Part shown: in pieces, positions 1-64,000 of the stretch
Numbering within the stretch: the first letter of the stretch is position 1
How the letters are laid out: each line of letters opens with the position of its first letter
NCBI RefSeq assembly: GCF_003667705.1
Contig: NZ_CP033019.1
Location: 2,356,001 to 2,420,000, forward strand
Direction of reading: 5' to 3'
Source of the DNA: Janthinobacterium agaricidamnosum
GTDB lineage: Bacteria > Pseudomonadota > Gammaproteobacteria > Burkholderiales > Burkholderiaceae_D
DNA: 64,000 nt
The notes under the pieces: model-generated
Told to the model about the DNA's origin: nothing
Seen by the model: only the letters and a program-made list of their open reading frames with translations
The model's database searches: none
Position numbers and translations under genes: made by a program

Positions 1-764
1 GCCAGGCGCTGCAATTCGGCAACGAGATGTCCGTTGGCCGCCATCGCCGGCGGCTGGAAGCGGGGCAGGCTGTGGCGGTAATCGTCCGGTGCCAGCGCGG
101 CGCTGGATGCGAGCCGTCCCGTCAGGAAGCCCCGGCCCAGCGGGCTGTAGGGCACGAAACCGATGCCGAGCGCGCGGCAGGCGGGCAGCACGTCCGCTTC
201 CACGTCGCGGCTCCACAGCGAGTATTCGGACTGCACGGCCGCAATCGGATGCACGGCGTGGGCGCGGCGCAGGGTGGCGGCCGACACTTCCGACAGCCCC
301 AGGTGGCGCACCTTGCCCACCCGTACCAGCTCGGCCATGGCGCCGACGACGTCTTCGATGGGCACGGCCGGGTCCACGCGGTGCTGGTACAGCAAGTCGA
401 TGCACTCGATGCCGAGCCGGGACAGCGATCCTTCCACCGCCTGGCGAATATGTTCGGGGCGGCTGTCGACACCCGCCATGCGCTCCACGCCTTTTCCTTC
501 AGGCAATATCTTGAAGCCGAACTTGGTAGCGATGCTGACTTTGCCGCGCAGCTGTTTCAGGGCGCGGCCTACCAAGTCCTCGTTGGCGTAGGGGCCGTAC
601 ACTTCGGCCGTATCGATCAGGGTCACGCCCAGCTCCACGGCGCGGTGCAGCACGCGCAGCGAGGCGGCCTCGTCGGCGCCGCCGTAGGCAAAGCTCATGC
701 CCATGCAGCCCAGGCCGATGGGGGCGACGCGCAAGCCGGAGTTGCCCAGTGTTCTGTGTTCCAT
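1..764 (-). CDS. Aldo/keto reductase (partial, 3' end off window)
   Basis: NAD(P)H-dependent oxidoreductase of the aldo/keto reductase family, cytoplasmic; its carbonyl substrate cannot be told from sequence. About 254 residues are visible and the C-terminus lies beyond the left edge. The catalytic tetrad is present: Asp51 (LIDTAEVYG), Tyr56, Lys81 (IATKFG) and His128 (YQHRVD). The N-terminus [13 protein letters not shown] is typical of the family. I chose the ATG at 764 over the one at 770 because AAAGGA sits about 7 bases before it, whereas it nearly touches the upstream ATG. The gene is divergent from the LysR gene at 879 across about 115 bases, the usual arrangement for a LysR regulator and its target. 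Confidence 0.9.
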
Positions 765-878
765 TGTCATTTCCTTTCAAAAAAAGATGCAAGAAGTATG
801 GATGACGGAACAGCATGCGATAAGATGGCTAATCCTGCATGCATTACTGAAGTTTTTTCATGAATTTTTTCCTCGACA

Positions 879-1769
879 ATGGCTGACCTCAACGAATTGA
901 CGGCCTTTGCCGCCGTCGCCCGCCTGCGCAGCTTCCGCAAGGCGGCATTGGAGCGGGGCGTGTCCGCCTCCGCCCTCAGCCATGCATTGCGCGCGCTGGA
1001 AGAGCGCCTGGGCGTGCGCCTGCTGAACCGTACCACGCGCAGCGTCACGCCGACCGAGGCGGGGCAGCAGCTGCTGGCGCGGCTGGCGCCGGCCATGCGC
1101 GAAATCGACGATGCCTTGCAAGACTTGAGCGCCCTGCAGGATGTGCCCGCAGGCACGCTGCGCCTGAACGTGCCCCGTCCCGCCGCCCGGCTGCTGCTCG
1201 CGCCCATGCTGGCCGGTTTTGTCGCGCGCTATCCGCGCGTGCAGGTCGAAGTGGTCACCGATGACGGCATGATCGATATCGTGCGCGACGGTTTTGACGC
1301 GGGCATCCGCTTCGGCGAACAGGTGGCGGCCGACATGATCGCCGTGCCCGTGGGCGCGCCGCAGCCGTTCGTGGTGGTGGCGTCGCCCGCCTACCTGGCG
1401 GCGCATGGCGCACCAGGCACGCCACGCGACTTGCTGGCGCACGCCTGCATAGGCCGGCGCTTTCCCAGCGGGCGCCAGTATGCGTGGGAGTTCGGGCAGG
1501 ATGGGGAAGCCGTCAGCATCGCCGTCGGCGGCCCGCTGGTGTTCGACGATGATGAACTGATGCTGCGCGCGGCCCGCGATGGGGCGGGACTGGCCTATGT
1601 GTACGAAGCCGACGCGCACGCCGATATCGCGGCGGGCCGGCTGGCGCGCGTGCTGGAGCGCTGCCTGCCGCCGCCCTCCCGTTACTTCCTGTACTACCCG
1701 AGCCGGCGGCAGATGCCTGCCGTGCTGCGCGCCTTTGTCGACATGGTCCGCGCCGACGGTCTTGCCTAG
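879..1769 (+). CDS. LysR family transcriptional regulator
   Basis: DNA-binding regulator of 296 residues, normal length for the family. The N-terminal winged helix-turn-helix spans about residues 1-60 (LNELTAFAAVARLRSFRKAA, then SALSHALRALEERLGVRLLNRTTR). The substrate-binding-like domain follows from about residue 90 (GTLRLNVPRPAARLLL). It resembles the subgroup that controls divergent oxidoreductases, and the aldo/keto reductase lies divergently next to it, so it probably regulates that gene; this is inference. No strong Shine-Dalgarno precedes the ATG. Its stop codon overlaps that of the convergent sensor kinase (the CTAG at 1766-1769 is shared). Confidence 0.93.
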   Translation: MADLNELTAFAAVARLRSFRKAALERGVSASALSHALRALEERLGVRLLNRTTRSVTPTEAGQQLLARLAPAMREIDDALQDLSALQDVPAGTLRLNVPRPAARLLLAPMLAGFVARYPRVQVEVVTDDGMIDIVRDGFDAGIRFGEQVAADMIAVPVGAPQPFVVVASPAYLAAHGAPGTPRDLLAHACIGRRFPSGRQYAWEFGQDGEAVSIAVGGPLVFDDDELMLRAARDGAGLAYVYEADAHADIAAGRLARVLERCLPPPSRYFLYYPSRRQMPAVLRAFVDMVRADGLA

Positions 1770-2851
1770 GCGGCGGCCGGCGGCGCGCCGTGCTCGACCG
1801 GCCACTTGACGGTAAACACGCTGCCGCCCGCCTTGCCGCGCGTGCAGGCCGCGCTGCCGCCATGCGCGCGCGCGATGGCTTCGACCACGGCCAGGCCCAG
1901 GCCGCTGCCCGCGTTCAGGTCGCCGCCGTCGCTGTCGCCGCGGCGAAACGCCTCGAACACGTGCGGCGCCAGTTCCTCTGCAATGCCGGGGCCCGCATCC
2001 TCGACGCTCAGGTAATACTGGCCGGCCTGCACGCGGGTGCGCACGCGCAGCAGGCCCGGCTGCGCATAGCGGCGCGCGTTGTCGAGCAGGGCCAGCACGA
2101 TTTGCCGGATGCGCGCCGCGTCGCAGCAAACGGGATGGTCGGACAGGTGCAGTTGCAGCGTAAAGCCGGCCGCTTCCATCTCCTGCGCCAGCAGGCGGCC
2201 CACTTCCTCGATTTCCAGGGTCAGGTCCGTCCACGCCATGCGCAGCTGCATGTGGCCGCTGTCGGCCAGGCTCAGGGTGCGCAAGTCCTCGATCAGGCGG
2301 CCCAGGTCCTCGACTTGCGCCAGCAGGCTGGAAAACGGCACTTCCTCGGGCTTGAAGACGCCATCGACGACGCCCTGCAAGGTGCCGCGCAGGATGGTCA
2401 CGGGCGTGCGCAGTTCGTGCGCGATGGCGGCATTCCACGTTTCGCTTTCCTTGGCGCCCCGCTGCAGGCGCTCGGCCATGCTGTTGAAGTCATCGACCAG
2501 CATGGCCGTTTCGCCCAGGCTGCGGTCGCCCGCGAAGGCGCGCGCGGACAGGTCGCCGTGGGCCACGCGGCGCACGCTGTCCATCACGGAATTGATCGGT
2601 TTCAGGATGCGCGCGGCCAGCTTGAAGGCGAAAAAGGCGGCCAGCCCCAGGCCGAAAATGGTGATGGCAAAGATCCACAGCCATTCGACGGTGCTGGGCG
2701 ACCAGTCGTCGGGCTCGGACAGCATGCCGGGATCGATCTTGAAGGCGACGGCGAAGAAGATCCACGAGCCGATCCAGATGATCAGGATGCTGCACACCAT
2801 CAGCACGGACATCGACAGCACGATCTGCCGGTTCAGGCCTGTAAAGCGCAT
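1766..2851 (-). CDS. Sensor histidine kinase (BaeS-like)
   Basis: Membrane sensor kinase of 361 residues and partner of the response regulator just upstream. TM1 is about residues 10-36 and TM2 about 57-78 with a short periplasmic loop. HAMP follows (RILKPINSVMDSVRRVAHGD), then the HisKA box with phospho-acceptor His145 (AAIAHELRTP). The HATPase N box is QIVLALLDNARRYA and the G boxes are VEDAGPGIAEE and GSGLGLAVVEAIA. I start at 2851 because this ATG overlaps the regulator's stop by one base (TGATG), and the open frame upstream of it has no homology sense. The short sensing loop and the link to an RND operon fit envelope-stress or drug sensing of the BaeS or AdeS type. The inducing signal is unknown. 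Confidence 0.92.
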   Translation of the reverse strand: MRFTGLNRQIVLSMSVLMVCSILIIWIGSWIFFAVAFKIDPGMLSEPDDWSPSTVEWLWIFAITIFGLGLAAFFAFKLAARILKPINSVMDSVRRVAHGDLSARAFAGDRSLGETAMLVDDFNSMAERLQRGAKESETWNAAIAHELRTPVTILRGTLQGVVDGVFKPEEVPFSSLLAQVEDLGRLIEDLRTLSLADSGHMQLRMAWTDLTLEIEEVGRLLAQEMEAAGFTLQLHLSDHPVCCDAARIRQIVLALLDNARRYAQPGLLRVRTRVQAGQYYLSVEDAGPGIAEELAPHVFEAFRRGDSDGGDLNAGSGLGLAVVEAIARAHGGSAACTRGKAGGSVFTVKWPVEHGAPPAAA

Positions 2852-3600
2852 CAGGCGTCGCTTTCCAGCCGGTAGCCCACGCCGCGCAGGCTGGCCGGCA
2901 TGTTCATCACGCCCGCTTCCTCGAGCTTCTTGCGCAGCTTGCTGACGTGGCTGTCCACCGTGCGTTCCATCGAATTGCTTTCGGGCATGCACGACTCCAG
3001 CAATTCCAGGCGGCTGCAGACGCGGCGCGGCGTGCGCGCCAGGTGCGCCAGCAGGCGAAATTCCGTCAACGTCAGGCTCAAGGGCACGGGCGCGCCGTCG
3101 CGCAGCACGCTGGCCACGTACGTTTCCTGGTCGATCTCGATGGGGCCGCAGCGCAGGCGCTGGCCGCCGACCGGGTGGTGGCGCACGCGCGAACGGCGCA
3201 GCACGGCCGCCACGCGGGCCACCACTTCGGCCGGATTGAAGGGCTTGATGATGTAGTCGTCGGCGCCCACGCGCAGGGCGGCCAGCTTGTCGGCATCCTG
3301 GTCGCGGGCCGTGAGCATGATGACGGGCGTCTCGCCGCGCCGCCGCACTTCGGCCAGCACGGCCCAGCCGTCGACGCGGGGCATTTGCACGTCGAGCAGC
3401 AGCAGGTCCGGCGCCAGCGCCAGGTGCTGCTGCAGCGCTTCCTGTCCATCGAGGGCGAAGGCCGTGCGGTAGCCGTCGCGCTCCAGATAACCGGCGAGGA
3501 TGCGGGCGATTTGCGGTTCATCTTCGGCGATCAGGATGAGGGCGGAAGGGGGCGTGGTGGCAAGAAAAGAGGGCTGGCTGGCGCTGTGATGATAGTTCAT
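2851..3600 (-). CDS. OmpR/PhoB family response regulator (BaeR-like)
   Basis: Two-component response regulator of 249 residues. The receiver domain (about residues 20-135) has acidic residues in LIAEDEP, phospho-acceptor Asp70 (LLLLDVQMP), the conserved Thr in MLTARDQ and the Lys in IIKPFNP. The C-terminal winged helix spans about residues 150-247 (LTLTEFRLLAHLARTPRRV, then VDSHVSKLRKKLEEAG). It is translationally coupled to the sensor kinase downstream (stop and start share one base). The divergent RND pump operon begins 133 bases away, and paired TCTCCA repeats lie in that gap, so the pump genes are the likely target. It could equally be named AdeR-like. Confidence 0.93.
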   Translation of the reverse strand: MNYHHSASQPSFLATTPPSALILIAEDEPQIARILAGYLERDGYRTAFALDGQEALQQHLALAPDLLLLDVQMPRVDGWAVLAEVRRRGETPVIMLTARDQDADKLAALRVGADDYIIKPFNPAEVVARVAAVLRRSRVRHHPVGGQRLRCGPIEIDQETYVASVLRDGAPVPLSLTLTEFRLLAHLARTPRRVCSRLELLESCMPESNSMERTVDSHVSKLRKKLEEAGVMNMPASLRGVGYRLESDA

Positions 3601-3625
3601 GCAAATAGTCTAGCATTCTTCTTTC

Positions 3626-3642
3626 TCTCCATCGAATCTCCA
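3626..3642 (+). promoter_or_regulatory. Candidate BaeR-like direct-repeat binding site
   Basis: TCTCCA occurs twice, at 3626-3631 and 3637-3642, with an 11-base period, placing both copies on the same face of the helix. TCTCCAT is the core of the E. coli BaeR box as I remember it. The repeats lie just upstream of a possible -35 in the gap between the regulator and the pump operon. Confidence 0.45.
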
Positions 3643-3649
3643 CATTTCT

Positions 3650-3678
3650 TTGACGAAATATCCACCTTGGCCTTTTAT
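3650..3678 (+). promoter_or_regulatory. Candidate sigma-70 promoter of RND operon
   Basis: TTGACG (3650-3655) and TTTTAT (3673-3678) are separated by 17 bases and point toward the adaptor gene at 3734. The -35 is good and the -10 weak, as expected for an activated promoter; the TCTCCA repeats end eight bases upstream of the -35. Confidence 0.35.
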
Positions 3679-3733
3679 GCTGCGCTTATCTGTCGACCGG
3701 ACCGCCGGTTGGGATCTGCCATAGAGAAAGACC

Positions 3734-4891
3734 ATGCATCCGAGCCACTTCACCAAGAAAAACATGTTGATCGCCGCGGCACTGCTCAGCCTTGCCGCCT
3801 GTTCCAAACCCGCGCAGGAAGAAGCGGCCGCGCCGCCCGCCGCCGTGACCGTGCTCAAGCTGCAGGCGGCGCCCGTCGTCCTCAGCGATGAATTGCCGGG
3901 CCGGGTGGCCGCCTTCCGCACGGCCGATATCCGCCCGCAGGTGGGCGGCATCGTGCTGCGCCGCCAGTTCGAGCAGGGCGCCGACGTGACGGCGGGACAG
4001 AAGCTGTTCCAGCTGAACCCCGCGCCATTCCAGGCGGACGTCGATTCGGCCGCCGCAGCCCTGCAGCACGCGGTGGCCACGGCGAACCGCGCCAGCAGCC
4101 AGGCAGACAGGTTAAAACCGCTGGTGGAAGCGGACGCCATCAGCCGCCAGGCGTATGACGACGCCGTGGCCCAGCGCGAGCAAGCTGTGGCTACCGTGGC
4201 GCAGGCGCGCGCGACCCTGGCGCGCCGGCGCCTGGACCTGGCCTTTGCCAGCATCGAGGCGCCGATTGCCGGGCGCATCGGCTCCGAACTGGTGACCGAA
4301 GGCGCGCTCGTAGGCGTGGCCGATGCTGCGCCGATGGCGCGCATCCAGCAGATCGACAAAGTGTATGTCGACGTGCGCCAGCCGGCCGCCGCGCTGGCCG
4401 CGCTGCAAGCCTCGGGTACGGGTGGCGCGGACAAGCTGCCCGTGACCATTCTGGGCGCCGACGGCCAGCCGCATCCCGTCACGGGCCGCATCCTGTTCTC
4501 GGGCATCAGCGTCGATGCGGGCACGGGCGACGCCGTCATCCGCGTGCTGGTCGACAATCCGCAGCGCCAGCTCTTGCCCGGCATGTTCGTGCGCGCCCGC
4601 ATCGCCCGCGCCGTGCAGGCCAACGGCGTGCTGCTGCCGCAGCAAGCCGTCTTGCGCAGCAGCGGCGGCCAGGCGCAGGCCTGGGTGCTGGACGGCACGA
4701 ACAAAGCCAGCCTGAAACCGATCGCCGTGGGCGACGTGGTCGAGCACCAGTATGTGGTCAGCGGCGGCCTGAAGGCGGGCGACACCGTCGTCATCGAAGG
4801 CCAGGAACGCCTGCAGCCGGGCGCCATCGCCGCGCCGCAGCCATGGAAGCCGGCCGTCGTGGCAGCCGCAGCTGCCGCCAAAGCGCATTGA
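3734..4891 (+). CDS. RND efflux periplasmic adaptor subunit
   Basis: Membrane fusion protein of 385 residues joining the inner-membrane pump to the outer-membrane channel. The N-terminus carries a lipoprotein signal with lipobox LAAC ending at about Cys23, so it is probably an inner-membrane-anchored lipoprotein like AcrA. The barrel-sandwich hybrid region (GRVAAFRTADIRPQVGGIV, then VDVRQPAAAL) flanks a helical hairpin (about residues 100-180) rich in Ala, Gln and Arg, followed by the beta-barrel and membrane-proximal domains. It is the first gene of a three-gene operon, 33 bases before the pump gene. HAE1-family partners imply efflux of drugs, dyes or detergents; the actual substrates cannot be read from sequence. 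Confidence 0.95.
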   Translation: MHPSHFTKKNMLIAAALLSLAACSKPAQEEAAAPPAAVTVLKLQAAPVVLSDELPGRVAAFRTADIRPQVGGIVLRRQFEQGADVTAGQKLFQLNPAPFQADVDSAAAALQHAVATANRASSQADRLKPLVEADAISRQAYDDAVAQREQAVATVAQARATLARRRLDLAFASIEAPIAGRIGSELVTEGALVGVADAAPMARIQQIDKVYVDVRQPAAALAALQASGTGGADKLPVTILGADGQPHPVTGRILFSGISVDAGTGDAVIRVLVDNPQRQLLPGMFVRARIARAVQANGVLLPQQAVLRSSGGQAQAWVLDGTNKASLKPIAVGDVVEHQYVVSGGLKAGDTVVIEGQERLQPGAIAAPQPWKPAVVAAAAAAKAH

Positions 4892-4924
4892 TGCGCCATT
4901 TGAATCCAATGAAAGTCTAACGAC

Positions 4925-7900
4925 ATGCCTCAATTTTTCATCAACCGCCCCGTCTTTGCGTGGGTGGTGGCGGTCTTCATCGTCCTGTTCGGACTGATCG
5001 CCATACCGCAATTGCCGATTGCGCGTTTTCCTTCCGTGGCGCCGCCCAGCGTCAGCATCAGTGCCGTGTATCCGGGTGCCACGCCGCAAACCATGAACGA
5101 TTCCGTGGTGGGCTTGATCGAACGCGAACTGTCGGGCGTCAAGCACCTGCTGTATTTCGAGTCGTCCACCGACACCTCGGGTTCGGCCTCGATCACCGTC
5201 GCCTTCCAGCCGGGCACGGACCCGGAAATGGCGCAGGTGGACGTGCAAAACCGCCTGAAAGCCATCGAGCCGCGCCTGCCGCAGGCCGTGCGGCAAAACG
5301 GCTTGACGGTGGAATCGGCGTCGTCCGGCTTCCTGATGATCGTCAGCCTGATTTCCGAGAATGGCCAGCACGATGAAGTGGCGCTGGGCGACTACCTGGC
5401 GCGCAACGTGACGGAAGAGCTGCGCCGCATTCCCGGCGTGGGCAAGGTGCAGCTGTTCGGTTCCGAGCGGGCCATGCGCATCTGGGTCGACCCGGCCAAG
5501 CTGGTGTCGTACAACATCGCCATGGGCGAGCTGACGGCCGCCATCGCGCAGCAGAATGCGCAGATCGCCCCGGGCCGCCTCGGCGATTCGCCCGCCGTGC
5601 ACGGCCAGCGCGTGACGATTCCGCTGACGGTGCAGGGCCAGCTGCAAACCCCGGCCGAATTTGCCGCCATCGTGCTGCGCGCGAACGCGGATGGCTCGAA
5701 AGTGACCATCGGCGACGTGGCGAAAGTGTCGCTGGGCGCGCAAAGCTTCAATTTCAGCATACGCGAAAACGGCCAAGCCGCGTCGGGCGCCGCCATCATG
5801 CTGTCGCCCGGTGCCAACGCCGTGCAGACGGCGGCCGCCGTGCGTGCGCGCATGGCCGAACTGGCGCACACCATGCCGGCCGGGATCAAGTACTCGGTGC
5901 CGTTCGATACGGCGCCGTTCGTGAAGATATCGATCGAAAAGGTCGTCGTCACCTTGCTGGAGGCGATGGTGCTGGTCTTCCTCGTCATGTACCTGTTCCT
6001 GCAAAAGATACGCTACACCCTGATTCCCGCCATCGTCGCGCCGATCGCCCTGATGGGCACATTTACCGTGATGCTGATGGCCGGCTATTCCATCAACGTG
6101 CTGACCATGTTCGGCATGGTGCTGGCCATCGGCATCATCGTCGATGACGCCATCGTGGTGGTGGAAGCGGTGGAGCGGCTGATGGCGACCGAGGGCCTGT
6201 CGCCGAAGGAAGCGACCTCGAAAGCGATGCGCGAAATCACGGGGGCCGTGGTCGGCATCACCCTGGTGCTGACGGCCGTGTTCATCCCGATGGCGCTGGC
6301 CAGCGGTTCCGTGGGCGCCATCTACCGCCAGTTCACCCTGGCGATGGCCGTGTCGATCCTGTTCTCGGCGTTTCTGGCCTTGACCCTGACGCCGGCCCTG
6401 TGCGCCACGATGTTGAAACCCATCGGACCGCATGATCATGATAAAAAAGGCTTTTTCCTGTGGTTCGACCGCCAATTTGAGCGCATGACGGCACGCTATG
6501 AAAAAGGCGTGGTGGCGATGCTCAAGCGCGCCGGCCGCTCGATGGTGCTGTACGGCGCCATCGTCGCGGCGCTGGGCGTGGCCTTCATGCAGCTGCCGTC
6601 GGCCTTCCTGCCCGAGGAAGACCAGGGCTACTTCATCACCTCGATCCAGCTGCCGTCCGACGCCACCATGGAGCGCACGCTTGATGTCGTCAAGCTGTAC
6701 GAGCAGCACGTGGCCACGCGTCCCGGCATCGAAGTGAACCAGTCGATCCTCGGCTTCAGCTTTTCCGGCGCGGGACCGAACGCGGGCCTGGCCTTCACCA
6801 TGCTGAAGGACTGGAAACAGCGCAACGGCGCCACGGCGCAGGAAGAAGTGGCGCTGGCGCAGGCGGCCATGTCGCAGGCGAAGGAGGGCGTGATCATGAG
6901 CCTGATGCCGCCCGCCATCGATGAACTGGGCAATTCGTCCGGCTTTTCGATGCGCCTGCAAGACCGCGCCAGCCAGGGCATCGCGGCCCTGCAGGCGGCG
7001 CAGAACCAGCTGCTGGGCCTGGCCGCGCAAAGCAGCAAGGTGGCGGGCGTGTATCCGGACGGCTTGCCGCCCGGCGCCAGCGTGCGTCTCGACATCGACC
7101 GCACCAAGGCCGAAGCGCTGGGCGTGCCGTTCACGGCGATTGCCGACATGCTGACGGCGGCCATGGGGTCGACCTATGTCAACGATTTCCCGAACGCTGG
7201 CCGCATGCAGCAGGTGATCATCCAGGCCGACGCGCCGTCGCGCATGCAGCTCAACGACGTGCTGGCCTTGCGCATCCGCAATAACGCGGGCGGCATGGTG
7301 GCCCTGGGCGAGCTCGTGCGACCCGTGTGGAGCGAATCGCCGCTGCAGCTGGTGCGTTACCAGGGCTACCCGTCGGCGCGCATTTCCGGCAGCGCGGCGC
7401 CCGGCGTGTCCAGCGGCGACGCCATGCTGGAAATGGAGCGGCTCGTGAAGCAGTTGCCGCCGGGCTTCGCGCTGGCGTGGACGGGCCAGTCGCTGCAAGA
7501 GAAGGAATCGGCGTCGCAGGCGCCCATGCTGATGGCGCTGTCGATGCTGGTGGTCTTCCTCGTGCTGGCGGCCCTGTATGAAAGCTGGTCGATTCCCGTC
7601 TCCGTGATGCTGGTGGTGCCGCTGGGTTTACTGGGCGCCGTGCTGGCCGTGATGTTGCGCGGCATGCCGAACGACGTGTTCTTCAAGGTGGGCATGATCA
7701 CCATTATCGGCCTGTCGGCGAAGAATGCGATTCTGATCGTCGAGTATGCGCGCCAGTTGCAGGCGCAGGGCAAGGGGCTGGTCGAGGCGACGGTGGAAGC
7801 GGCGCGCCTGCGCCTGCGCCCGATTTTGATGACGTCATTGGCGTTCGCGCTGGGCGTGGTGCCGCTGATGCTGGCCACGGGCGCCAGCGCCGAGACGCAG

Positions 7901-8071
7901 CACGCGATCGGCACGGGCGTGTTCGGCGGCATGATTACCGCCACCGTGCTGGCCGTATTTTTCGTGCCCGTGTTCTTTGTCGTGGTGCTGGGCGCCGTCG
8001 ACAAGATGGGCACGTACTTCAACAAACGCAGTGATCGCATCGCCGTCAAGGCGGTGGAAGGAGAGTTGTAA
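4925..8071 (+). CDS. RND efflux inner-membrane transporter (HAE1/AcrB type)
   Basis: Proton-driven multidrug pump of 1048 residues, full length for AcrB-type proteins. The N-terminus (MPQFFINRPVFAWVVAVFIV) is diagnostic of the family. The proton relay Asp-Asp pair in TM4 falls at residues 407-408 (GIIVDDAIVVVEAVERLM), the same numbering as AcrB. Two large periplasmic loops and 12 membrane segments are apparent, with the C-terminal half repeating the fold (GLSAKNAILIVEYARQLQ). It overlaps the outer-membrane factor gene by one base. With its neighbours it forms a complete tripartite pump, probably induced by the divergent two-component system. Confidence 0.97.
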   Translation: MPQFFINRPVFAWVVAVFIVLFGLIAIPQLPIARFPSVAPPSVSISAVYPGATPQTMNDSVVGLIERELSGVKHLLYFESSTDTSGSASITVAFQPGTDPEMAQVDVQNRLKAIEPRLPQAVRQNGLTVESASSGFLMIVSLISENGQHDEVALGDYLARNVTEELRRIPGVGKVQLFGSERAMRIWVDPAKLVSYNIAMGELTAAIAQQNAQIAPGRLGDSPAVHGQRVTIPLTVQGQLQTPAEFAAIVLRANADGSKVTIGDVAKVSLGAQSFNFSIRENGQAASGAAIMLSPGANAVQTAAAVRARMAELAHTMPAGIKYSVPFDTAPFVKISIEKVVVTLLEAMVLVFLVMYLFLQKIRYTLIPAIVAPIALMGTFTVMLMAGYSINVLTMFGMVLAIGIIVDDAIVVVEAVERLMATEGLSPKEATSKAMREITGAVVGITLVLTAVFIPMALASGSVGAIYRQFTLAMAVSILFSAFLALTLTPALCATMLKPIGPHDHDKKGFFLWFDRQFERMTARYEKGVVAMLKRAGRSMVLYGAIVAALGVAFMQLPSAFLPEEDQGYFITSIQLPSDATMERTLDVVKLYEQHVATRPGIEVNQSILGFSFSGAGPNAGLAFTMLKDWKQRNGATAQEEVALAQAAMSQAKEGVIMSLMPPAIDELGNSSGFSMRLQDRASQGIAALQAAQNQLLGLAAQSSKVAGVYPDGLPPGASVRLDIDRTKAEALGVPFTAIADMLTAAMGSTYVNDFPNAGRMQQVIIQADAPSRMQLNDVLALRIRNNAGGMVALGELVRPVWSESPLQLVRYQGYPSARISGSAAPGVSSGDAMLEMERLVKQLPPGFALAWTGQSLQEKESASQAPMLMALSMLVVFLVLAALYESWSIPVSVMLVVPLGLLGAVLAVMLRGMPNDVFFKVGMITIIGLSAKNAILIVEYARQLQAQGKGLVEATVEAARLRLRPILMTSLAFALGVVPLMLATGASAETQHAIGTGVFGGMITATVLAVFFVPVFFVVVLGAVDKMGTYFNKRSDRIAVKAVEGEL

Positions 8072-9444
8072 TGCGTTTATTTTTTCTCACGCCCCTGGCC
8101 GCGCTGGCCTTGTCGGCGTGTTCCCTGACGCCGCCGCTGGTCAAGCCGGCGGCACCGATACCGGCCAGCTATGCAGAGATTGCCGCGCCAGCCGCGGCCG
8201 ACACCGCGGCCGACCTGGGCTGGCGCCAGATGCTGCTCGATGCGCGCCTGCAGCGCCTGGTCGATATCGCGCTGGAAAACAACCGCGACTTGCGCGTGGC
8301 TTCGCTCAATGTGGAAGCCGTGCGGGCGCAGTACCAGATACAGGATGCGGGCCGCTATCCTGCCATCGGCGCGAATGCGGGCGGCGTGCGCCAGCGCGGC
8401 GCCGACGCTGTGACACAGAATCAGTTCACTGCCGGCATCGCCATGAGCGCGTTCGAGATCGACCTGTTCGGCCGTCTGCGCTCGCTGTCGGACGCGGCGT
8501 TTGCCCGCTATCTGGCCACCCAGCAGGGCCAGCGCGCCGCGCATATGGCCCTGATCGGCGCCGTGGCCGACGCCTACCTGGAGCAGCGCCTGGCCGAGGA
8601 ACAGCTGGCGCTGGCCCGGCAAACCCTGCTTGACTGGCGCCAGGCGCTGGTCTTGACGCAGCGCCTGCACGGCGCGCAGCAGGGCAGCGGCCTGGACGTG
8701 GCGCAAGCCGAAGGCCAGGCCGCCACGGCGGAAGCGGACGTGCAGGCGCGCGTCCGGGCCAGCTCATTGGCGCGCAACAACCTGGAACTGCTGCTCGGTG
8801 CGCCGCTGCCGGCCGATCTGCCGGCGGGCCGCGCGCTCGATGGCCAGCCCGTGCTGACGCAGCTGCCGCCCGGCCTGCCGTCGGACTTGCTGGCGCGCCG
8901 GCCCGACATCCTGCAGGCCGAATTTGCGCTGGCGGCGGCGAATGCGGAAATCGGCGCCGCGCGCGCCGCCTTCTTCCCCCGCCTGTCGCTGACGGCGTCG
9001 CTGGGCTTTGCCAGCCCGGAGCTGGGCGACCTGTTCCGCGGTAGCGCGCGCAGCTGGTCGTTCGCGCCGCAAGTGACGCAGCCGCTGTTCCAGGGCGGCC
9101 AGCTGCGCGCGGAACTGCAGCTGTCGCGCCTGCGCAAGGACGTGGCCGTGCTGCAGTACGAACAGGCGATCCAGGCGGCGTTCCGCGAGGTGCGCGACGG
9201 CCTGGCCGGCAGCGCCACGTTTGCGCAGCAGATCGCCGCGCAGGAGCGCGTGGTGGCGGCGGCGCGGCAGCGCCAGCGCCTGTCGCAGCTGCGCTACGAC
9301 GCGGGCCAGGACAGCCGCCTGGAATTGCTCGACGCGCAGCGCCAGTCGTATGCGGCCCAGCAAGCCCTGCTCGACGCGCGGCGCGACCAGTTCAAGTCGG
9401 CCGTGGCGCTGTACAAGGCGCTGGGTGGCGGCCTCGAGGAGTAA
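8071..9444 (+). CDS. Outer-membrane efflux lipoprotein (NodT/OprM family)
   Basis: Outer-membrane channel component of 457 residues. The signal peptide ends in lipobox LSAC (about Cys17), so it is predicted to be lipid-anchored. Two TolC-like repeats are visible; the family motif around LARRPDILQAEFALAAANAE lies near residue 280, and LLDAQRQSYAAQQALLDAR near the C-terminus. The start ATG shares one base with the stop of the pump gene (TAATG), consistent with coupled translation. It completes the tripartite pump. The gene ends eight bases before the stop of the convergent hydrolase gene, with no obvious terminator between them. Confidence 0.95.
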   Translation: MRLFFLTPLAALALSACSLTPPLVKPAAPIPASYAEIAAPAAADTAADLGWRQMLLDARLQRLVDIALENNRDLRVASLNVEAVRAQYQIQDAGRYPAIGANAGGVRQRGADAVTQNQFTAGIAMSAFEIDLFGRLRSLSDAAFARYLATQQGQRAAHMALIGAVADAYLEQRLAEEQLALARQTLLDWRQALVLTQRLHGAQQGSGLDVAQAEGQAATAEADVQARVRASSLARNNLELLLGAPLPADLPAGRALDGQPVLTQLPPGLPSDLLARRPDILQAEFALAAANAEIGAARAAFFPRLSLTASLGFASPELGDLFRGSARSWSFAPQVTQPLFQGGQLRAELQLSRLRKDVAVLQYEQAIQAAFREVRDGLAGSATFAQQIAAQERVVAAARQRQRLSQLRYDAGQDSRLELLDAQRQSYAAQQALLDARRDQFKSAVALYKALGGGLEE

Positions 9445-9452
9445 ACCTCCGT

Positions 9453-10139
9453 CTACCAGGGCAGCGCCACGGGCACGCTGTCGCGGTGCTTCGCCTGGTA
9501 GTGGGAACGCAGGAATTGCGCCAGGAAGGTGAATTCGTTGTAGCAATGCATGAGCAGGGCGCGGGCGAATGCATCGGGGAAGAGGGCGGCGATCTCTTGC
9601 GGGCTGTGGCCGGCGTCCGGCAAGTCCTGGCCCATGTAGAAATGGCTGCGCAAGGTCATGCCCCAGGCCGTGTCGCGGCCCATGTGCAGCAGGCGCCCGC
9701 CAAGGACGGCGCCGTCCGCGGTGCGGGGCGGCGCATAGCTCATGCCCACCCTGGCGCATACGGCGGCAGAAATGCGGCCCTCGGCCCGCGCCGCCTCGTA
9801 TTGCCGTCCCTCGAAGAATTCACGGGGATCGCGGAACTGGATGGCCAGCTGTTCGGCCGGCATGCCGCTGAAAAACTCTTCCGCCAGATGGATGGAGCCG
9901 ACGTGCGTCCCGGCGCTGCCTTCAGCCCAGCCGCTGGCCAGGTGGTCGACCGGGTGCCACATCAGGTAGCGCTCCGTGTCGGGCCGCGAGCGGAACCACC
10001 ATTCAAACATCTCGCCAGTGCAATTTGGCAAGTCGGTGCGGCACGCCACGTGCAGCACGCCGCTGGGCAGCCGTTCGAAGCCCGTTTCCAGCGCCAGGGG
10101 AGCGGGGTGCAGCAGGGCGTGGACGTCGTTGAGATCCAT
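9453..10139 (-). CDS. PhlG-like (DAPG hydrolase family) C-C hydrolase
   Basis: 228-residue protein resembling the zinc-dependent 2,4-diacetylphloroglucinol hydrolase PhlG, which cleaves a C-C bond to remove an acetyl group from a phenolic polyketide. Metal-ligand candidates fit the family pattern: His62 and His66 (WHPVDH), Glu87 or Glu88 (IHLAEEF), and the HxxxE pair His198/Glu202 (HCYNEF). I start at the MDLNDV methionine; the open frame upstream belongs to the transporter gene region. It lies four bases after the MFS gene on the same strand. The neighbours (exporter plus repressor) parallel the phlG/phlE/phlH logic of pseudomonads, though the regulator type differs. The true substrate is unknown. 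Confidence 0.75.
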   Translation of the reverse strand: MDLNDVHALLHPAPLALETGFERLPSGVLHVACRTDLPNCTGEMFEWWFRSRPDTERYLMWHPVDHLASGWAEGSAGTHVGSIHLAEEFFSGMPAEQLAIQFRDPREFFEGRQYEAARAEGRISAAVCARVGMSYAPPRTADGAVLGGRLLHMGRDTAWGMTLRSHFYMGQDLPDAGHSPQEIAALFPDAFARALLMHCYNEFTFLAQFLRSHYQAKHRDSVPVALPW

Positions 10140-10143
10140 GGTC

Positions 10144-11325
10144 TTACCTTTCAGTGTGGGTGGTGGAAACAGCGGTGGTGCCGGCCGGGCGGCGGCGCAG
10201 CAGCGGGGCGGCCGCCACGGCCGCGCCCAGCAGGGCCAGTGCGGCCGTGGCCGCAAACATCGCCGCGTGGCTGCCGGGCAGATACGTCATGAAGGAAGAG
10301 AGAAATTGCCCGCCGAAGATGGCCATCGACAGATAGGCGAGGTTGCGGTTGCGGCTGGGCAAGTGGCTGCGCTCGACCGTCATGTGCGTGCACAGGGGCA
10401 CGGACAGGCCGAAGCCCATCCCCAGCGCCACGGCGCCGGCCAGCAGCGTGGACAGCGCGGCGGCCCCCGCGAACAACAGGTGTGCCAGCGCATAACAGGC
10501 GAAGGCGGCGCCCAGGGTGCCGTGTTCATGCAGGCGCCGGACCACCTGGGGCATCAGCCAGGCGGCCGCCACGGCCACCAGCGACACGAAGGAAAGCAAA
10601 TACCCGGCCCGGTCCTCGCTCCAGCCCAGCTGCTGCAGGCGCAGGGGCAGGATGATGATGGCGGCGAAAAACACCGTCATGGAGAGTGCCGCCAGCGCAT
10701 GGACGAAGAGCAGGGCGCGCGACGGGCCGGGCGCTGGCGGCGCGCCATCCATGCCGGCATCCCCGGCAGGGGCAAGTGCCGGCACGCAGCGCCAGGCGCA
10801 TGCCAGCAGCACCCACGAAGCCAGATACAGCAGGAAGGGATAGCGCCAGCCCGCCGTGGCCAGCAGGCCGCCCAGGGCGAGGAACAGCACGCCGCCCAGT
10901 TCGATCGTCATGCCTTGCCTGGCGATCATGCGCAGCCTTGCCTGGCCGCTGAACAGGGCCGAGATCAGCCCCGTGCCCGATGCCATCACCAGCGCCGTCG
11001 GCGCGCCCAGCAGGAAACGGTTGGCGAACACGGCCAGGTGGCCATGCAAAAACATGCCCGAGACGCCCAGCAAGCCGTACAGGAACAGCCCCGCCAGCAG
11101 GCTGCGGTGCAGTCCCAGGCGCTGCATGAGCATGGCGGCGAAGGGGCCGGACAGCACCACGCCCAGCGAGGGCAGCGTGACGAGCCAGCTGGCGGCGTCG
11201 GCCACGCCGAGGCGCGCGGCGATGGACGGCAATCCCGGAACCAGCACGCATCCCACCATGATGGTCAGGCTGGCAACGGAAAGGAGCGTGCACGTTGCTG
11301 TCTTCGATATACTGCGGCTGGACAT
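10144..11325 (-). CDS. MFS transporter
   Basis: Major facilitator superfamily permease of 393 residues with about 12 hydrophobic segments. The start at 11325 (MSSRSISKTATC) places the first helix at about residues 10-30 (LLSVASLTIMVGCVLVPGLP); ATGs further upstream would overlap the palindromic operator. The loop 2-3 motif is degenerate. It is co-oriented with the PhlG-like gene downstream (four-base gap) and divergent from the IclR gene. It probably exports or imports the aromatic compound handled by the hydrolase; the direction of transport is inference. Confidence 0.9.
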   Translation of the reverse strand: MSSRSISKTATCTLLSVASLTIMVGCVLVPGLPSIAARLGVADAASWLVTLPSLGVVLSGPFAAMLMQRLGLHRSLLAGLFLYGLLGVSGMFLHGHLAVFANRFLLGAPTALVMASGTGLISALFSGQARLRMIARQGMTIELGGVLFLALGGLLATAGWRYPFLLYLASWVLLACAWRCVPALAPAGDAGMDGAPPAPGPSRALLFVHALAALSMTVFFAAIIILPLRLQQLGWSEDRAGYLLSFVSLVAVAAAWLMPQVVRRLHEHGTLGAAFACYALAHLLFAGAAALSTLLAGAVALGMGFGLSVPLCTHMTVERSHLPSRNRNLAYLSMAIFGGQFLSSFMTYLPGSHAAMFAATAALALLGAAVAAAPLLRRRPAGTTAVSTTHTER

Positions 11326-11361
11326 GCGCCTCCCCCGGTGCCTGAGTTGAAAACCGTTAAT

Positions 11362-11388
11362 CGGAACACTGTTCCGAATGATGGAACA
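11362..11388. promoter_or_regulatory. Candidate IclR-type operator
   Basis: A perfect 15-bp palindrome CGGAACACTGTTCCG occupies 11362-11376 (7+1+7, the same geometry as the known IclR box). A further inverted half-site GGAACA at 11383-11388 pairs with TGTTCC at 11370-11375. It sits between the divergent MFS and IclR genes, so one bound regulator could control both directions. Confidence 0.7.
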
Positions 11389-11459
11389 ATTATAGGGCCA
11401 TGTACAATGCCGGTCAATGCCGTCACGGCAGCTATCGTCATGCACAATTGGGTAAAGAA

Positions 11460-12218
11460 ATGAGTGAAGAAAACGAAGGCAATAGCGGCAAGCAAGTCAT
11501 TGCGCGCGCGGCGGCGGTGCTGCGCGCGCTGGAAAACCAGACGGGCGGCCTGAGCCTGGCGCAGATCGCCAAGGGCGCGGACTTGCCGCGCACCACGGTG
11601 CACCGCATCGTCGCCGCGCTGGAAGCTCAGCAACTGGTCAGTTCCGGCGCCGGCGGGGTGAAGCTGGGTCCGGCCATCGCGCGTCTGGCGGCGTCGGCGC
11701 ATACGGACGTGGTGGCGGTCCTGCGGCCGTATGCGGAAGCGTTGGGCCGGCGCACGCGCGAAACGGTGGACGTGTGCGTGTACCGCGGCCTGCATGCGGT
11801 GTCGGTGGACCAGTACTGTTCCGACCATGAGCTGCGCGTCGTGTCGGCCGTGGGAACGGCCTACCCGATCCACTGCACCGCGCATGGCAAGGCCTTGCTG
11901 GCACAGATGCCGGAAGACGCGCTGGCCCGGCTGTTCGGCGAGCGCCTGGAAGCGCGCACGGACCAGACCATCACGGCGCTTGCGCAACTGCTGCCGCACC
12001 TGGAACAAGTACGCGCGCAGGGCTACGCCGTCGATATGGAAGAGCACGCGCCGGGCGTGTGCGGCATCGGCGTGGCCCTGAACACGGGAACGAGCGAGCG
12101 CTACGCGCTGTCGCTGGGCGTGCCGGCCCTGCGTTTCCACGCCCAGCGGGAACAGCTGCTGTCGGCGCTATTGCAGTGCAAGGCGGAAGTTGAAGCCGTG
12201 CTCGGCGTCAAGCCGTAA
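11460..12218 (+). CDS. IclR family transcriptional regulator
   Basis: 252-residue regulator with an N-terminal winged helix-turn-helix (about residues 10-70; LAQIAKGADLPRTTVHRIV) and a C-terminal effector domain (from about 80; YPIHCTAHGKALLAQMPED, then GYAVDMEEHAPGVCGIGVA). The effector-domain motifs are typical of IclR proteins that bind small aromatic or organic acids. I start at MSEENEG because the preceding in-frame codons show no family sequence. It is divergent from the MFS/hydrolase pair with a palindromic operator between them, so it likely controls that pair and itself. Confidence 0.93.
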   Translation: MSEENEGNSGKQVIARAAAVLRALENQTGGLSLAQIAKGADLPRTTVHRIVAALEAQQLVSSGAGGVKLGPAIARLAASAHTDVVAVLRPYAEALGRRTRETVDVCVYRGLHAVSVDQYCSDHELRVVSAVGTAYPIHCTAHGKALLAQMPEDALARLFGERLEARTDQTITALAQLLPHLEQVRAQGYAVDMEEHAPGVCGIGVALNTGTSERYALSLGVPALRFHAQREQLLSALLQCKAEVEAVLGVKP

Positions 12219-12246
12219 GCGCCGATCGGGCGCTTGCGCGCCAGGC

Positions 12247-12369
12247 TCAGCCCGCTTGCTGCACGTGGTCGCTCCAGAGGATTTCCCTAAAGTTCAGCTT
12301 GAATTGACCGGACGGCATGTCGTCGGGATGGCTTTCCAGCTCGATTTCGCTGACTGACAGATATCGCCA
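12247..12369 (-). pseudogene. Possible 3' remnant of a tail-associated gene
   Basis: An open frame of about 40 codons with no usable start, ending in TGA at 12247-12249. Its peptide (VSEIELESHPDDMPSGQFKL, then NFREILW) reads like folded-protein sequence, not a random GC-rich frame. It is preceded by in-frame stops at about 12370-12376 and lies 47 bases downstream of the sheath gene on the same strand. It may be the decayed end of a gene that once followed the sheath gene. I do not recognise the family. Confidence 0.3.
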
Positions 12370-12416
12370 TCACCCTCAAGTGAGCGGGGTAAGCCCGGCA
12401 GGCTGCACCCGCTGCC

Positions 12417-13886
12417 TCACGACTTCTGTATTTGCTGCTGGAAGGTGAGCTCGATGAACTCGTCCGGGCGGCTGATGGCGACCAGGACGGTGACCCGCAA
12501 GATGCCTTCCAGGATGTCGTCGGGCGTCATGGTTTCACCCAGGCCGACGTGTACGCTGAAGGCATCGTCCGGTGTGGCGCCCGCCAGGCCGCCGCGCTTC
12601 CAGATGCCGGTCAGGAAGTTAAGGGCCATGCTCTTGATCGTGAGCCAGGTGCTGGCCACGTTCGGCTCGAACACATACGCCTTGATCGCCAGGCGCAGCG
12701 ACTCCTCGAGCATGATCATGGTGCGGCGCACGTTGATGTAGCGCCAGTCGAGGCTGTTGCCGTCGAGGGTGCGCGCGCCCCATACCAGGGTGCCTTCGCC
12801 TTCGAAGCTGCGGATGGCGTTGACCGACTTGCCGCTGCTGCTCACGTTGAGGTCTTCCTGGTCCTCGTGCGTAATGTTGACGGCCGGCGCACTCACTGCC
12901 ACCAGGCCGATGTTGGCCGGCGCCTTCCACACGCCGCGCGCGTTGTCAGTCATGGTGTAGAGGCCGGCCATCGCGGCGCCTGGCGGCAGCAGATTGAGTT
13001 GGCCGTGCATGTCCCGCAGTAGCTGCCGGTACAGGGGACTCACGTCGCGCAGTGCACGATCGATGGCGGCGATGCCGCCGGCCTGACCGTTTTCTGAAGA
13101 CTGCGCGATGGCCATTTGCTCGAACAGGGCCGACACTTGCCGCTGCCCGCCGGCGTCCAGCGGCTGCAGCAGCACGTCTTGCAGCGCACCCCACTGGCTA
13201 CGGCGGATGTGGGTGAAATTGAGTTCCTCCAGCGAAACGACCGTGGCCTGTACCCACGGATAGTAGGCGGCGCCAAAGGCCAGCGAGTCGCTGCCGATAG
13301 CATCCCGGAAAGCGGTCACTGGTCCATCCGTCAACGGCGCCGTGCCATGGTGGATGTCGAGGATGGCGAAGCGGTTCCGCATCTGTTGGCCGCAATGCAT
13401 GAGCATGTGCCGTTGCAGCGCATGGCAGTCGTCCAACGCCAGCAGCATGGCGTCGGGCACGGCCAGCAGCGTCGCGCCCGGCTCCCGCAGCAGCGCATCG
13501 ATGCCGGCGCACAATGCGCCGATGTCCGGCGTGTCATGATAATCGCCGACGGAGACGATATGGCAGGCGCCGCCGCCATTCATGAAGAAGAGCAGTATGC
13601 TGTGATACAGCAGGAACCGGCCGGCGGCCTGGCGCAGCGTGCACGACGCGCCAGCCGTGCGGCCCGCCTCCAGCATGAATTCGGGCACGGGCGCGCCGCC
13701 GAAGCAGGCTTCAAATTCCGCCATCGAGCTGATGCGCGACGGCTGCTTGCGCAGGGAGCGGCCGTCGTGGCTGGCGCTGGCGGTGTAGCCGACAAAGCCC
13801 GGCGCGGCCGTCGCCACTTCGACGACGGCATTGGGAAACGCGTTTTGTTCCACGATATACACGCCGGGAGTCTTGTATTGCGCCAT
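12417..13886 (-). CDS. Contractile tail sheath family protein (orphan)
   Basis: Phage-tail-sheath-like protein of about 489 residues, the outer tube subunit of contractile injection devices. The N-terminus MAQYKTPGVYIVEQNAFPN is the hallmark of sheaths from extracellular contractile injection systems and related tails, and the C-terminal region (LDWRYINVRRTMIMLEESL, FEPNVASTWLTIKS) matches the conserved sheath core that builds the inter-subunit mesh. An ATG six bases earlier (13892) is a possible alternative start. No tube, baseplate, spike, ATPase or lysis gene lies nearby. It is flanked by an IclR gene and arsB, so it is either an orphan, a relic of a lost injection system, or it serves a system encoded elsewhere. 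Confidence 0.88.
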   Translation of the reverse strand: MAQYKTPGVYIVEQNAFPNAVVEVATAAPGFVGYTASASHDGRSLRKQPSRISSMAEFEACFGGAPVPEFMLEAGRTAGASCTLRQAAGRFLLYHSILLFFMNGGGACHIVSVGDYHDTPDIGALCAGIDALLREPGATLLAVPDAMLLALDDCHALQRHMLMHCGQQMRNRFAILDIHHGTAPLTDGPVTAFRDAIGSDSLAFGAAYYPWVQATVVSLEELNFTHIRRSQWGALQDVLLQPLDAGGQRQVSALFEQMAIAQSSENGQAGGIAAIDRALRDVSPLYRQLLRDMHGQLNLLPPGAAMAGLYTMTDNARGVWKAPANIGLVAVSAPAVNITHEDQEDLNVSSSGKSVNAIRSFEGEGTLVWGARTLDGNSLDWRYINVRRTMIMLEESLRLAIKAYVFEPNVASTWLTIKSMALNFLTGIWKRGGLAGATPDDAFSVHVGLGETMTPDDILEGILRVTVLVAISRPDEFIELTFQQQIQKS

Positions 13887-13996
13887 GTGCATGCTTTCCT
13901 GGTTGGTCAGAGGGAGCGGGGCTGCATCGGGTCACGCATCGGGCCACGCATTGGGCCAGTATAGCCAGTGATAGCACGGGCATGGGCATTTCTCGC

Positions 13997-14026
13997 TTTA
14001 CATTTATTTGATAATTCCAGTATTAT
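13997..14026 (+). promoter_or_regulatory. Candidate sigma-70 promoter for arsB
   Basis: TTTACA (13997-14002) and TATTAT (14021-14026) are separated by 18 bases in an AT-rich patch that contrasts with the GC-rich surroundings. It points toward arsB. AAATATTGAATATTT-like dyad sequence just downstream could be an ArsR-type operator, but I cannot confirm this. Confidence 0.45.
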
Positions 14027-14073
14027 TGAAATATTGAATATTTATTCGCGCTTTTTCCTGGACCACTGCCCCC

Positions 14074-15354
14074 ATGCTCACCGCCTTCCTGATCTTTCTC
14101 GCCACCTTAACCCTCGTCATCTGGCAGCCGCGCGGCCTGGGCATCGGCTGGAGCGCCGTCATCGGCGCCGGCGCGGCGCTGCTGGCCGGCGTGATCCACT
14201 GGGGCGACATCCCCGTCGTCTGGCATATCGTGTGGAACGCCACCGGCACGTTTATTGCCGTCATCATCATCAGCCTGCTGCTCGACGCGGCCGGCTTCTT
14301 CGAGTGGGCGGCGCTGCACGTGGCGCGCTGGGGCGGCGGCAGCGGGCGCAAGTTGTTTACCTTGCTGGTCTTGCTGGGCGCGCTGGTGTCCGCCGTGTTC
14401 GCCAACGACGGCGCCGCGCTGATATTGACGCCCATCGTCATCGCCATGCTGCGGGCATTGAAGTTTTCAGCCAAAGCCACCCTGGCCTACGTGATGGCGG
14501 CCGGTTTCATCGCCGACACGGCCAGCCTGCCGCTGGTGGTGTCGAACCTGGTCAATATCGTCTCGGCCGACTATTTCAAGATCGGCTTTGCCGAGTACGC
14601 GTCCGTGATGGTGCCCGTCAACGTCGTCGCCGTGGGCGCCACCCTGGCGGCCTTGCTGATCTTTTTCCGCCAGGATATCCCGCGCGACTATGACGTGGTG
14701 CAGCTGAAACGCCCGCGCGCCGCCATCCGCGACCTCGGTACCTTCCGCGCCGGCTGGCTGGTGCTGGCGCTGCTGCTGGTAGGATTTTTTTCGCAGGAAG
14801 CCCTGGGCGTGCCCATCAGCCTGATCGCCGCCGTCGGAGCCGCGCTGCTGCTGGGCGTGGCGGGCAAGGGGCACGTGATTTCCACGCGCCACGTGCTGCG
14901 CCATGCGCCGTGGCAAATCGTCGTCTTTTCGCTGGGCATGTATCTGGTCGTGTATGGCTTGCGCAATGCGGGCTTGACGGCTTACCTGACGGGAGTGCTG
15001 AACCACTGTGCCCAGTACGGCGTGTGGGGCGCGGCCATGGGCACGGGCGTGCTGACGGCCTTGTTGTCGTCCGTGATGAACAACCTGCCGACGGTGCTGG
15101 TGGGCGCGCTGGCCATCGACCCGACGACGGCGCAGGGCGCCGTGCGCGAGGCGATGATTTACGCCAACGTCATCGGCAGCGACCTGGGCCCGAAGATCAC
15201 GCCCATCGGCAGCCTGGCTACCTTGCTGTGGCTGCATGTGCTCGACAGCAAGAATATCCACATTTCCTGGGGATATTACTTCCGCATCGGCATCGTGCTG
15301 ACCGTGCCCGTGCTGCTGGCGACCCTGGCGGCGCTGGCGCTGCGCCTGTCCTGA
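14074..15354 (+). CDS. arsB: Arsenite efflux transporter ArsB
   Basis: Inner-membrane arsenite/antimonite exporter of 426 residues, about the length of E. coli ArsB. Around 11-12 hydrophobic helices are seen. Family signatures include [18 protein letters not shown] (about residues 109-126), [20 protein letters not shown] and [15 protein letters not shown] in the C-terminal half, with [18 protein letters not shown] near the end. No arsR, arsC, arsA or arsH is adjacent, so this is a solitary arsB with its own AT-rich upstream region. Control may come from an ArsR encoded elsewhere. The Shine-Dalgarno before the ATG is weak. Confidence 0.92.
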
Positions 15355-15399
15355 GTTCCGTGTATGGTGGTGGCTGACAGCAACTTTAACGGGAAAGCC

Positions 15400-16029
15400 A
15401 TGAAATTATTGCTTGTGGGCGCCACCGGCCTCGTGGGCCGCGAAGTGCTGCGCCTGGCGCTCAGTGACGCGCGCGTCAGCCAGATCGTCGCCCCCGTGCG
15501 CAAGCCCTTGCCCGCGCATCCCAAACTCGATGCGCCGCTGGTCGATTTCGACCGCTTGCCGCCCGGCGCGCCGTGGTGGCAGATGGATGCCGTCATCTGC
15601 ACCCTGGGCACGACCATGAAGGTGGCCGGTACGCGGCAGGCGTTCCGGCGCGTTGACCACGACTATCCGCTGGCCGTGGCGCGCCTGGCTCTGGCGGCCG
15701 GCACGCGCGCGTACGCGCTCAATTCCGCCGCCGGCGCCAATCCCGGCTCGCGCATCTTCTACAACCGCGTCAAGGGCGAACTGGAACGCGACCTGGAGCA
15801 GCTGGGTTTTGCGTCGCTCACGTATGTGCGGCCCGGGCTGATCGGCGGCGAGCGCGACGTGACGCGCGCGGGCGAGGGTGCCGCCTTGCGCCTGCTGCGC
15901 GTGCTGGGGCCCGTGCTGCCGCGCCGCTGGCGCATCAATCCCGCGCCGCGCATTGCCGGCGCCCTGCTGGAAGCGGCGCTGGCCGCCGCGCCGGGCGTGC
16001 ATGTCGTCGGTTCGGAACAGCTGGCCTGA
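15400..16029 (+). CDS. NAD(P)H-binding oxidoreductase (atypical SDR)
   Basis: 209-residue Rossmann-fold protein. The nucleotide-binding loop is at the very N-terminus (LLLVGATGLVGREVLRLAL). A long Tyr/Lys pairing of classical SDRs is replaced by an atypical-SDR arrangement (FYNRVKGELERDLEQLGF) and a conserved YVRPGLIGGER. This pattern resembles HTATIP2/YbjT-like NAD(P)-binding proteins. I start at MKLLLVG because the P-loop must lie near the N-terminus; the earlier in-frame ATG at 15364 adds unrelated residues. It is co-oriented with arsB and the GNAT gene, but the gaps are 45-47 bases and no common function is evident. Confidence 0.85.
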   Translation: MKLLLVGATGLVGREVLRLALSDARVSQIVAPVRKPLPAHPKLDAPLVDFDRLPPGAPWWQMDAVICTLGTTMKVAGTRQAFRRVDHDYPLAVARLALAAGTRAYALNSAAGANPGSRIFYNRVKGELERDLEQLGFASLTYVRPGLIGGERDVTRAGEGAALRLLRVLGPVLPRRWRINPAPRIAGALLEAALAAAPGVHVVGSEQLA

Positions 16030-16076
16030 GTGCACAGCCCGTATAATCGGCGTTCATGTTCTTTTGAGTACGCAAA

Positions 16077-16553
16077 ATGCAAACAGTACGTCCTTACCGG
16101 GCCGGCGACCGCGACGCCTGCCTGGCCCTTTTCGACGGCAATACGCCGCGCTTTTTCGACCCGTCCGAGCGCGCGGCCTTCGTCGCCTGGCTGGAAGCAT
16201 CAACGCAGCCGTATCTGGTCATCGAACGTGCGGTCGAGGGAACAACGCGCATCGTCGCCTGCGGCGGCCACGCCATCGAGGCGGGCGGCATGGTCGCCAG
16301 CCTGTGCTGGGGCATGGTGGCGCAGGACGTGCACGGCCAGGGACTGGGCCGCGCGCTGACGCAGGCGCGCCTGGACGCGATACGCGCCGTGCCGCAAGTG
16401 GCCAGGGTGAGCATGAACACCAGCCAGCACACGCAGGGCTTTTATGCGCGCTTCGGCTTTGTGCCGGTCAAGGTGACGCCGGATGGCTTCGGACCCGGCA
16501 TCGACCAGTGGGACATGATGTTGCAACTGCCGGCGCGTGGGGCGCACCGATGA
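16077..16553 (+). CDS. GNAT family N-acetyltransferase
   Basis: Acetyl-CoA-dependent acyltransferase of 158 residues. The start MQTVRPYRAGDRDACLALFD is typical of the family. Motif A (acetyl-CoA binding) is near residues 80-105 (MVAQDVHGQGLGRALTQARL), followed by motif B near the C-terminus (TQGFYARFGFVPVKV). Substrate unknown. Its stop lies 24 bases before the glycosyltransferase start, so the two may be co-transcribed. Confidence 0.9.
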   Translation: MQTVRPYRAGDRDACLALFDGNTPRFFDPSERAAFVAWLEASTQPYLVIERAVEGTTRIVACGGHAIEAGGMVASLCWGMVAQDVHGQGLGRALTQARLDAIRAVPQVARVSMNTSQHTQGFYARFGFVPVKVTPDGFGPGIDQWDMMLQLPARGAHR

Positions 16554-16577
16554 GCGCCGCCAGGCACGGAGGCCACC

Positions 16578-17867
16578 ATGGCGGATGACCGCCACCCGAC
16601 GGCGCCGCTCGTCATCGTCGCCAGCAACGGCACCGGCGGCGACATGCAACCTTTTATCGCGCTGGCGCAGGGCTTGCGGCAACGGGGGCGGCGCGTGCTG
16701 CTGCTGGTGCCGGGCTGGCAGGAAGCGGCTGCGCAGGCGTCAAGGCTGCCGTATCGCACCTTCGGCACGCAGGAAGAGGGGGAGGCCATGCTGGGCGACC
16801 CGGGCCTGTGGGATGAGCGCAAGGGCTGGGGCGTGGTGTGGCGCGGCCTCGTGCCGTACCTGGGCGCCGTGCGCGACGTCGTGCAAGGCTTGCCGGACGG
16901 TGAAGAGTGCGTGGTGCTGTGCCATCCCTTCCTCGTGCCGATGGCCGCCCTGGCACGCTCGGTACGCCCGGACCTGCGCATCGTCGCGGCCTATCTGGCG
17001 CCATCGAACCTGTGCAGCAGCCATGATTTCCTGGCGGCCGGCTCGCTGCGCATTCCCGCCTGGGTGCCGCTCGCCTGGCGCCAGGCCCTGTGGCGGCTGA
17101 TCCACCGCGGCATGGTCGACCCAGCGCTGCTGCCCGGCCTGAACGGTGCGCGCGCGCAGCACGGACTGCCGCCCGAAGCGCATTTTTTCGCGCACATGCT
17201 GGCCGCGCCCGATGCCTCGCTGGGGCTGTTTCCCGCCTGGTTCGCCGCCCCGCAGGCGGACTGGCCGCCGCATTTCGTGCAAGCCGGTTTTGCCGGCGCC
17301 GCCCCGCATGGCGCCGCGGCGCTGCCGCCGGAGCTGGAACGCTTTCTGGGCGAGGGCGAGCCGCCCATCGTCTTTACGCCCGGGACCGGGCACCAGCACG
17401 CGCAGCGCTATTTCAGCATTGCCCTGGACGTGTTGCGGCGGCTGGGGCGGCGCGGCTTGTTCCTCACGTCCCATGCGGCGCAGGTGCCGCAGCACTTGCC
17501 CCCCAGTGTCATGTGGCAGGCGTACGCGCCGTTCGCGGCCCTGCTGCCGCGCGTGGCGGCCGTGGTGCACCATGGCGGCATCGGCACCTGCGCGGACGCT
17601 TTTCGCGCGGGCATCCCGCAACTGATCGTGCCGTTCGCCTACGACCAGTTCGACAACGGCTGGCGGATCAAGCGGCTCGGCGTGGGGGATGTCTTGCTGG
17701 CCAGGCGTTTGTCGGCGGGGCGCATGCGGCGCCAGCTGGCGCGTTTGCTGGCCGCGCCCGAGGTTCAATTGGCGTGCGGCGAGGTGGCCCGCCTGATGGG
17801 ACAGGGGCCGCAGCCGGCGCACTTGCTCGATCAGGTCGAAGCGGCGCTGGCCGCCCGGACTGCTTAG
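16578..17867 (+). CDS. Glycosyltransferase (UGT/GT1-GT28 type)
   Basis: 429-residue GT-B fold glycosyltransferase. The N-terminal acceptor domain opens with APLVIVASNGTGGDMQPFIA, equivalent to the Gly-rich start of GT28/GT1 enzymes. The C-terminal nucleotide-sugar domain has TPGTGHQHAQRYF and the donor-binding stretch VVHHGGIGTCADAFRAGIP, followed by PFAYDQFDNGWRIKRLGVG. These resemble rhamnosyl- and macrolide-type glycosyltransferases that act on lipids or small hydrophobic acceptors. The GGAGG ribosome-binding site fixes the start. It overlaps the convergent DUF2145 gene by four bases. Confidence 0.9.
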   Translation: MADDRHPTAPLVIVASNGTGGDMQPFIALAQGLRQRGRRVLLLVPGWQEAAAQASRLPYRTFGTQEEGEAMLGDPGLWDERKGWGVVWRGLVPYLGAVRDVVQGLPDGEECVVLCHPFLVPMAALARSVRPDLRIVAAYLAPSNLCSSHDFLAAGSLRIPAWVPLAWRQALWRLIHRGMVDPALLPGLNGARAQHGLPPEAHFFAHMLAAPDASLGLFPAWFAAPQADWPPHFVQAGFAGAAPHGAAALPPELERFLGEGEPPIVFTPGTGHQHAQRYFSIALDVLRRLGRRGLFLTSHAAQVPQHLPPSVMWQAYAPFAALLPRVAAVVHHGGIGTCADAFRAGIPQLIVPFAYDQFDNGWRIKRLGVGDVLLARRLSAGRMRRQLARLLAAPEVQLACGEVARLMGQGPQPAHLLDQVEAALAARTA

Positions 17868-18811
17868 GGCGTGTCGTGCGGCGTATCGTCGAGGGCGATG
17901 ACGCGGTCGTGCGGGCCGGGCACGCAGCCGTCGGCGACCGGTTCCCAGCCCCGGTGCACCACCACCTGTTTGCCGTCGTGGCAGATTTCCACGCGCTCGC
18001 TGGCGGGCAGGCGCTGGCGCGCGAACGCTTCCAGGCTGGCCGGCAGGCTCACTGCCAGCCGCATCGTGCCGATGGCTTCGGGCGGATGGTCGTCCATGTG
18101 CACGAGGGGCACGAAGATGGAACCGAGCATCAGCCAGCGGGCGCCCACGTCGACGGCGGCGGGGTTGTAAGGCGCGGCGCGCAGCCAGTCCTGGGCGCGC
18201 GCGCGCAAGTCGCTGCCCGCGGCCAGCTCCCCCCAGGCGGCGGCCAGCATTTCCGCCACCCACTGATTGCAGTTCTGGTATTTCAAATTGAAAGCGTACG
18301 CATTGGCGCTGTAGCGGCCCGCCAGCAGCTCTTGCACGCGCACGGGGTCGAGCAGGGCGCGGCGCAGGGGCGGCACGGTTTCGGCCGGCAGTTTCACCAG
18401 CGCGATGTAGCCGAGCGCAGGATTGGCCGTGCCCATGGCGAAACCGGCCGTGCCCTGGTCGAAGATGCGCGGACGGCCTTCGTCGCAGGCGTAGTACAGC
18501 TGGCGCGCGGACCAGCCGCTGTCGTTGTCGTGGCGCCAGGCCAGCGCCGCGTGCGAATAGCGGATGCCGAAGCGGGCCAGGTCCAGGCCGGAGCGGCTGA
18601 TGAGGGCCACGCTGCCTTCGCTGGCGGCCAGTTCCTCGCGCACGACGGCGGCAAAGCGCAGCAGCCGGTCCTGTTCCGTGGCCGTGAGCTCCTGCGCGCG
18701 GTCGCAAAAGCGCGCGGACGCCAGCGAAGCACCCGCCTGGGCGGCGCCAGCGCTGAAGATGGCGCAAACGCCCAGCAGCAGTGCCGGGCGGTGCGGGAGA
18801 AAACGAATCAA
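17864..18811 (-). CDS. DUF2145 family secreted protein
   Basis: About 315 residues with a signal peptide (residues 1-26, ending SAGAAQA) and a mature domain matching DUF2145. Conserved-looking stretches include FGIRYSHAALAWRHD, YACDEGRPRIFDQGTAGF and FNLKYQNCNQWVAEML; the Cys/Asn/Gln and His residues are suggestive of a papain-like or NlpC-like fold, which is only a speculation. No ATG fits; I use TTG at 18811, whose last two bases overlap the TGA of the upstream gene (TTGA) and which gives a perfect signal peptide. It is coupled to the secreted protein upstream. Function unknown. Confidence 0.82.
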   Translation of the reverse strand: MIRFLPHRPALLLGVCAIFSAGAAQAGASLASARFCDRAQELTATEQDRLLRFAAVVREELAASEGSVALISRSGLDLARFGIRYSHAALAWRHDNDSGWSARQLYYACDEGRPRIFDQGTAGFAMGTANPALGYIALVKLPAETVPPLRRALLDPVRVQELLAGRYSANAYAFNLKYQNCNQWVAEMLAAAWGELAAGSDLRARAQDWLRAAPYNPAAVDVGARWLMLGSIFVPLVHMDDHPPEAIGTMRLAVSLPASLEAFARQRLPASERVEICHDGKQVVVHRGWEPVADGCVPGPHDRVIALDDTPHDTP

Positions 18812-19275
18812 AGGCTGACGGGACGCGTGGCCAGTTCGCCGTACCAGTCGTCGGCCAGCACGAGGAAGAAGGCGGCGCGCGTGTCGTTGCGCGAAAATTC
18901 GATGCCGTAGGCGCGGTTTTGCGCATGCACCATGTCGCCTTGCGCCAGTTGCTGTTTGTCGAGCGCCGCCTGCGGCAAGTCCAGCACCAGCGGCGTCGCC
19001 GTGGCCTCGGCCTGCATGGTCAAACGCGTCATGCCGTCGCGGCCCGGCACGGCGGCCACGTCGATGATGCGGTAGGGGCCATTGGCCACCTTGTTGTCGC
19101 GCGAGGAGCTGTTGCTCGAACCGTTGAGCGAATCGGATATGCTGCCGCTCGACTGGGAGCCGGCGCTGGAGGCCGAGGAAACGAAACTGTCGGCGTTGGC
19201 GTTGCACGCCATGGTCAGAGCTGCGGCCAGGCCGAGCATGCGTAGGGAGGTAGTCAAGGCAGTTTTCCAGTGCAC
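18808..19275 (-). CDS. Secreted hypothetical protein (partner of DUF2145)
   Basis: 155-residue protein with a signal peptide (about residues 1-28, ending CNANA). A Ser/Gly/Asn-rich linker of roughly 35 residues follows (SSASSAGSQSSGSISDSL region). The rest is a compact C-terminal domain with the motif NRAYGIEFSRNDTRAAFFLV near residue 118. It precedes and overlaps the DUF2145 gene, so the two probably work together in the periplasm or at the cell surface. I do not recognise a named family. Confidence 0.8.
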   Translation of the reverse strand: MHWKTALTTSLRMLGLAAALTMACNANADSFVSSASSAGSQSSGSISDSLNGSSNSSSRDNKVANGPYRIIDVAAVPGRDGMTRLTMQAEATATPLVLDLPQAALDKQQLAQGDMVHAQNRAYGIEFSRNDTRAAFFLVLADDWYGELATRPVSL

Positions 19276-19331
19276 GTCAATGAAAGCGGGCCGGGTCCGT
19301 CCGGGCCTGCGCCATCATAGCAGATCGGCCG

Positions 19332-20165
19332 TCAGCTGAGCAGCACCTTGATCAGGGCCTTCGCTTCGGCCGACGGCTGCGTGCGCAGCGCCTGCAGCAC
19401 GGGGTCGTGCTCCAGGTAGGCCTGCAGTGGCGCGCTGATGGTGACGTAAGCCTGCGGCAGCGGCGAAGGCACGGGCGCCAGCGCCTTGGCCAGCAGCAGG
19501 GTGTCGCGCAAGCCTTCGGGCGGCAACATGATGGTCGAGCCGGGCAAGGCGTTGACGGCATCGGCCACCGACAGCGGCACGCCCAGCTGGCGCATCAGCG
19601 CGCGGCCGATCACTTCCAGCGTGGAGGCCATCTGCGTTTCCAGCTCGGCGTACAGGCCCGGGGTCTTGTCGGCCTGGGCCAGCAAATAAAATCCGGCTAC
19701 TTCATGCACGATACCGGCGAACAGCGCCGTATCGGCATCCGTCTGCGTGACGGCGCCTGCCAGCGCATGCGCCAGCGCCGCCACATGCACGGTGTGCGCC
19801 CACAGCTGGGTGGCGCGGGCGCGCAAGGCTTCGTCGCGGATGCCCGCGTTCAGCTGGCGGATGACGGCCGCCGTCGCCAGCGCATACAGGTTGCGGTGGC
19901 CCAGCCGCTCGACGGCGGCGCGCACGCTGGTGATGGCGGGCGTGTGGCCGGACGCGAACATGGCCGAATTGGCCAGCGCCACGGCGCGCGCCGACAAGGT
20001 GGGTTCGCACAGCAGCAGCCGGCTGATGTCGGCCGAGTGGCAATCCGGGTTGGCCAGTTCCTTTTGCAGGAGCAGGGCCGTGTTGATACTGGTGGGAAAG
20101 GCCAGGGTTTCCGTTTCGGCGCTGGCCAAAAGTTGCGCAAGGCTGCTGAGCGTGTTGACGTGCAT
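19332..20165 (-). CDS. HDOD domain protein
   Basis: 277-residue cytoplasmic protein of the HDOD family, relatives of HD phosphohydrolases that usually lack catalytic metal ligands and act as signalling scaffolds. Characteristic stretches are LLLCEPTLSARAVALANSAM (about residues 46-65), ITSVRAAVERLGHRNLYALA (about 78-97) and the HD-like segment FAGIVHEVAGFYLLAQ. The domain occupies almost the whole protein, with no attached receiver or GGDEF domain. No partner gene is adjacent. HDOD proteins in related bacteria take part in surface-behaviour or stress signalling; the role here cannot be deduced. Confidence 0.88.
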   Translation of the reverse strand: MHVNTLSSLAQLLASAETETLAFPTSINTALLLQKELANPDCHSADISRLLLCEPTLSARAVALANSAMFASGHTPAITSVRAAVERLGHRNLYALATAAVIRQLNAGIRDEALRARATQLWAHTVHVAALAHALAGAVTQTDADTALFAGIVHEVAGFYLLAQADKTPGLYAELETQMASTLEVIGRALMRQLGVPLSVADAVNALPGSTIMLPPEGLRDTLLLAKALAPVPSPLPQAYVTISAPLQAYLEHDPVLQALRTQPSAEAKALIKVLLS

Positions 20166-20279
20166 GGATAAGAGGGAGCGAGAAGTAGCAATGTCCCCAT
20201 ATTATCAGGCAATCCGGCTGGCATGGCGTTCGCATGCCCAACCGGCCATGCCCGCCATCGGGAGCTGCGTTCCAGCGCC

Positions 20280-21386
20280 TTATGGCAGCAGCAAGGAGTG
20301 CTGGCTGGCCGTATGGAAATCGCGCCACACGCGGTTGATGGCGCTGTCTTCGCGGGCCGCGTACAGGCCGCAGTATGGATACAGTCCATCGACTGCCGCG
20401 CGGCAGGCGGCGACCAGGGCCAGCGCACGCTCTTGCACGGCCTGCATGGCGTCCGCGTCGAGCGTTGCGCCGGCGGCCACCGTTGCCCAGCTGTCATCGA
20501 GCACGGCATAAAAGCGCGCGCGGGCGGCGATCAATGCGCCTTGCTTGTCTTGCAACATGGATATCACTTCCGACACCTCCAGCAGCGGCAGGCCGGCGCG
20601 CGCGTGGCGGCGGTGGCGCATGCATTCTTCGGCCAATTCCATGAAATGGGCGGCCATGCCGGCCACGTTGGCGGCCAGGGTCACGTAGGCGAGCGAATAA
20701 AACGGGTAGCGGTACAGGGGGCCGTCGGCCGTCGCGGCCGCGGGACTGATGGTGAAACCGTGTTCCTTGCCGAGCCACTGGCCGTCGATGCGGTAGCTGT
20801 GCGAGGCGCTGGCGCGCATGCCGATGCTGTTCCACGAGGGCACCAGCCGCACCAGGGCGGCGGGCACGAGGAAGGCGCGGATGCGCGGCTGGCCTTGTTC
20901 GTCGAGCAGGGGCTGGCCAGCGCGCCGCAGCCGGGCGTTCAGGGTGAAGTGGGTGGCCATGGGCGCGCCGCTGGCGTAGTCCCAGCTGCCCGTGATGCGG
21001 TAGCCGTCGCCTTCTTCCTCCGCGTCCCCGGTGGCCGCGCCGCTGCCGCCCAGGCAGGCGCGCGGCGTGCCGATGATGGCGCGCGCCATGTCGGGCGCCA
21101 GAAAGCCCGCGAACCAGCCGGCGCCCGCGCACAGGGTCAGCACCCAGCCCATGCTGCCATCGACGGCGGCCACGGCTTCTTCCAGGCGCACCACTTGCGG
21201 CAAGGGCAGCTCGGCGCCGCCCGCGCTGCGCGGCGCCAGCATCGTCAGCCAGCCGCGCCGGTGCAGCAAGGCTTGCTGCACTGGATGCAGCAAGCGGGCG
21301 GCGTCGGCCGCCTGGGCGTGGCGCGCGATGCGCCGGGCATCGCGCCCGGAAAGGGCAGCAAGGGTAGCGAGGGCAGCGTGCGGCAT
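20280..21386 (-). CDS. Acyl-CoA dehydrogenase-like flavoprotein (HpaH/DszC type)
   Basis: 368-residue protein with acyl-CoA dehydrogenase fold. Visible elements are the N-terminal helical domain (LLHRRGWLTMLAPRSAGGAE, then DGSMGWVLTLCAGAGWFAG), the beta domain (YRITGSWDYASGAPMATHF) and the C-terminal helical bundle ending in INRVWRDFHTASQHSLLLP. That ending is typical of group D flavin monooxygenases such as HpaB/DszC/HsaA relatives, which use reduced flavin from a separate reductase; no reductase gene is adjacent. I start at MPHAAL (21386) because residues before it do not fit the family. Substrate unknown. Confidence 0.82.
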   Translation of the reverse strand: MPHAALATLAALSGRDARRIARHAQAADAARLLHPVQQALLHRRGWLTMLAPRSAGGAELPLPQVVRLEEAVAAVDGSMGWVLTLCAGAGWFAGFLAPDMARAIIGTPRACLGGSGAATGDAEEEGDGYRITGSWDYASGAPMATHFTLNARLRRAGQPLLDEQGQPRIRAFLVPAALVRLVPSWNSIGMRASASHSYRIDGQWLGKEHGFTISPAAATADGPLYRYPFYSLAYVTLAANVAGMAAHFMELAEECMRHRRHARAGLPLLEVSEVISMLQDKQGALIAARARFYAVLDDSWATVAAGATLDADAMQAVQERALALVAACRAAVDGLYPYCGLYAAREDSAINRVWRDFHTASQHSLLLP

Positions 21387-21454
21387 GGGCAAAGTCCGGC
21401 AATGGCGAAGGCGGGCATTTTCGCACAGAGCCGGGCGTGCCGCGACACGGCCGT

Positions 21455-22069
21455 TCAAGCGGCCTTGCTCAATCCTTCCGCTTCCCAAGCAGCCTTGACG
21501 CTGTCGCGCTGGGACACTCGGCCCAGGAAGGCTTGCAGATTTGCCAGCGCGGACAAGTCCACGCCCACGTTCGGCGCCCAGCCCGTGATGACGAACAGGT
21601 AGGCGTCGGCTACCGTGAACGTGTCGCCGGTCAGATAGGACCGGCCTTCCAGGCGGCTGTCCACCCACTTGAATTTTTTGCCCAATTGCTCGATGAACAA
21701 GGCCTTGGTGGCGGCGTCGAAGCGGGGATCGAACAGGGGACTGAACGATTTGTGCAGCTCGGACGTGATGTAGTTCTGCCATTCCAGCACCTGGTAGCGG
21801 GCAAAGCTGCCCACGGGCGGCAGCAGGTCCTGCCTGCCGGCCTGTTCGGCGATGTACTGGGCGATGACGGGGCCTTCGCTCAAGGTCGTCCCATCGTCGA
21901 GCGCCAGCAGCGGCACCTGGCCTTTCGGGTTGAGTTCATAGTAATTGCCGCCTTCCTGTGTGCGGTGCTGGCCCAGGTCGACCTTGGCCAGGGTGAATGG
22001 CATGCCCGTTTCGCGCAAAATAATGTGCGGTGCTTGCGAGCAGGCGCCCGGCGAGTAAAAGAGTTTCAT
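21455..22069 (-). CDS. gstA: Glutathione S-transferase, beta class
   Basis: 204-residue cytosolic glutathione transferase. The N-terminal thioredoxin-like domain starts MKLFYSPGACSQAPHIILRE, with the beta-class Cys10 in SPGACS that forms a mixed disulfide with glutathione. The cis-Pro loop (KGQVPLLALDDG) and the SEGPVIAQYIAE glutathione-binding motif follow. The all-helical C-terminal domain carries FTVADAYLFVITGWA. Length and motifs match E. coli GstA. It lies 68 bases upstream of the acyl-CoA-dehydrogenase-like gene on the same strand; a joint role in aromatic detoxification is possible but not shown. Confidence 0.93.
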   Translation of the reverse strand: MKLFYSPGACSQAPHIILRETGMPFTLAKVDLGQHRTQEGGNYYELNPKGQVPLLALDDGTTLSEGPVIAQYIAEQAGRQDLLPPVGSFARYQVLEWQNYITSELHKSFSPLFDPRFDAATKALFIEQLGKKFKWVDSRLEGRSYLTGDTFTVADAYLFVITGWAPNVGVDLSALANLQAFLGRVSQRDSVKAAWEAEGLSKAA

Positions 22070-22254
22070 GGCGATCCTATCCTCGAACAGGTTGGGAAGA
22101 CGCCACTATAGTCCTGCGGGAGCCGCCGGTAAATGCGTGTTCGTGCGGTGGCTGGTCACGCCCGGCGAACGATTGCGCTGGCTCAAAGCCCGGGATAGCG
22201 CAAGGGGGCAAGCAGCAAGAAAAACGCGTGCGCCATGCTGCTGGTGCGGATGGC

Positions 22255-22974
22255 TCACGCGCGCCCGCCGAGGCTGCCTCCGCCATCCACTGCCAAGACT
22301 TGGCCTGTCACGTAACTGGCTTGCTCCGATAGCAGGAAGCCGGCGGCGGCAGCGACTTCATCCGGCTGTCCCAGCCGCCGCATCGGTATCGTGGCAAGCA
22401 CCTGGCGTTCCATTTCGCTGCCGACGGGGCGCGTCTTGCGGAACAGTGCCGTTTCCACGGGGCCTGGGGCGATCGCATTGACCGTCACGCCGTGCTGGGC
22501 CAACTCCAGCGCCCAGGTTCTCGTGCAGCCGACCAGGGCGCTTTTGGCGGCGGAATAGGCGGTGCGGTCCACGCTGCCGTAGACTGCACGGCTGCAGATA
22601 TTCACGATGCGGCCATAGCGGCGCTGCTTCATCGCATCCACGAACTGCTGTGTCACCTGGATGGCGGCGCGCACGTTCAGGTCGAACACGCTCTGCAAGG
22701 TGGCAAAGTCGATTTGACCCAGCGGCTGGGGCGAGGCAATGCCCGCATTGTTGACGATGCCATCGATATCAAACTGTTTTTCCAGCGCCTTGAGAACCTG
22801 CGCCGTCTGCGCCAGATCGGCCAGATCGCAGGCCACCAAGGTGCCCGGAAAGTCGACGCCCGCAACGTGCCGCGCGATGCCGATCACCCGATGTCCTTGC
22901 TGATGCAGCAGGGTGCAGATGGCATGGCCGATGCCGCGTGTCGCGCCGGTGACGAGGAAAGTACGAGATGTCAT
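22255..22974 (-). CDS. SDR family oxidoreductase
   Basis: Classical short-chain dehydrogenase/reductase of 239 residues. The cofactor motif is VTGATRGIGHAICTLLHQ at the N-terminus, with NNAG (IVNNAGIA) near residue 81, the catalytic Ser in IVNICSRAVYG, the YxxxK pair in AYSAAKSALVGCTR, and GPVETALF after it. The C-terminus ends in the SYVTGQVLAVDGGGSLGG pattern of FabG-like enzymes. It is a cytoplasmic NAD(P)-dependent alcohol/ketone oxidoreductase; substrate unknown. It is divergent from the hypothetical gene at 23292, separated by 317 bases. Confidence 0.94.
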   Translation of the reverse strand: MTSRTFLVTGATRGIGHAICTLLHQQGHRVIGIARHVAGVDFPGTLVACDLADLAQTAQVLKALEKQFDIDGIVNNAGIASPQPLGQIDFATLQSVFDLNVRAAIQVTQQFVDAMKQRRYGRIVNICSRAVYGSVDRTAYSAAKSALVGCTRTWALELAQHGVTVNAIAPGPVETALFRKTRPVGSEMERQVLATIPMRRLGQPDEVAAAAGFLLSEQASYVTGQVLAVDGGGSLGGRA

Positions 22975-23055
22975 GGGGAGGAGGTCCTTTGGCCTGGAAA
23001 TGCCCGCCTTCGAAGGCTACACTTTTTTGCAAGGTCACGTCGCCGCAGCGGCTGA

Positions 23056-23193
23056 CCATTCGCGCAGCAATTGCCCGAACGCTTCGGCGGCCGCCGTGGC
23101 GCCGGCGTGGCCCAGCTTGCGCTCGCGCAAGGCTTTGGCGCCGTGATGCTGTACGGCGGCGTGGCCGCCTGCCTGTTCGCCGTGGCCAGCTAG
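23056..23193 (+). pseudogene. Possible C-terminal remnant of a membrane transporter
   Basis: This 46-codon open frame has no start and ends in TAG (23191-23193). Its second half is strongly hydrophobic (GFGAVMLYGGVAACLFAVAS) and resembles the last helix of an MFS permease. A competing reading exists on the minus strand (a frame with KALRERKLGHAG and EAFGQLLREW, stopping near 23038). The rest of the 317-base gap holds the SDR leader and a TATAAT for the next gene; nothing else was seen. Confidence 0.25.
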
Positions 23194-23239
23194 CTGGTGT
23201 TTGGCGCCGGACGGGAAGGTGCGTCAAGGGCGGGGAGGC

Positions 23240-23245
23240 TATAAT
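23240..23245 (+). promoter_or_regulatory. Candidate -10 element (TATAAT)
   Basis: A perfect TATAAT lies 46 bases before the ATG at 23292. No clear -35 is seen at the right distance. Confidence 0.4.
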
Positions 23246-23291
23246 CGGGGCATGTTGGCAAGTCTTGCTCAACGTCATTACGAGGCCGCCC

Positions 23292-24092
23292 ATGCATAAA
23301 CTGATTTCCGAACTCACCCGCCTGTACCTGTTCGAGGAACAGCAGCACTACGTCGATGCGCAGGGCGGCGTCCAGCCTTTGACGCCGGCCGTGCTGGCAC
23401 GCCACCTGTCGGGCGAGCAGACGGTGGCCGTGCAACTCGTGACCGAGAGCGGCCTGACGCGCGCGCTGGTGCTGGAGTTTGGCGGCAAGGGCGGCGGCGA
23501 GGCGCACTGGAGCGCGCTGTGCATGATCGCCAATGCCGTGCAGCACGAGCTGGACTTGCCGGCGCCCGCCGTCAGCATCTCGGGCACGGCGTTCCAGTTA
23601 TGGCTGTCTCTGGCCATGCCCGTGCCCGTTGCCCAGGCGCGCCAGTTCGTGCAGCTGCTGCGTTCCACCTTTTTGCCTGCTTCGACCGACATCCTCGCCG
23701 CAGCGCCGCCAGACTACGTGACGCAGGCGGCGCTGCCGCCATGCCTGCAGCCATCGGGCAAGTGGGCCGCCTTCATCCACCCCAGCATGGGCGCCGCCTT
23801 CGTCGACGAGCCGGGCCTGGACATGCCGCCGCCGCCCGCCGCCCAGCTGGGTTTCCTGGAAAGCTTGCGCAGCATCACTCCGGCACAATTCGCGCAGGCG
23901 CTGGCGAAGCTGCAGGGACATGCGGGGCTGGCTGATGCCGTGCCCGCTCGCGCGCCCGTCGCCGCGCCATTACCGGCGGTAAAGCCCGTTACGCAGCCAG
24001 GCTTGCTGCTGCAGGACGCCACACTGGAGGACATCGTGCGCTGGCTGCATGCGCGTAACATCGAGCCGACGTTCCGGCACAGGTTGCCGTAG
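23292..24092 (+). CDS. Hypothetical protein
   Basis: 266-residue, probably cytoplasmic protein with no signal peptide. The N-terminus (MHKLISELTRLYLFEEQQHY) is charged, a mixed alpha/beta region covers about residues 15-150, and a Pro/Ala-rich linker (about 215-235) leads to a short helical tail (LEDIVRWLHARNIEPTF). The segment around residues 90-125 (VSISGTAFQLWLSLAMPVPV) is faintly reminiscent of the Ser-Gly...His-Leu-Trp region of archaeo-eukaryotic primase-like folds, but key catalytic Asp residues are not evident. I do not recognise the family. The upstream in-frame extension overlaps the promoter region and was not used. Confidence 0.8.
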   Translation: MHKLISELTRLYLFEEQQHYVDAQGGVQPLTPAVLARHLSGEQTVAVQLVTESGLTRALVLEFGGKGGGEAHWSALCMIANAVQHELDLPAPAVSISGTAFQLWLSLAMPVPVAQARQFVQLLRSTFLPASTDILAAAPPDYVTQAALPPCLQPSGKWAAFIHPSMGAAFVDEPGLDMPPPPAAQLGFLESLRSITPAQFAQALAKLQGHAGLADAVPARAPVAAPLPAVKPVTQPGLLLQDATLEDIVRWLHARNIEPTFRHRLP

Positions 24093-24116
24093 CGGCTTAG
24101 ACACCCAGGAGGCAAT

Positions 24117-24566
24117 ATGACAGTCAAGCGCATGGACAACGTCGGCATCGTCGTGGAAGACATCGATGCCGCCATTGAATTTTTCACCGAACTTGGACTC
24201 GTTCTCGAAGGGCGCGCCCCAATTGACGGCGACTGGGCCGACGGCGTCACCGGTCTGCGCGGCATGCGCGTGGAGATTGCCATGATGCGTACGCCGGACG
24301 GTCACAGCCGTCTCGAGTTATCCCGTTTCCTCGCGCCGGCCGTGGTCGCCGATCACCGCGACGCCCCAGTGAACGCTCTCGGTTACCTGCGTGTCATGTT
24401 TACCGTCGAGGATATCGACGATACGCTCGTCCGGCTCGTCCAACGCGGCGCGAAGCTGGTCGGCGAAGTAGTCCGGTACGAACACATGTATCGGCTCTGC
24501 TACATCCGTGGTCCCGAAGGCATCCTCATCGGACTTGCCGAACAGCTCCCGCGGCAGACGCCCTGA
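24117..24566 (+). CDS. VOC (glyoxalase/bleomycin resistance) family protein
   Basis: 149-residue vicinal-oxygen-chelate protein with two beta-alpha-beta-beta-beta modules: VKRMDNVGIVVEDIDAAIEF near the N-terminus and LRVMFTVEDIDDTLVRLVQRG from about residue 85. The C-terminus (CYIRGPEGILIGLAEQL) has the conserved Pro-Glu-Gly...Leu-Ala-Glu metal-ligand pattern. The family includes glyoxalases, dioxygenases and antibiotic-binding proteins; which activity applies is unknown. It is 24 bases downstream of the hypothetical gene, with AGGAGG before its ATG. Confidence 0.9.
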   Translation: MTVKRMDNVGIVVEDIDAAIEFFTELGLVLEGRAPIDGDWADGVTGLRGMRVEIAMMRTPDGHSRLELSRFLAPAVVADHRDAPVNALGYLRVMFTVEDIDDTLVRLVQRGAKLVGEVVRYEHMYRLCYIRGPEGILIGLAEQLPRQTP

Positions 24567-24693
24567 GGGAAGCCGCCGGAAGTAGAAAGCCAAAGGCTCG
24601 CCGTCCAATCGCTTGCTGAGGCAGGCCTGCGCGAAACGCCGCGGCGGGAAATTGCTGCCGCATCGCCGCATATCGGCCGGCGCCTTTCTGTCA

Positions 24694-24939
24694 TCAGGGC
24701 ATGGTCATGTCCAGACCGACCATGCTGACGACGAAGAAGGTGACGATCCCGAGTGCCAGGAGCAATAGCGCGAAGATGGCGACCACCTTGCCGCTCGCGC
24801 GCAGCACCGCGCGATTCTGCTTCGCCTTGTCCTTATCCTTCTTGCCTTGATCGTAATGCCACTTGATGGCGAAGAACATGCCGGTGGCGAGCACGAGTGC
24901 CTTGAATGTCACGAAGACTATAGGGGTCCAATCGATCAT
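24694..24939 (-). CDS. Small membrane protein, hypothetical
   Basis: 81-residue protein with two predicted membrane helices: about residues 5-26 (PIVFVTFKALVLATGMFFAI) and about 51-75 (VVAIFALLLLALGIVTFFVV). They are joined by a highly charged cytoplasmic loop (HYDQGKKDKDKAKQNRAVLR). No family recognised. It is convergent with the VOC gene, with 127 bases between that hold no gene. Confidence 0.7.
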   Translation of the reverse strand: MIDWTPIVFVTFKALVLATGMFFAIKWHYDQGKKDKDKAKQNRAVLRASGKVVAIFALLLLALGIVTFFVVSMVGLDMTMP

Positions 24940-25233
24940 TTTGCGTATTTCCAGTCTATTACTTGATTACTTGACACTATCTGTCGTGAGGCGCACTGCC
25001 CCAAATTGCTGCTTCAGCAGCTTCTGTTCCAACTTTTTCTTCCACTATCCCCCCAGGCATCCTGTTTGACTCTTTCATTATAGCCAGCTCTGAAATAACG
25101 ACGGTATCGAGCGCAGCGATGTGCCGCATGCGGATGAGTGAGGAAAAAACGTCTGCGACTGCCATGCAAGGATGGTGTTGCTGCACGTTATAAGGCATAC
25201 TACCTTAAAACAATCTCCATACATTGAGACAAA
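24940..25233. other. Intergenic region with a weak 73-codon minus-strand frame
   Basis: Less GC-rich stretch before the MocR gene. A minus-strand frame of 73 codons (25198 down to 24977) has AAGG four bases before its ATG but unfamiliar sequence and a TATAAT-like box inside it. A short hairpin, GCTGCTTCAGCAGC, lies at 25008-25021. MocR regulators often bind between divergent genes, so this may simply be regulatory DNA. Confidence 0.25.
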
Positions 25234-26634
25234 ATGTCCCAGTTAAAAACCATACAAGATGAAAATTTGACGGGCTGGTTGCCGCGATTGGCCGGGAACA
25301 AGGGGCCCCGTTTTTTGCAAATTGCGGATGCCTTGCAGGTGGCGGTGGCAGACGGCTCGCTGACAGCGGGCGACCGTCTGCCGACGCAGCGCCAGTTGGC
25401 GGCACAGCTGGGCGTCGACCTGACGACGATCACGCGCGCCTACGACGAAGCCAGACGCCGCAACTTGCTGGAGGGGCGCGGCGCGCGCGGCACGTATGTC
25501 GCGGCGCCGAAAGTCGAATTGACCGCTATCCTCGACCTGAGCATGAATACGCCGCCACCGCCGGAGGGCGTGGACTTCGACGACATGTTGCGACAAGGTT
25601 TGTCTCAAGTACTGATGCGCGCCGATAATGAGTTGCTGATGACCTATCACTTGGGCGGGGGAAGCGACTCCGACCGCAAGGCCGGAGCAAGATGGCTGGA
25701 ACCGATGTTCGGACCTCTGGATTCAAGGCAGGTGGTTGTCTGCCCCGGTGCGCAAGCGGCGATCGCCGCATTGATCCTTGCGCTGACGGAGCCTGGCGAT
25801 GTGATCCTGGCGGAGCCGACGAGTTATCCGGGCTTGCGTGCCGCAGCGGCCCAGTTCGGCCGGCACGTCATCGCGGTGGGCGCGGACAAGCACGGGATGC
25901 TGCCTGAGCTGCTAGAGGAAGCGTGCCGCCAGCACCAGCCCGCGCTGGTCTACCTCAATCCGACATTGCAGAACCCGACCGCCATCACCATGCCGGAACG
26001 CCGGCGCAGGGAGCTGGCCGGCATTGCGCAGCGCTGCGATGTACGCATCGTCGAGGACGATCCCTACTGGCTTCTTGCCGATGCGCCGCCGCCGCCCGTT
26101 GCCGCGTTTGCCCCGGCACAGGTGCTCTACATCTCGACGCTGTCGAAATGCCTGACGCCCGGCTTGCGTGTCGCCTTCGTGCTGATACGCGACCCGGCGG
26201 AGCGCGAGCGTTTCCTGGTCGCGCTAAGATCATTTGCGCTGATGGTCGCTCCTCTGACGGCCGCCCTGGCCACGCAGTGGATACTCGACGGCTCGGCCGA
26301 CAGATTGATGGAAGGCGTACGCAAGGAGGCGCGCCTGCGCCACCGGATGGCGCGCGATGTGCTGGCGGGACGCTACAGCGGCGCCGGAGACGGTCTGCAT
26401 GTATGGCTCGAGTTGCCCGCGTATTGGAACTCCTCGCAGCTTGCGCTCGCAGCCGCCAGCTACGGCATCGCCGTCACGCCGGCGGAGGCGTTCGCAACGG
26501 GCAGCGCATCGGTGAACGCCATTCGCATCTCTTTGGGCAGCATCAAGGACCGTGGACGCTTGCAGGCCGGTCTTCAGCGGCTGTCTCACCTGCTTGCGCG
26601 GCGGCCCGAGTCATTCAGCGCTGCCGTGGTCTGA
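25234..26634 (+). CDS. MocR-type PLP-dependent regulator/aminotransferase
   Basis: 466-residue fusion of a GntR winged helix and a fold-type I aminotransferase domain. The DNA-binding part covers about residues 15-95 (LQIADALQVAVADGSLTAGD, RLPTQRQLAAQLGVDLTTIT). The PLP domain follows, with the PLP-contacting YLNPTLQNPTAITM, VEDDPYWLL and the Schiff-base Lys in YISTLSKCLTPGLRVAFV. Such proteins sense PLP-amino-acid adducts and regulate vitamin B6, GABA, taurine or transporter genes. No obvious B6 gene is adjacent, so the target is unclear. The start at 25234 is supported by the family N-terminus. Confidence 0.92.
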   Translation: MSQLKTIQDENLTGWLPRLAGNKGPRFLQIADALQVAVADGSLTAGDRLPTQRQLAAQLGVDLTTITRAYDEARRRNLLEGRGARGTYVAAPKVELTAILDLSMNTPPPPEGVDFDDMLRQGLSQVLMRADNELLMTYHLGGGSDSDRKAGARWLEPMFGPLDSRQVVVCPGAQAAIAALILALTEPGDVILAEPTSYPGLRAAAAQFGRHVIAVGADKHGMLPELLEEACRQHQPALVYLNPTLQNPTAITMPERRRRELAGIAQRCDVRIVEDDPYWLLADAPPPPVAAFAPAQVLYISTLSKCLTPGLRVAFVLIRDPAERERFLVALRSFALMVAPLTAALATQWILDGSADRLMEGVRKEARLRHRMARDVLAGRYSGAGDGLHVWLELPAYWNSSQLALAAASYGIAVTPAEAFATGSASVNAIRISLGSIKDRGRLQAGLQRLSHLLARRPESFSAAVV

Positions 26635-26676
26635 CTGGCCGGGATGCGCCTCCGTATTGCCAGAAGCATCCCGGCA

Positions 26677-27738
26677 TCAGGCCGCCATTTCCCTTGCCAG
26701 TGCCGACACCAGTTCCTCCGCCCCCATTTCCCGCGCCAGCGGCGCGCCCTGGCCGGCCCATTGCGCGGCGAAGTCGCTGTCGCCGTGCCGGCTGGCCAAG
26801 GCGTTCAATTGTTTGGCGGCATCGTAGGCGACGGGATAGTCGGCTGGGGGCGGGCTGCCCGGCGCTTCGCCATGTTCGATCAGCCGGTTCACCATGCCGC
26901 GCGCCAGACGGCCCGAGAGCACGCTGGTCAGGCGCGTGCTTGCGGCCCGCGCGCTTTGCAGGTTGGCGCGGTAGCCCGCATTGGCCGACGATTCCGGGCA
27001 CAGCACGAACGCCGTGCCCAGCTGGGCTGCCGCGGCGCCCAGGTCCAGCGCGGCGCGGACGCCTTGTCCATCCATGATGCCGCCGGCCGCGATCAGGGGC
27101 AGGGTGGTGCGGCCCGCCAGCAGGCGCAGCAGCACGCTGGTGCTGTGGCGCTCGTCCGGCGCTTGCGGGTCGAAGACGCCACGGTGGCCGCCCGCTTCCA
27201 CGCCTTGCGCCACGATGGCGTCGACGCCCGCCTGTTCGATCAGCATCGCCTCGCACAGATTGGTGGCCGTGGCCATCGTGTAGACGCCGGCCTGGCGCAG
27301 GGCGGCGATCTGCTGCCGCGCCGGCAAGCCGAAATGGAAGCTGACGACGGCGGGACGCTGTTCCAGCAGCAGGGCAAACGCTGTCTCATTGCCGAGAAAG
27401 GTTTGATATATCTCGTCGAGTTCCGTAGGCACGGCCGCGCCCAGTTCCGCGAACAGGGGCGCCAGATGGGCCAGCCAGTCCGCCTCGCGCCGCGCATCCC
27501 TGACCGCCGGCGCATGGCAGAACACATTCACGTTGAAGGGGCGGTCCGTCAGCGCGCGCGTGTCGGCCATCATCTGGCGCGCCTGCGCCACGGTGCCGGC
27601 GCCGATGGCCAGCGAACCGAGGCCGCCCGCGTTCGAGACGGCGGCCGCCATGCGCGGCGTGGAGACGCCCGCCATCGGCGCCTGGATGATGGGGTGCTGC
27701 AAGCCGAGACGGTCGAGGAAGCGCTGGGACGTGCTCAT
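26677..27738 (-). CDS. Nitronate monooxygenase / NAD(P)H-dependent flavin oxidoreductase
   Basis: 353-residue TIM-barrel FMN enzyme of the 2-nitropropane dioxygenase family, which oxidises alkyl nitronates or acts as a flavin reductase. Key segments are [20 protein letters not shown] at the N-terminus, [25 protein letters not shown] and the catalytic/FMN stretch [16 protein letters not shown], with [20 protein letters not shown] and [11 protein letters not shown] closing the phosphate site. I start at [11 protein letters not shown]; the long frame upstream is the antisense of the LysR gene. It is divergent from that LysR gene with a palindrome between, so it is a likely regulatory target. Confidence 0.93.
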
Positions 27739-27772
27739 GATGTTTCCTTCATGAAATTGAGGATATTGCGCA

Positions 27773-27793
27773 ATATTCTTGTTTGAAGAATAT
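27773..27793. promoter_or_regulatory. LysR-type palindromic operator candidate
   Basis: Perfect inverted repeat with arms ATATTCTT (27773-27780) and AAGAATAT (27786-27793) around GTTTG; the centre fits the T-N11-A LysR box. It overlaps a TATAAT -10 (27791-27796) reading toward the LysR gene, consistent with autorepression and control of the divergent nitronate monooxygenase gene. Confidence 0.65.
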
Positions 27794-27822
27794 AATAGCA
27801 TAATAATTCTTAAATCGAGAAC

Positions 27823-28701
27823 ATGATGGACATGGAATCCCTGACGATTTTTTGCGCCGTGGCCAGTGAACTGAGCGTCACCCAGGCCGCAGCCAGGCTG
27901 GGCCGCGCGCCGTCCAGCGTCACCACGCGCATCCAGCAGCTGGAAGCCGATATGGGCGCGGAATTGTTCGTGCGCGCCAATAAACGCATGGCCCTGACGG
28001 CGGCGGGCGAGCGCTTTCTCGAGTATGCGCAGCGTTTGCTGGCGCTGGCGGAAGAAGCGCGGCATGTCGTCACGGGCGGGCGCGACGGCGGCACCCTGCG
28101 CGTGGGCAGCATGGAAAGCACGGCGGCCAGCCGCTTGCCGGCGCTGCTGGCCGCGTATCACGCCCGCTATCCGGACACGCGCCTGGCGCTGAGCACGGGG
28201 CCGTCGCGTCCCCTGATCGAGCAAGTGCGCACGGGTTTGCTCGACTGCGCTTTCGTCGCCTTGCCGCCAGCGTTCGGCGGCGCCGCCGCGCTGAAAGAGC
28301 TGGGGCTGGCATCGACCGCCGTGTGGCGCGAGGAACTGTGTTTGCTGTTGCCGGCCAGCGAAGGGCAGGCGCGCCACGCCATCGACGTGCGCACGCGCTC
28401 GCTGGCGGCCTTTCCGCAGGGCTGCACCTACCGCGGCATCGCCGAAGAGCTGCTGGGCGTTGCAGGTTCGACCGATTGGCGCGTGCAGGAGCTGAGTTCG
28501 TATCACACCATGATCGCCTGCGTGGCGGCCGGCGCCTGCGTGACCGTGCTGCCGGCCACCGTGCTGGCGCTGTCCGATGCGCCGGCCACCTTGACAACGC
28601 TGTCCGCCGGGCAAGCCGACACGGTGCTCGTGTGGAGAGTCGGATTCGACGTGCCCGCCTTTCAGCATTTGCTGGCGCTGCTCGGCGAGGCGGCGCCGTG
28701 A
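27823..28701 (+). CDS. LysR family transcriptional regulator
   Basis: 292-residue LysR regulator. The helix-turn-helix covers about residues 3-62 ([40 protein letters not shown]). The effector domain begins near residue 88 ([20 protein letters not shown]) and shows [16 protein letters not shown] in the second lobe. It is divergent from the nitronate-monooxygenase-like gene and overlaps the MFS gene downstream by four bases (GTGA), so the three probably form one regulated unit. Ligand unknown. Confidence 0.94.
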
Positions 28702-29828
28702 GCGGGGTGGCCAGGCTGCGCGCGGCCATCGCCGCGGCGGCGATCCTTGCCATCGGCATGGGCTTCGGCCGCTTCGCCTTCACGGCCATCTATCCGCAGA
28801 TGGTCGAGGAAGGCGTCTTGAGCTTGCGCGAAGGCAGCCTGGCCGCCTCGGCCAACTATGCCGGTTACTTGTTGGGCGCCATCCTGGCCATGCGCGCGCG
28901 GGCCCACGACGCGCACCGGCTGTGCCTGTGGTCGGCGGCCGGCACGGCGCTGTGCCTGGGCGTGCTGGCGGTGCCGATGCCCGTCTGGCTCATCGTGGCG
29001 GTGCGGGGCGTGGCGGGCGTCTTCAGCGCCCTGGCCATGGTGGCCGCTTCCTTGTGGCTGCTGGAACAGCGCCGGCATGGCCGCGGCGCGCCGCTGCTGT
29101 ACGCGGGCGTGGGCGTCGGCATCGCCGTTTCGGCCGAATTGCTGGTGCTGGCCTCGCAGCTGGGCTGGCACAGCGCGGGCATGTGGCTGCTGCTGGCCGG
29201 GGTCGCCGCGCTGGCGGGGCTGGCGGCCGCGCCCGCGATTGCCGCTGGCGGACTGGCGACGCTGGACGCGCCAGCGCAAAGGGCAGCTCCGGCGCTGGCG
29301 TCCGTGGCGCCGTGGCCGCTGGTGCTGATCTACGGCTTGGCGGGACTCGGCTACATCGTCACGGCCACGTATTTGCCCGTGCTGGTCGGCGCGGCCTTGC
29401 CCGGCTTGAATTCCGCCCACGTGTGGGCCGTGTTCGGCCTCGGGGCGGCGCCCTCGTGCTTCCTGTGGCACCGGCTGCACGAGCGCCTGGGCACGCGCCA
29501 GGCGCTCAGGCTGAACCTGCTGCTGCAGGCGCTCGGCGTGGCCTTGCCCGTGCTGGCGCCCTCGGCCGCCGGTTACCTGCTCAGCGCCATCCTCGTCGGC
29601 GGCACGTTCGTCGGCACGGTGACCATCGCCATGCCGGCCGCGCAGCGGGCCGCCGTCAAGGCGGGCACCAGCATGATGGCCGGCATGACGGTGGTGTATG
29701 GCGTGGGCCAGATCATCGGCCCCGTGCTGGCCGGCAGCCTGTATGCGCAGTCGCACAGTTTTAATAGTTCGCTGCTGGCGGCCGCCGGCGCGCTGCTGCT
29801 GGCCATCATCGTGAGCTTGCGGCTATAA
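28698..29828 (+). CDS. MFS transporter, YbfB/YjiJ family
   Basis: 376-residue permease. The N-terminus ([21 protein letters not shown]) is the YbfB/YjiJ signature, and the fold shows about 12 helices with [15 protein letters not shown] in the C-terminal half. The start is GTG at 28698, overlapping the LysR stop as GTGA, which indicates translational coupling; no ATG fits the conserved N-terminus. Substrate unknown. Co-expression with the LysR gene suggests export of the compound sensed by that regulator. Confidence 0.9.
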
Positions 29829-29831
29829 AGT

Positions 29832-30878
29832 TCAAAGACCGAAGGCGCGGCGCATGAAAGCGTGCCGCAGCGCGTTGACCCGGGCGGAATCGCGCGTGTA
29901 GTACAGTTTATTGGTCAGCAGCACCGCATAGCGGCCGCGCCGGGGACTGATCCACAGGGCCGTGCCCGTGAAACCCTGGTGGCACCAGATGTCGTCCTGC
30001 GGCCCGCTGCCTGCCGCCGGGTGCCAGAACAGGCCGCGAGACGGGCTCAAGGAACCCGTCTGCACGGTCAGCGAATCACGCACCCAGCCGGCGTCGAACA
30101 CCTCGCCATGCTGGTCCGGCGCCAGCATCGCCTGCAGGAAGCGCTGCAGGTCGGGCACATTTGAAAACAGCCCGGAAATGCCGCATACGCCGCCCAGCAG
30201 CCGCGTCGAAAAATCATGCGTCACGCCGGCAAGATGGGCGCCCGCCTGCTCGCAATACTCGGTCGGCGCGACCAGCTTGCCATGCGCAGCCGGCAGCGGG
30301 CCAAAGCGCGTGGCGGCCATGCCCAGCGACCGCAGCACATGTTCTTCCAGGGCCTGGTCCAGGGGCATGCCCAGCAGCCGCTCGATGACCAGGCCGAGGA
30401 TCAGGGCCGCGCGGTCCGTGTAGTCGACCGCCTGGCCTGGTATGCCTTCCAGCGGTTCGCGCAGCACGCCGCGCACGATATCGTCGTACACCTCGCCATA
30501 GCTGGCGTGCAGGCGGGCGCGCAGCGGCAGGCCGGCCGTATGCGTGAGCAGCTGGAAAATCGTGACGGGCGCCAGCGCATAGCCGTGCGTGTCGGGCAGC
30601 ACGTCGGCCAGGCGGGTGTCCAGGCCCAGGCGTTCCTGCTTCAGCAGCCGGCCCGTCAGCGACCAGACGCTGATGATCTTGGTCAGCGACGCGATGTCGA
30701 ACAGAGTGTCGACCTGCATCGCGGCACTGGCGGGATCGGGCGTGAGCCGCCCGGCCGCGCCCGCCACGCCGTCGTCGACGGTGCCCACGGCCCAGGCCGC
30801 ACCCGGGAAAATCCGCTCCTGCACTCCGGCCTCCGCCAGCGCCGCCAGTTGCTCCGTACTGCTGCTTGTTATCTGCAT
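29832..30878 (-). CDS. Serine hydrolase (class C beta-lactamase/PBP fold)
   Basis: 348-residue penicillin-recognising-fold hydrolase. The SxxK nucleophile is Ser64-Leu-Thr-Lys67 (DIASLTKI), with Tyr153 in VDYTDRAALI as the second motif (YxN replaced by YTD) and HQGFTGTALW as the third motif (HxG in place of KTG). This pattern is typical of esterases and D-aminopeptidase-like members, not true AmpC enzymes. No signal peptide is evident, so it may be cytoplasmic. The start ATG at 30878 overlaps the end of the alpha/beta hydrolase gene by ten bases. It is the last gene of a three-hydrolase operon. Confidence 0.88.
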   Translation of the reverse strand: MQITSSSTEQLAALAEAGVQERIFPGAAWAVGTVDDGVAGAAGRLTPDPASAAMQVDTLFDIASLTKIISVWSLTGRLLKQERLGLDTRLADVLPDTHGYALAPVTIFQLLTHTAGLPLRARLHASYGEVYDDIVRGVLREPLEGIPGQAVDYTDRAALILGLVIERLLGMPLDQALEEHVLRSLGMAATRFGPLPAAHGKLVAPTEYCEQAGAHLAGVTHDFSTRLLGGVCGISGLFSNVPDLQRFLQAMLAPDQHGEVFDAGWVRDSLTVQTGSLSPSRGLFWHPAAGSGPQDDIWCHQGFTGTALWISPRRGRYAVLLTNKLYYTRDSARVNALRHAFMRRAFGL

Positions 30879-31666
30879 GATGATTGTGCCGTCCTGCCGT
30901 GGTCTGTCACTTCTTCCCCCTGCCAGCGCGCCACCGATTGCGCTACCCATTCGCCCTCATCGAGCGGCAAGTCGTGGCCTGCGTCGCCATGGATCAGGCA
31001 ATCGGCTTGCCAGGCGCGCGCCAGGCGCTGCGAGCAGCGGTGGTCGACCAATTGATCTTGCGCGCCGGCCATCACCAGCACGGGCATGGCCGGACGGCTG
31101 GCGGGGGCGCGGTAGCGGGCGGCCGACAGCAGCTGGCGCAGTGCATTGCAGCGGCTGACCGGGTATTCCTGCTGGTAGCTGAGCCAATCGGCCAGCAGCG
31201 CCGGATTGCCATGGGCGTGCCTGCGGCTGGTCAGGCGCAGGATCAGCGCTTCCTGGCTGCGTGCATCACCGGCCAGCAGCTGGCGCAGCAGGGCGCCGTA
31301 GTTCTGCCAGCGCAGGCGCCGGTAAAACGGATTGAACGGCCGCATGCTGGTGTTGACGAGCACGCAGCGTGCGATTTCCTGCGGATAGCGGCTTGCCCAT
31401 TCGACGGCCACCATGCCGCCCAGGGACAGCGCCAGCAAGTGGTATGGCGCGGGGATGCCGCGCGCCAGCAAGTGCTGGCGGCAGTCTTCCACCATGACGG
31501 CCACGCGGGTGGCGCTGTCTTCGTCGTGGCGCGTGCCGTTGCCGGGCAGGTCGGGCGTGACGATGCGGGCGCCGGGCAGGGCGCGCGCCAAGGTGGCGGG
31601 AAACTCCCCCCAGTGGCGCTGTTCGCGCATCAGGCCGCGCAATAAAATCCAGATGGGCGTGGTCAT
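30869..31666 (-). CDS. Alpha/beta hydrolase
   Basis: 265-residue alpha/beta hydrolase. The oxyanion region is ILLRGLMREQRHWGEF, the nucleophile elbow is LLALSLGGMVAVEWA (Ala-Leu-Ser-Leu-Gly, a variant of GxSxG), the acid is likely the Asp in MAGAQDQLVDHR, and the base the His in IHGDAGHDLPLDEGEW. The family covers esterases, lipases and C-C hydrolases. The start ATG overlaps the upstream peptidase stop (ATGA), so translation is coupled. Substrate unknown. Confidence 0.9.
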   Translation of the reverse strand: MTTPIWILLRGLMREQRHWGEFPATLARALPGARIVTPDLPGNGTRHDEDSATRVAVMVEDCRQHLLARGIPAPYHLLALSLGGMVAVEWASRYPQEIARCVLVNTSMRPFNPFYRRLRWQNYGALLRQLLAGDARSQEALILRLTSRRHAHGNPALLADWLSYQQEYPVSRCNALRQLLSAARYRAPASRPAMPVLVMAGAQDQLVDHRCSQRLARAWQADCLIHGDAGHDLPLDEGEWVAQSVARWQGEEVTDHGRTAQSSCR

Positions 31667-32679
31667 GATTCGTACCATTGCGCCAGGGCGCGCCGGCGCT
31701 GCGCCTTGCGCAGCAAGCCTTCCGGCATCCAGCGGCCGTGGCTGCTGGCGGCGCGCATGAGGAAATCGAACCACACCAGGTGCCGCCGCAGCACGCGCTG
31801 CAAGCGGTGCGCGGCCGTGGGGTTGAAGATGCTGACCCGGTTGAACAGCTGGCGCGGATTTTTCTTGACCCACAGCCACGAGCCCATTTCCAGGGTCAGG
31901 GGCAGGAACACGCGGCCCGTGTAGCTGGTGCCGTTCAGGTACAGATAGTCCCACAGGTCGCCATGCGTGCGGTATTGCCGGCTTTGCGGCTCGAACACAT
32001 AGTTGTGGTTGGGGTAGCTCTGGCTGAACAGCTCTTCCAGCGCGCCGATCTCGGCCAGGTGTTCGATCGGCACCTTGGTATGCGCATGGGGAAACCAGAT
32101 GCGGTCGCGCAAGCCGAAGCCGGAATGGCAATCGAGGGCGATGCTGAACTGGCGCGACAGCAGTTCGCGTTCGACGAGGTCGCACACGGCCTGGCTTTCC
32201 GCCTCCATCGGCCCTCCGGCCGCGCCCCGGTACCAGGGCAGGCGGGGGCTGTAGCGCTGGCCGCCCAACATGAACGGCACTTTTTCGCGCGCACTCAATG
32301 GCGCGTTGCGCATCAGGTCCACGCCGCGCGGATTGCAGCGCGTCGCTTGCCACATGCCGCCCGGATTGACCAACGGCATGAACACGAGGCGCATGGTTTC
32401 CAGTTGCTGGTGCAGGGTGGCGTCCCAGCGCAGGCGCGCGACCAGGCTTTCCAAAAAGGACAGCAGCACTTGCGTGCCGATGCGTTCGAGGCCGTGGATG
32501 CCGCCGAAAAAGCCCAGCACGGGCACGTCGGGGCTGGGATTGCCCATGGCGATCGAATACACGGGAAATGCGCGTCCATCGATGGCGATGCTGCAGGGCG
32601 CGGCCACTTCCAGGTGACTGCCGCCCTCGTCGATGAGGCGCTTCAGCATGACCAGCTCGGGCAGATTCTTTTCGATCAT
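31663..32679 (-). CDS. M14-type zinc carboxypeptidase family protein
   Basis: 338-residue putative metallo-carboxypeptidase or amidase. The zinc ligands fit M14: His62 and Glu65 in GGIHGLERIG and His185 in LDCHSGFG, with the substrate-binding LVNPGGMW and RGVDLMRN between. The fold also covers succinylglutamate desuccinylase/aspartoacylase relatives, and automatic naming varies. I start at MIEKNLPEL (32679); an in-frame ATG at 32724 is possible. It heads an operon with an alpha/beta hydrolase and a PBP-fold hydrolase, which suggests processing of peptides or cell-wall fragments. No signal peptide is seen. Confidence 0.85.
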   Translation of the reverse strand: MIEKNLPELVMLKRLIDEGGSHLEVAAPCSIAIDGRAFPVYSIAMGNPSPDVPVLGFFGGIHGLERIGTQVLLSFLESLVARLRWDATLHQQLETMRLVFMPLVNPGGMWQATRCNPRGVDLMRNAPLSAREKVPFMLGGQRYSPRLPWYRGAAGGPMEAESQAVCDLVERELLSRQFSIALDCHSGFGLRDRIWFPHAHTKVPIEHLAEIGALEELFSQSYPNHNYVFEPQSRQYRTHGDLWDYLYLNGTSYTGRVFLPLTLEMGSWLWVKKNPRQLFNRVSIFNPTAAHRLQRVLRRHLVWFDFLMRAASSHGRWMPEGLLRKAQRRRALAQWYES

Positions 32680-32769
32680 CAGGCGTCTGAAAGGGAAAGT
32701 AGCAGCCAGTGTAGCCGAAATCATTGCCGCGCCCGACGTCCCGCATGGCGAAATTTATTGGTGATAAGC

Positions 32770-32803
32770 ATGTCACGAAGCCGTCATGTTTGCTGTGTAG
32801 TCT
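32770..32803 (+). promoter_or_regulatory. Candidate Pho box and -10 upstream of the STN/sigma/anti-sigma operon
   Basis: Two 7-mers, ATGTCAC (32770-32776) and CCGTCAT (32781-32787), are separated by four bases. This gives the 11-base period of a PhoB box (consensus CTGTCAT, 5/7 and 6/7 matches). A possible -10, TAGTCT, lies at 32798-32803, ten bases after the box, the usual PhoB geometry. It faces the gene at 32887. Phosphate-starvation control is therefore likely but unproven. Confidence 0.55.
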
Positions 32804-32862
32804 GTTGCAGTTGACGCAAGGATTGTTCATTGTAAACACCCCAGGCGTCCGCTTTACTCCTC

Positions 32863-32884
32863 ACACGATAGCGACACGATAGCG
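32863..32884 (+). repeat. 11-bp tandem direct repeat before a start codon
   Basis: ACACGATAGCG occurs twice in tandem (32863-32873 and 32874-32884), ending two bases before the ATG of the STN gene. It occupies the place where a Shine-Dalgarno should be, and no AGGAG-like sequence is present. Confidence 0.9.
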
Positions 32885-32886
32885 AT

Positions 32887-33630
32887 ATGACAGGCAGCCC
32901 GGCATCCGTTCATGTGCTTGCGCTGGCCGGATACCTGGTACTGCTGGGTTTCCTGGCCGCGGTGGGGCCCGTGCGGGCGCAGCCGGCCGACGGCGCCGTC
33001 TTGCAGTTCGATATCGCCGCGCAACACCTCGGCGACGCGCTGGACCTGTACAGCCGCCGCACGGGCATCGCCGTGCTGATCGACCAGCGTTACGCGCAGC
33101 GCCAGTCGGCCGCCGTGCGCGGCCCCTATGCGGCGGGAGCGGCCCTGCAAGTCTTGCTGGAGGGCACGGGTCTGCAATCGCGCCTGTCCGACGCGCAAGC
33201 CGTCATCGTGTATGCCCCGGCCGCGGCTTCGGCGCTAGCCGCAGCGGACCTGCCGCCGGCCGCCATGCTGGCCGCCGCCGACATCCCGGGCGCCACGCAG
33301 GGCGGCGGCGACCACGCGGCCTATGTGGGCCGGCTGCAGCGCGTGCTGCTGGGATTGCTGTGCCGCGCCGCGCAGACGCGCCCCGGCGGCTACCGCCTGG
33401 CGCTGCAGCTGTATCTGAACCGCGCCGGCGTCGTCGACCGCGTGCACCTGCTCGACAGCACGGGCTTGCGCGCGCGCGACACGGCGATTGCGCGCGTGGT
33501 GCTGGGCATGCGCGTGGGCGCCGCGCCGCTGCCGTCGATGCCGCAGCCCGTCTCCATCCTGCTGCTGCCGCAAGGGCCGGGCAGCGAAGTCGATTGCGCC
33601 GCTGGCGCGCAAGGAATCTCCGCGCCATGA
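32887..33630 (+). CDS. STN-domain surface-signalling protein without receptor barrel (VreA-like)
   Basis: 247-residue periplasmic protein. Signal peptide is about residues 1-31 (cleavage after VRA). The STN (secretin/TonB N-terminal) domain spans about 38-110 (FDIAAQHLGDALDLYSRRTG, then LLEGTGLQSRLSDAQAVIVY). The C-terminal part (about 165-235; GYRLALQLYLNRAGVVDRVH, then LLDSTG) looks like a TonB C-terminal domain. There is no outer-membrane barrel, as in VreA of P. aeruginosa. It is the first gene of an operon with the ECF sigma and FecR genes (ATGA overlap), so it probably passes a periplasmic signal to the anti-sigma factor. Confidence 0.88.
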   Translation: MTGSPASVHVLALAGYLVLLGFLAAVGPVRAQPADGAVLQFDIAAQHLGDALDLYSRRTGIAVLIDQRYAQRQSAAVRGPYAAGAALQVLLEGTGLQSRLSDAQAVIVYAPAAASALAAADLPPAAMLAAADIPGATQGGGDHAAYVGRLQRVLLGLLCRAAQTRPGGYRLALQLYLNRAGVVDRVHLLDSTGLRARDTAIARVVLGMRVGAAPLPSMPQPVSILLLPQGPGSEVDCAAGAQGISAP

Positions 33631-34202
33631 GCCTGCCCGACCTGCGCACCAGGCTCAAAGGCCACCTCAGTGCGCGCTATGCCGTGCTGCGCTGGCGCCT
33701 GGAACGCGTGGTCGGCTGCAAGCACCATGCGGCCGATGCGCTGCAGGAAACCTGGCTGCGCCTCGAGGCGATGGTGGCGCCCGGTCCCGCCGCCGCGCCC
33801 GTCCATAATCCCGACGCCTACCTGCTGCGCATGGCGGCCAATATCGCCACCGATGCCTACCGCCGCGACCGCATCATCGTCACCGAGCGCGAACGCGAGG
33901 AGCTGATGCACATGGCCGACGAGACGGGCGACGACATCGGCGACCCGGCGCGCATCGTCTCGGCGCGGCTCGACGTGCAGGCGCTCGACGTGGCGCTGGC
34001 CGGCCTGTCGCCGCGCCGCCGCGCCATCCTGACGGCGGCGCGCATCGACGGCATGCTCAATGCGGAGATCGCCGAGCGCTTCGGCATTTCCGTGGCGATG
34101 GTGAAGAAAGAATTGCAGGCCGCCATGCAACACTGTAAAACGTGCATGGCCGACGCCGATGCGGCCCAGCGCAGTGATGTGTCGGGCCGCCGTAAATATT
34201 GA
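33627..34202 (+). CDS. ECF sigma factor (FecI/VreI-like)
   Basis: 191-residue extracytoplasmic-function sigma factor. Region 2 shows HHAADALQETWLRLEAMV and NPDAYLLRMAANIATDAYRR; region 4 shows LAGLSPRRRAILTAARIDGM and LNAEIAERFGISVAMVKKEL as the -35-binding helix-turn-helix. It resembles the iron-starvation FecI class in length and region 4 pattern. The ATG overlaps the STN gene stop (ATGA), and its own TGA shares a base with the FecR ATG (TGATG). Its most likely targets are the giant exoprotein gene just downstream and its own operon, by analogy with PUMA3; no defined promoter consensus could be confirmed. Confidence 0.93.
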   Translation: MSLPDLRTRLKGHLSARYAVLRWRLERVVGCKHHAADALQETWLRLEAMVAPGPAAAPVHNPDAYLLRMAANIATDAYRRDRIIVTEREREELMHMADETGDDIGDPARIVSARLDVQALDVALAGLSPRRRAILTAARIDGMLNAEIAERFGISVAMVKKELQAAMQHCKTCMADADAAQRSDVSGRRKY

Positions 34203-35182
34203 TGAATCCCATGACCGCTTCCGACCGCGATCCACGCGACCTTGTTGAACATGACGACACTGCCATCGGCCGGGAAGCCGCCGCCTGGTGGGCACGCCTG
34301 CGTGCCGACGATTTCACGCAGGCCGACGCCGACGCCTTGCGCGCCTGGTGCGCGCGCAGCCCCGCGCATGCGCGCGCCTGGCGCGAACTCAGGCAGGTGT
34401 GGCAGGCGCTCGATCCCGCCTTGACCCGCGCCGCCGCGCCGCCGCAGGCGAACGTGCTGGCGTTCCCGCTCCGTCCCGGACGGCGCGCTTTTCTCGGCGG
34501 CGCGCTGGCGGCCGGCGTGGCCGTGCTGGCCCTGCGCCCGCCGCTGGGCGCCTGGCCGTCGCTGCAGGAGCTTGGCGCCGACTACCGCACGGGCACGGGC
34601 GAGCAGCGGCAACTGGCCCTGTCGCAGCAGATGACGGTGCAGATGAATACGCAGACGCGCATCGATGTGCGGGCGCCCGAGTCGATCGAACTGCTGGGCG
34701 GCGAAGCGGAAATCCTCGCCAGCGGCGCGCGCCAGCCCGTGTCGGTGGTGGCGGGCGCGGGGCGTTTATTGGCGCAGTCGGCCCGCTTCAATGTGCGCCA
34801 CACGGGCGATGCCGTCTGCGTGACTTGCCTGGCGGGCGCCGTCGAGGTGGTCTGGCAGCAGCGGCGCCAGACTCTTGATGCAGGACAGCAACTGGTGTAC
34901 GACGACGGGGGCGCGCAGGCGGCCACGGCCGCACCAAAGGGCGAAGCGAGCGCCTGGCGCACGGGTGCGTTGTCGTTTGCCGGCCAGCCGCTGTCCCAGG
35001 TGGTCGATGAAATCAACCGCTACCGGCCCGGCCGCGTGCTGCTGCGCAATCCGGAACTGGGCCGCCGCCTCGTGCGCATGCGCTTTTCCATCCGCCAGAT
35101 GGATGGCGCGCTGGCGATGATACGCGACTTGACGGGAGCAGAAATGATCAGTTTGCCGGGCGGCATCGTCTTGCTGAGCTGA
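34202..35182 (+). CDS. FecR family anti-sigma factor (VreR-like)
   Basis: 326-residue inner-membrane anti-sigma regulator. The cytosolic sigma-binding domain is about residues 20-85 (EAAAWWARLRADDFTQADAD, ARAWRELRQVWQALDP). A twin-arginine motif Arg94-Arg95 (GRRAFLGG) leads into one membrane segment (about 96-115). The periplasmic FecR domain (YRTGTGEQRQLALSQQMTVQ) and a C-terminal DUF4974/STN-like region (VVDEINRYRPGRVLLRNPEL, then LTGAEMISLP) follow. The ORF could start at TTG 34199, but the ATG at 34202 with TGATG overlap is preferred. It should hold the upstream sigma factor inactive until the STN protein signals. Confidence 0.93.
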   Translation: MNPMTASDRDPRDLVEHDDTAIGREAAAWWARLRADDFTQADADALRAWCARSPAHARAWRELRQVWQALDPALTRAAAPPQANVLAFPLRPGRRAFLGGALAAGVAVLALRPPLGAWPSLQELGADYRTGTGEQRQLALSQQMTVQMNTQTRIDVRAPESIELLGGEAEILASGARQPVSVVAGAGRLLAQSARFNVRHTGDAVCVTCLAGAVEVVWQQRRQTLDAGQQLVYDDGGAQAATAAPKGEASAWRTGALSFAGQPLSQVVDEINRYRPGRVLLRNPELGRRLVRMRFSIRQMDGALAMIRDLTGAEMISLPGGIVLLS

Positions 35183-35335
35183 TCTCGGCGGATGCCGGAT
35201 GCCCCGGCGGCACGCGTATCAAAATATTTTTCAAAAAACATTATCCCTTCCGCCGCCCAGCTACGTCATGGAGGCATGGACGCTTGCGCTAACGCCAGGC
35301 TCCGTTCCCATCCCACTAGCCAGGAAACCATTGCC

Positions 35336-38300
35336 ATGACCAAGCTTCACACTGCCCAGCGCCCAGTCCCAACCGTTGACACGGGCGCGCAGCGTACTTC
35401 CACGCTGGGCAGCCGCCTGCGGCTCACGCCGCTTGCTTACGCACTGACCACCATGCTGATGGCGGGCGCCTTCAGCACGCCGGCGCGGGCGCAGCAGGCG
35501 TTCAGCGGCGGCTGGTTCGCGGCCAAGGGGGCGGCGCAGAATACGGCTGCCACCTCGGGCCGCCTGCCGAATGGCCAGCCGCTGCCGTTGGGCAGCCGGC
35601 CCGAGGGCCAGCAACAGCAGGCCAATCAGCAGTTGCAGCGCTCGCTCAACAACCTGAACCTGGCCGCGCGCGCCATCGCCGCGCAGCAATCGGCCCAGGC
35701 GCAGGCGCGCCAGAGTGCCGCCGGCGGCGCCAGCGCGCCGAACGGCCTGGCGCAGGGCGGCTTGCAGGTCGACTCCAACAGCCTGACGGCCGGCTGGCTC
35801 AATGCCCAGGCGCCCGTGCAGACGGTGGCGAACGGCAAGACGGCCGTGGTGGTGCAGCAGACGGCGGACAAGGCCATCCTGAACTGGGAAACATTTAATG
35901 TGGGCAAGGATACGACCCTGACCTTCCAGCAGCAAAAGGACTGGGCCGTGCTGAACCGGGTCAACGATCCGCAAGCGCGTCCCAGCCAGATCCAGGGGCA
36001 GATCAAGGCCGACGGCACGGTGCTGCTCGTCAACCGCAACGGCATCGTGTTTACCGGCACGAGCCAGGTCGACACGCGCAGCCTGGTGGCGGCCGCGGCC
36101 CGCATCAGCGATACGCAATTCCAGAAAAACGGCATCTACAGCGCCGGCACGGCCGGCGCCACGACATTTACTGACGCGGCCGGCAAGGTACAGGTACAGG
36201 CGGGCGCGCGCCTGGCCAGCAATGCGCCCAAGGGCAGCACGGAAGGCGGCGGTTACGTGATGCTGCTGGGCAAGGAAGTGCACCAGGCGGGCGAGATCGC
36301 CACGCCCAAGGGCCAGGCCCTGCTGGCCGCCGGCGACAGTTTTACCATTAAAAAAGGCGTGGGCACGGATGGCAATCCGCTGTCGAGCACGCGCGGCAGC
36401 GAAGTCACGCCGCAGTTCGCGGCCGGCAGCACGGCGGGCAAGGTCGTCAACACGGGCCTGATCCAGGCGCGCGAAGGCGACGTTACTCTGGCGGGGCGCG
36501 ACGTGCGCCAGGAAGGCGTCGTGCTCGCCTCCACCACGGCCGCCACGCGCGGCACCGTGCACCTCAACGCGCTGGGCAGCGACGCGGCCGTCACCGTGGG
36601 ACGGGGCGCCACCACGGCCATCGTCATCGAGGACGATGGCAAGACGACGGCGCTCGACAGCCAGCGCGACGCCATGCGCGGCCCGGCCGCGACGTCCACG
36701 GAAAACATCGTTGCCGTCAATGACCGCCGCGACCAGTCGCGCATCGAGATCGGCAGCGCCGGCACGGTGGAATTCCTCGGCGACTCGCTGACCCTGGCCA
36801 CGGGCGGCCAGATCGCCGTCAACGCCGCCAGCCGCAGCCTGCTGCGCGACGGCGCCCAGCTCGACGTCTCCGGCGCCGTGGGCGTCAAGGTGGCCATGGA
36901 GGCGAACAATATCGAGATCAACGTGCAGGGCAACGAGCAGCGCGACGCGCCCGTCAACCGCGACGGCAAGGCCTTGCTCAACAGCAGTATCTGGGTCGAC
37001 CGCCGCAAGCTGGTATTCGTACCGAAAGGCACGAACGGCTACGACAGCGACCGCTGGTACACGGCCGGCGGCTTGCTGGAAGTGGCCGGCTACCTGGGCA
37101 CGCAGGGCCATTCCGTCAGCGAGTGGATGGCGCAGGGCGGCACCGTCAGCTTCGGTGGCAAGGATGTCGTCACGCAGCTTGGCTCCGCCATCAACCTGTC
37201 GGGCGGCACCCTGGACGTGCAGACGGGCGCGGTGCGCCAGACCTGGCTCAAAGGCGTGGACGGCAAGTTGCATGAGGCGGGCAGCGCGCCGGCCGACTTG
37301 CCGTACGCGGGCGTGTACAAGGGTTATGAGGAAGAACATGCGCGCTGGGGCAAGGATGCCAGCGCGTTCTACGCCAATCCATTGATCGCCGCGCAACAGC
37401 GCCTGGAAAACGGCTACACGGTGGGTCGCGACGCCGGCAAGCTGGTGGTCGCCACCGGTTCGGCCGTGCTGGAAGGGGGCATCGCGGGCGAGGTCTTCCA
37501 GGGCGAGCGCCAGACCCAGGCGCCGCAGGCCCTGCTCGACGGCTACCAGCAGTCGCAGCTCGCCGCCGCGCAGCGGGGGCAGCTGATCGTCGGCCAGTAC
37601 CAGCCGATGTTCGACAAGCGCACGGGCGTGCTGCAGCACGCATTGTCGGCCGTCATGGACGAGGTGCGCCTGACGCGCGTGCAGGACGGCATCGCCGCCG
37701 GCCTCGACGTGGCCGACGTGCTGGCTTCAGAGCGCCAAGGCAAGCTGCTGCTCGATACCAACTTGCTCAACAGCCAGCAACTGGGCGCCATCCGCCTCGC
37801 CGCGAAAGGCGCGATCACCGTCGACAGCGCGCTGCAGGTGGCCGACGGCGGCAACATCACCCTGTTCGGCAAGGACGTGGCCATCAACGCCAGCCTGCGC
37901 AGCCATGGCGGCAGCATCATGGCCGGCAATGTGCTGAACCAGCTCGGCGCGCTGGGCATGTTGGACACGGTCGTCAATCCGGGCGGGCCAGCGGGCAAGC
38001 TGGTGCTGGCCGACGGCGTCACGCTCGACACCAGCGGTCTGCTCAGCAACGTGCTGCGCGACCCGCTGGCCGCCGCCGGCCTGCCGTATATCAATGGCGG
38101 CAATGTGTCGCTGCGGGCGAACGGCGACGTGCGCATCGGCAGCGGCAGCCTGATCGACGCCGGCTCGGGCGCGGCCATCCTGTCGCAGGCGAAACAGCAG
38201 GGTGGCAAGGGCGGCAACGTGAGCCTGGCCAGCTATGGAACGACATCGGACCTGGTGCTGGGCGAAGGCGCGCAAGTGCGCGGCCATGGCGTTGCCGGCG

Positions 38301-41300
38301 GCGGCAAGCTGGAATTACAGGCAAACAAGATTTTGATCGGCAAAACTGAAAAACCCGAGGCCGGCACCCTGCAACTGGGCGGCGACTTTTTTGAGCAGGG
38401 TTTTTCCAGCTACAGCCTGGTCGGCAAGCAGGGCTTGACGGTCGCGGACGGCACGCAGGTGGACGTGCGCATGCCCGTGCTGCGTGTAGTGGACAATGAA
38501 AAACTGGCCCTGTGGATGCCGGAGCAATACACGGAAAACCCGCTCAAGGGCACCTTGACCCAGCGCAAGGGCGCCAGCCTGGCCCTGCAGGTGGGCGATA
38601 TCCAGTCCGGCGCGGCCGACATGGCCAGTGCCGAGTTGCTGATAGGCAAGGGCGCCGTGGTGAGCGTCGATGCGGGCCAGTCCATCAAGCTGGCCAGCGT
38701 GGGCCAGTTGACGGTGGACGGGCGCCTGAACGCGTGGGGCGGCAAGATCAGCCTGGGCGGCGTGGGCGTGGGCGTGGACGTGAACGTGTCCGAAGCGGTG
38801 GAAGCGGCCGGCCATGGCCGTTCCCTGTGGATCGGCGACAATGCCGTGCTCGACGTGGCGTCGCGCGCCGTCACGGCCACCGATGCACAGGGCCGGCGCT
38901 ACGGCAAGGTGGCGGACGGCGGCAGCATCGTCGTCGGCGGCGAAATCGACCACGCGCAGGGCAGCACGTCGGCGGCCAGCCTGTTCGTCGTCGTGCGCGA
39001 CGGCGCCGTGCTCGACGCGTCCGGCGCGCATGCGGTGCTGGACGTCAATGGCGCGGCTGTCGACGTGGCCAGCGCGGGCGGCAGCATCGCGCTGGCGTCG
39101 AACAACGGCTTGTACCTCGATGGCCAGCTGCTGGCCAAGGCGGGCGGTGCGGGCGCGGCGGGCGGCAGCCTGTCCGTGGCCACGGGCACCCCGGTCTACC
39201 TGAAAACGCTGGCGACGGACAAGGTGCTGCAGGGGCGCCAGCTGATCCTCTCGCAGCGCCAGCTTGCCAGCGACCTGGCCGACGGCGTGCATGCGCAGGA
39301 TGCGGCGCAGCTGCTGCAGTACGGCCATGGCCGCTACTCGGTGGAGCAAGTGGCGGCGGGCGGCTTCGGCAACCTGGCCCTGCTGGGCGCCGCCTCCTTC
39401 GATGGCGACGTGTCGCTGACGCTGCAGCAAAGCTTCCAGCTGTATGGCGCGCCCGTGCTGGCGCCAGGCAGCAAGCCCGGCGCGAAGGTCGGCATCGCGG
39501 CGCCGTACGTGCGCCTGGCCAGCGTCAAGCCGGCGGGACGCGATTTCTATGTCACGCCGGGTACGGCGGGCCAGTCGCCGATGGCCGGCCAGGTCAGCAT
39601 AGCTGGCGACCTGATCGACGTGCGCGGCCTGGTCGACATTCGGGCGGACGACGTGCGCCTGACGAGCCGCGGCGACGTGCGCTTCCTGCTGTCGCCGCTG
39701 GGCTGGGACGGCAACCAGCCGACGACGGTGCTGTCCACGCCGGGCGACATGACCCTCAGCGCGGCCCAGCTGTACCCGGAAACGGGCGCCGGCGCCGCCG
39801 TGCGGGCCGGCTATGGCATCGTCAACGGCAAGATTGGCTACGATCCCGCCCACAGCCTGAACATCGCCCGCAGCACGGCTGACGTGCCGCTCATGCCGTA
39901 TTCCGCTTTCGGCTCGCTGGAACTGGCCGCCGCGCACATCGAGCAGGGCGGCGTCGTGCGCGCGCCGCTGGGGCGCCTGGCCATCGGCGCGGCCGGCTAT
40001 GAGAACGACAGGAGCCTGACCGTTAACTTGTTGCCAGGTAGTATCACCTCCGTCAGCGGCGCCGGCCTGGTCATGCCGTATGGCGGCACCGTCGATGGCC
40101 AGACCTGGAACGTCAACGGCAAGCCGGTCACCCTGATGGGCGTGGGCGGCATCAATGTGCAGGGCGGCCTGCGCATCGGCGTGGACATCGCCGGCGTGGC
40201 CGTGGACGTGCGGCCGGGCGCGCTGCTCGACCTGTCGGGCGGCGGCGAACTGACGGGTGCAGGTTTCATTTCCGGGCGCGGCGGCTCCACCGACGCGCGC
40301 ACCCATCCGCTGGTGCAGGTGGGCGCGAATGGCGGCTTCATCCTGCCGGGCCTGGCAACGAACCCCGTGTACGCCATCGTGCCGGGCGCGCAAGCGCCGC
40401 AGGCGCCGTCGGGCGGCGACAAGGGCGCCTCCGATGCGGCCATCGGCCGGCAGGTGACGATAGGCAGCGGCGTGCCGGGTCTGCCCGCCGGCACCTACAC
40501 CCTGATGCCGTCGACCTATGCCTTGCTGCCGGGCGCTTTCCGCGTGGAACTGAACGGCCTGGCGGGGCAAGGCAGCGCCGGCTCGCTGGTGCAGCCGCTG
40601 CGCAACGGTTCCTGGGCCGCGCCCGGCACCTTGTCGATCGCCGGCACGGACATCCGCGCGCCGCTGGCCAGCCAGCTGATACTCACGCCGGCCAAGGTCT
40701 TGCGCACGTATTCCCAGTACAACGAAACGGGCTATGCGGCGTTCGCCCTGGCCGATGCGAAAACGCGCGGCATTCCCCGCGCACTGCTGCCTGCCGACGC
40801 GAAAACGCTCAAGCTGACCCTGGCGCAAGGCGGCGGCCCGGACACGTTCCAGTTCAAGGGCACGGGCAAATTCTCCACGGCCGAGGGCGGCTACGGCGGC
40901 ACCGTGGTGCTGGGGTCGAGCAATGTCACCGACGGCGACATTGAAATCCTCGCCGACGGCGCGCCGGCCGCCAGCGGCGCCGGGCTGGTCAGCGTGCGTG
41001 CTTCAAGCCTGAACAATATCGGCGCGGCCCGTATTGTGGTGGGCAATGCACCGTCCGTGGAATATGGCCAGGGCGGCAACTACGTGAACTTCGGTTTCAA
41101 CACGGCGCGCGCCATCTACCTGCGCGCAGGCGCCATCCTGTCGGCGCCGGAAGTGTTCCTCGTCGCCCAGGACCCGGGCAATGACCAGCTGGGCGACGGC
41201 TTGATCGATATCGCGCCCGGCGCCGGCATCAGCACTGTGGGGCGCGGCAAGGCCGCGTACGACGCCAACGACGGCTTTATCTACCAAAAAGGCCGCGCGG

Positions 41301-44300
41301 ACGTGCACATGCTGGCCGCCTCGAACGGCTTGCTCAACGTGGCGCCCGTCAGCGGCACGGCGCGCGGCGGCATCCGCATCGGCGTGTGCGGCGACACCTG
41401 CACCGACAAAGGAACAGCGAGCCTGTACTCGGAAGGCACCTTGCTGTTGTCGACGAACGGCAGTTTCGCACTGGACGACACGGCCCGCTACGGCACGCGC
41501 AACCTGAGCCTGGCCGTGGGTGCCATCAACATGGGCAGCAGCGAGGCGCTGGCGGCGGCCCAGGCCAACGGCACGCGCTCGAGCGGCCTGGCCATGAACC
41601 AGGGCGTGCTGGACCGCCTGCTGCGCGGCGACACCAGCACCGGCGCGCCAGCCCTGCAGGCGCTGATGCTGAACGCGGCCGACAGCGTCAATTTCTATGG
41701 CGACGTGGTGCTCGACACCTACGACAAGGGCACGGGCAAATCCACCTTGGACCGCCTGGTGCTGACCACGCCGGCCATGTATGGACAGGGCGGCGCCGAC
41801 ACCGTGGCGACCATCCGCACTGCCAACCTGATCTGGGGCGGTGCCCTGTCGCCGGCCGGCAATGTCATCACGCATGGCGCCGGCACGGGCAGCGGCACCC
41901 TGAACCTGGAAGCGGAACGCATCGATTTCGGCTTCGGCCCGTTCACGCAGCCGGCCGGCGTCGCCTCGTTCGACCGGCTGGCGCTGGGTTTTGCCAACGT
42001 CAACCTGAAGGCGTCGGGCCAGGTGACGGCCAACCACAAGGGCAGCCTGTCCGTCTACCAGGCGCAGGGCGCCTACGAGGCCGGCAAGGGTTTCCAGTAC
42101 AGCGGCGGCAACCTCAATATCAGCACGCCGCTGCTGACGGGCGAGGCCGGTTCGGCGCACAGCTACACGGCGGGCGGCGCGCTGAAGGTAGCGGCCCCGG
42201 CCGGTACGGCGCCAGCGGCTCCCGTCAAGAATAACGCTGCGCTGGGCGCGCAGCTGGCGCTGAACGGCGACAGCGTGAGCGTGGCGACGGCCGTGGTGCT
42301 GCCGAGCGGCAAGCTGACCATCAACGCGCAGCACGACATCGCCGTGGCCGACGGCGCGCGCATCGATATGGCGGGCCGCAAGAGCACCTTCTTCGACGTG
42401 AACAAATACAGCTGGGGCGGCGACGTGATCCTGGACAGCCGCGCCGGCGATATCGGCCAGGGCGCGGGCAGCGTGATCGACCTGTCGGCCGAGAACAACC
42501 GCGCCGGCAGCCTGAAGGCCGTGGCCCTCGATGGCGCGGCCGGCATGGTGGACTTGCAGGGCAAGATACTGGGCGGCGCCAGCGGCAGCTACGACGCGGG
42601 CGGCACCATGGTCCCGTACAAGAAGGGCAGCGTGGACGTGCGCGCGCAAACCCTGGGCGCGGGCGGCGCGCCGGACAGCCGGTTCGCGTTGCTGAACACG
42701 CGCCTGAACGAAGGCGGCGTGACGGGTGCGCGCAGCTTCCAGCTGAAGCAGGGCGACCTGACGATAGCCAATGAGCTGAAGGCGGGCGAAGTGCAGGTAT
42801 CGCTCGACAATGGCCGCCTGACGGTGGCAGGCACGATCGACGCCAGCGGCGAGCGCGTGGGCAGCATCCGCCTGGCCGGCAAGCATGGCGTCACCCTGGC
42901 CGGCAACGCCGTGCTCGACGCGCATGGCACGCTGTTGCGCGTTGACAGCTACGGCAAGATCATCGACAGCCCGAACCGGGCCATGGTCGAACTGAACGCG
43001 GGCGAAGGCGTATTGAGCCTGGCCGGCGGCGCGCAGATCGACGTGCGCCATGCCACGGCAGCCGTGGCCGGCAAGGGCAAGGGCGAATACGACGGCGCCG
43101 CGCGCGGCACGGTGGAACTGAGCGCGCCGCGCCTGGGCAGCGGCGGTTCCCGCACGGATGCGGACGCGGCCACCTTCGGCGACATCGCCATTGCGGCCGG
43201 CGGCGGCTTGACGATACGCGGCGCGAAATCGATCGCCGTCAACGCCATGCAGCGCTACGACGATGCGGCCTACGCCGCGGACCTGTCGGCCAGCGGCCGC
43301 CCCTACCAGGTGATCAACCAGGCATATCTCGACAGCAAGCATGCGGACAGCACCGCTTTCATCGATGCGGCGCTGGCCAACACGAACTTGCGCAATATCA
43401 AGCTGGCGGGCCTGGCCACGGCCGCGTATGCCGATGCGCTGCATCTGCGTCCCGGCGTCGATATCGTCAGCAAGACGCCGGACGGCGACCTGGTGGTGCA
43501 GGGCGACCTGGACTTGTCGGGCATGCGCTACGCCAGCCTCAATCCGCGCTTTCAAGCAACAAATGTGCGCGGGTCGGGCGAGGTGGGCAACCTGCTGCTG
43601 CGCGCCGGCGGCGACTTGAGCATCTACGGCAGCATCAACGACGGTTTCGCGCCGCCGCCCGCCACCAAGGATGACGGCGGCTGGGTCCTGCTGCCGGGGC
43701 GCGACATCAATGGCAGCGACGTCATCGTCCCGGGCCAGGGCGTGACCCTGGCCGACGGCACCTTGTTCCCGGGCGGGATCGCGCTCAATTACGACGTGCC
43801 CGTCAAGGGTTTCAATCTGCTGGCCAATACGCGCCTGCCCGTGGCCGTCGTGCTGGACCAGGCCATGACGGTGCGGGCGGGCACCGTGCTGGCCGCCGCC
43901 GTGCGCGACAGCGACGGCAATATCGTCCACGCGGCCGGCACCTTGCTGACGACGCAACAAGTGTTTACGCCCGGCATGCGCCTCGATGCGGGCAGCGTGC
44001 TGGCGCAAGCGGTCAAGGTGCGCGCCATGAGCTGGCCCAAGGGCGTGCCGCTGCCGGGCGTGGCTGGCGAACGCAGCGTTTTCGTACTTGATGGCAACCT
44101 GGCGCTGGCCGTGGGCGCATTGATCCCGTCCGGCACCGACGTCAAGCTGATGCCCGATGTGAAGTCGATTCAGCTGCGCCCGGAAGTGGCGGGCAGCCAG
44201 GGCAAGCTGTGGGCGATCGCGCCCATGCTGGCCGAAGGCTCGCAAGCGTGGGGCATGCGCCTGGTGGCCGGTGCCGACCTCGATGCGGCTGACACGCGCG

Positions 44301-47300
44301 GCGTACAGGCGCACCCAAGCCACGGCACCCTGCGCCTGGCCGACAGCCATTACGGCATGTATGGCATCCTCGTGCCGCCGAAAGGCGTGCAGTACTGGAG
44401 CGAAGCCGCTGCGGAACTGGGCGTCGAAGGTATCGTGGCGGGCGAAGTCATCACCGAGGAATTCACCAGTCAGTTCGGCCAGACTGTGGCGGAGCTCTGC
44501 GCCAGCGACCCGTCCCTGTGCGTGCTGAAGGTGGCCTACGTGTGGACCAAGGCCGGCGCGGAAGAGTTTGCGGATGACAACGTGAAGGCGGGCGACCTGC
44601 TCGACCCCGTGGCGCTCAAGTGGCCGACGGTTTGCGAGGAAAAGCCCACCTGGTGCGGCACGGCCAACGCCACGTTCGACTACAAGGCCTCGAGCCTGCG
44701 CCACAGCGTGCTGCGCACGGGCACGGGCGACCTGGACCTGGTCAGCGGCGGCGACCTGCGCATGGACAGCCTGTATGGCGTGTACACGGCAGGCATGTCG
44801 TCCGTGGCGACGTCGGCCGGCGATCCGTACAACCAGGCGCGCGGCCGCAATGCCGACGGCAAGGTGCTGAGCAATCCTGACGGTGCGCACGAACACCTGG
44901 TCGACGGCGGCGCCGACAGCGTGTACCGCGCCTGGTACCCGGACCAGGGCGGCAACCTGCTGCTGAACGTGGCGGGCAACCTGACGGGCTCGCTGATGAC
45001 GGGCAGCAGCGCGATCAATCTGCGTCCCGTCGGTTCGGACAGCGGCCACGACAGCGCGGCCGTCGGCAACTGGCTGTGGCGCCAGGGCAGCGGCGCGGTC
45101 GCCACGGGTGGCCAGGCGCAGCCGGCGGCGTGGTGGATCAATTTCGGCAGCTATGTGGGCGATGCCAGCGGCAACAAGGGCGCCGACAAGCTGCTGGGCT
45201 TTACGGGCTTCGGTACCCTGGGCGGCGGCAACGTGCGCGCCGACGTGGCCGGCGACGCGGGCGTGCAGGCGCTGCTGTCCGGCAGCAGTTTTGACAACAA
45301 TATCAATACCCGTTCGCAGGGCCTGCTGCTGGCCGTGGGCGGCACGGGCCGCGTGCAGGCCGATGGTAGCCTGCTGCTGACGGGCGGCGGCGACCTCGAG
45401 CTGCGCGTTGGCGGCGCCCTCAATCCGGCCGGCACGGCAGGCCTCAACCACATGAATGGCGCGCTGGTCGATGTGCGCGGCCACGCGGCCACGTCGGCCA
45501 CGCAACTGGGCAGCGTGGCGCTGGAATACGGCTCGCAGCCTACCCAGCACGTGCCGCTGGAAACGCGCGCCTACGATGCCTTCACCGCGACGCGCGCCGC
45601 GCCGAAGGGCGGCATGACCCTGGTGCCGGGCGACGCCACCTTCACGGTGGCGACCCTGGGCGACCAGGTGTTGCAGGACGTGGCCGACCCCGGCCGCGTG
45701 CCTTTGCTCAGCGCATCCCCGTTCACCAGCGCCGCGGGCGAGGCGGGCGTCGGCTACAGCTGGTTCAGCCTGTGGACGCCGCGCACGGCGCTCGACCTGT
45801 TCTCCGCCGGCGGCAACATGACGCCGTTGACGGCACCGGTCGGCACGGCCACCGACCTGGCCATCGTTTACCCGTCCATCGTGCGCGTCGCGGCGCCGAA
45901 TGGCAGTTTGTACTACGGCAAGGCAACCGCCAGCTGGAATAGCGCCAACAGCTATGCCGAGCCGCTGGTGCTGGCGCCATCGCCGAATGCCCAACTGGAG
46001 TGGCTGGCCGGCGATTCCATCTATGCGGGCGGTTATGCCGTCAGCCAGTCCGGCGCCGGCGCGGACAGCATGGCGACGCCGTTCAAGCCAGCCTTCGTGG
46101 GCTGGAGCGCGAATGCGGCCGATGCTAATCCCGTGACGGGCAACATTTCCAGCACGGGCGCGCCGGCGACGCGCTGGAACTTCCCGCTGTTCGCCTTCGG
46201 CCCCGATTCCGCCGCCGGACCTGCCAACAGCGGCACGCAAGCGGCCCGCATCTATGCCGTGAAGGGCGATTTGATCGGCGTCAATAGTGGCCGCATGGTC
46301 GCGTTCTACGACGCCAGGCATGCGGGCACCACCTGGTATGAGGGGGCGCAACCGGTGTGGATGAAGGCGGGCCGCGATATCGTCAGCAGCGGCACGGCAT
46401 TGCTTGAGGGGATAGACGGTAGCGAGAACACGAGCGGCATGATATTCAGGAATTACAGCAACCTGTTCGTGCACAACAATGCGTTTGACGTCTCGGTGGT
46501 CTCGGCCGGGCGCGATATCCTGAACAGCTCCTTCAACGTGGCCGGCCCCGGCACGCTCGACATCAGCGCGGGACGCAACATATTGATGCAGGACAAGGGC
46601 AGCGTCGTCAGCCTCGGTCCCGTCGTCGCCGGAGATAAACGCCCGGGCGCCGGCATCGCCATGCAGGCGGGCGTGGGCGCCGCCGGCCTCGACTATCTGC
46701 GCTTCGTCAAGCCGTATCTTGACCCGGCCAACGTGGCCCAGGCGGGCGTGCCGCTGGCCGAGCAGGCAGGCAAGGTGGTGAAGTCGTACGCGACCGAATT
46801 GACGACCTGGCTGAATGAACGCTACGGCTTCAAGGGCACGGCCGCCGAGGCGCAGGCCTTTTATCTGGCCTTGCCCGAGCCGCAGCAGCGCGTCTTTGCC
46901 CGCCAGGTGTATTTCGCGGAACTGAAGGCGGGCGGGCGCGAGTTCAACGATGCGGACAGCGCCCGCTACGGCAGCTTCCTGCGCAGCCGCAATGCCATCG
47001 CGGCCCTGGCGCCGGCCAAGGACGCCAGCGGCAAGGCCATCGATTATGCGGGCGACATCGTCATGTACCGCGGGCTTTACGCCAAGCGGAACGACGGCGA
47101 GCAGCGCTGGGACTATTTCCCCCGCAGCGGCTACGTGCACACCAACTTCGGCGGCGACATCCAGCTGTTGACGCCGGGCGGCAAGCAGGTGTTCGGCATC
47201 GAAGGCGAGGCGCCGCCGTCGACCTCGGGCGTTATCACCAAGGGCGGCGGCAACATCGAGTTGTTCTCGCACGGCAGCATCCTGCTGGGCCAGAGCCGCG

Positions 47301-47965
47301 TCATGACGACGTTTGGAGGCGATATCCTCGGCTGGTCGTCGGAGGGCGACATCAACGCGGGGCGCGGCTCGAAGTCGACTATCGTCTACACGCCGCCCAA
47401 GCGCGTGTATGACAACTGGGGCAACGTGACCCTGTCGTCCGACGTGCCGAGCACGGGCGCCGGCATCGCCACCCTGGCGCCGATCGCGGAAGTGCCGGCC
47501 GGCGATGTCGACTTGCTGGCGCCGCTGGGCACCATCGACGCGGGCGAGGCGGGCATCCGCGTCTCGGGCAGCGTCAACCTGGCCGCGCTGACGGTGGTGA
47601 ACGCGGCGAACATCCAGGTCAAGGGCGAAGCCAAGGGCATGCCGACGGTGGCGTCCGTCAACGTGGCCGCCATGACGAACGCCAGCGCGGCCGCCACGCA
47701 GGCCACGGCCGCCGCGCAGGACGTGGTGCAGCGCGAGCGCGCCGCCACCCGTGCCGCGCAGCCGTCCGTGTTCACGGTGCGCGTGCTGGGCTTTGGCAAC
47801 GACGCACCGCCCGACAGCGCGCAAGCGGCGCCGCAGGATGGCGCGCGCACCGAGGCGGCCGACTACAACCCGCGCAGCGCCGTGCGCGTGCTGGGTCTGG
47901 GCACGCTGCCGGAATCGGCCACGCGCCAGCTGACGGCGCAAGAGCGCAGCAGGTTGTCGCCATGA
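35336..47965 (+). CDS. Giant filamentous haemagglutinin family exoprotein (TpsA, DUF3739 type)
   Basis: 4209-residue predicted surface or secreted protein. A long signal peptide with a hydrophobic core (LAYALTTMLMAGAF) ends at about Ala52 (TPARA). Residues about 143-310 are the haemagglutination-activity/TPS domain (LTAGWLNAQAPVQTVANGK, ILNWETFNVGKDTTLTFQ, INGQIK-type QGQIKADGTVLLVNRNGIVF). The rest is Gly/Ala/Asp-rich beta-helix repeat sequence. The C-terminal 150 residues (DVDLLAPLGTIDAGEAGIRV) match DUF3739 proteins tied to VreARI signalling, and the tail repeats VRVLGFG and VRVLGLG. Cys are rare: a pair near 2018-2022 and four near 3053-3106. No TpsB transporter is nearby. AT-rich DNA with a CGTC (35264-35267) precedes it, possibly an ECF promoter. 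Confidence 0.95.
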   Translation: MTKLHTAQRPVPTVDTGAQRTSTLGSRLRLTPLAYALTTMLMAGAFSTPARAQQAFSGGWFAAKGAAQNTAATSGRLPNGQPLPLGSRPEGQQQQANQQLQRSLNNLNLAARAIAAQQSAQAQARQSAAGGASAPNGLAQGGLQVDSNSLTAGWLNAQAPVQTVANGKTAVVVQQTADKAILNWETFNVGKDTTLTFQQQKDWAVLNRVNDPQARPSQIQGQIKADGTVLLVNRNGIVFTGTSQVDTRSLVAAAARISDTQFQKNGIYSAGTAGATTFTDAAGKVQVQAGARLASNAPKGSTEGGGYVMLLGKEVHQAGEIATPKGQALLAAGDSFTIKKGVGTDGNPLSSTRGSEVTPQFAAGSTAGKVVNTGLIQAREGDVTLAGRDVRQEGVVLASTTAATRGTVHLNALGSDAAVTVGRGATTAIVIEDDGKTTALDSQRDAMRGPAATSTENIVAVNDRRDQSRIEIGSAGTVEFLGDSLTLATGGQIAVNAASRSLLRDGAQLDVSGAVGVKVAMEANNIEINVQGNEQRDAPVNRDGKALLNSSIWVDRRKLVFVPKGTNGYDSDRWYTAGGLLEVAGYLGTQGHSVSEWMAQGGTVSFGGKDVVTQLGSAINLSGGTLDVQTGAVRQTWLKGVDGKLHEAGSAPADLPYAGVYKGYEEEHARWGKDASAFYANPLIAAQQRLENGYTVGRDAGKLVVATGSAVLEGGIAGEVFQGERQTQAPQALLDGYQQSQLAAAQRGQLIVGQYQPMFDKRTGVLQHALSAVMDEVRLTRVQDGIAAGLDVADVLASERQGKLLLDTNLLNSQQLGAIRLAAKGAITVDSALQVADGGNITLFGKDVAINASLRSHGGSIMAGNVLNQLGALGMLDTVVNPGGPAGKLVLADGVTLDTSGLLSNVLRDPLAAAGLPYINGGNVSLRANGDVRIGSGSLIDAGSGAAILSQAKQQGGKGGNVSLASYGTTSDLVLGEGAQVRGHGVAGGGKLELQANKILIGKTEKPEAGTLQLGGDFFEQGFSSYSLVGKQGLTVADGTQVDVRMPVLRVVDNEKLALWMPEQYTENPLKGTLTQRKGASLALQVGDIQSGAADMASAELLIGKGAVVSVDAGQSIKLASVGQLTVDGRLNAWGGKISLGGVGVGVDVNVSEAVEAAGHGRSLWIGDNAVLDVASRAVTATDAQGRRYGKVADGGSIVVGGEIDHAQGSTSAASLFVVVRDGAVLDASGAHAVLDVNGAAVDVASAGGSIALASNNGLYLDGQLLAKAGGAGAAGGSLSVATGTPVYLKTLATDKVLQGRQLILSQRQLASDLADGVHAQDAAQLLQYGHGRYSVEQVAAGGFGNLALLGAASFDGDVSLTLQQSFQLYGAPVLAPGSKPGAKVGIAAPYVRLASVKPAGRDFYVTPGTAGQSPMAGQVSIAGDLIDVRGLVDIRADDVRLTSRGDVRFLLSPLGWDGNQPTTVLSTPGDMTLSAAQLYPETGAGAAVRAGYGIVNGKIGYDPAHSLNIARSTADVPLMPYSAFGSLELAAAHIEQGGVVRAPLGRLAIGAAGYENDRSLTVNLLPGSITSVSGAGLVMPYGGTVDGQTWNVNGKPVTLMGVGGINVQGGLRIGVDIAGVAVDVRPGALLDLSGGGELTGAGFISGRGGSTDARTHPLVQVGANGGFILPGLATNPVYAIVPGAQAPQAPSGGDKGASDAAIGRQVTIGSGVPGLPAGTYTLMPSTYALLPGAFRVELNGLAGQGSAGSLVQPLRNGSWAAPGTLSIAGTDIRAPLASQLILTPAKVLRTYSQYNETGYAAFALADAKTRGIPRALLPADAKTLKLTLAQGGGPDTFQFKGTGKFSTAEGGYGGTVVLGSSNVTDGDIEILADGAPAASGAGLVSVRASSLNNIGAARIVVGNAPSVEYGQGGNYVNFGFNTARAIYLRAGAILSAPEVFLVAQDPGNDQLGDGLIDIAPGAGISTVGRGKAAYDANDGFIYQKGRADVHMLAASNGLLNVAPVSGTARGGIRIGVCGDTCTDKGTASLYSEGTLLLSTNGSFALDDTARYGTRNLSLAVGAINMGSSEALAAAQANGTRSSGLAMNQGVLDRLLRGDTSTGAPALQALMLNAADSVNFYGDVVLDTYDKGTGKSTLDRLVLTTPAMYGQGGADTVATIRTANLIWGGALSPAGNVITHGAGTGSGTLNLEAERIDFGFGPFTQPAGVASFDRLALGFANVNLKASGQVTANHKGSLSVYQAQGAYEAGKGFQYSGGNLNISTPLLTGEAGSAHSYTAGGALKVAAPAGTAPAAPVKNNAALGAQLALNGDSVSVATAVVLPSGKLTINAQHDIAVADGARIDMAGRKSTFFDVNKYSWGGDVILDSRAGDIGQGAGSVIDLSAENNRAGSLKAVALDGAAGMVDLQGKILGGASGSYDAGGTMVPYKKGSVDVRAQTLGAGGAPDSRFALLNTRLNEGGVTGARSFQLKQGDLTIANELKAGEVQVSLDNGRLTVAGTIDASGERVGSIRLAGKHGVTLAGNAVLDAHGTLLRVDSYGKIIDSPNRAMVELNAGEGVLSLAGGAQIDVRHATAAVAGKGKGEYDGAARGTVELSAPRLGSGGSRTDADAATFGDIAIAAGGGLTIRGAKSIAVNAMQRYDDAAYAADLSASGRPYQVINQAYLDSKHADSTAFIDAALANTNLRNIKLAGLATAAYADALHLRPGVDIVSKTPDGDLVVQGDLDLSGMRYASLNPRFQATNVRGSGEVGNLLLRAGGDLSIYGSINDGFAPPPATKDDGGWVLLPGRDINGSDVIVPGQGVTLADGTLFPGGIALNYDVPVKGFNLLANTRLPVAVVLDQAMTVRAGTVLAAAVRDSDGNIVHAAGTLLTTQQVFTPGMRLDAGSVLAQAVKVRAMSWPKGVPLPGVAGERSVFVLDGNLALAVGALIPSGTDVKLMPDVKSIQLRPEVAGSQGKLWAIAPMLAEGSQAWGMRLVAGADLDAADTRGVQAHPSHGTLRLADSHYGMYGILVPPKGVQYWSEAAAELGVEGIVAGEVITEEFTSQFGQTVAELCASDPSLCVLKVAYVWTKAGAEEFADDNVKAGDLLDPVALKWPTVCEEKPTWCGTANATFDYKASSLRHSVLRTGTGDLDLVSGGDLRMDSLYGVYTAGMSSVATSAGDPYNQARGRNADGKVLSNPDGAHEHLVDGGADSVYRAWYPDQGGNLLLNVAGNLTGSLMTGSSAINLRPVGSDSGHDSAAVGNWLWRQGSGAVATGGQAQPAAWWINFGSYVGDASGNKGADKLLGFTGFGTLGGGNVRADVAGDAGVQALLSGSSFDNNINTRSQGLLLAVGGTGRVQADGSLLLTGGGDLELRVGGALNPAGTAGLNHMNGALVDVRGHAATSATQLGSVALEYGSQPTQHVPLETRAYDAFTATRAAPKGGMTLVPGDATFTVATLGDQVLQDVADPGRVPLLSASPFTSAAGEAGVGYSWFSLWTPRTALDLFSAGGNMTPLTAPVGTATDLAIVYPSIVRVAAPNGSLYYGKATASWNSANSYAEPLVLAPSPNAQLEWLAGDSIYAGGYAVSQSGAGADSMATPFKPAFVGWSANAADANPVTGNISSTGAPATRWNFPLFAFGPDSAAGPANSGTQAARIYAVKGDLIGVNSGRMVAFYDARHAGTTWYEGAQPVWMKAGRDIVSSGTALLEGIDGSENTSGMIFRNYSNLFVHNNAFDVSVVSAGRDILNSSFNVAGPGTLDISAGRNILMQDKGSVVSLGPVVAGDKRPGAGIAMQAGVGAAGLDYLRFVKPYLDPANVAQAGVPLAEQAGKVVKSYATELTTWLNERYGFKGTAAEAQAFYLALPEPQQRVFARQVYFAELKAGGREFNDADSARYGSFLRSRNAIAALAPAKDASGKAIDYAGDIVMYRGLYAKRNDGEQRWDYFPRSGYVHTNFGGDIQLLTPGGKQVFGIEGEAPPSTSGVITKGGGNIELFSHGSILLGQSRVMTTFGGDILGWSSEGDINAGRGSKSTIVYTPPKRVYDNWGNVTLSSDVPSTGAGIATLAPIAEVPAGDVDLLAPLGTIDAGEAGIRVSGSVNLAALTVVNAANIQVKGEAKGMPTVASVNVAAMTNASAAATQATAAAQDVVQRERAATRAAQPSVFTVRVLGFGNDAPPDSAQAAPQDGARTEAADYNPRSAVRVLGLGTLPESATRQLTAQERSRLSP

Positions 47966-48687
47966 TGGCCGGCATGGCTGGCGCCTTGCCCTTGCGCATG
48001 ACAGGTGCCATGCGGCAGGCAGGCATGGCCTGGTACCGGCCCGCCATCCGGCCCCGCATGCAGGCGGCCAATGATATGGCGCCCGTGTCAACGCCGGCGC
48101 CGGGGCAGGGCGCAAGGCTGCAGGCGGTGCTGGAAGGCAATTACGCGGCCCTGCACCGGCGCCTGGCGCGCCACCTGGGCTGCGCCGAGCTGGCCAGCGA
48201 CAGCCTGCACGACGCCTGGCTGCGCCTGGGCGCGCTGACGGCCGGGGACGGCGCGGCGCTGGCGCACAGCCCCGTCGCCTATGTGTTTCGCGTGGCGTGC
48301 AACGCGGCCATGGACAGTCTGCGGCGCAATCGCGCCTGGCTGTATGCGGACGAGGAGGATGGCGTCGCAGGCCTCGTCGATTTCCTCGCCGATACGGCGG
48401 CGGGACCGGAGCGCCTGGCCGAGCTGCATGCCGACGTGCGGCGGCTGGCGCAAGCCGTCGACTTGCTGCCGCGGCGCCACCGGCAGGTGCTCGAAGCGCT
48501 GCGCGTGGATGAGCTGACCCGCCAGGAAGTGGCCGAGCGGCACGACATGTCGCTGCGCAACGTCGATACGGCCTTGCGCCAGGCGCTCGACCATTGCGCC
48601 CGCCACACGGGCTACGCGGCGCAGGGCGGCGTCGGCACGACCCGGCGCAGCTTGAGGCTGAACGTTCGTTCGCGTACAGACGCTTAG
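47962..48687 (+). CDS. ECF sigma factor (second, orphan)
   Basis: 241-residue sigma-70 family protein if started at the ATG overlapping the exoprotein stop (ATGATG); an internal start at 48076 (MAPVSTPAPG) would remove a nonconserved 38-residue leader. Region 2: AELASDSLHDAWLRLGALTA and SPVAYVFRVACNAAMDSLRR. Region 4: AVDLLPRRHRQVLEALRVDE and LTRQEVAERHDMSLRNVDTA. The sequence is clearly different from the sigma factor at 33627. AGCAGG before the ATG and the overlap suggest coupling to the exoprotein gene. No anti-sigma gene follows; the next gene is paoA after 76 bases. Confidence 0.88.
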   Translation: MMAGMAGALPLRMTGAMRQAGMAWYRPAIRPRMQAANDMAPVSTPAPGQGARLQAVLEGNYAALHRRLARHLGCAELASDSLHDAWLRLGALTAGDGAALAHSPVAYVFRVACNAAMDSLRRNRAWLYADEEDGVAGLVDFLADTAAGPERLAELHADVRRLAQAVDLLPRRHRQVLEALRVDELTRQEVAERHDMSLRNVDTALRQALDHCARHTGYAAQGGVGTTRRSLRLNVRSRTDA

Positions 48688-48763
48688 GCATCCGGCGGCC
48701 AGACTGCTGCTTCGGGCCTGCATGCGCCCACCCAGCCAGTCCACAGCCAGGAGGAAGCGCGAG

Positions 48764-49420
48764 ATGACAGACTCTAATCACATCAATGCCGGCAGGCGCG
48801 GCTTGCTGATCGCCGGTGCGCTGTCGGCCACGGCGGTGGCCGTGCCCGGCGTGACGGGGGCAGCCGAAGCGGCCCATGGCGCGGCCCAATCCGGACATGT
48901 GCCGCCCGTCCTGATGAAAGTCGGCCTGAACGTCAACGGCCGGCGCCACAGCCTGGAACTCGACACGCGCACCACCTTGCTCGACGCTTTGCGCGAACAT
49001 TTGCAACTGACGGGAACCAAAAAGGGCTGCGACCACGGCCAGTGCGGCGCCTGCACCGTCATGCTCGACGGCCAGCGCATCAATGCCTGTCTGACCCTGG
49101 CCGTGATGCATGACGGCGCCAGGGTCACCACCATCGAAGGGCTGGGCACGCCGGAGAAACTGCATCCGATGCAGGCCGCCTTCATCGCGCATGACGGTTA
49201 TCAATGCGGCTACTGCACCCCGGGGCAGATCTGTTCGGCCGTCGCCGCGCTGGGCGAGATCCGCCAGGGCATCCCCAGCCACGTCAGCGCGGACCTGAAC
49301 GCGGCCCCGCAAGCGACGCCCGAAGAATTGCGCGAACGCATGAGCGGCAATATTTGCCGCTGCGGCGCCTATTCCAACATCATCGAAGCCATTACCGAGG
49401 TGGCGGGGAGGCCCGCATGA
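48764..49420 (+). CDS. paoA: Aldehyde oxidoreductase iron-sulfur subunit PaoA
   Basis: 218-residue [2Fe-2S] subunit of a periplasmic xanthine-oxidase-family aldehyde oxidoreductase. A twin-arginine signal is present (Arg11-Arg12, [19 protein letters not shown]). The plant-ferredoxin cluster is [19 protein letters not shown] with a fourth Cys in INACLT; the second cluster is [12 protein letters not shown] with [16 protein letters not shown] lies about nine bases before the ATG at 48764. It overlaps paoB by four bases (ATGA). The holoenzyme detoxifies aldehydes, especially aromatic ones in E. coli, and is folded before Tat export. Confidence 0.94.
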
Positions 49421-50376
49421 GAGTGTTCAGCTATCAAAAGCCCGCCACGCCGGCCGAAGCGGCGGCGGCCGCCTTGACTACGCCGGGCGCCCGCTTCATC
49501 GCGGGCGGCACGAATCTGCTCGATCTGATGAAACTGGAAATCGAAACGCCCGCGCATTTGATCGACGTCAATGGCCTCGCGCTGGACAAGGTGGAGACGA
49601 CGAAGGACGGCGGCTTGCGCATCGGCGCCCTCGTGCGCAACACGGCCCTGGCCGCGCACGCCACGGTGCGGCGCGACTATGCCGTGCTGTCGCGCGCCTT
49701 GCTGGCCGGGGCCTCGGCGCAATTGCGCAACAAGGCGACGACGGCCGGCAACCTTCTGCAGCGCACGCGCTGCCCGTATTTCTATGACACGAACCAGGCG
49801 TGCAACAAGCGCGTGCCGGGCAGCGGCTGCTCGGCCATAGCCGGCTTCAGCCGGCCGCTGGCCATTCTGGGCGGCAGCGAGGCGTGCATCGCCACGCACC
49901 CAAGCGACATGGCCGTGGCCATGCGCGTGCTCGACGCCGGCATCGACACGGTGCGGGCCGACGGCAGCACGCGCAGCATCCCCATCGCCGACTTTTACCG
50001 CTTGCCGGGCAGTACGCCGCAGCTGGAAACGATGCTGCAGCCGGGCGAATTGATCACCAGCGTGACCTTGCCCCGGCCTATCGGCGGCACGCACGTCTAC
50101 CGCAAGGTGCGCGACCGCGCCTCGTATGCGTTCGCGCTGGTGTCTGTCGCGGCGATCATCTTGCCCGATGGCACCGGCAGGCTGGCCCTGGGCGGCGTCG
50201 CGCCGCAGCCGTGGCGGCTTGCCGCCGCCGAGCAGGCCATGCCCGCTGGCGCGGCCGCCGTCAGCGAACGCCTGCTGGCCGGCGCCAGGCCGACGGCCGA
50301 TAACGGCTTCAAGCTGATCCTGGCGCAGCGCACCGTGGCGTCCGTCCTGGCGCAAGCACCAGCGAAGAAAGGCTAG
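49417..50376 (+). CDS. paoB: Aldehyde oxidoreductase FAD-binding subunit PaoB
   Basis: 319-residue FAD subunit. The flavin-binding motif is [15 protein letters not shown] near residue 28, with [20 protein letters not shown] in the middle. The extra [4Fe-4S] Cys pattern typical of PaoB is present: [22 protein letters not shown]. No signal peptide, as expected for a subunit carried by PaoA's Tat signal. Start ATG overlaps the paoA stop; paoC begins five bases after its end. Confidence 0.94.
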
Positions 50377-50380
50377 GGCC

Positions 50381-52579
50381 ATGAAATTCACGACACCTGC
50401 GACCACCAATCCCATCGACCAGCTGAAAGTCGTGGGCCGCCCCACGGACCGCATCGACGGCCCCCTGAAAACCACGGGCACGGCGCCGTACGCGTATGAA
50501 CAGAACAAGGCCGCGCCGCATGCCGCCTACGGCCACGTCGTCGGCGCGGCGATTGCCAAGGGGCGCATCGCTTCGATCGACACCAGCGCCGCGCGCCGCG
50601 CGCCCGGCGTGCTGGCCGTGGTGACGGCGGAATCGGCGGGCAAGCTGGGCAAAGGCAAGATGAACACGGCGAAGCTGCTGGGCGGGCCGGACATCGAGCA
50701 TTACCACCAGGCCATCGCGCTGGTGGTGGCGGAAACGTTCGAGCAAGCGCGTTCGGCCGCGCAGTTGCTCGATGTCAAGTATATCGAGCAGCCGGGCGCC
50801 TTCGATTTGGCCAAAGCAAAGGGCACGGCGGCCAAGCCGAAGGACGGCAAGCCCGACAGCAAGACGGGGAACTTCGCCGGCGCCTTTGCCCATGCCCCCG
50901 TGCGCCTGGACGCGACCTATACGACGCCTGACCAGTCGCACGCCATGATGGAGCCGCACGCCTCGATTGCCGCCTGGGAGGGGGATAAATTGACGGTGTG
51001 GACGGCGAACCAGATGGTGGACTGGGGCCGGGGCGACTTGGCGCGCACCCTGGGAATGCCGAAGGAGAAGGTGCGCATCGTCTCGCCCTACATCGGCGGC
51101 GGCTTCGGCGGCAAGCTGTTCGTGCGCGCCGAAGCGTTGCTGGCGGCCCTGGGTGCGCGCGCGGCGCAGCGTCCCGTCAAGGTGGCCCTGACGCGGCCCA
51201 TGATGATCAACAACACGACGCACCGGCCCGCCACCATCCAGCGCCTGCGCATCGGTGCCACGCGCGACGGCAAGATCACGGCCATCGGCCATGAATCGTG
51301 GTCGGGCGACCTGAAGGGCGGTCAGCCGGAAACGGCCGTGATGCAGACGCGCCTGCTGTACGCGGGGGCCAACCGCATGACGGCCATGCGCCTGGCCGTG
51401 CTCGACTTGCCAGAAGGCAACGCCATGCGCGCGCCGGGCGAGGCGCCGGGGCTGATGGCGCTGGAAATCGCCATGGACGAGCTGGCGGAGAAATTGAACA
51501 TGGACCCCATCGTCGTGCGCATCCTGAACGACACCAGGGTGGACCCGGAAAAACCGGGCAGACCGTTTTCCCAGCGCCGCCTGATCGACTGCCTGCGCAC
51601 GGGCGCCGTGGAATTCGGCTGGAAAGAGAGAGCAGCCCAGCCGGGCATGCGGCGCGACGGCCGCTGGCTCGTGGGCATGGGCGTGGCGGCCGCTTTCCGC
51701 AACAACCTCGTCATGCAGTCCGCCGCCCGGGTGCGTCTCGATGGCAACGGCATCGTGACCGTCGAGACGGACATGACGGATATCGGCACGGGCAGCTATA
51801 CGATCATCGCGCAGACGGCGGCGGAAATGCTGGGCGTGACCTTGAACCGGGTCGTCGTGCGCCTGGGCGACTCGGATTTTCCCGTCTCGGCCGGTTCGGG
51901 CGGGCAGTGGGGCGGCAACAGCTCGACGGCCGGCGTGTACGCGGCCTGCGTGCGCCTGCGCCAGGCCATCGCCGGCAAGCTGGGCTTCGACGAGAAAGAG
52001 GCGCGCTTTTCCGATGGCCAAGTCAGCCAGGGCGAACGCAGCGTGCCGCTCGCGGCCGCCGCCTTGCATGGCGACGTCGTCGCGGAAGACCATATGGAAT
52101 ACGGCGAGCTCGATAAAAAATTCCAGCAATCGACGTTCGGCGCCCATTTCGTCGAAGTGGGCGTGGACAGCGACACGGGCGAAGTACGCGTGCGCCGCAT
52201 GCTGGCCGTGTGCGCGGCCGGCCGCATCCTGAACCCGAAAGCGGCGCGCAGCCAGGTGATCGGCGCCATGACCATGGGCGTGGGCGCGGCCCTGATGGAG
52301 GAACTGGTGGTCGACCAGCGCCGCGGCTTCTTCGTCAACCACGACCTGGCCGGCTACGAAGTGCCCGTGCACGCCGACATCCCGCACCAGGACGTGATCT
52401 TTCTCGACGAAACGGATCCCATGTCCTCGCCCATGAAAGCCAAGGGCGTGGGCGAGCTGGGCATCTGCGGCGTGGCGGCGGCCGTCGCCAACGCCGTCTA
52501 CAACGCGACGGGCGTGCGCGTGCGCGACTATCCGCTGACCCTCGACAAGTTGCTGCGCGGGCTGCCCGTCATGAGCTGA
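50381..52579 (+). CDS. paoC: Aldehyde oxidoreductase molybdenum-binding subunit PaoC
   Basis: 732-residue molybdopterin-cytosine-dinucleotide subunit, the same length as E. coli PaoC as I recall it. Conserved parts are VVGRPTDRIDGPLKTTGTAP, HAMMEPHASIAAW, SPYIGGGFGGKLFVRAEALL, RAPGEAPGLMALEIAMDE, the Gln in SGGQWGGNSSTAG, and the catalytic Glu692 in KAKGVGELGICGVAAA. It catalyses aldehyde to acid oxidation at the Mo-cofactor. The PaoD/XdhC-type maturation chaperone that normally follows is not in the window; the next gene is a signalling hybrid. Confidence 0.95.
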   Translation: MKFTTPATTNPIDQLKVVGRPTDRIDGPLKTTGTAPYAYEQNKAAPHAAYGHVVGAAIAKGRIASIDTSAARRAPGVLAVVTAESAGKLGKGKMNTAKLLGGPDIEHYHQAIALVVAETFEQARSAAQLLDVKYIEQPGAFDLAKAKGTAAKPKDGKPDSKTGNFAGAFAHAPVRLDATYTTPDQSHAMMEPHASIAAWEGDKLTVWTANQMVDWGRGDLARTLGMPKEKVRIVSPYIGGGFGGKLFVRAEALLAALGARAAQRPVKVALTRPMMINNTTHRPATIQRLRIGATRDGKITAIGHESWSGDLKGGQPETAVMQTRLLYAGANRMTAMRLAVLDLPEGNAMRAPGEAPGLMALEIAMDELAEKLNMDPIVVRILNDTRVDPEKPGRPFSQRRLIDCLRTGAVEFGWKERAAQPGMRRDGRWLVGMGVAAAFRNNLVMQSAARVRLDGNGIVTVETDMTDIGTGSYTIIAQTAAEMLGVTLNRVVVRLGDSDFPVSAGSGGQWGGNSSTAGVYAACVRLRQAIAGKLGFDEKEARFSDGQVSQGERSVPLAAAALHGDVVAEDHMEYGELDKKFQQSTFGAHFVEVGVDSDTGEVRVRRMLAVCAAGRILNPKAARSQVIGAMTMGVGAALMEELVVDQRRGFFVNHDLAGYEVPVHADIPHQDVIFLDETDPMSSPMKAKGVGELGICGVAAAVANAVYNATGVRVRDYPLTLDKLLRGLPVMS

Positions 52580-52704
52580 CATCTGCCCGGCGCCGGCGCG
52601 CGCGTGACAAAGCGTGTATTTTTGGTAATTTCCAGATGCTATGCTCGGAACGCATGCTGCGGGGCAAGTTCCCTCTCCGCAAGGCCATGCCGCCAGGAGA
52701 ATGC

Positions 52705-54338
<1,634 letters not shown>

Positions 54339-54342
<4 letters not shown>

Positions 54343-55367
54343 ACGGCCCGGCACCGGCGCGGCGGGCGGTCTGGCTGGCGGCCGCACTGCCGCTGCTGGC
54401 GCTGGCCGCCGTGGCCGTCTGGCGGCTCGCTGCCCGTCCCGCGCCGCCGCCCGGCCCCGTGGAAGTGCTGCGCCTGGCCGTGAATGCGGAGTACGTGGGC
54501 AGCTGCCCCGTGCTGGCCGCGCGCGGGCACGGTTATTTCGCGCGCGAAGGCATCGACGCGCTGCTGCAGCCGTATTCGTCGGGCAAGGCCTCGCTGGAAG
54601 CCGTGCTGCAGGGCAAGGCCGACCTGAGCACGGTGTCCGATATTCCTGTGGTGCTGGCCAGCCTGCAGAACCAGTCCGTCGTCATCATCGCCAGCATCTT
54701 CGAGGCCGAGCGCGACCACGGCATCGTGGGGCGCCTGGACCGCGGCGTGTCCACGCCCGCGAGCCTGAAGGGCAAGCGCATCGGCGTCACGTTGGGCACA
54801 TCCGGCCAGTTCACGCTCGAGGCCTTTTTGAACCGCCAGAAGCTGCTGCCCGCCGAAGTCACCTTGCGCAATTACGCGCCGGACCAGCTGGCCGGGGCGC
54901 TGGCGCGGGGCGAGGTCGATGCGGCGGCAGGCTGGGAACCGTTCCTGACGGGCATGACGCACGCCATTGCCGGCAATGCGGCCATCTTCTATGGCGAAGA
55001 CGTGTATGCGGGCCTGTTCAACGTGGCCGGCACGGGCGGCTATGTGCGCAGCCACCCGGCGGCGATGCGCAAGGTGCTGCGCGCACTGATCGCCGGCGCG
55101 CGCTTTTGCCGGGATGAGCCCGATGCCGCGCGCGCGCTGTTTGCCAAGGCGTCGGCCAGCGAGGCGCAGCGCCTGCAGGCAGCCTGGCACGGTTATCAGT
55201 TCGGCATCGTGCTCGACCAGCGCTTGCTGCTGGCGCTGGAAGACGAGGCGCGCTGGGCCATCAAGAACCGCCTGGCCGGGAACGGCGAGATGCCGAACTT
55301 CCTCGATGCCGTCTACCTGGACGGCCTGGAAGCCGTGGCGCCGTCGGCCGTGACGGTCATCCATTGA
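54339..55367 (+). CDS. NMT1/SsuA-like substrate-binding protein, membrane-anchored
   Basis: 342-residue periplasmic binding protein of the NMT1/THI5/TauA family. A single N-terminal hydrophobic helix (AVWLAAALPLLALAAVAVWRL) serves as signal or anchor. Family features: LAVNAEYVGSCPVLAARGHG, FAREGIDALLQPYSSGKASL, VLQGKADLSTVSDIPVVLAS, KGKRIGVTLGTSGQFTLEAF and ARGEVDAAAGWEPF. No ABC permease or ATPase gene is nearby. Instead it is sandwiched between two hybrid kinases (overlap ATGA upstream, ten-base gap downstream), so it probably senses a small nutrient for them and does not transport it. Confidence 0.9.
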
Positions 55368-55377
55368 GAAGGCCACC

Positions 55378-57894
55378 GTGAAAATCGTCACGCGCTTCAA
55401 GCTGGCAGAACTGTTTTGCGTGCTGCTCGTGGCCATCATCGTCGCCGTGCTGTTCTCCACCAGCATGGCGATGCAGCGCGAACTGGCGAAGAACAAGGCG
55501 GCGGCCGATATCCTGCAAGCCGTCACGTCGCTGCGCTACCTGTCGATCGAATATGCGCTGCACCATGGCGCGCGCACGCGGGCACAGTGGCAGCTGCGCA
55601 GCGAGTCGCTGTCCACCGGCTTGCTGGCCACGCCGGCCTTCGCCGCCGGCGAGGAGCGCGCGCTGCTGCGGGAATTGCGGCGCGACCTGGCAAGCGTGGA
55701 CGGCCTGTTCGAGCTGTTTGTCGCGAATCACCGCGAGTTGGGTCAGGACCCGCAGCGGCGCGAGGTGCTGGGCGAGCTGGAGTCGCGCCTGTCCGGCCAG
55801 ATCATGGGCAAGGTGCAGGGCATGATCGCCGATGCGATGCTGCTGTCCGCATTGAGCCGGCAAGGCGTGCTGGACGCCCAGCAGCAGGCCAACGTGGCCG
55901 TGATATTGTTCGGCGGCATGATCATCGCGCTGGTGGCCGGTTTGATCTATTTCACCATGACCAGCGTCACGGGGCCGCTGGAGAAGCTGCGCCAGGGCAC
56001 CCTGATCGTCGGCGAAGGCAAGCTCGATTTTGCGCTCGGCGTGCATACCAGGAATGAAATCGGCGACCTGGCACGCGCCTTCGACGGCATGACGGAAAAG
56101 CTGCGCCGCACCACCGTCTCGCGCGACGAACTGGCGCAGGCGAATGCGGCCCTGGAAACGCAGATACAGGAACGTCAGCTGGCCGAGCGCAAGGTGCATG
56201 AACAGCTTGAGCGCCTGAACCTGCTGCAGCAGATCACGCGCTCGATCGGAGAGCGGCAGGATTTGCGCAGTATTTTCCAGGTGGTGGTGCGCAGCCTGGA
56301 AGAGCAGCTGCCCATCGATTTCAGCTGCATTTGCCTGTACGAACCGTCCGAACACGCGCTGCAGGTGATGTGCGTGGGCGTGCGCAGCGAGGCGCTGGCG
56401 CTATCGTTCATGATGGGCGAACACGCGCACATTCCCATCGACGAGAATGGCCTGTCGAGCTGCGTGCGCGGCAAGCTCGTGTATGAGGCCGACATTGCCG
56501 ACGTGGCGTTCCCGTTTCCGCAGCGCCTGGCGCAAGGGGGGCTGCGCGCCCTCGTCATGGCGCCGCTGCCGGCCGAAAACACGGTCTTCGGCATCCTCAT
56601 CGTGGCGCGCCGCGCCGCGCACAGCTTTACCAGCGGCGAGTGCGAATTCCTCAGCCAGCTGAGCGAACACGTGGCGCTGGCCGCCAACCAGGCGCGGCTC
56701 TACGGCGCGCTGCAGCGCGCGTATGACGATTTGCGCCAGACGCAGCAGTCGGTAATGCAGCAGGAGCGCCTGCGCGCGCTGGGGCAGATGGCCAGCGGCA
56801 TCGCGCACGATATCAATAACGCCATTTCGCCCGTGGCCCTGTACACGGAATCGCTGCTGGAGACGGAAACCAATCTCAGTCCGCAGGGCCGGCATTGCCT
56901 GGAAGTGATCGAACGCGCCATCGACGACGTGGCCGCCACCGTGGCGCGCATGCGCGAATTCTACCGCCAGCGCGAACCGCAACTGGCGCTCTCGCCCATC
57001 GACGCGAACCTGGTGGTGCAGCAGGTGCTGGACCTGACCCGCGCGCGCTGGAGCGACATGCCGCAGCAGCGCGGCATCGTCATCGCCCTGCACACGGAGC
57101 TGGCGCACGGCCTGCCCATGCTGCCGGGCAGCGCGGGCGAGCTGCGCGAAGCGCTGACGAACCTGGTCTTCAACGCCGTCGACGCCATGCCGGAAGGCGG
57201 CACCCTGAGCGTGCGCACCAGCTGCGCCGACGTGGCGGGCGAGGCGGCGCGGCAGATGCGGATAGAAGTAGCCGACACGGGCATCGGCATGGACGACAAT
57301 ACGCGCCGCCGCTGCCTGGAACCGTTTTTTACCACCAAGGGCGAGCGTGGCACGGGTCTGGGCCTGGCCATGGTGTACGGCATGATGGAGCGCCATGGCG
57401 CCAGCATCGACATCGTCACGGCGCCGGGGCAGGGCACGGCGGTGCGCCTGGTTTTTCCCGCCTGCGCCGCCGACGAGGGGCAGCAAGCGCCCGACATGGC
57501 CCATCTTGTGCCGCCGCGCCTGCGCATCCTCGTGGTGGACGACGACCCGATGGTGCTCAAGTCCCTGCGCGACATCCTGGAAATCGATGGCCACGACGTG
57601 GTGTCGGCCGACGGCGGCCAGGCCGGCATCGATAGCTTCCTGGCCGCGCGCGACAGGCACGAGGATTTTGCCGTGGTCATCACGGACCTGGGCATGCCTC
57701 ACGTGGACGGGCGCAAGGTGGCCAGCGCCGTGCGCCGCTGTTCGCCGGCCACGCCCATCATCATGCTCACGGGCTGGGGCCAGCGCCTGGCCGCCGACAG
57801 CGATTATCCCGAGCACGTCAACTGCGTGCTGGGCAAGCCGCCCCGGCTGAAAGAATTGCGGCGTGCCCTGAATGCGGTCATGTCGACGGGGTAG
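55378..57894 (+). CDS. Hybrid sensor kinase, TM-HAMP-GAF-HisKA-HATPase-REC
   Basis: 838-residue membrane kinase starting at GTG 55378. TM1 about residues 8-30, periplasmic helical region, TM2 about 177-200 (VILFGGMIIALVAGLIYFTM), HAMP (GPLEKLRQGTLIVGEGKLDF), coiled coil, GAF (about 290-440; VMAPLPAENTVFGILIVARR), HisKA with His477 (ASGIAHDINNAISPVALYTE), HATPase (LVFNAVDAMPEGG, VADTGIGMDD, GTGLGLAMVYGMM), and REC with Asp770 (VVITDLGMPHVDG). The Asn-rich HisKA box resembles NtrB-type kinases. It is the last gene of the cluster and the best candidate for transducing the binding protein's signal. Confidence 0.93.
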   Translation: MKIVTRFKLAELFCVLLVAIIVAVLFSTSMAMQRELAKNKAAADILQAVTSLRYLSIEYALHHGARTRAQWQLRSESLSTGLLATPAFAAGEERALLRELRRDLASVDGLFELFVANHRELGQDPQRREVLGELESRLSGQIMGKVQGMIADAMLLSALSRQGVLDAQQQANVAVILFGGMIIALVAGLIYFTMTSVTGPLEKLRQGTLIVGEGKLDFALGVHTRNEIGDLARAFDGMTEKLRRTTVSRDELAQANAALETQIQERQLAERKVHEQLERLNLLQQITRSIGERQDLRSIFQVVVRSLEEQLPIDFSCICLYEPSEHALQVMCVGVRSEALALSFMMGEHAHIPIDENGLSSCVRGKLVYEADIADVAFPFPQRLAQGGLRALVMAPLPAENTVFGILIVARRAAHSFTSGECEFLSQLSEHVALAANQARLYGALQRAYDDLRQTQQSVMQQERLRALGQMASGIAHDINNAISPVALYTESLLETETNLSPQGRHCLEVIERAIDDVAATVARMREFYRQREPQLALSPIDANLVVQQVLDLTRARWSDMPQQRGIVIALHTELAHGLPMLPGSAGELREALTNLVFNAVDAMPEGGTLSVRTSCADVAGEAARQMRIEVADTGIGMDDNTRRRCLEPFFTTKGERGTGLGLAMVYGMMERHGASIDIVTAPGQGTAVRLVFPACAADEGQQAPDMAHLVPPRLRILVVDDDPMVLKSLRDILEIDGHDVVSADGGQAGIDSFLAARDRHEDFAVVITDLGMPHVDGRKVASAVRRCSPATPIIMLTGWGQRLAADSDYPEHVNCVLGKPPRLKELRRALNAVMSTG

Positions 57895-58092
57895 AGCCGC
57901 CGAGTCGTTCAACCCCGATCATCCTTGTTTAATCCGTATCAAGCTTCACTGCGATGTCCGCACAGCCGCGTGACGACTCACTAGACTTGCATGGATGGAC
58001 CCGTCATTCCAGCCTTTGCCAAAGGCGTGATGAGAATGTCTGTTGTCTGTCCAAGCGCGTCAAACGACTTGTCGTTAAATTAGGGCGATACT

Positions 58093-59469
58093 GTGATCAT
58101 ACCGAGACCCCCGCCAGGAGCAGCACCTGTCCCGACGTACAGCAGCGATTCGCTGAGCAAGAAAATAGCGATCCTCGATCTCGTGACGACCTTGACATAT
58201 AAACTGGCCGTTGCGGCGGGCGCCATCGTCACGCTGACCTATCTGTTTGACATTCAGTTTTTCCCCAGTGGCCTGACGCCAGGCGAAGTGGTGTTCTTTA
58301 TCTTTGTGGCACTGATGTTCGGTTTTCTGTACTGCATCTTTTTGTTGTTCGGGGCCATGTCTGCACTGTGGCTGCTCAAACTACTTTCTTTGCTGGAAGT
58401 GCGGGTTTCCAGGCGGCGCGCAGCCCATGCGCAGGCGACCCTGTTTGTCGTTCCTGCCGGGCTGCACGGCCTTGGCTATTTCCTGTTATCGCTTCTCTTT
58501 TTTTTGCTGTCCCTGTTTTATGCCTTTGCCCTTGTACAACCTCCACTGCTGTTATTGATCACGATCTTTTTTTGTGCCGGTTTTCTCGCCCTGATGCTAG
58601 TTACGGCTGGCACGCAAGGCGGCATCACGGTCACAGGCGCGCGGCCGAAGCCGCAGCGCAGATTGGCGCAGCTTGCCGCAGTGTTCGTGGCACCGCTGGT
58701 ACTCGTGCTGTTCTTCGGGCCGTTCATGAATATGGTGCATATGGCTTTCCAGCTATTGGGTGTACGTATTCCCGACGTGAGCATCGAAGTACCCGATAGC
58801 GAGCTCGGTGAAATCGAGCGCGTCACGGAAGTCGTCGGCCGCCCCATCCTTGACTGCCGCAGGGGCGCGGGGGGACGATTGCTGGTACATCATGCCGATG
58901 TCTTGTGGACTGGCGTTGGCGGCGTGTCGCTTGTCACGTTCAGTGTACGCACGAAGCCGGAGGCCGGCATTTTCAGCCCCGAACCGACCATCCTCAGGGT
59001 TGCCACCTTGCGCCTGGACGCGGCCACGATGCGCATCATCAAGAGCCGGCCTGCGCTGAATCCCTGTTTCGACCTTTCCAACGACTTGCTGTTCAAGACT
59101 GGCAGCGATCAATTGTTGCCAACGGCACAGCCGCGTCTGCGGGCTCTTGCCTCAGCCATTCTGGCGTCGGGTACGCCGCGTGACATTCTGGTACGCGGTC
59201 ACAGCGATGCCCGTCCTTTCGCCCGGAACCTGGCAGGAAAAGGCGTGGATAACCAGCGTCTTTCGGAGTTGCGCGCAGAGGCGATTGTCAATGTGCTCAG
59301 AACTACGCTGGAGGGAAAGAACCTGACATTTGCCTCGGAAGGGGCGGGTGCGCGGGAACCGCGCGTGAAATGCCCTGTCGAGGCAAGTACCACCTCCTAT
59401 GAAACGGAACAGTGCAATGCCCTGAACCGCAGGGTGGAGGTGCGCGTGATGTACGCAAGAACGCAGTAA
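58093..59469 (+). CDS. Multi-pass membrane protein with OmpA-like C-terminal domain
   Basis: 458-residue protein, GTG start at 58093 with AGGG seven bases before it. About five membrane segments fill residues 35-215 (FFIFVALMFGFLYCIFLLFG, GYFLLSLLFFLLSLFYAFAL, LLLLITIFFCAGFLALMLVT). The C-terminal OmpA/MotB-like peptidoglycan-binding domain covers about 330-455 (LLFKTGSDQLLPTAQPRLRA, LVRGHSDARPFARN, RLSELRAEAIVNVLR, NRRVEVRV), with two Cys that could pair (VKCPVE, EQCNALN). Base composition is visibly poorer in GC than the neighbours, with runs of T. Not MotB, since MotB has one helix. I do not recognise a specific family; it may be recently acquired. It stands alone between a kinase and a convergent receptor gene. 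Confidence 0.85.
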   Translation: MIIPRPPPGAAPVPTYSSDSLSKKIAILDLVTTLTYKLAVAAGAIVTLTYLFDIQFFPSGLTPGEVVFFIFVALMFGFLYCIFLLFGAMSALWLLKLLSLLEVRVSRRRAAHAQATLFVVPAGLHGLGYFLLSLLFFLLSLFYAFALVQPPLLLLITIFFCAGFLALMLVTAGTQGGITVTGARPKPQRRLAQLAAVFVAPLVLVLFFGPFMNMVHMAFQLLGVRIPDVSIEVPDSELGEIERVTEVVGRPILDCRRGAGGRLLVHHADVLWTGVGGVSLVTFSVRTKPEAGIFSPEPTILRVATLRLDAATMRIIKSRPALNPCFDLSNDLLFKTGSDQLLPTAQPRLRALASAILASGTPRDILVRGHSDARPFARNLAGKGVDNQRLSELRAEAIVNVLRTTLEGKNLTFASEGAGAREPRVKCPVEASTTSYETEQCNALNRRVEVRVMYARTQ

Positions 59470-59479
59470 GACGAGTTGC

Positions 59480-59505
59480 GGCAACGGCGTTTTTCAGCCG
59501 TTGCC
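59480..59505. terminator. Candidate bidirectional hairpin terminator
   Basis: Perfect nine-base stems GGCAACGGC (59480-59488) and GCCGTTGCC (59497-59505) enclose the eight-base loop GTTTTTCA. It lies between convergent genes 11 bases after the OmpA-like stop. There is no trailing T-run, so strength is uncertain. Confidence 0.5.
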
Positions 59506-59542
59506 ACCGCTCGCCTGGCGTTTTATATCGGTACAGCTTGTA

Positions 59543-61936
59543 TCAGAACCGGTACGTCAAGGTACCTCGCACGCTGCGCGGCGCGCCATACGTGCCTTGC
59601 GCATAGGTGTTGATGTTGATGTATTTCTTGTCGAGCACGTTTTCCACGTTCAGCTGGGCTGTCAGCTGGCGTGACAGCTGGTACGTGGCCATCAGGCTGA
59701 CCGTGCTGTAGGCTTGCTGCGTGACGCGCTCCTTGCCGTTCGGGCCCGCATCGTCAAAGTAGAACTTGCTTTGCCAGTTGACGCCGCCGCCCACGGTGAG
59801 GCCGGGCTGGACTTTCCAGGTGGTGAACAATCGCGCCGTCGAGCGGGGCGACAGGGTGTTGATATCCTGCTGCTCGCTGTCCTTGGCGCGGAAGTGGCTG
59901 GCGCTGGCCGTCACGTTCCAGCCTGGCGCCAGGCGGCCCGACAATTCCCCCTCGATGCCGCGGCTGGTGGCGCCGCGCGCCGCGTAATACGCTTGCGTGG
60001 TGGTGCCGGGGACCCGGTGTGCGCCGTCGGGCTGGGCCAGCTTGTCCTGTTTGATCTCGAAGAGGCCGATGGAGCCGTTGGCCTGGCCGCCGGCCAATTC
60101 CCCCTTCACGCCCACTTCCATGCTCTGGCCCGTCAGCGGGTCCAGCCAGGCGCCCGCGCGGTCCTGGTTTTCCTGCGGGCGGAAGATGTCCGTGTAGCTG
60201 GCATACATCGAATACGTGTCGTTCAGGTCCACCACCAGGCCCGCGTAGGGCACGAACTTGCTTTTGGCGAAGGCGAAGCGGGCGCTGCCGTCAAAGCCGA
60301 TGCGGTCCTTGTCCCAGCGGCTCAGGCGTCCGCCGACGATCAGTCTGGTGCTGTCGGCCAGGTTCAGGCGCGCCGCGCCGTAGGCACCATATTGCTTGGT
60401 GGTATATTTTTCCGACAGCACGGGCTCGCCCCAGGCCGGCTGCGGGTAGCTGCCATCCCAGGCGAGGAAATTGCCGATCGGTTCGGGATCGAGCGCTTCC
60501 TTGACGCTGAATTCGGCGTGCTGCACGGTGTAATTGGCGCCCACGATGGCTTCATGTTCGCGTCCGCCCAGGGTAAATGGCCCGGACAGTTTCACGTCGG
60601 CGCTGCTCTGGTCGCGCGAGCCGATGTAGCGGTTCGGGTAGGCCAGCATGCCCAGGCCCGTGGTGCGGTCGGGCCGCTCGGCCAGGAACAGCAGCGGCGT
60701 GTCTTCCGTGTGCTTGCTGTACATGGCTTGCGCCTGCGCCTTCCAGCCCTGGCCCAGCGCGTGTTCCAAGGTGGCGTGCACGTTGGTCTGCTCGGTGGCC
60801 CAGGCGGCCCAGCGGGGCGCCGTGGTGACGGAACGGTCGAAATCGGTGCGCGAACCGTCGCTGTACCACAGGGGGAAGCCACCCCAGTTGCTGCCTTTCG
60901 GGTCGTTCTTCTGGTAGCTGGCGCCCACCATGATCACGCTGCCGGGCGCCAGGTCCGCCTCGGCGGTGGCGTAGACGAGCTGGCGCTGGTTCGAATAGCC
61001 ATTCGTAAACGACTTGCGGTCTTGCCAGGCGCCAGCGATCCTGCCGCGCACGGAGCCGTCTGCGTTCAGCGGCGCGGCCAGGTCGACGGTACCCCGGTAA
61101 TCGCTCCAGGAGCCGGCCGCCAGCGACCATTGCCCCTCGAACTGCCTGGCGCTGGCCCGCTTGCGCACCAGGTTGATCGAGGCGGACGGGTAGCCGGCGC
61201 CCGTCAGCAAGCCCGTGGCGCCCCGCGTCACTTCCACGCGGTCGTAGATCAGCGAATCCATTTCCGATTCGCCGCCCGAATACTGCACCTTATACGTGGT
61301 GGGCACGCCGTCGTACTGGAAATTGTCGACGTCGAAGCCGCGCGCGGAAAAGGTGCTGCGCTCCGTGTCGAACTGGTTGACGGCGATGCCGGGCGTATTG
61401 CGCAGCACGTCGCGCACCGTCAGCAAGTCCTGGTCATCCATGCGCTGGCGCGTGATGACGCTGACCGATTGCGGCGTTTCGCGCAAGGACAGCACCAGTC
61501 CGGTGGCGCTGGCCGTGGCTGGCGTCGTGTACGAATGCGTCCCTTCCGTGCTGGTGCCGCGCTCGGCCGTGGCGCGCACGGCGATGCCGGGCAGGGTGGT
61601 TGCCTCGCTGGCGGACGGCAGCCTGCGCACGGCGTAGTGGCCGCCGCCCTGGTCGACCGCAATGAGGCCGCTGCCGTCGAGCAGGCGGGCAAAGCCGTCG
61701 GACACCTGGTAATTGCCGCTCAAGCCCCGGCTGTTCAAGCCCGCGTACAGGCTGGCGGCGCCGGAAATGCTGACGCCCGCCTCGGCCGCAAAGGCGGACA
61801 GGGCGGTACTGAGGGGACCGGCTGCCACCTGGTAGTGGCGCGCGGGCGCTTCCTGATGCTGGGCGAATGCGGGCGGCGTCAGGGCCAGGCTGCCCAACAG
61901 GGCCAGGGTCATGCTGGTGTTGCGGTAGTGCTTCAT
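59543..61936 (-). CDS. TonB-dependent siderophore receptor with STN domain
   Basis: 797-residue outer-membrane receptor of the FpvA/FecA transducer type. Signal peptide about residues 1-25 (PPAFA), STN signalling domain about 35-90 (HYQVAAGPLSTALSAFAAEA, then GVSISG), TonB-box-like segment (TLPGIAVRATAE), plug domain (ETPQSVSVITRQRMDDQDLL, FSARGFDVDNFQYDG, VEVTRGATGLLTGAGYPSAS) and a long beta-barrel ending in YGAPRSVRGTLTYRF, where the last Phe is the BAM signal. GAAGGGA eight bases before the ATG at 61936 selects the start. It follows FecR and FecI on the same strand, so ferric-siderophore binding should trigger its own transcription. Which siderophore is unknown. Confidence 0.95.
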   Translation of the reverse strand: MKHYRNTSMTLALLGSLALTPPAFAQHQEAPARHYQVAAGPLSTALSAFAAEAGVSISGAASLYAGLNSRGLSGNYQVSDGFARLLDGSGLIAVDQGGGHYAVRRLPSASEATTLPGIAVRATAERGTSTEGTHSYTTPATASATGLVLSLRETPQSVSVITRQRMDDQDLLTVRDVLRNTPGIAVNQFDTERSTFSARGFDVDNFQYDGVPTTYKVQYSGGESEMDSLIYDRVEVTRGATGLLTGAGYPSASINLVRKRASARQFEGQWSLAAGSWSDYRGTVDLAAPLNADGSVRGRIAGAWQDRKSFTNGYSNQRQLVYATAEADLAPGSVIMVGASYQKNDPKGSNWGGFPLWYSDGSRTDFDRSVTTAPRWAAWATEQTNVHATLEHALGQGWKAQAQAMYSKHTEDTPLLFLAERPDRTTGLGMLAYPNRYIGSRDQSSADVKLSGPFTLGGREHEAIVGANYTVQHAEFSVKEALDPEPIGNFLAWDGSYPQPAWGEPVLSEKYTTKQYGAYGAARLNLADSTRLIVGGRLSRWDKDRIGFDGSARFAFAKSKFVPYAGLVVDLNDTYSMYASYTDIFRPQENQDRAGAWLDPLTGQSMEVGVKGELAGGQANGSIGLFEIKQDKLAQPDGAHRVPGTTTQAYYAARGATSRGIEGELSGRLAPGWNVTASASHFRAKDSEQQDINTLSPRSTARLFTTWKVQPGLTVGGGVNWQSKFYFDDAGPNGKERVTQQAYSTVSLMATYQLSRQLTAQLNVENVLDKKYININTYAQGTYGAPRSVRGTLTYRF

Positions 61937-62009
61937 TGCTTGTTTCCCTTCGTTCATGTGTTGGTCTTGTGTGGATTGACGGGGCACATGCGCGAAAGGG
62001 ACATTTTTT

Positions 62010-62975
62010 TTAAAATATTGATGCGGGTTCGATGGAAATCCACCAGCGGCTGTGGCGCTGCACGCGGATGGGTAGCGATGCTTGCAATAGTGATAACAAT
62101 TGATCCGTATCATGCAATTGGTACACGCCCGACACGCGCAGCCGCGCCACGGCCGGGTCGCAGCGCACCACGCCGTGGCGGTAGCGGCTCAGCTGCGCCA
62201 GCACGTCGGCCAGCGGCGTGTCGTCCGCGTACAGCAATCCCTTGGTCCACGTGGACGCATGCGGCGCCAGCGGCTGCTGTGCGCTGGCCGCCGCTTCGTC
62301 GAAGCTGGCTTGCCAGCCCGCCTGCACGATGACGGGCAAGCCTTTCGCGGGCCGCACTTCGACGGCGCCCTGCGAAACGGCCACCTGAGTGCGCGCGCCG
62401 AACAGGCTGTCTTCCTGGCGCACCGTGAAGCGCGTGCCGAGGGCACGGATGCTGCCGTTGCTGGTGCGCACGATGAACGGACGCTGGCGCGGATCGGGGC
62501 TGGTCGCCACGTGCAGTTCGCCGGCGCGCAGCTGGACCAGGCGCAGCGCGTCGCTGAAACCGAGGTCGGCGGCGCTGGCCGTGTTCAGGCTCAAGGCGCT
62601 GCCATCGGGCAAGGTGAGATGGCGGATTTCGCCCGTTGCCGTGCGCAGGTCCGCCGTCCAAGCCTGCCACGGCGGCACTTTCAGCATGGCCCAGCCGCCT
62701 GGCCCGGCGGCGATCAGCAGGGCCAGGGTTTTCAGGGCGGCGCGGCGCGGCGCGCCGGACGGACGGTCGAGCACCGGCATGGCCAGCGGCGGGGGCAGCA
62801 TGCCGAAGGTGCGGCAGACTTGCTCGGCCCGCTGCCAGGCAGTTTCATGGTCGGGGTGGGCGGCGCGCCAGCGGGCCAGGCCCTGCTGCGCATCAGCGTC
62901 CAGTTCGCCTCCTTGCAGGCGCATCATCCAGTGCGCCGCCACGCGCGCGGCGCGCGCATCGAGGGTTGCGCCCAT
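62010..62975 (-). CDS. FecR family anti-sigma regulator
   Basis: 321-residue inner-membrane regulator. The cytosolic N-terminal domain carries VAAHWMMRLQGGELDADAQQ and ARWRAAHPDHETAWQRAEQV. A twin-arginine motif (Arg77-Arg78, PRRAALKTLALL) leads into the membrane helix. The FecR domain (LRTATGEIRHLTLPDGSALS, LNTASAAD, then VRTSNGSIRALGTRFTV) and a C-terminal STN-contacting region (LADVLAQLSRYRHGVVRCD, LRVSGVYQL) follow. It starts one base after the sigma gene's stop and lies upstream of the receptor gene (74 bases). It should relay the receptor signal to the FecI-type sigma factor. Confidence 0.94.
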   Translation of the reverse strand: MGATLDARAARVAAHWMMRLQGGELDADAQQGLARWRAAHPDHETAWQRAEQVCRTFGMLPPPLAMPVLDRPSGAPRRAALKTLALLIAAGPGGWAMLKVPPWQAWTADLRTATGEIRHLTLPDGSALSLNTASAADLGFSDALRLVQLRAGELHVATSPDPRQRPFIVRTSNGSIRALGTRFTVRQEDSLFGARTQVAVSQGAVEVRPAKGLPVIVQAGWQASFDEAAASAQQPLAPHASTWTKGLLYADDTPLADVLAQLSRYRHGVVRCDPAVARLRVSGVYQLHDTDQLLSLLQASLPIRVQRHSRWWISIEPASIF

Positions 62976-62976
62976 G

Positions 62977-63489
62977 TCAGGCCAGCAACAAAATACATTG
63001 TTCGAACGCCTGCACCATATAGCGCTTGACGGTGCGCTCGCTCACGTGCAGGCGCGCGGCGATGTCCGCATACGCCATGCCTTCGAGCTGCGACAGCAAA
63101 AAGGCCGTGCGCACCTTCGCGCCCAGGCCGTCGAGCATGGCATCGATCTGGTGCAGGGTTTCCAGGATCAGCAAACGCTCCTCCGCCGATGGCGCGGCGG
63201 GCGCGGGCAGCTGCGCCAGGGTGGCCAGCCAGGCTTGCTCCAGCGACTGGCGGCGGTAGTGGTCGATCAGCAGGCGCCGCGCCACAGTGGTCAGGTAGGC
63301 GCGCGGTTCGCGCAGAGTGGCGGCAGGTTCGCCAGGCGTGGCCAGCAGCTTGACGAAGGTATCCTGCGCCAGGTCGGCCGCATGATCGGTGCAGGACAAT
63401 TTGCCGCGCAGCCAGCGCAGCAGCCAGGGATGGTGCTGGCCATACAGCAGTGCGACAGGATCGGCGGCAGGGGATACGGCATACGTCAC
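62977..63489 (-). CDS. ECF sigma factor, FecI family
   Basis: 170-residue iron-starvation sigma factor. Region 2: LYGQHHPWLLRWLRGKLSCT, AADLAQDTFVKLLA, REPRAYLTTVARRLLIDHYR. Region 4: LGAKVRTAFLLSQLEGMAYA, DIAARLHVSERTVKRYMVQA. It heads the FecI-FecR-receptor operon and has a Fur box upstream, so it should be transcribed under iron limitation. The second gate is receptor occupancy through FecR. Confidence 0.95.
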   Translation of the reverse strand: MTYAVSPAADPVALLYGQHHPWLLRWLRGKLSCTDHAADLAQDTFVKLLATPGEPAATLREPRAYLTTVARRLLIDHYRRQSLEQAWLATLAQLPAPAAPSAEERLLILETLHQIDAMLDGLGAKVRTAFLLSQLEGMAYADIAARLHVSERTVKRYMVQAFEQCILLLA

Positions 63490-63549
63490 GGCACACTCCA
63501 GTTGGCGCGGAAGTCCCGTGCCGCTGGCGCATGCAGGCCCTTCTTAAAT

Positions 63550-63568
63550 GCGAATGGTTCTCATTTTA
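63550..63568 (-). promoter_or_regulatory. Fur box upstream of fecI-type sigma gene
   Basis: The core AATGGTTCTCATT (63553-63565) matches 10 of 13 bases of the Fur consensus AATGATAATCATT. It is centred about 70 bases before the sigma start at 63489. The sequence reads similarly on both strands, so it could also affect the divergent corA gene. Confidence 0.7.
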
Positions 63569-63676
63569 CATTGACGCGCCCGAATGTCAATGCGCTGGCT
63601 CAGTTGGCATGGCCATCATGGCATTTCCGCTATACTGGCCCCCCAATAATATTGCCGCCACCAGCCGAAAATCACC

Positions 63677-64000
63677 ATGGACCTCAGTACCCACGCCGCC
63701 GTCGTCAATTGCGAAGCGTATCGCGACGGCAGGAAGATCGCCCACTTCGACATCGACAAGGTGGGCGACTTTCTTGGCGACCCCGATTATTTCGTCTGGA
63801 TCGGCATGGCCAGCCCCGACGCCACGGCCATGCAGGCGCTGCAATCGGCCTTCGGCTTGCACGAACTGGCCGTCGAGGATGCGCAGGGTGCGCATGAGCG
63901 GCCCAAGCTGGAAGAGTACGGCGACACGCTGTTCATGGTGATGCACACGGCCACGCTGGACGGCGACGCCATCGTCTACGGCGAAACCCACGTCTTTCTC
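63677..64000 (+). CDS. corA: Magnesium/cobalt transporter CorA (partial, 3' end off window)
   Basis: The first 108 codons of a CorA-family Mg2+/Co2+ channel. The N-terminal cytoplasmic domain is recognised by GDFLGDPDYFVWIGMASPDA, FGLHELAVEDAQGAHERPKL and EEYGDTLFMVMHTATL. The pore helices with the GMN motif lie beyond the window. The ATG at 63677 follows a region with a TATACT box (63631-63636). It is divergent from the FecI gene. Confidence 0.9.
   Translation, partial: MDLSTHAAVVNCEAYRDGRKIAHFDIDKVGDFLGDPDYFVWIGMASPDATAMQALQSAFGLHELAVEDAQGAHERPKLEEYGDTLFMVMHTATLDGDAIVYGETHVFL

Follow-up and report, generated by a model that had tools for sequence, protein, structure and literature searches.

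The closest described relative of the locus analysed here is the PUMA3/Vre system of Pseudomonas aeruginosa, for which the accessible parts of the published accounts give the following picture. PhoB controls the regulatory genes vreAIR (PA0674-PA0676) (PMC4971064), and hxc genes lie between vreAIR and pdtA (PA0690), which encodes a large TpsA (PMC2729926). pdtA is transcribed alone, and the pdtA and phdA promoters both require VreI (PMC4971064). Related clusters are known from Janthinobacterium sp. and R. palustris. Janthinobacterium was found to have four copies of the PUMA3 homologues; tpsA comes behind three of them, and tpsB with exbBD behind the remaining one (Llamas et al. 2009, PMC2729926).

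The window, a 64,000-nt stretch of the Janthinobacterium agaricidamnosum genome (NZ_CP033019.1, positions 2,356,001 to 2,420,000), contained five genes of this kind, all on the + strand. They began with a vreA-like gene for an STN protein (32887-33630, 247 aa), ECF1 for a VreI-type, FecI-like sigma factor (33627-34202, 191 aa), and fecR for a VreR-type anti-sigma factor (34202-35182, with an alternative TTG start at 34199). Behind these stood tpsA, encoding a giant exoprotein (35336-47965, 4209 aa; an in-frame ATG at 35192 would make it 4257 aa), and ECF2, a second sigma gene allied to the VreI type (47962-48687, 241 aa). vreA overlapped ECF1, and tpsA overlapped ECF2, each by ATGA; ECF1 and fecR shared one base (TGATG), and a 153-bp spacer separated fecR from tpsA. 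This confirmed the gene order given in an earlier sequence-only reading of the window, including the overlap of the second ECF gene with the exoprotein stop. That reading had also called the signalling cassette fused to the exoprotein, which proved wrong: the genes are separate, and tpsA has a candidate promoter of its own.

The domain content was mostly as expected. ECF1 (matched in Pfam and NCBIfam) carried Sigma70_r2 and r4_2, and the fecR product PF04773 and DUF4880, all above the Pfam cut-offs. In ECF2, r4_2 was above the cut-off (39.7 bits) and r2 fell slightly short (23.2 versus 24 bits). TpsA contained a TPS secretion domain (35816-36502, +; PF05860 at 2.6e-25, TIGR01901 at 2e-21) and DUF3739 (47315-47647, +; 3e-38). 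A toxin domain at its end was sought and rejected, Pfam giving only DUF3739 and TPS, and NCBIfam nothing in the last 358 residues; this part was predicted, at low confidence (mean pLDDT 62), to consist of strands, one helix and a disordered tail.

VreA showed a hydrophobic N-terminus, an STN domain and a C-terminal half that may be TolA/TonB-like. The HMM searches that the sequence-only reading had proposed held for FecR and DUF3739 and failed in part for VreA: the Pfam STN score was under its cut-off (17.2 versus 28.4 bits), residues 31-113 were matched by the NCBIfam FecA model (4e-9), and Pfam TonB_C gave no match. In a predicted model (15-row alignment, mean pLDDT 72.7), the best solved match was the FpvA signalling domain (2.6e-6), and the C-terminal half weakly matched P. 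aeruginosa TolA domain III (1lr0, E 0.016) and the HasB CTD (0.025). VreA of P. aeruginosa was modelled on the same two folds, the FpvA signalling domain and TolA domain III (Llamas et al. 2009, PMC2729926, accessible part). No beta-barrel was matched by Pfam in the 247 residues, and the plug and barrel of a classical receptor are absent. A classical TonB-dependent cell-surface signalling set is present elsewhere in the window, at 59.5-63.5 kb.

The vreA-vreI-vreR order with a VreI-type sigma factor, a FecR/DUF4880 anti-sigma factor and a linked tpsA-type exoprotein were therefore all present, and the window locus is a PUMA3/Vre-type signalling cassette, as the sequence-only reading had claimed. 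The label VreI-type was given here by gene order and neighbours. With the P. aeruginosa system it shares the order of barrel-less STN protein, VreI-type ECF and FecR-type anti-sigma factor, a large TpsA, and a Pho-box-like repeat before vreA. It differs in that tpsA stands directly behind fecR and is followed by an overlapping second ECF gene. With the Janthinobacterium sp. and R. palustris clusters, as far as the accessible text of Llamas et al. (2009) describes them, it shares vreAIR followed by a tpsA homologue, and several copies per genome with one linked to tpsB and exbBD.

The adjacency of the regulators and tpsA, which had been offered as a point of interest, was thus seen in the window but had already been published for Janthinobacterium (Llamas et al. 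2009, PMC2729926, accessible part); ECF2 is the new part. The accessible passages of that paper (PMC2729926) make no mention of a second sigma gene, although its Figure S5B may show one. In the accessible open-licence literature we found no account of ECF2 behind tpsA, the work bearing on this point being on P. aeruginosa only; a Collimonas paper, in its accessible part, described only an ordinary fecIR. The locus had further been proposed as a help toward the ligand of barrel-less STN proteins. This prospect was weakened by the accessible reports on P. aeruginosa, in which sigma-VreI-dependent promoters stayed at wild-type level in a vreA deletion under phosphate starvation (PMC4971064) and VreA was dispensable in vivo (PMC7035377). 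The role of VreA is doubtful even in P. aeruginosa.

The genome (6.36 Mb, one contig) contained DUF3739 in one other place. This second locus (5786034-5806902, - strand) consisted of vreA, ECF, fecR, tpsA (4545 aa) and tpsB (ShlB, POTRA_2), and added an ExbB-type gene with DUF2341 and lectin-like domains, ExbD and a TonB-like gene (TonB_C under cut-off). With the P. aeruginosa PUMA3/Vre system it also shares tpsB, exbB, exbD and a TonB-like gene. No ECF2 was found there among the matches listed. Around the window cassette we saw neither tpsB nor hxc or phdA genes, and the linked tpsB and exbBD of the second locus were absent from it.

We interpreted the window locus as a satellite PUMA3 cassette with a second sigma tier, in which PhoB would act on vreAIR, ECF1 on tpsA-ecf2, and ECF2 would form the second tier. 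We put the probability of this reading at about one half; its regulatory arrows, the shared use of TpsB and the targets of ECF2 are what we infer. Under phosphate limitation, PhoB would bind the box ahead of vreA, leading to expression of the vreA-ECF1-fecR operon. ECF1 would stay bound by FecR until an event in the periplasm or the outer membrane, perhaps passed on by VreA, removes FecR. ECF1 would then read one promoter, between fecR and tpsA, giving a single long tpsA-ecf2 transcript. The exporter of TpsA may be the TpsB of the second, main locus. ECF2 would be the last product and lacks an adjacent fecR of its own in this cassette; it would pass the response to further genes through a different promoter class.

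The occurrence of ECF2 was determined in 40 genomes of the genus. DUF3739 was above the cut-off in 26 of them, at 62 places (matches below the cut-off in G015 and G026 were left out), and these places were joined with the listed ECF matches, close tpsB matches and vreA matches, allowing 2 kb behind DUF3739 for ECF2 and 3 kb for tpsB. Among the matches listed, which for ECF reach about 2e-14 so that a weaker ECF2 would escape, ECF2 lay behind 32 of the 62 loci, tpsB behind 25, both behind none and neither behind 5. Three of the last five belonged to a shorter TpsA class (~3800 aa), and two stopped at contig edges. Of the 32 ECF2 loci, 31 had vreA and ECF1 upstream in the same orientation on one contig, again among the matches listed; the 32nd begins at a contig edge.

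A close TpsB was found in all 26 genomes with DUF3739 above the cut-off, which favours the satellite reading with its shared exporter. These genomes carried 1 to 5 tpsA genes each and a single tpsB match in 23 cases, with two (pieces included) in 3. This suggested that several giant TpsA proteins may share one TpsB. ECF2 and tpsB excluded each other throughout the genus census; as a general rule this was rejected, a Variovorax locus (L096) having both.

In a collection of 84,980 species, a scan with the ECF2 alignment picked out 66 loci, several of the Janthinobacterium ones being the same strains as in the genus census. Since the scan sought two exact eight-residue stretches, it is built to detect ECF2-like genes and is no firm guide to absence, for example from Pseudomonas. 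Fifty-six loci (L055-L110) matched ECF2 best, and in 52 of these the C-terminus of a TpsA lay directly upstream on the same strand; the four others were L067 (contig edge) and L107-L109 (Achromobacter). The remaining ten were three VreI-type sigma factors (L111-L113) and seven unrelated or weak matches. ECF2 was found in Janthinobacterium, Variovorax, Herbaspirillum, Cupriavidus, Bordetella, Xylophilus, Achromobacter and Steroidobacter. Outside Janthinobacterium, 12 of the 13 ECF2 loci examined had, judged by position, a same-strand vreA 13-16 kb upstream, L069 meeting the contig start first, and vreA, ECF, fecR and the tpsA start were all present in 12 of 12 blocks.

ECF2 as a chance neighbour was ruled out by this recurrence behind DUF3739 tpsA in both surveys (32/62 in the genus, among the matches listed, and 52/56 in the scan). 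The extra sigma factor of the sequence-only reading is therefore a real and conserved part of the cassette, and the synteny search, in which the order recurred across the genus and in other genera, disposed of the concern that it might be unique to one strain. Both the census and the scan favour a second tier. Universal translational coupling of tpsA and ECF2 was rejected, start and stop overlapping in only 19 of the 52 distinct loci whose upstream gene could be read, a figure that also counts against the second tier.

Outside the genus, 16 genomes of a family sample of 392 had DUF3739, at 32 places. An ECF2-alignment search placed an ECF2-grade match (1e-71 or better) directly behind DUF3739 at three of them (in G272, G191 and G241); we count ECF2 at these three only, because the remaining matches were 3e-42 or weaker, in the range of VreI-type sigma factors. 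Such scarcity disfavours a second tier, as do the tpsB-linked loci of the genus without ECF2. It would agree with ECF2 being a duplicated sigma factor that is carried along with tpsA and has no regulatory role in the locus. The 29 places without ECF2, together with the tpsB-linked and the three short-class tpsA loci of the genus that lack it, speak for such passive carriage; its position behind DUF3739 genes in several genera, its single origin and the low dN/dS of its core (0.21) speak against, and we consider it very improbable.

The single origin came from a tree of 94 sigma sequences, in which all 57 ECF2 rows formed one side of a single branch (99/96). This clade fell inside a group composed only of VreI-type and ECF2 rows (99/99). 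The 27 VreI-type rows were not a single clade, and ECF2 stood beside or inside them; the tree was midpoint-rooted, and several long branches in it were flagged as unsure in their places. Over nine orthologues, the median dN/dS of ECF2 was 0.31 (0.21 for the core and 0.54 for the N-terminal 49 residues), compared with 0.15 for ECF1, 0.22 for VreA and 0.24 for FecR. The ECF2 frame was open in all nine. ECF2 is under purifying selection. Its tail was conserved, and so was its region-4 segment, which was unlike that of ECF1; we take this segment to hold the DNA-reading residues. By its place in the tree and these dN/dS values, ECF2 resembles an old and functional VreI relative whose N-terminus is loosely constrained and whose tail is conserved. 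The single clade, the constrained core and the distinct region 4 all favour a second tier.

The first step of the proposed second-tier pathway would rest on a Pho-box-like direct repeat upstream of vreA (32770..32787, +; ATGTCAC-4-CCGTCAT, 11-bp period, 12/14 consensus matches), identical in all nine orthologous cassettes. Scores of at least 11/14, in one orientation, were reached in 20 of 22 vreA upstream regions; the corresponding rates were 2.6% among 3208 random windows and 5% among shuffles. The 22 regions include many close relatives, and L043, L045 and L051, where the vreA start was probably called too early, are still counted. In the 12 cassettes outside the genus, the score reached 11 in 10, two on the other strand, over 310-bp stretches, the background rates given being those for the set of 22. 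The repeats favour the second-tier reading and suggest that phosphate-linked control of PUMA3/Vre reaches beyond Pseudomonas. We rejected a Pho box for the satellite tpsA promoter itself, the best score there in nine orthologues (8-9/14) being at background level; the tpsA promoter regions of three main-type loci scored 11 on the other strand.

The candidate ECF promoter of tpsA (35233..35267, +) was made up of an A-tract, CATTATCC, a 15-bp spacer and TACGTC, and formed a conserved footprint in the orthologues. In 13 of 15 ECF2-bearing cassettes of the genus, CGTC lay 24-27 bases behind an A-tract; this arrangement was seen in none of three main-type and none of three short-class loci, and in at most 0.2% of shuffles of nine spacers. 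On the -10 side, CGTCATG was common to seven aligned loci (the window, L048 and five Variovorax), four of which had CGTCATGGAGG. The -35 side of the window promoter was unlike that of the other six. The A-tract was not kept in the Variovorax cassettes with the window's ECF1 type, which disfavours the second-tier reading. Cassettes with the other ECF1 type had GTTTGCGG or a near form, with CGTC or CGTT, instead; GTTTGCGG itself was found in Janthinobacterium (L044, L046, L047, L052), Variovorax (L176, L178) and Steroidobacter (L180). The promoter type tracked the ECF1 type across genera, and this match favours a second tier.

All 10 genomes searched had a single exact window-type site, located at the satellite tpsA; the control gave 0. 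Allowing one mismatch added three unshared sites, compared with four for the reversed control. The other-type site occurred once in five of eight genomes, each time at the genome's own tpsA; with six sites in the reversed control, its position and not its number is the evidence, and the comparison of numbers disfavours the second tier. Because the patterns were drawn from the sites themselves, the single-copy test speaks only to a second copy at that stringency. Within this limit, the single-copy footprint favours the second-tier reading, and the visible target of ECF1 would be the operon that ends in ECF2.

Another reading is that ECF2 would act on the same tpsA promoter as ECF1, and keep tpsA on once started. 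The sole strict-match site is the tpsA promoter, ECF2 lies downstream of it, and the A-tract-N24 to 27-CGTC arrangement accompanied ECF2 in the counts given above. Against such positive feedback, the region-4 segment of ECF2 is unlike that of ECF1, and the -35 side of the tpsA promoter shifts with the ECF1 type while the ECF2 segment is conserved. We regard it as rather unlikely.

A different relation between the two sigma factors is known from FpvR-FpvI-PvdS of P. aeruginosa, where two ECF sigma factors also serve one cell-surface-signalling pathway. According to the accessible text, FpvI and PvdS have low sequence identity, yet FpvR binds and inhibits both (PMC4256889). There the second sigma factor is held by the same anti-sigma factor, while in the window it lies behind the presumed target gene of the first. 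The local FecR could just as well restrain ECF2, which disfavours a second tier; ECF2 would then give a parallel output to the same signal and not a later tier. The precedent of FpvR, the grouping of ECF2 with the VreI type and the single fecR of the cassette all argue for this. ECF2 is, on the other hand, apart from vreAIR behind tpsA and, if made from the tpsA promoter, would be made only after ECF1 is free; five Variovorax cassettes, moreover, have an additional small DUF4880 gene ahead of tpsA, which suggests that ECF2 has a partner of its own in them. On this evidence, control of both sigma factors by FecR appears doubtful, yet deserving of some weight.

Of the 12 cassettes outside the genus, five had such a small gene (~116-127 residues, no FecR domain) between the promoter and tpsA, all in Variovorax and all with the window's ECF1 type. 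DUF4880 was above the cut-off in four of the five, the fifth reaching 23.2 versus 25 bits. A search for these small genes in 13 genomes gave 35 matches, namely two small genes and 33 longer frames. Thirty-two of the longer frames adjoin a vreA match and were for this reason taken as the fecR genes of PUMA3 loci; one (G396:C229) had no vreA among the matches listed. A mini DUF4880 anti-sigma gene in the window's own genome was rejected, the search returning at E <= 1e-5 only the fecR of its two PUMA3 loci.

No target promoter of ECF2 was found in Janthinobacterium, which disfavours the second tier and speaks for passive carriage. The molybdenum hydroxylase genes behind ECF2 (48722-52579) were rejected as a fixed target; they clustered as the neighbour behind 11 Janthinobacterium loci (L055-L065), and not behind L066, L067 or the loci of other genera. 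Two clues to the role of ECF2 came from Variovorax, the small DUF4880 genes described above and a promoter-like block. Seven Variovorax loci had a conserved promoter-like block (GTCACGCATCCTGTTGCATAGTC, with small changes) between ECF2 and a phdA-like gene, and this block was unlike the tpsA promoter. In L096, the sole locus checked gene by gene, the phdA-like gene was followed by pseudopilin-type genes (T2SSI above cut-off, T2SSJ below), and then by tpsB, exbB, exbD and a TonB-like gene. It would fit that the work on the pdtA and phdA promoters is split between ECF1 and ECF2. The block favours a second tier, as does PA0149, an ECF gene elsewhere in P. aeruginosa, which rose 7.4-fold on VreI overproduction (PMC2729926, accessible part). 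With a second tier, PUMA3/Vre signalling would gain a conserved component, and the locus offers one sigma factor with one visible target site, a second behind the target gene, and two promoter classes.

The Variovorax arrangement also allows a more specific and quite unlikely idea, that ECF2 is a completion signal. A duplicated VreI-type sigma factor behind the 12.6-kb tpsA would be made only once the whole giant message has been read, and would act on promoters of another class. In Variovorax this would be the promoter ahead of phdA, which in L096 is followed by type II pseudopilin genes and tpsB. Some Variovorax would add a duplicated anti-sigma N-domain before tpsA, placing the exoprotein gene between an anti-sigma and a sigma gene, whose products would mark in turn that its start and its end have been made before the response proceeds. 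In Achromobacter L107, fecR was followed by two phdA-like genes with DUF772 and then by ECF2.

The start of vreA was closely preceded by an 11-bp tandem repeat, ACACGATAGCG, in two perfect copies (window 32863-32884), and no clear ribosome-binding site was seen in this stretch. In the orthologues, the repeat was retained with small changes.

Small stand-alone DUF4880 genes were found between fecR and tpsA in five Variovorax cassettes with the ECF1 type of the window (L169, L170, L172, L173 and L174). These genes were apparently copies of the sigma-binding domain of VreR without the FecR part.

At three loci (L048, L049 and L050), vreAIR was accompanied by a shorter class of TpsA of about 3800 aa, behind which the locus census found neither ECF2 nor a tpsB match. 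The tpsA reading frame was split over more than one frame at L037 (genome G008), L103 and L110, and tpsB of G008 was likewise in two pieces. The multi-frame tpsA represented either decay or sequencing error.

Directly behind ECF2, the domain search identified a three-subunit molybdenum hydroxylase (2Fe-2S, FAD and Mo; 48722-52579). In the neighbour comparison of ECF2 loci, it likewise adjoined ECF2 at 11 Janthinobacterium loci, and was absent behind ECF2 at L066 and L067.

The window also contained a classical cell-surface-signalling set on the minus strand (59543-63530), consisting of a TonB-dependent receptor (59543-62113), FecR (62010-62975) and an ECF sigma factor (from about 62980). In the domain search, the receptor displayed barrel and plug, with an STN match below the cut-off, whereas VreA of the cassette lacks the barrel.
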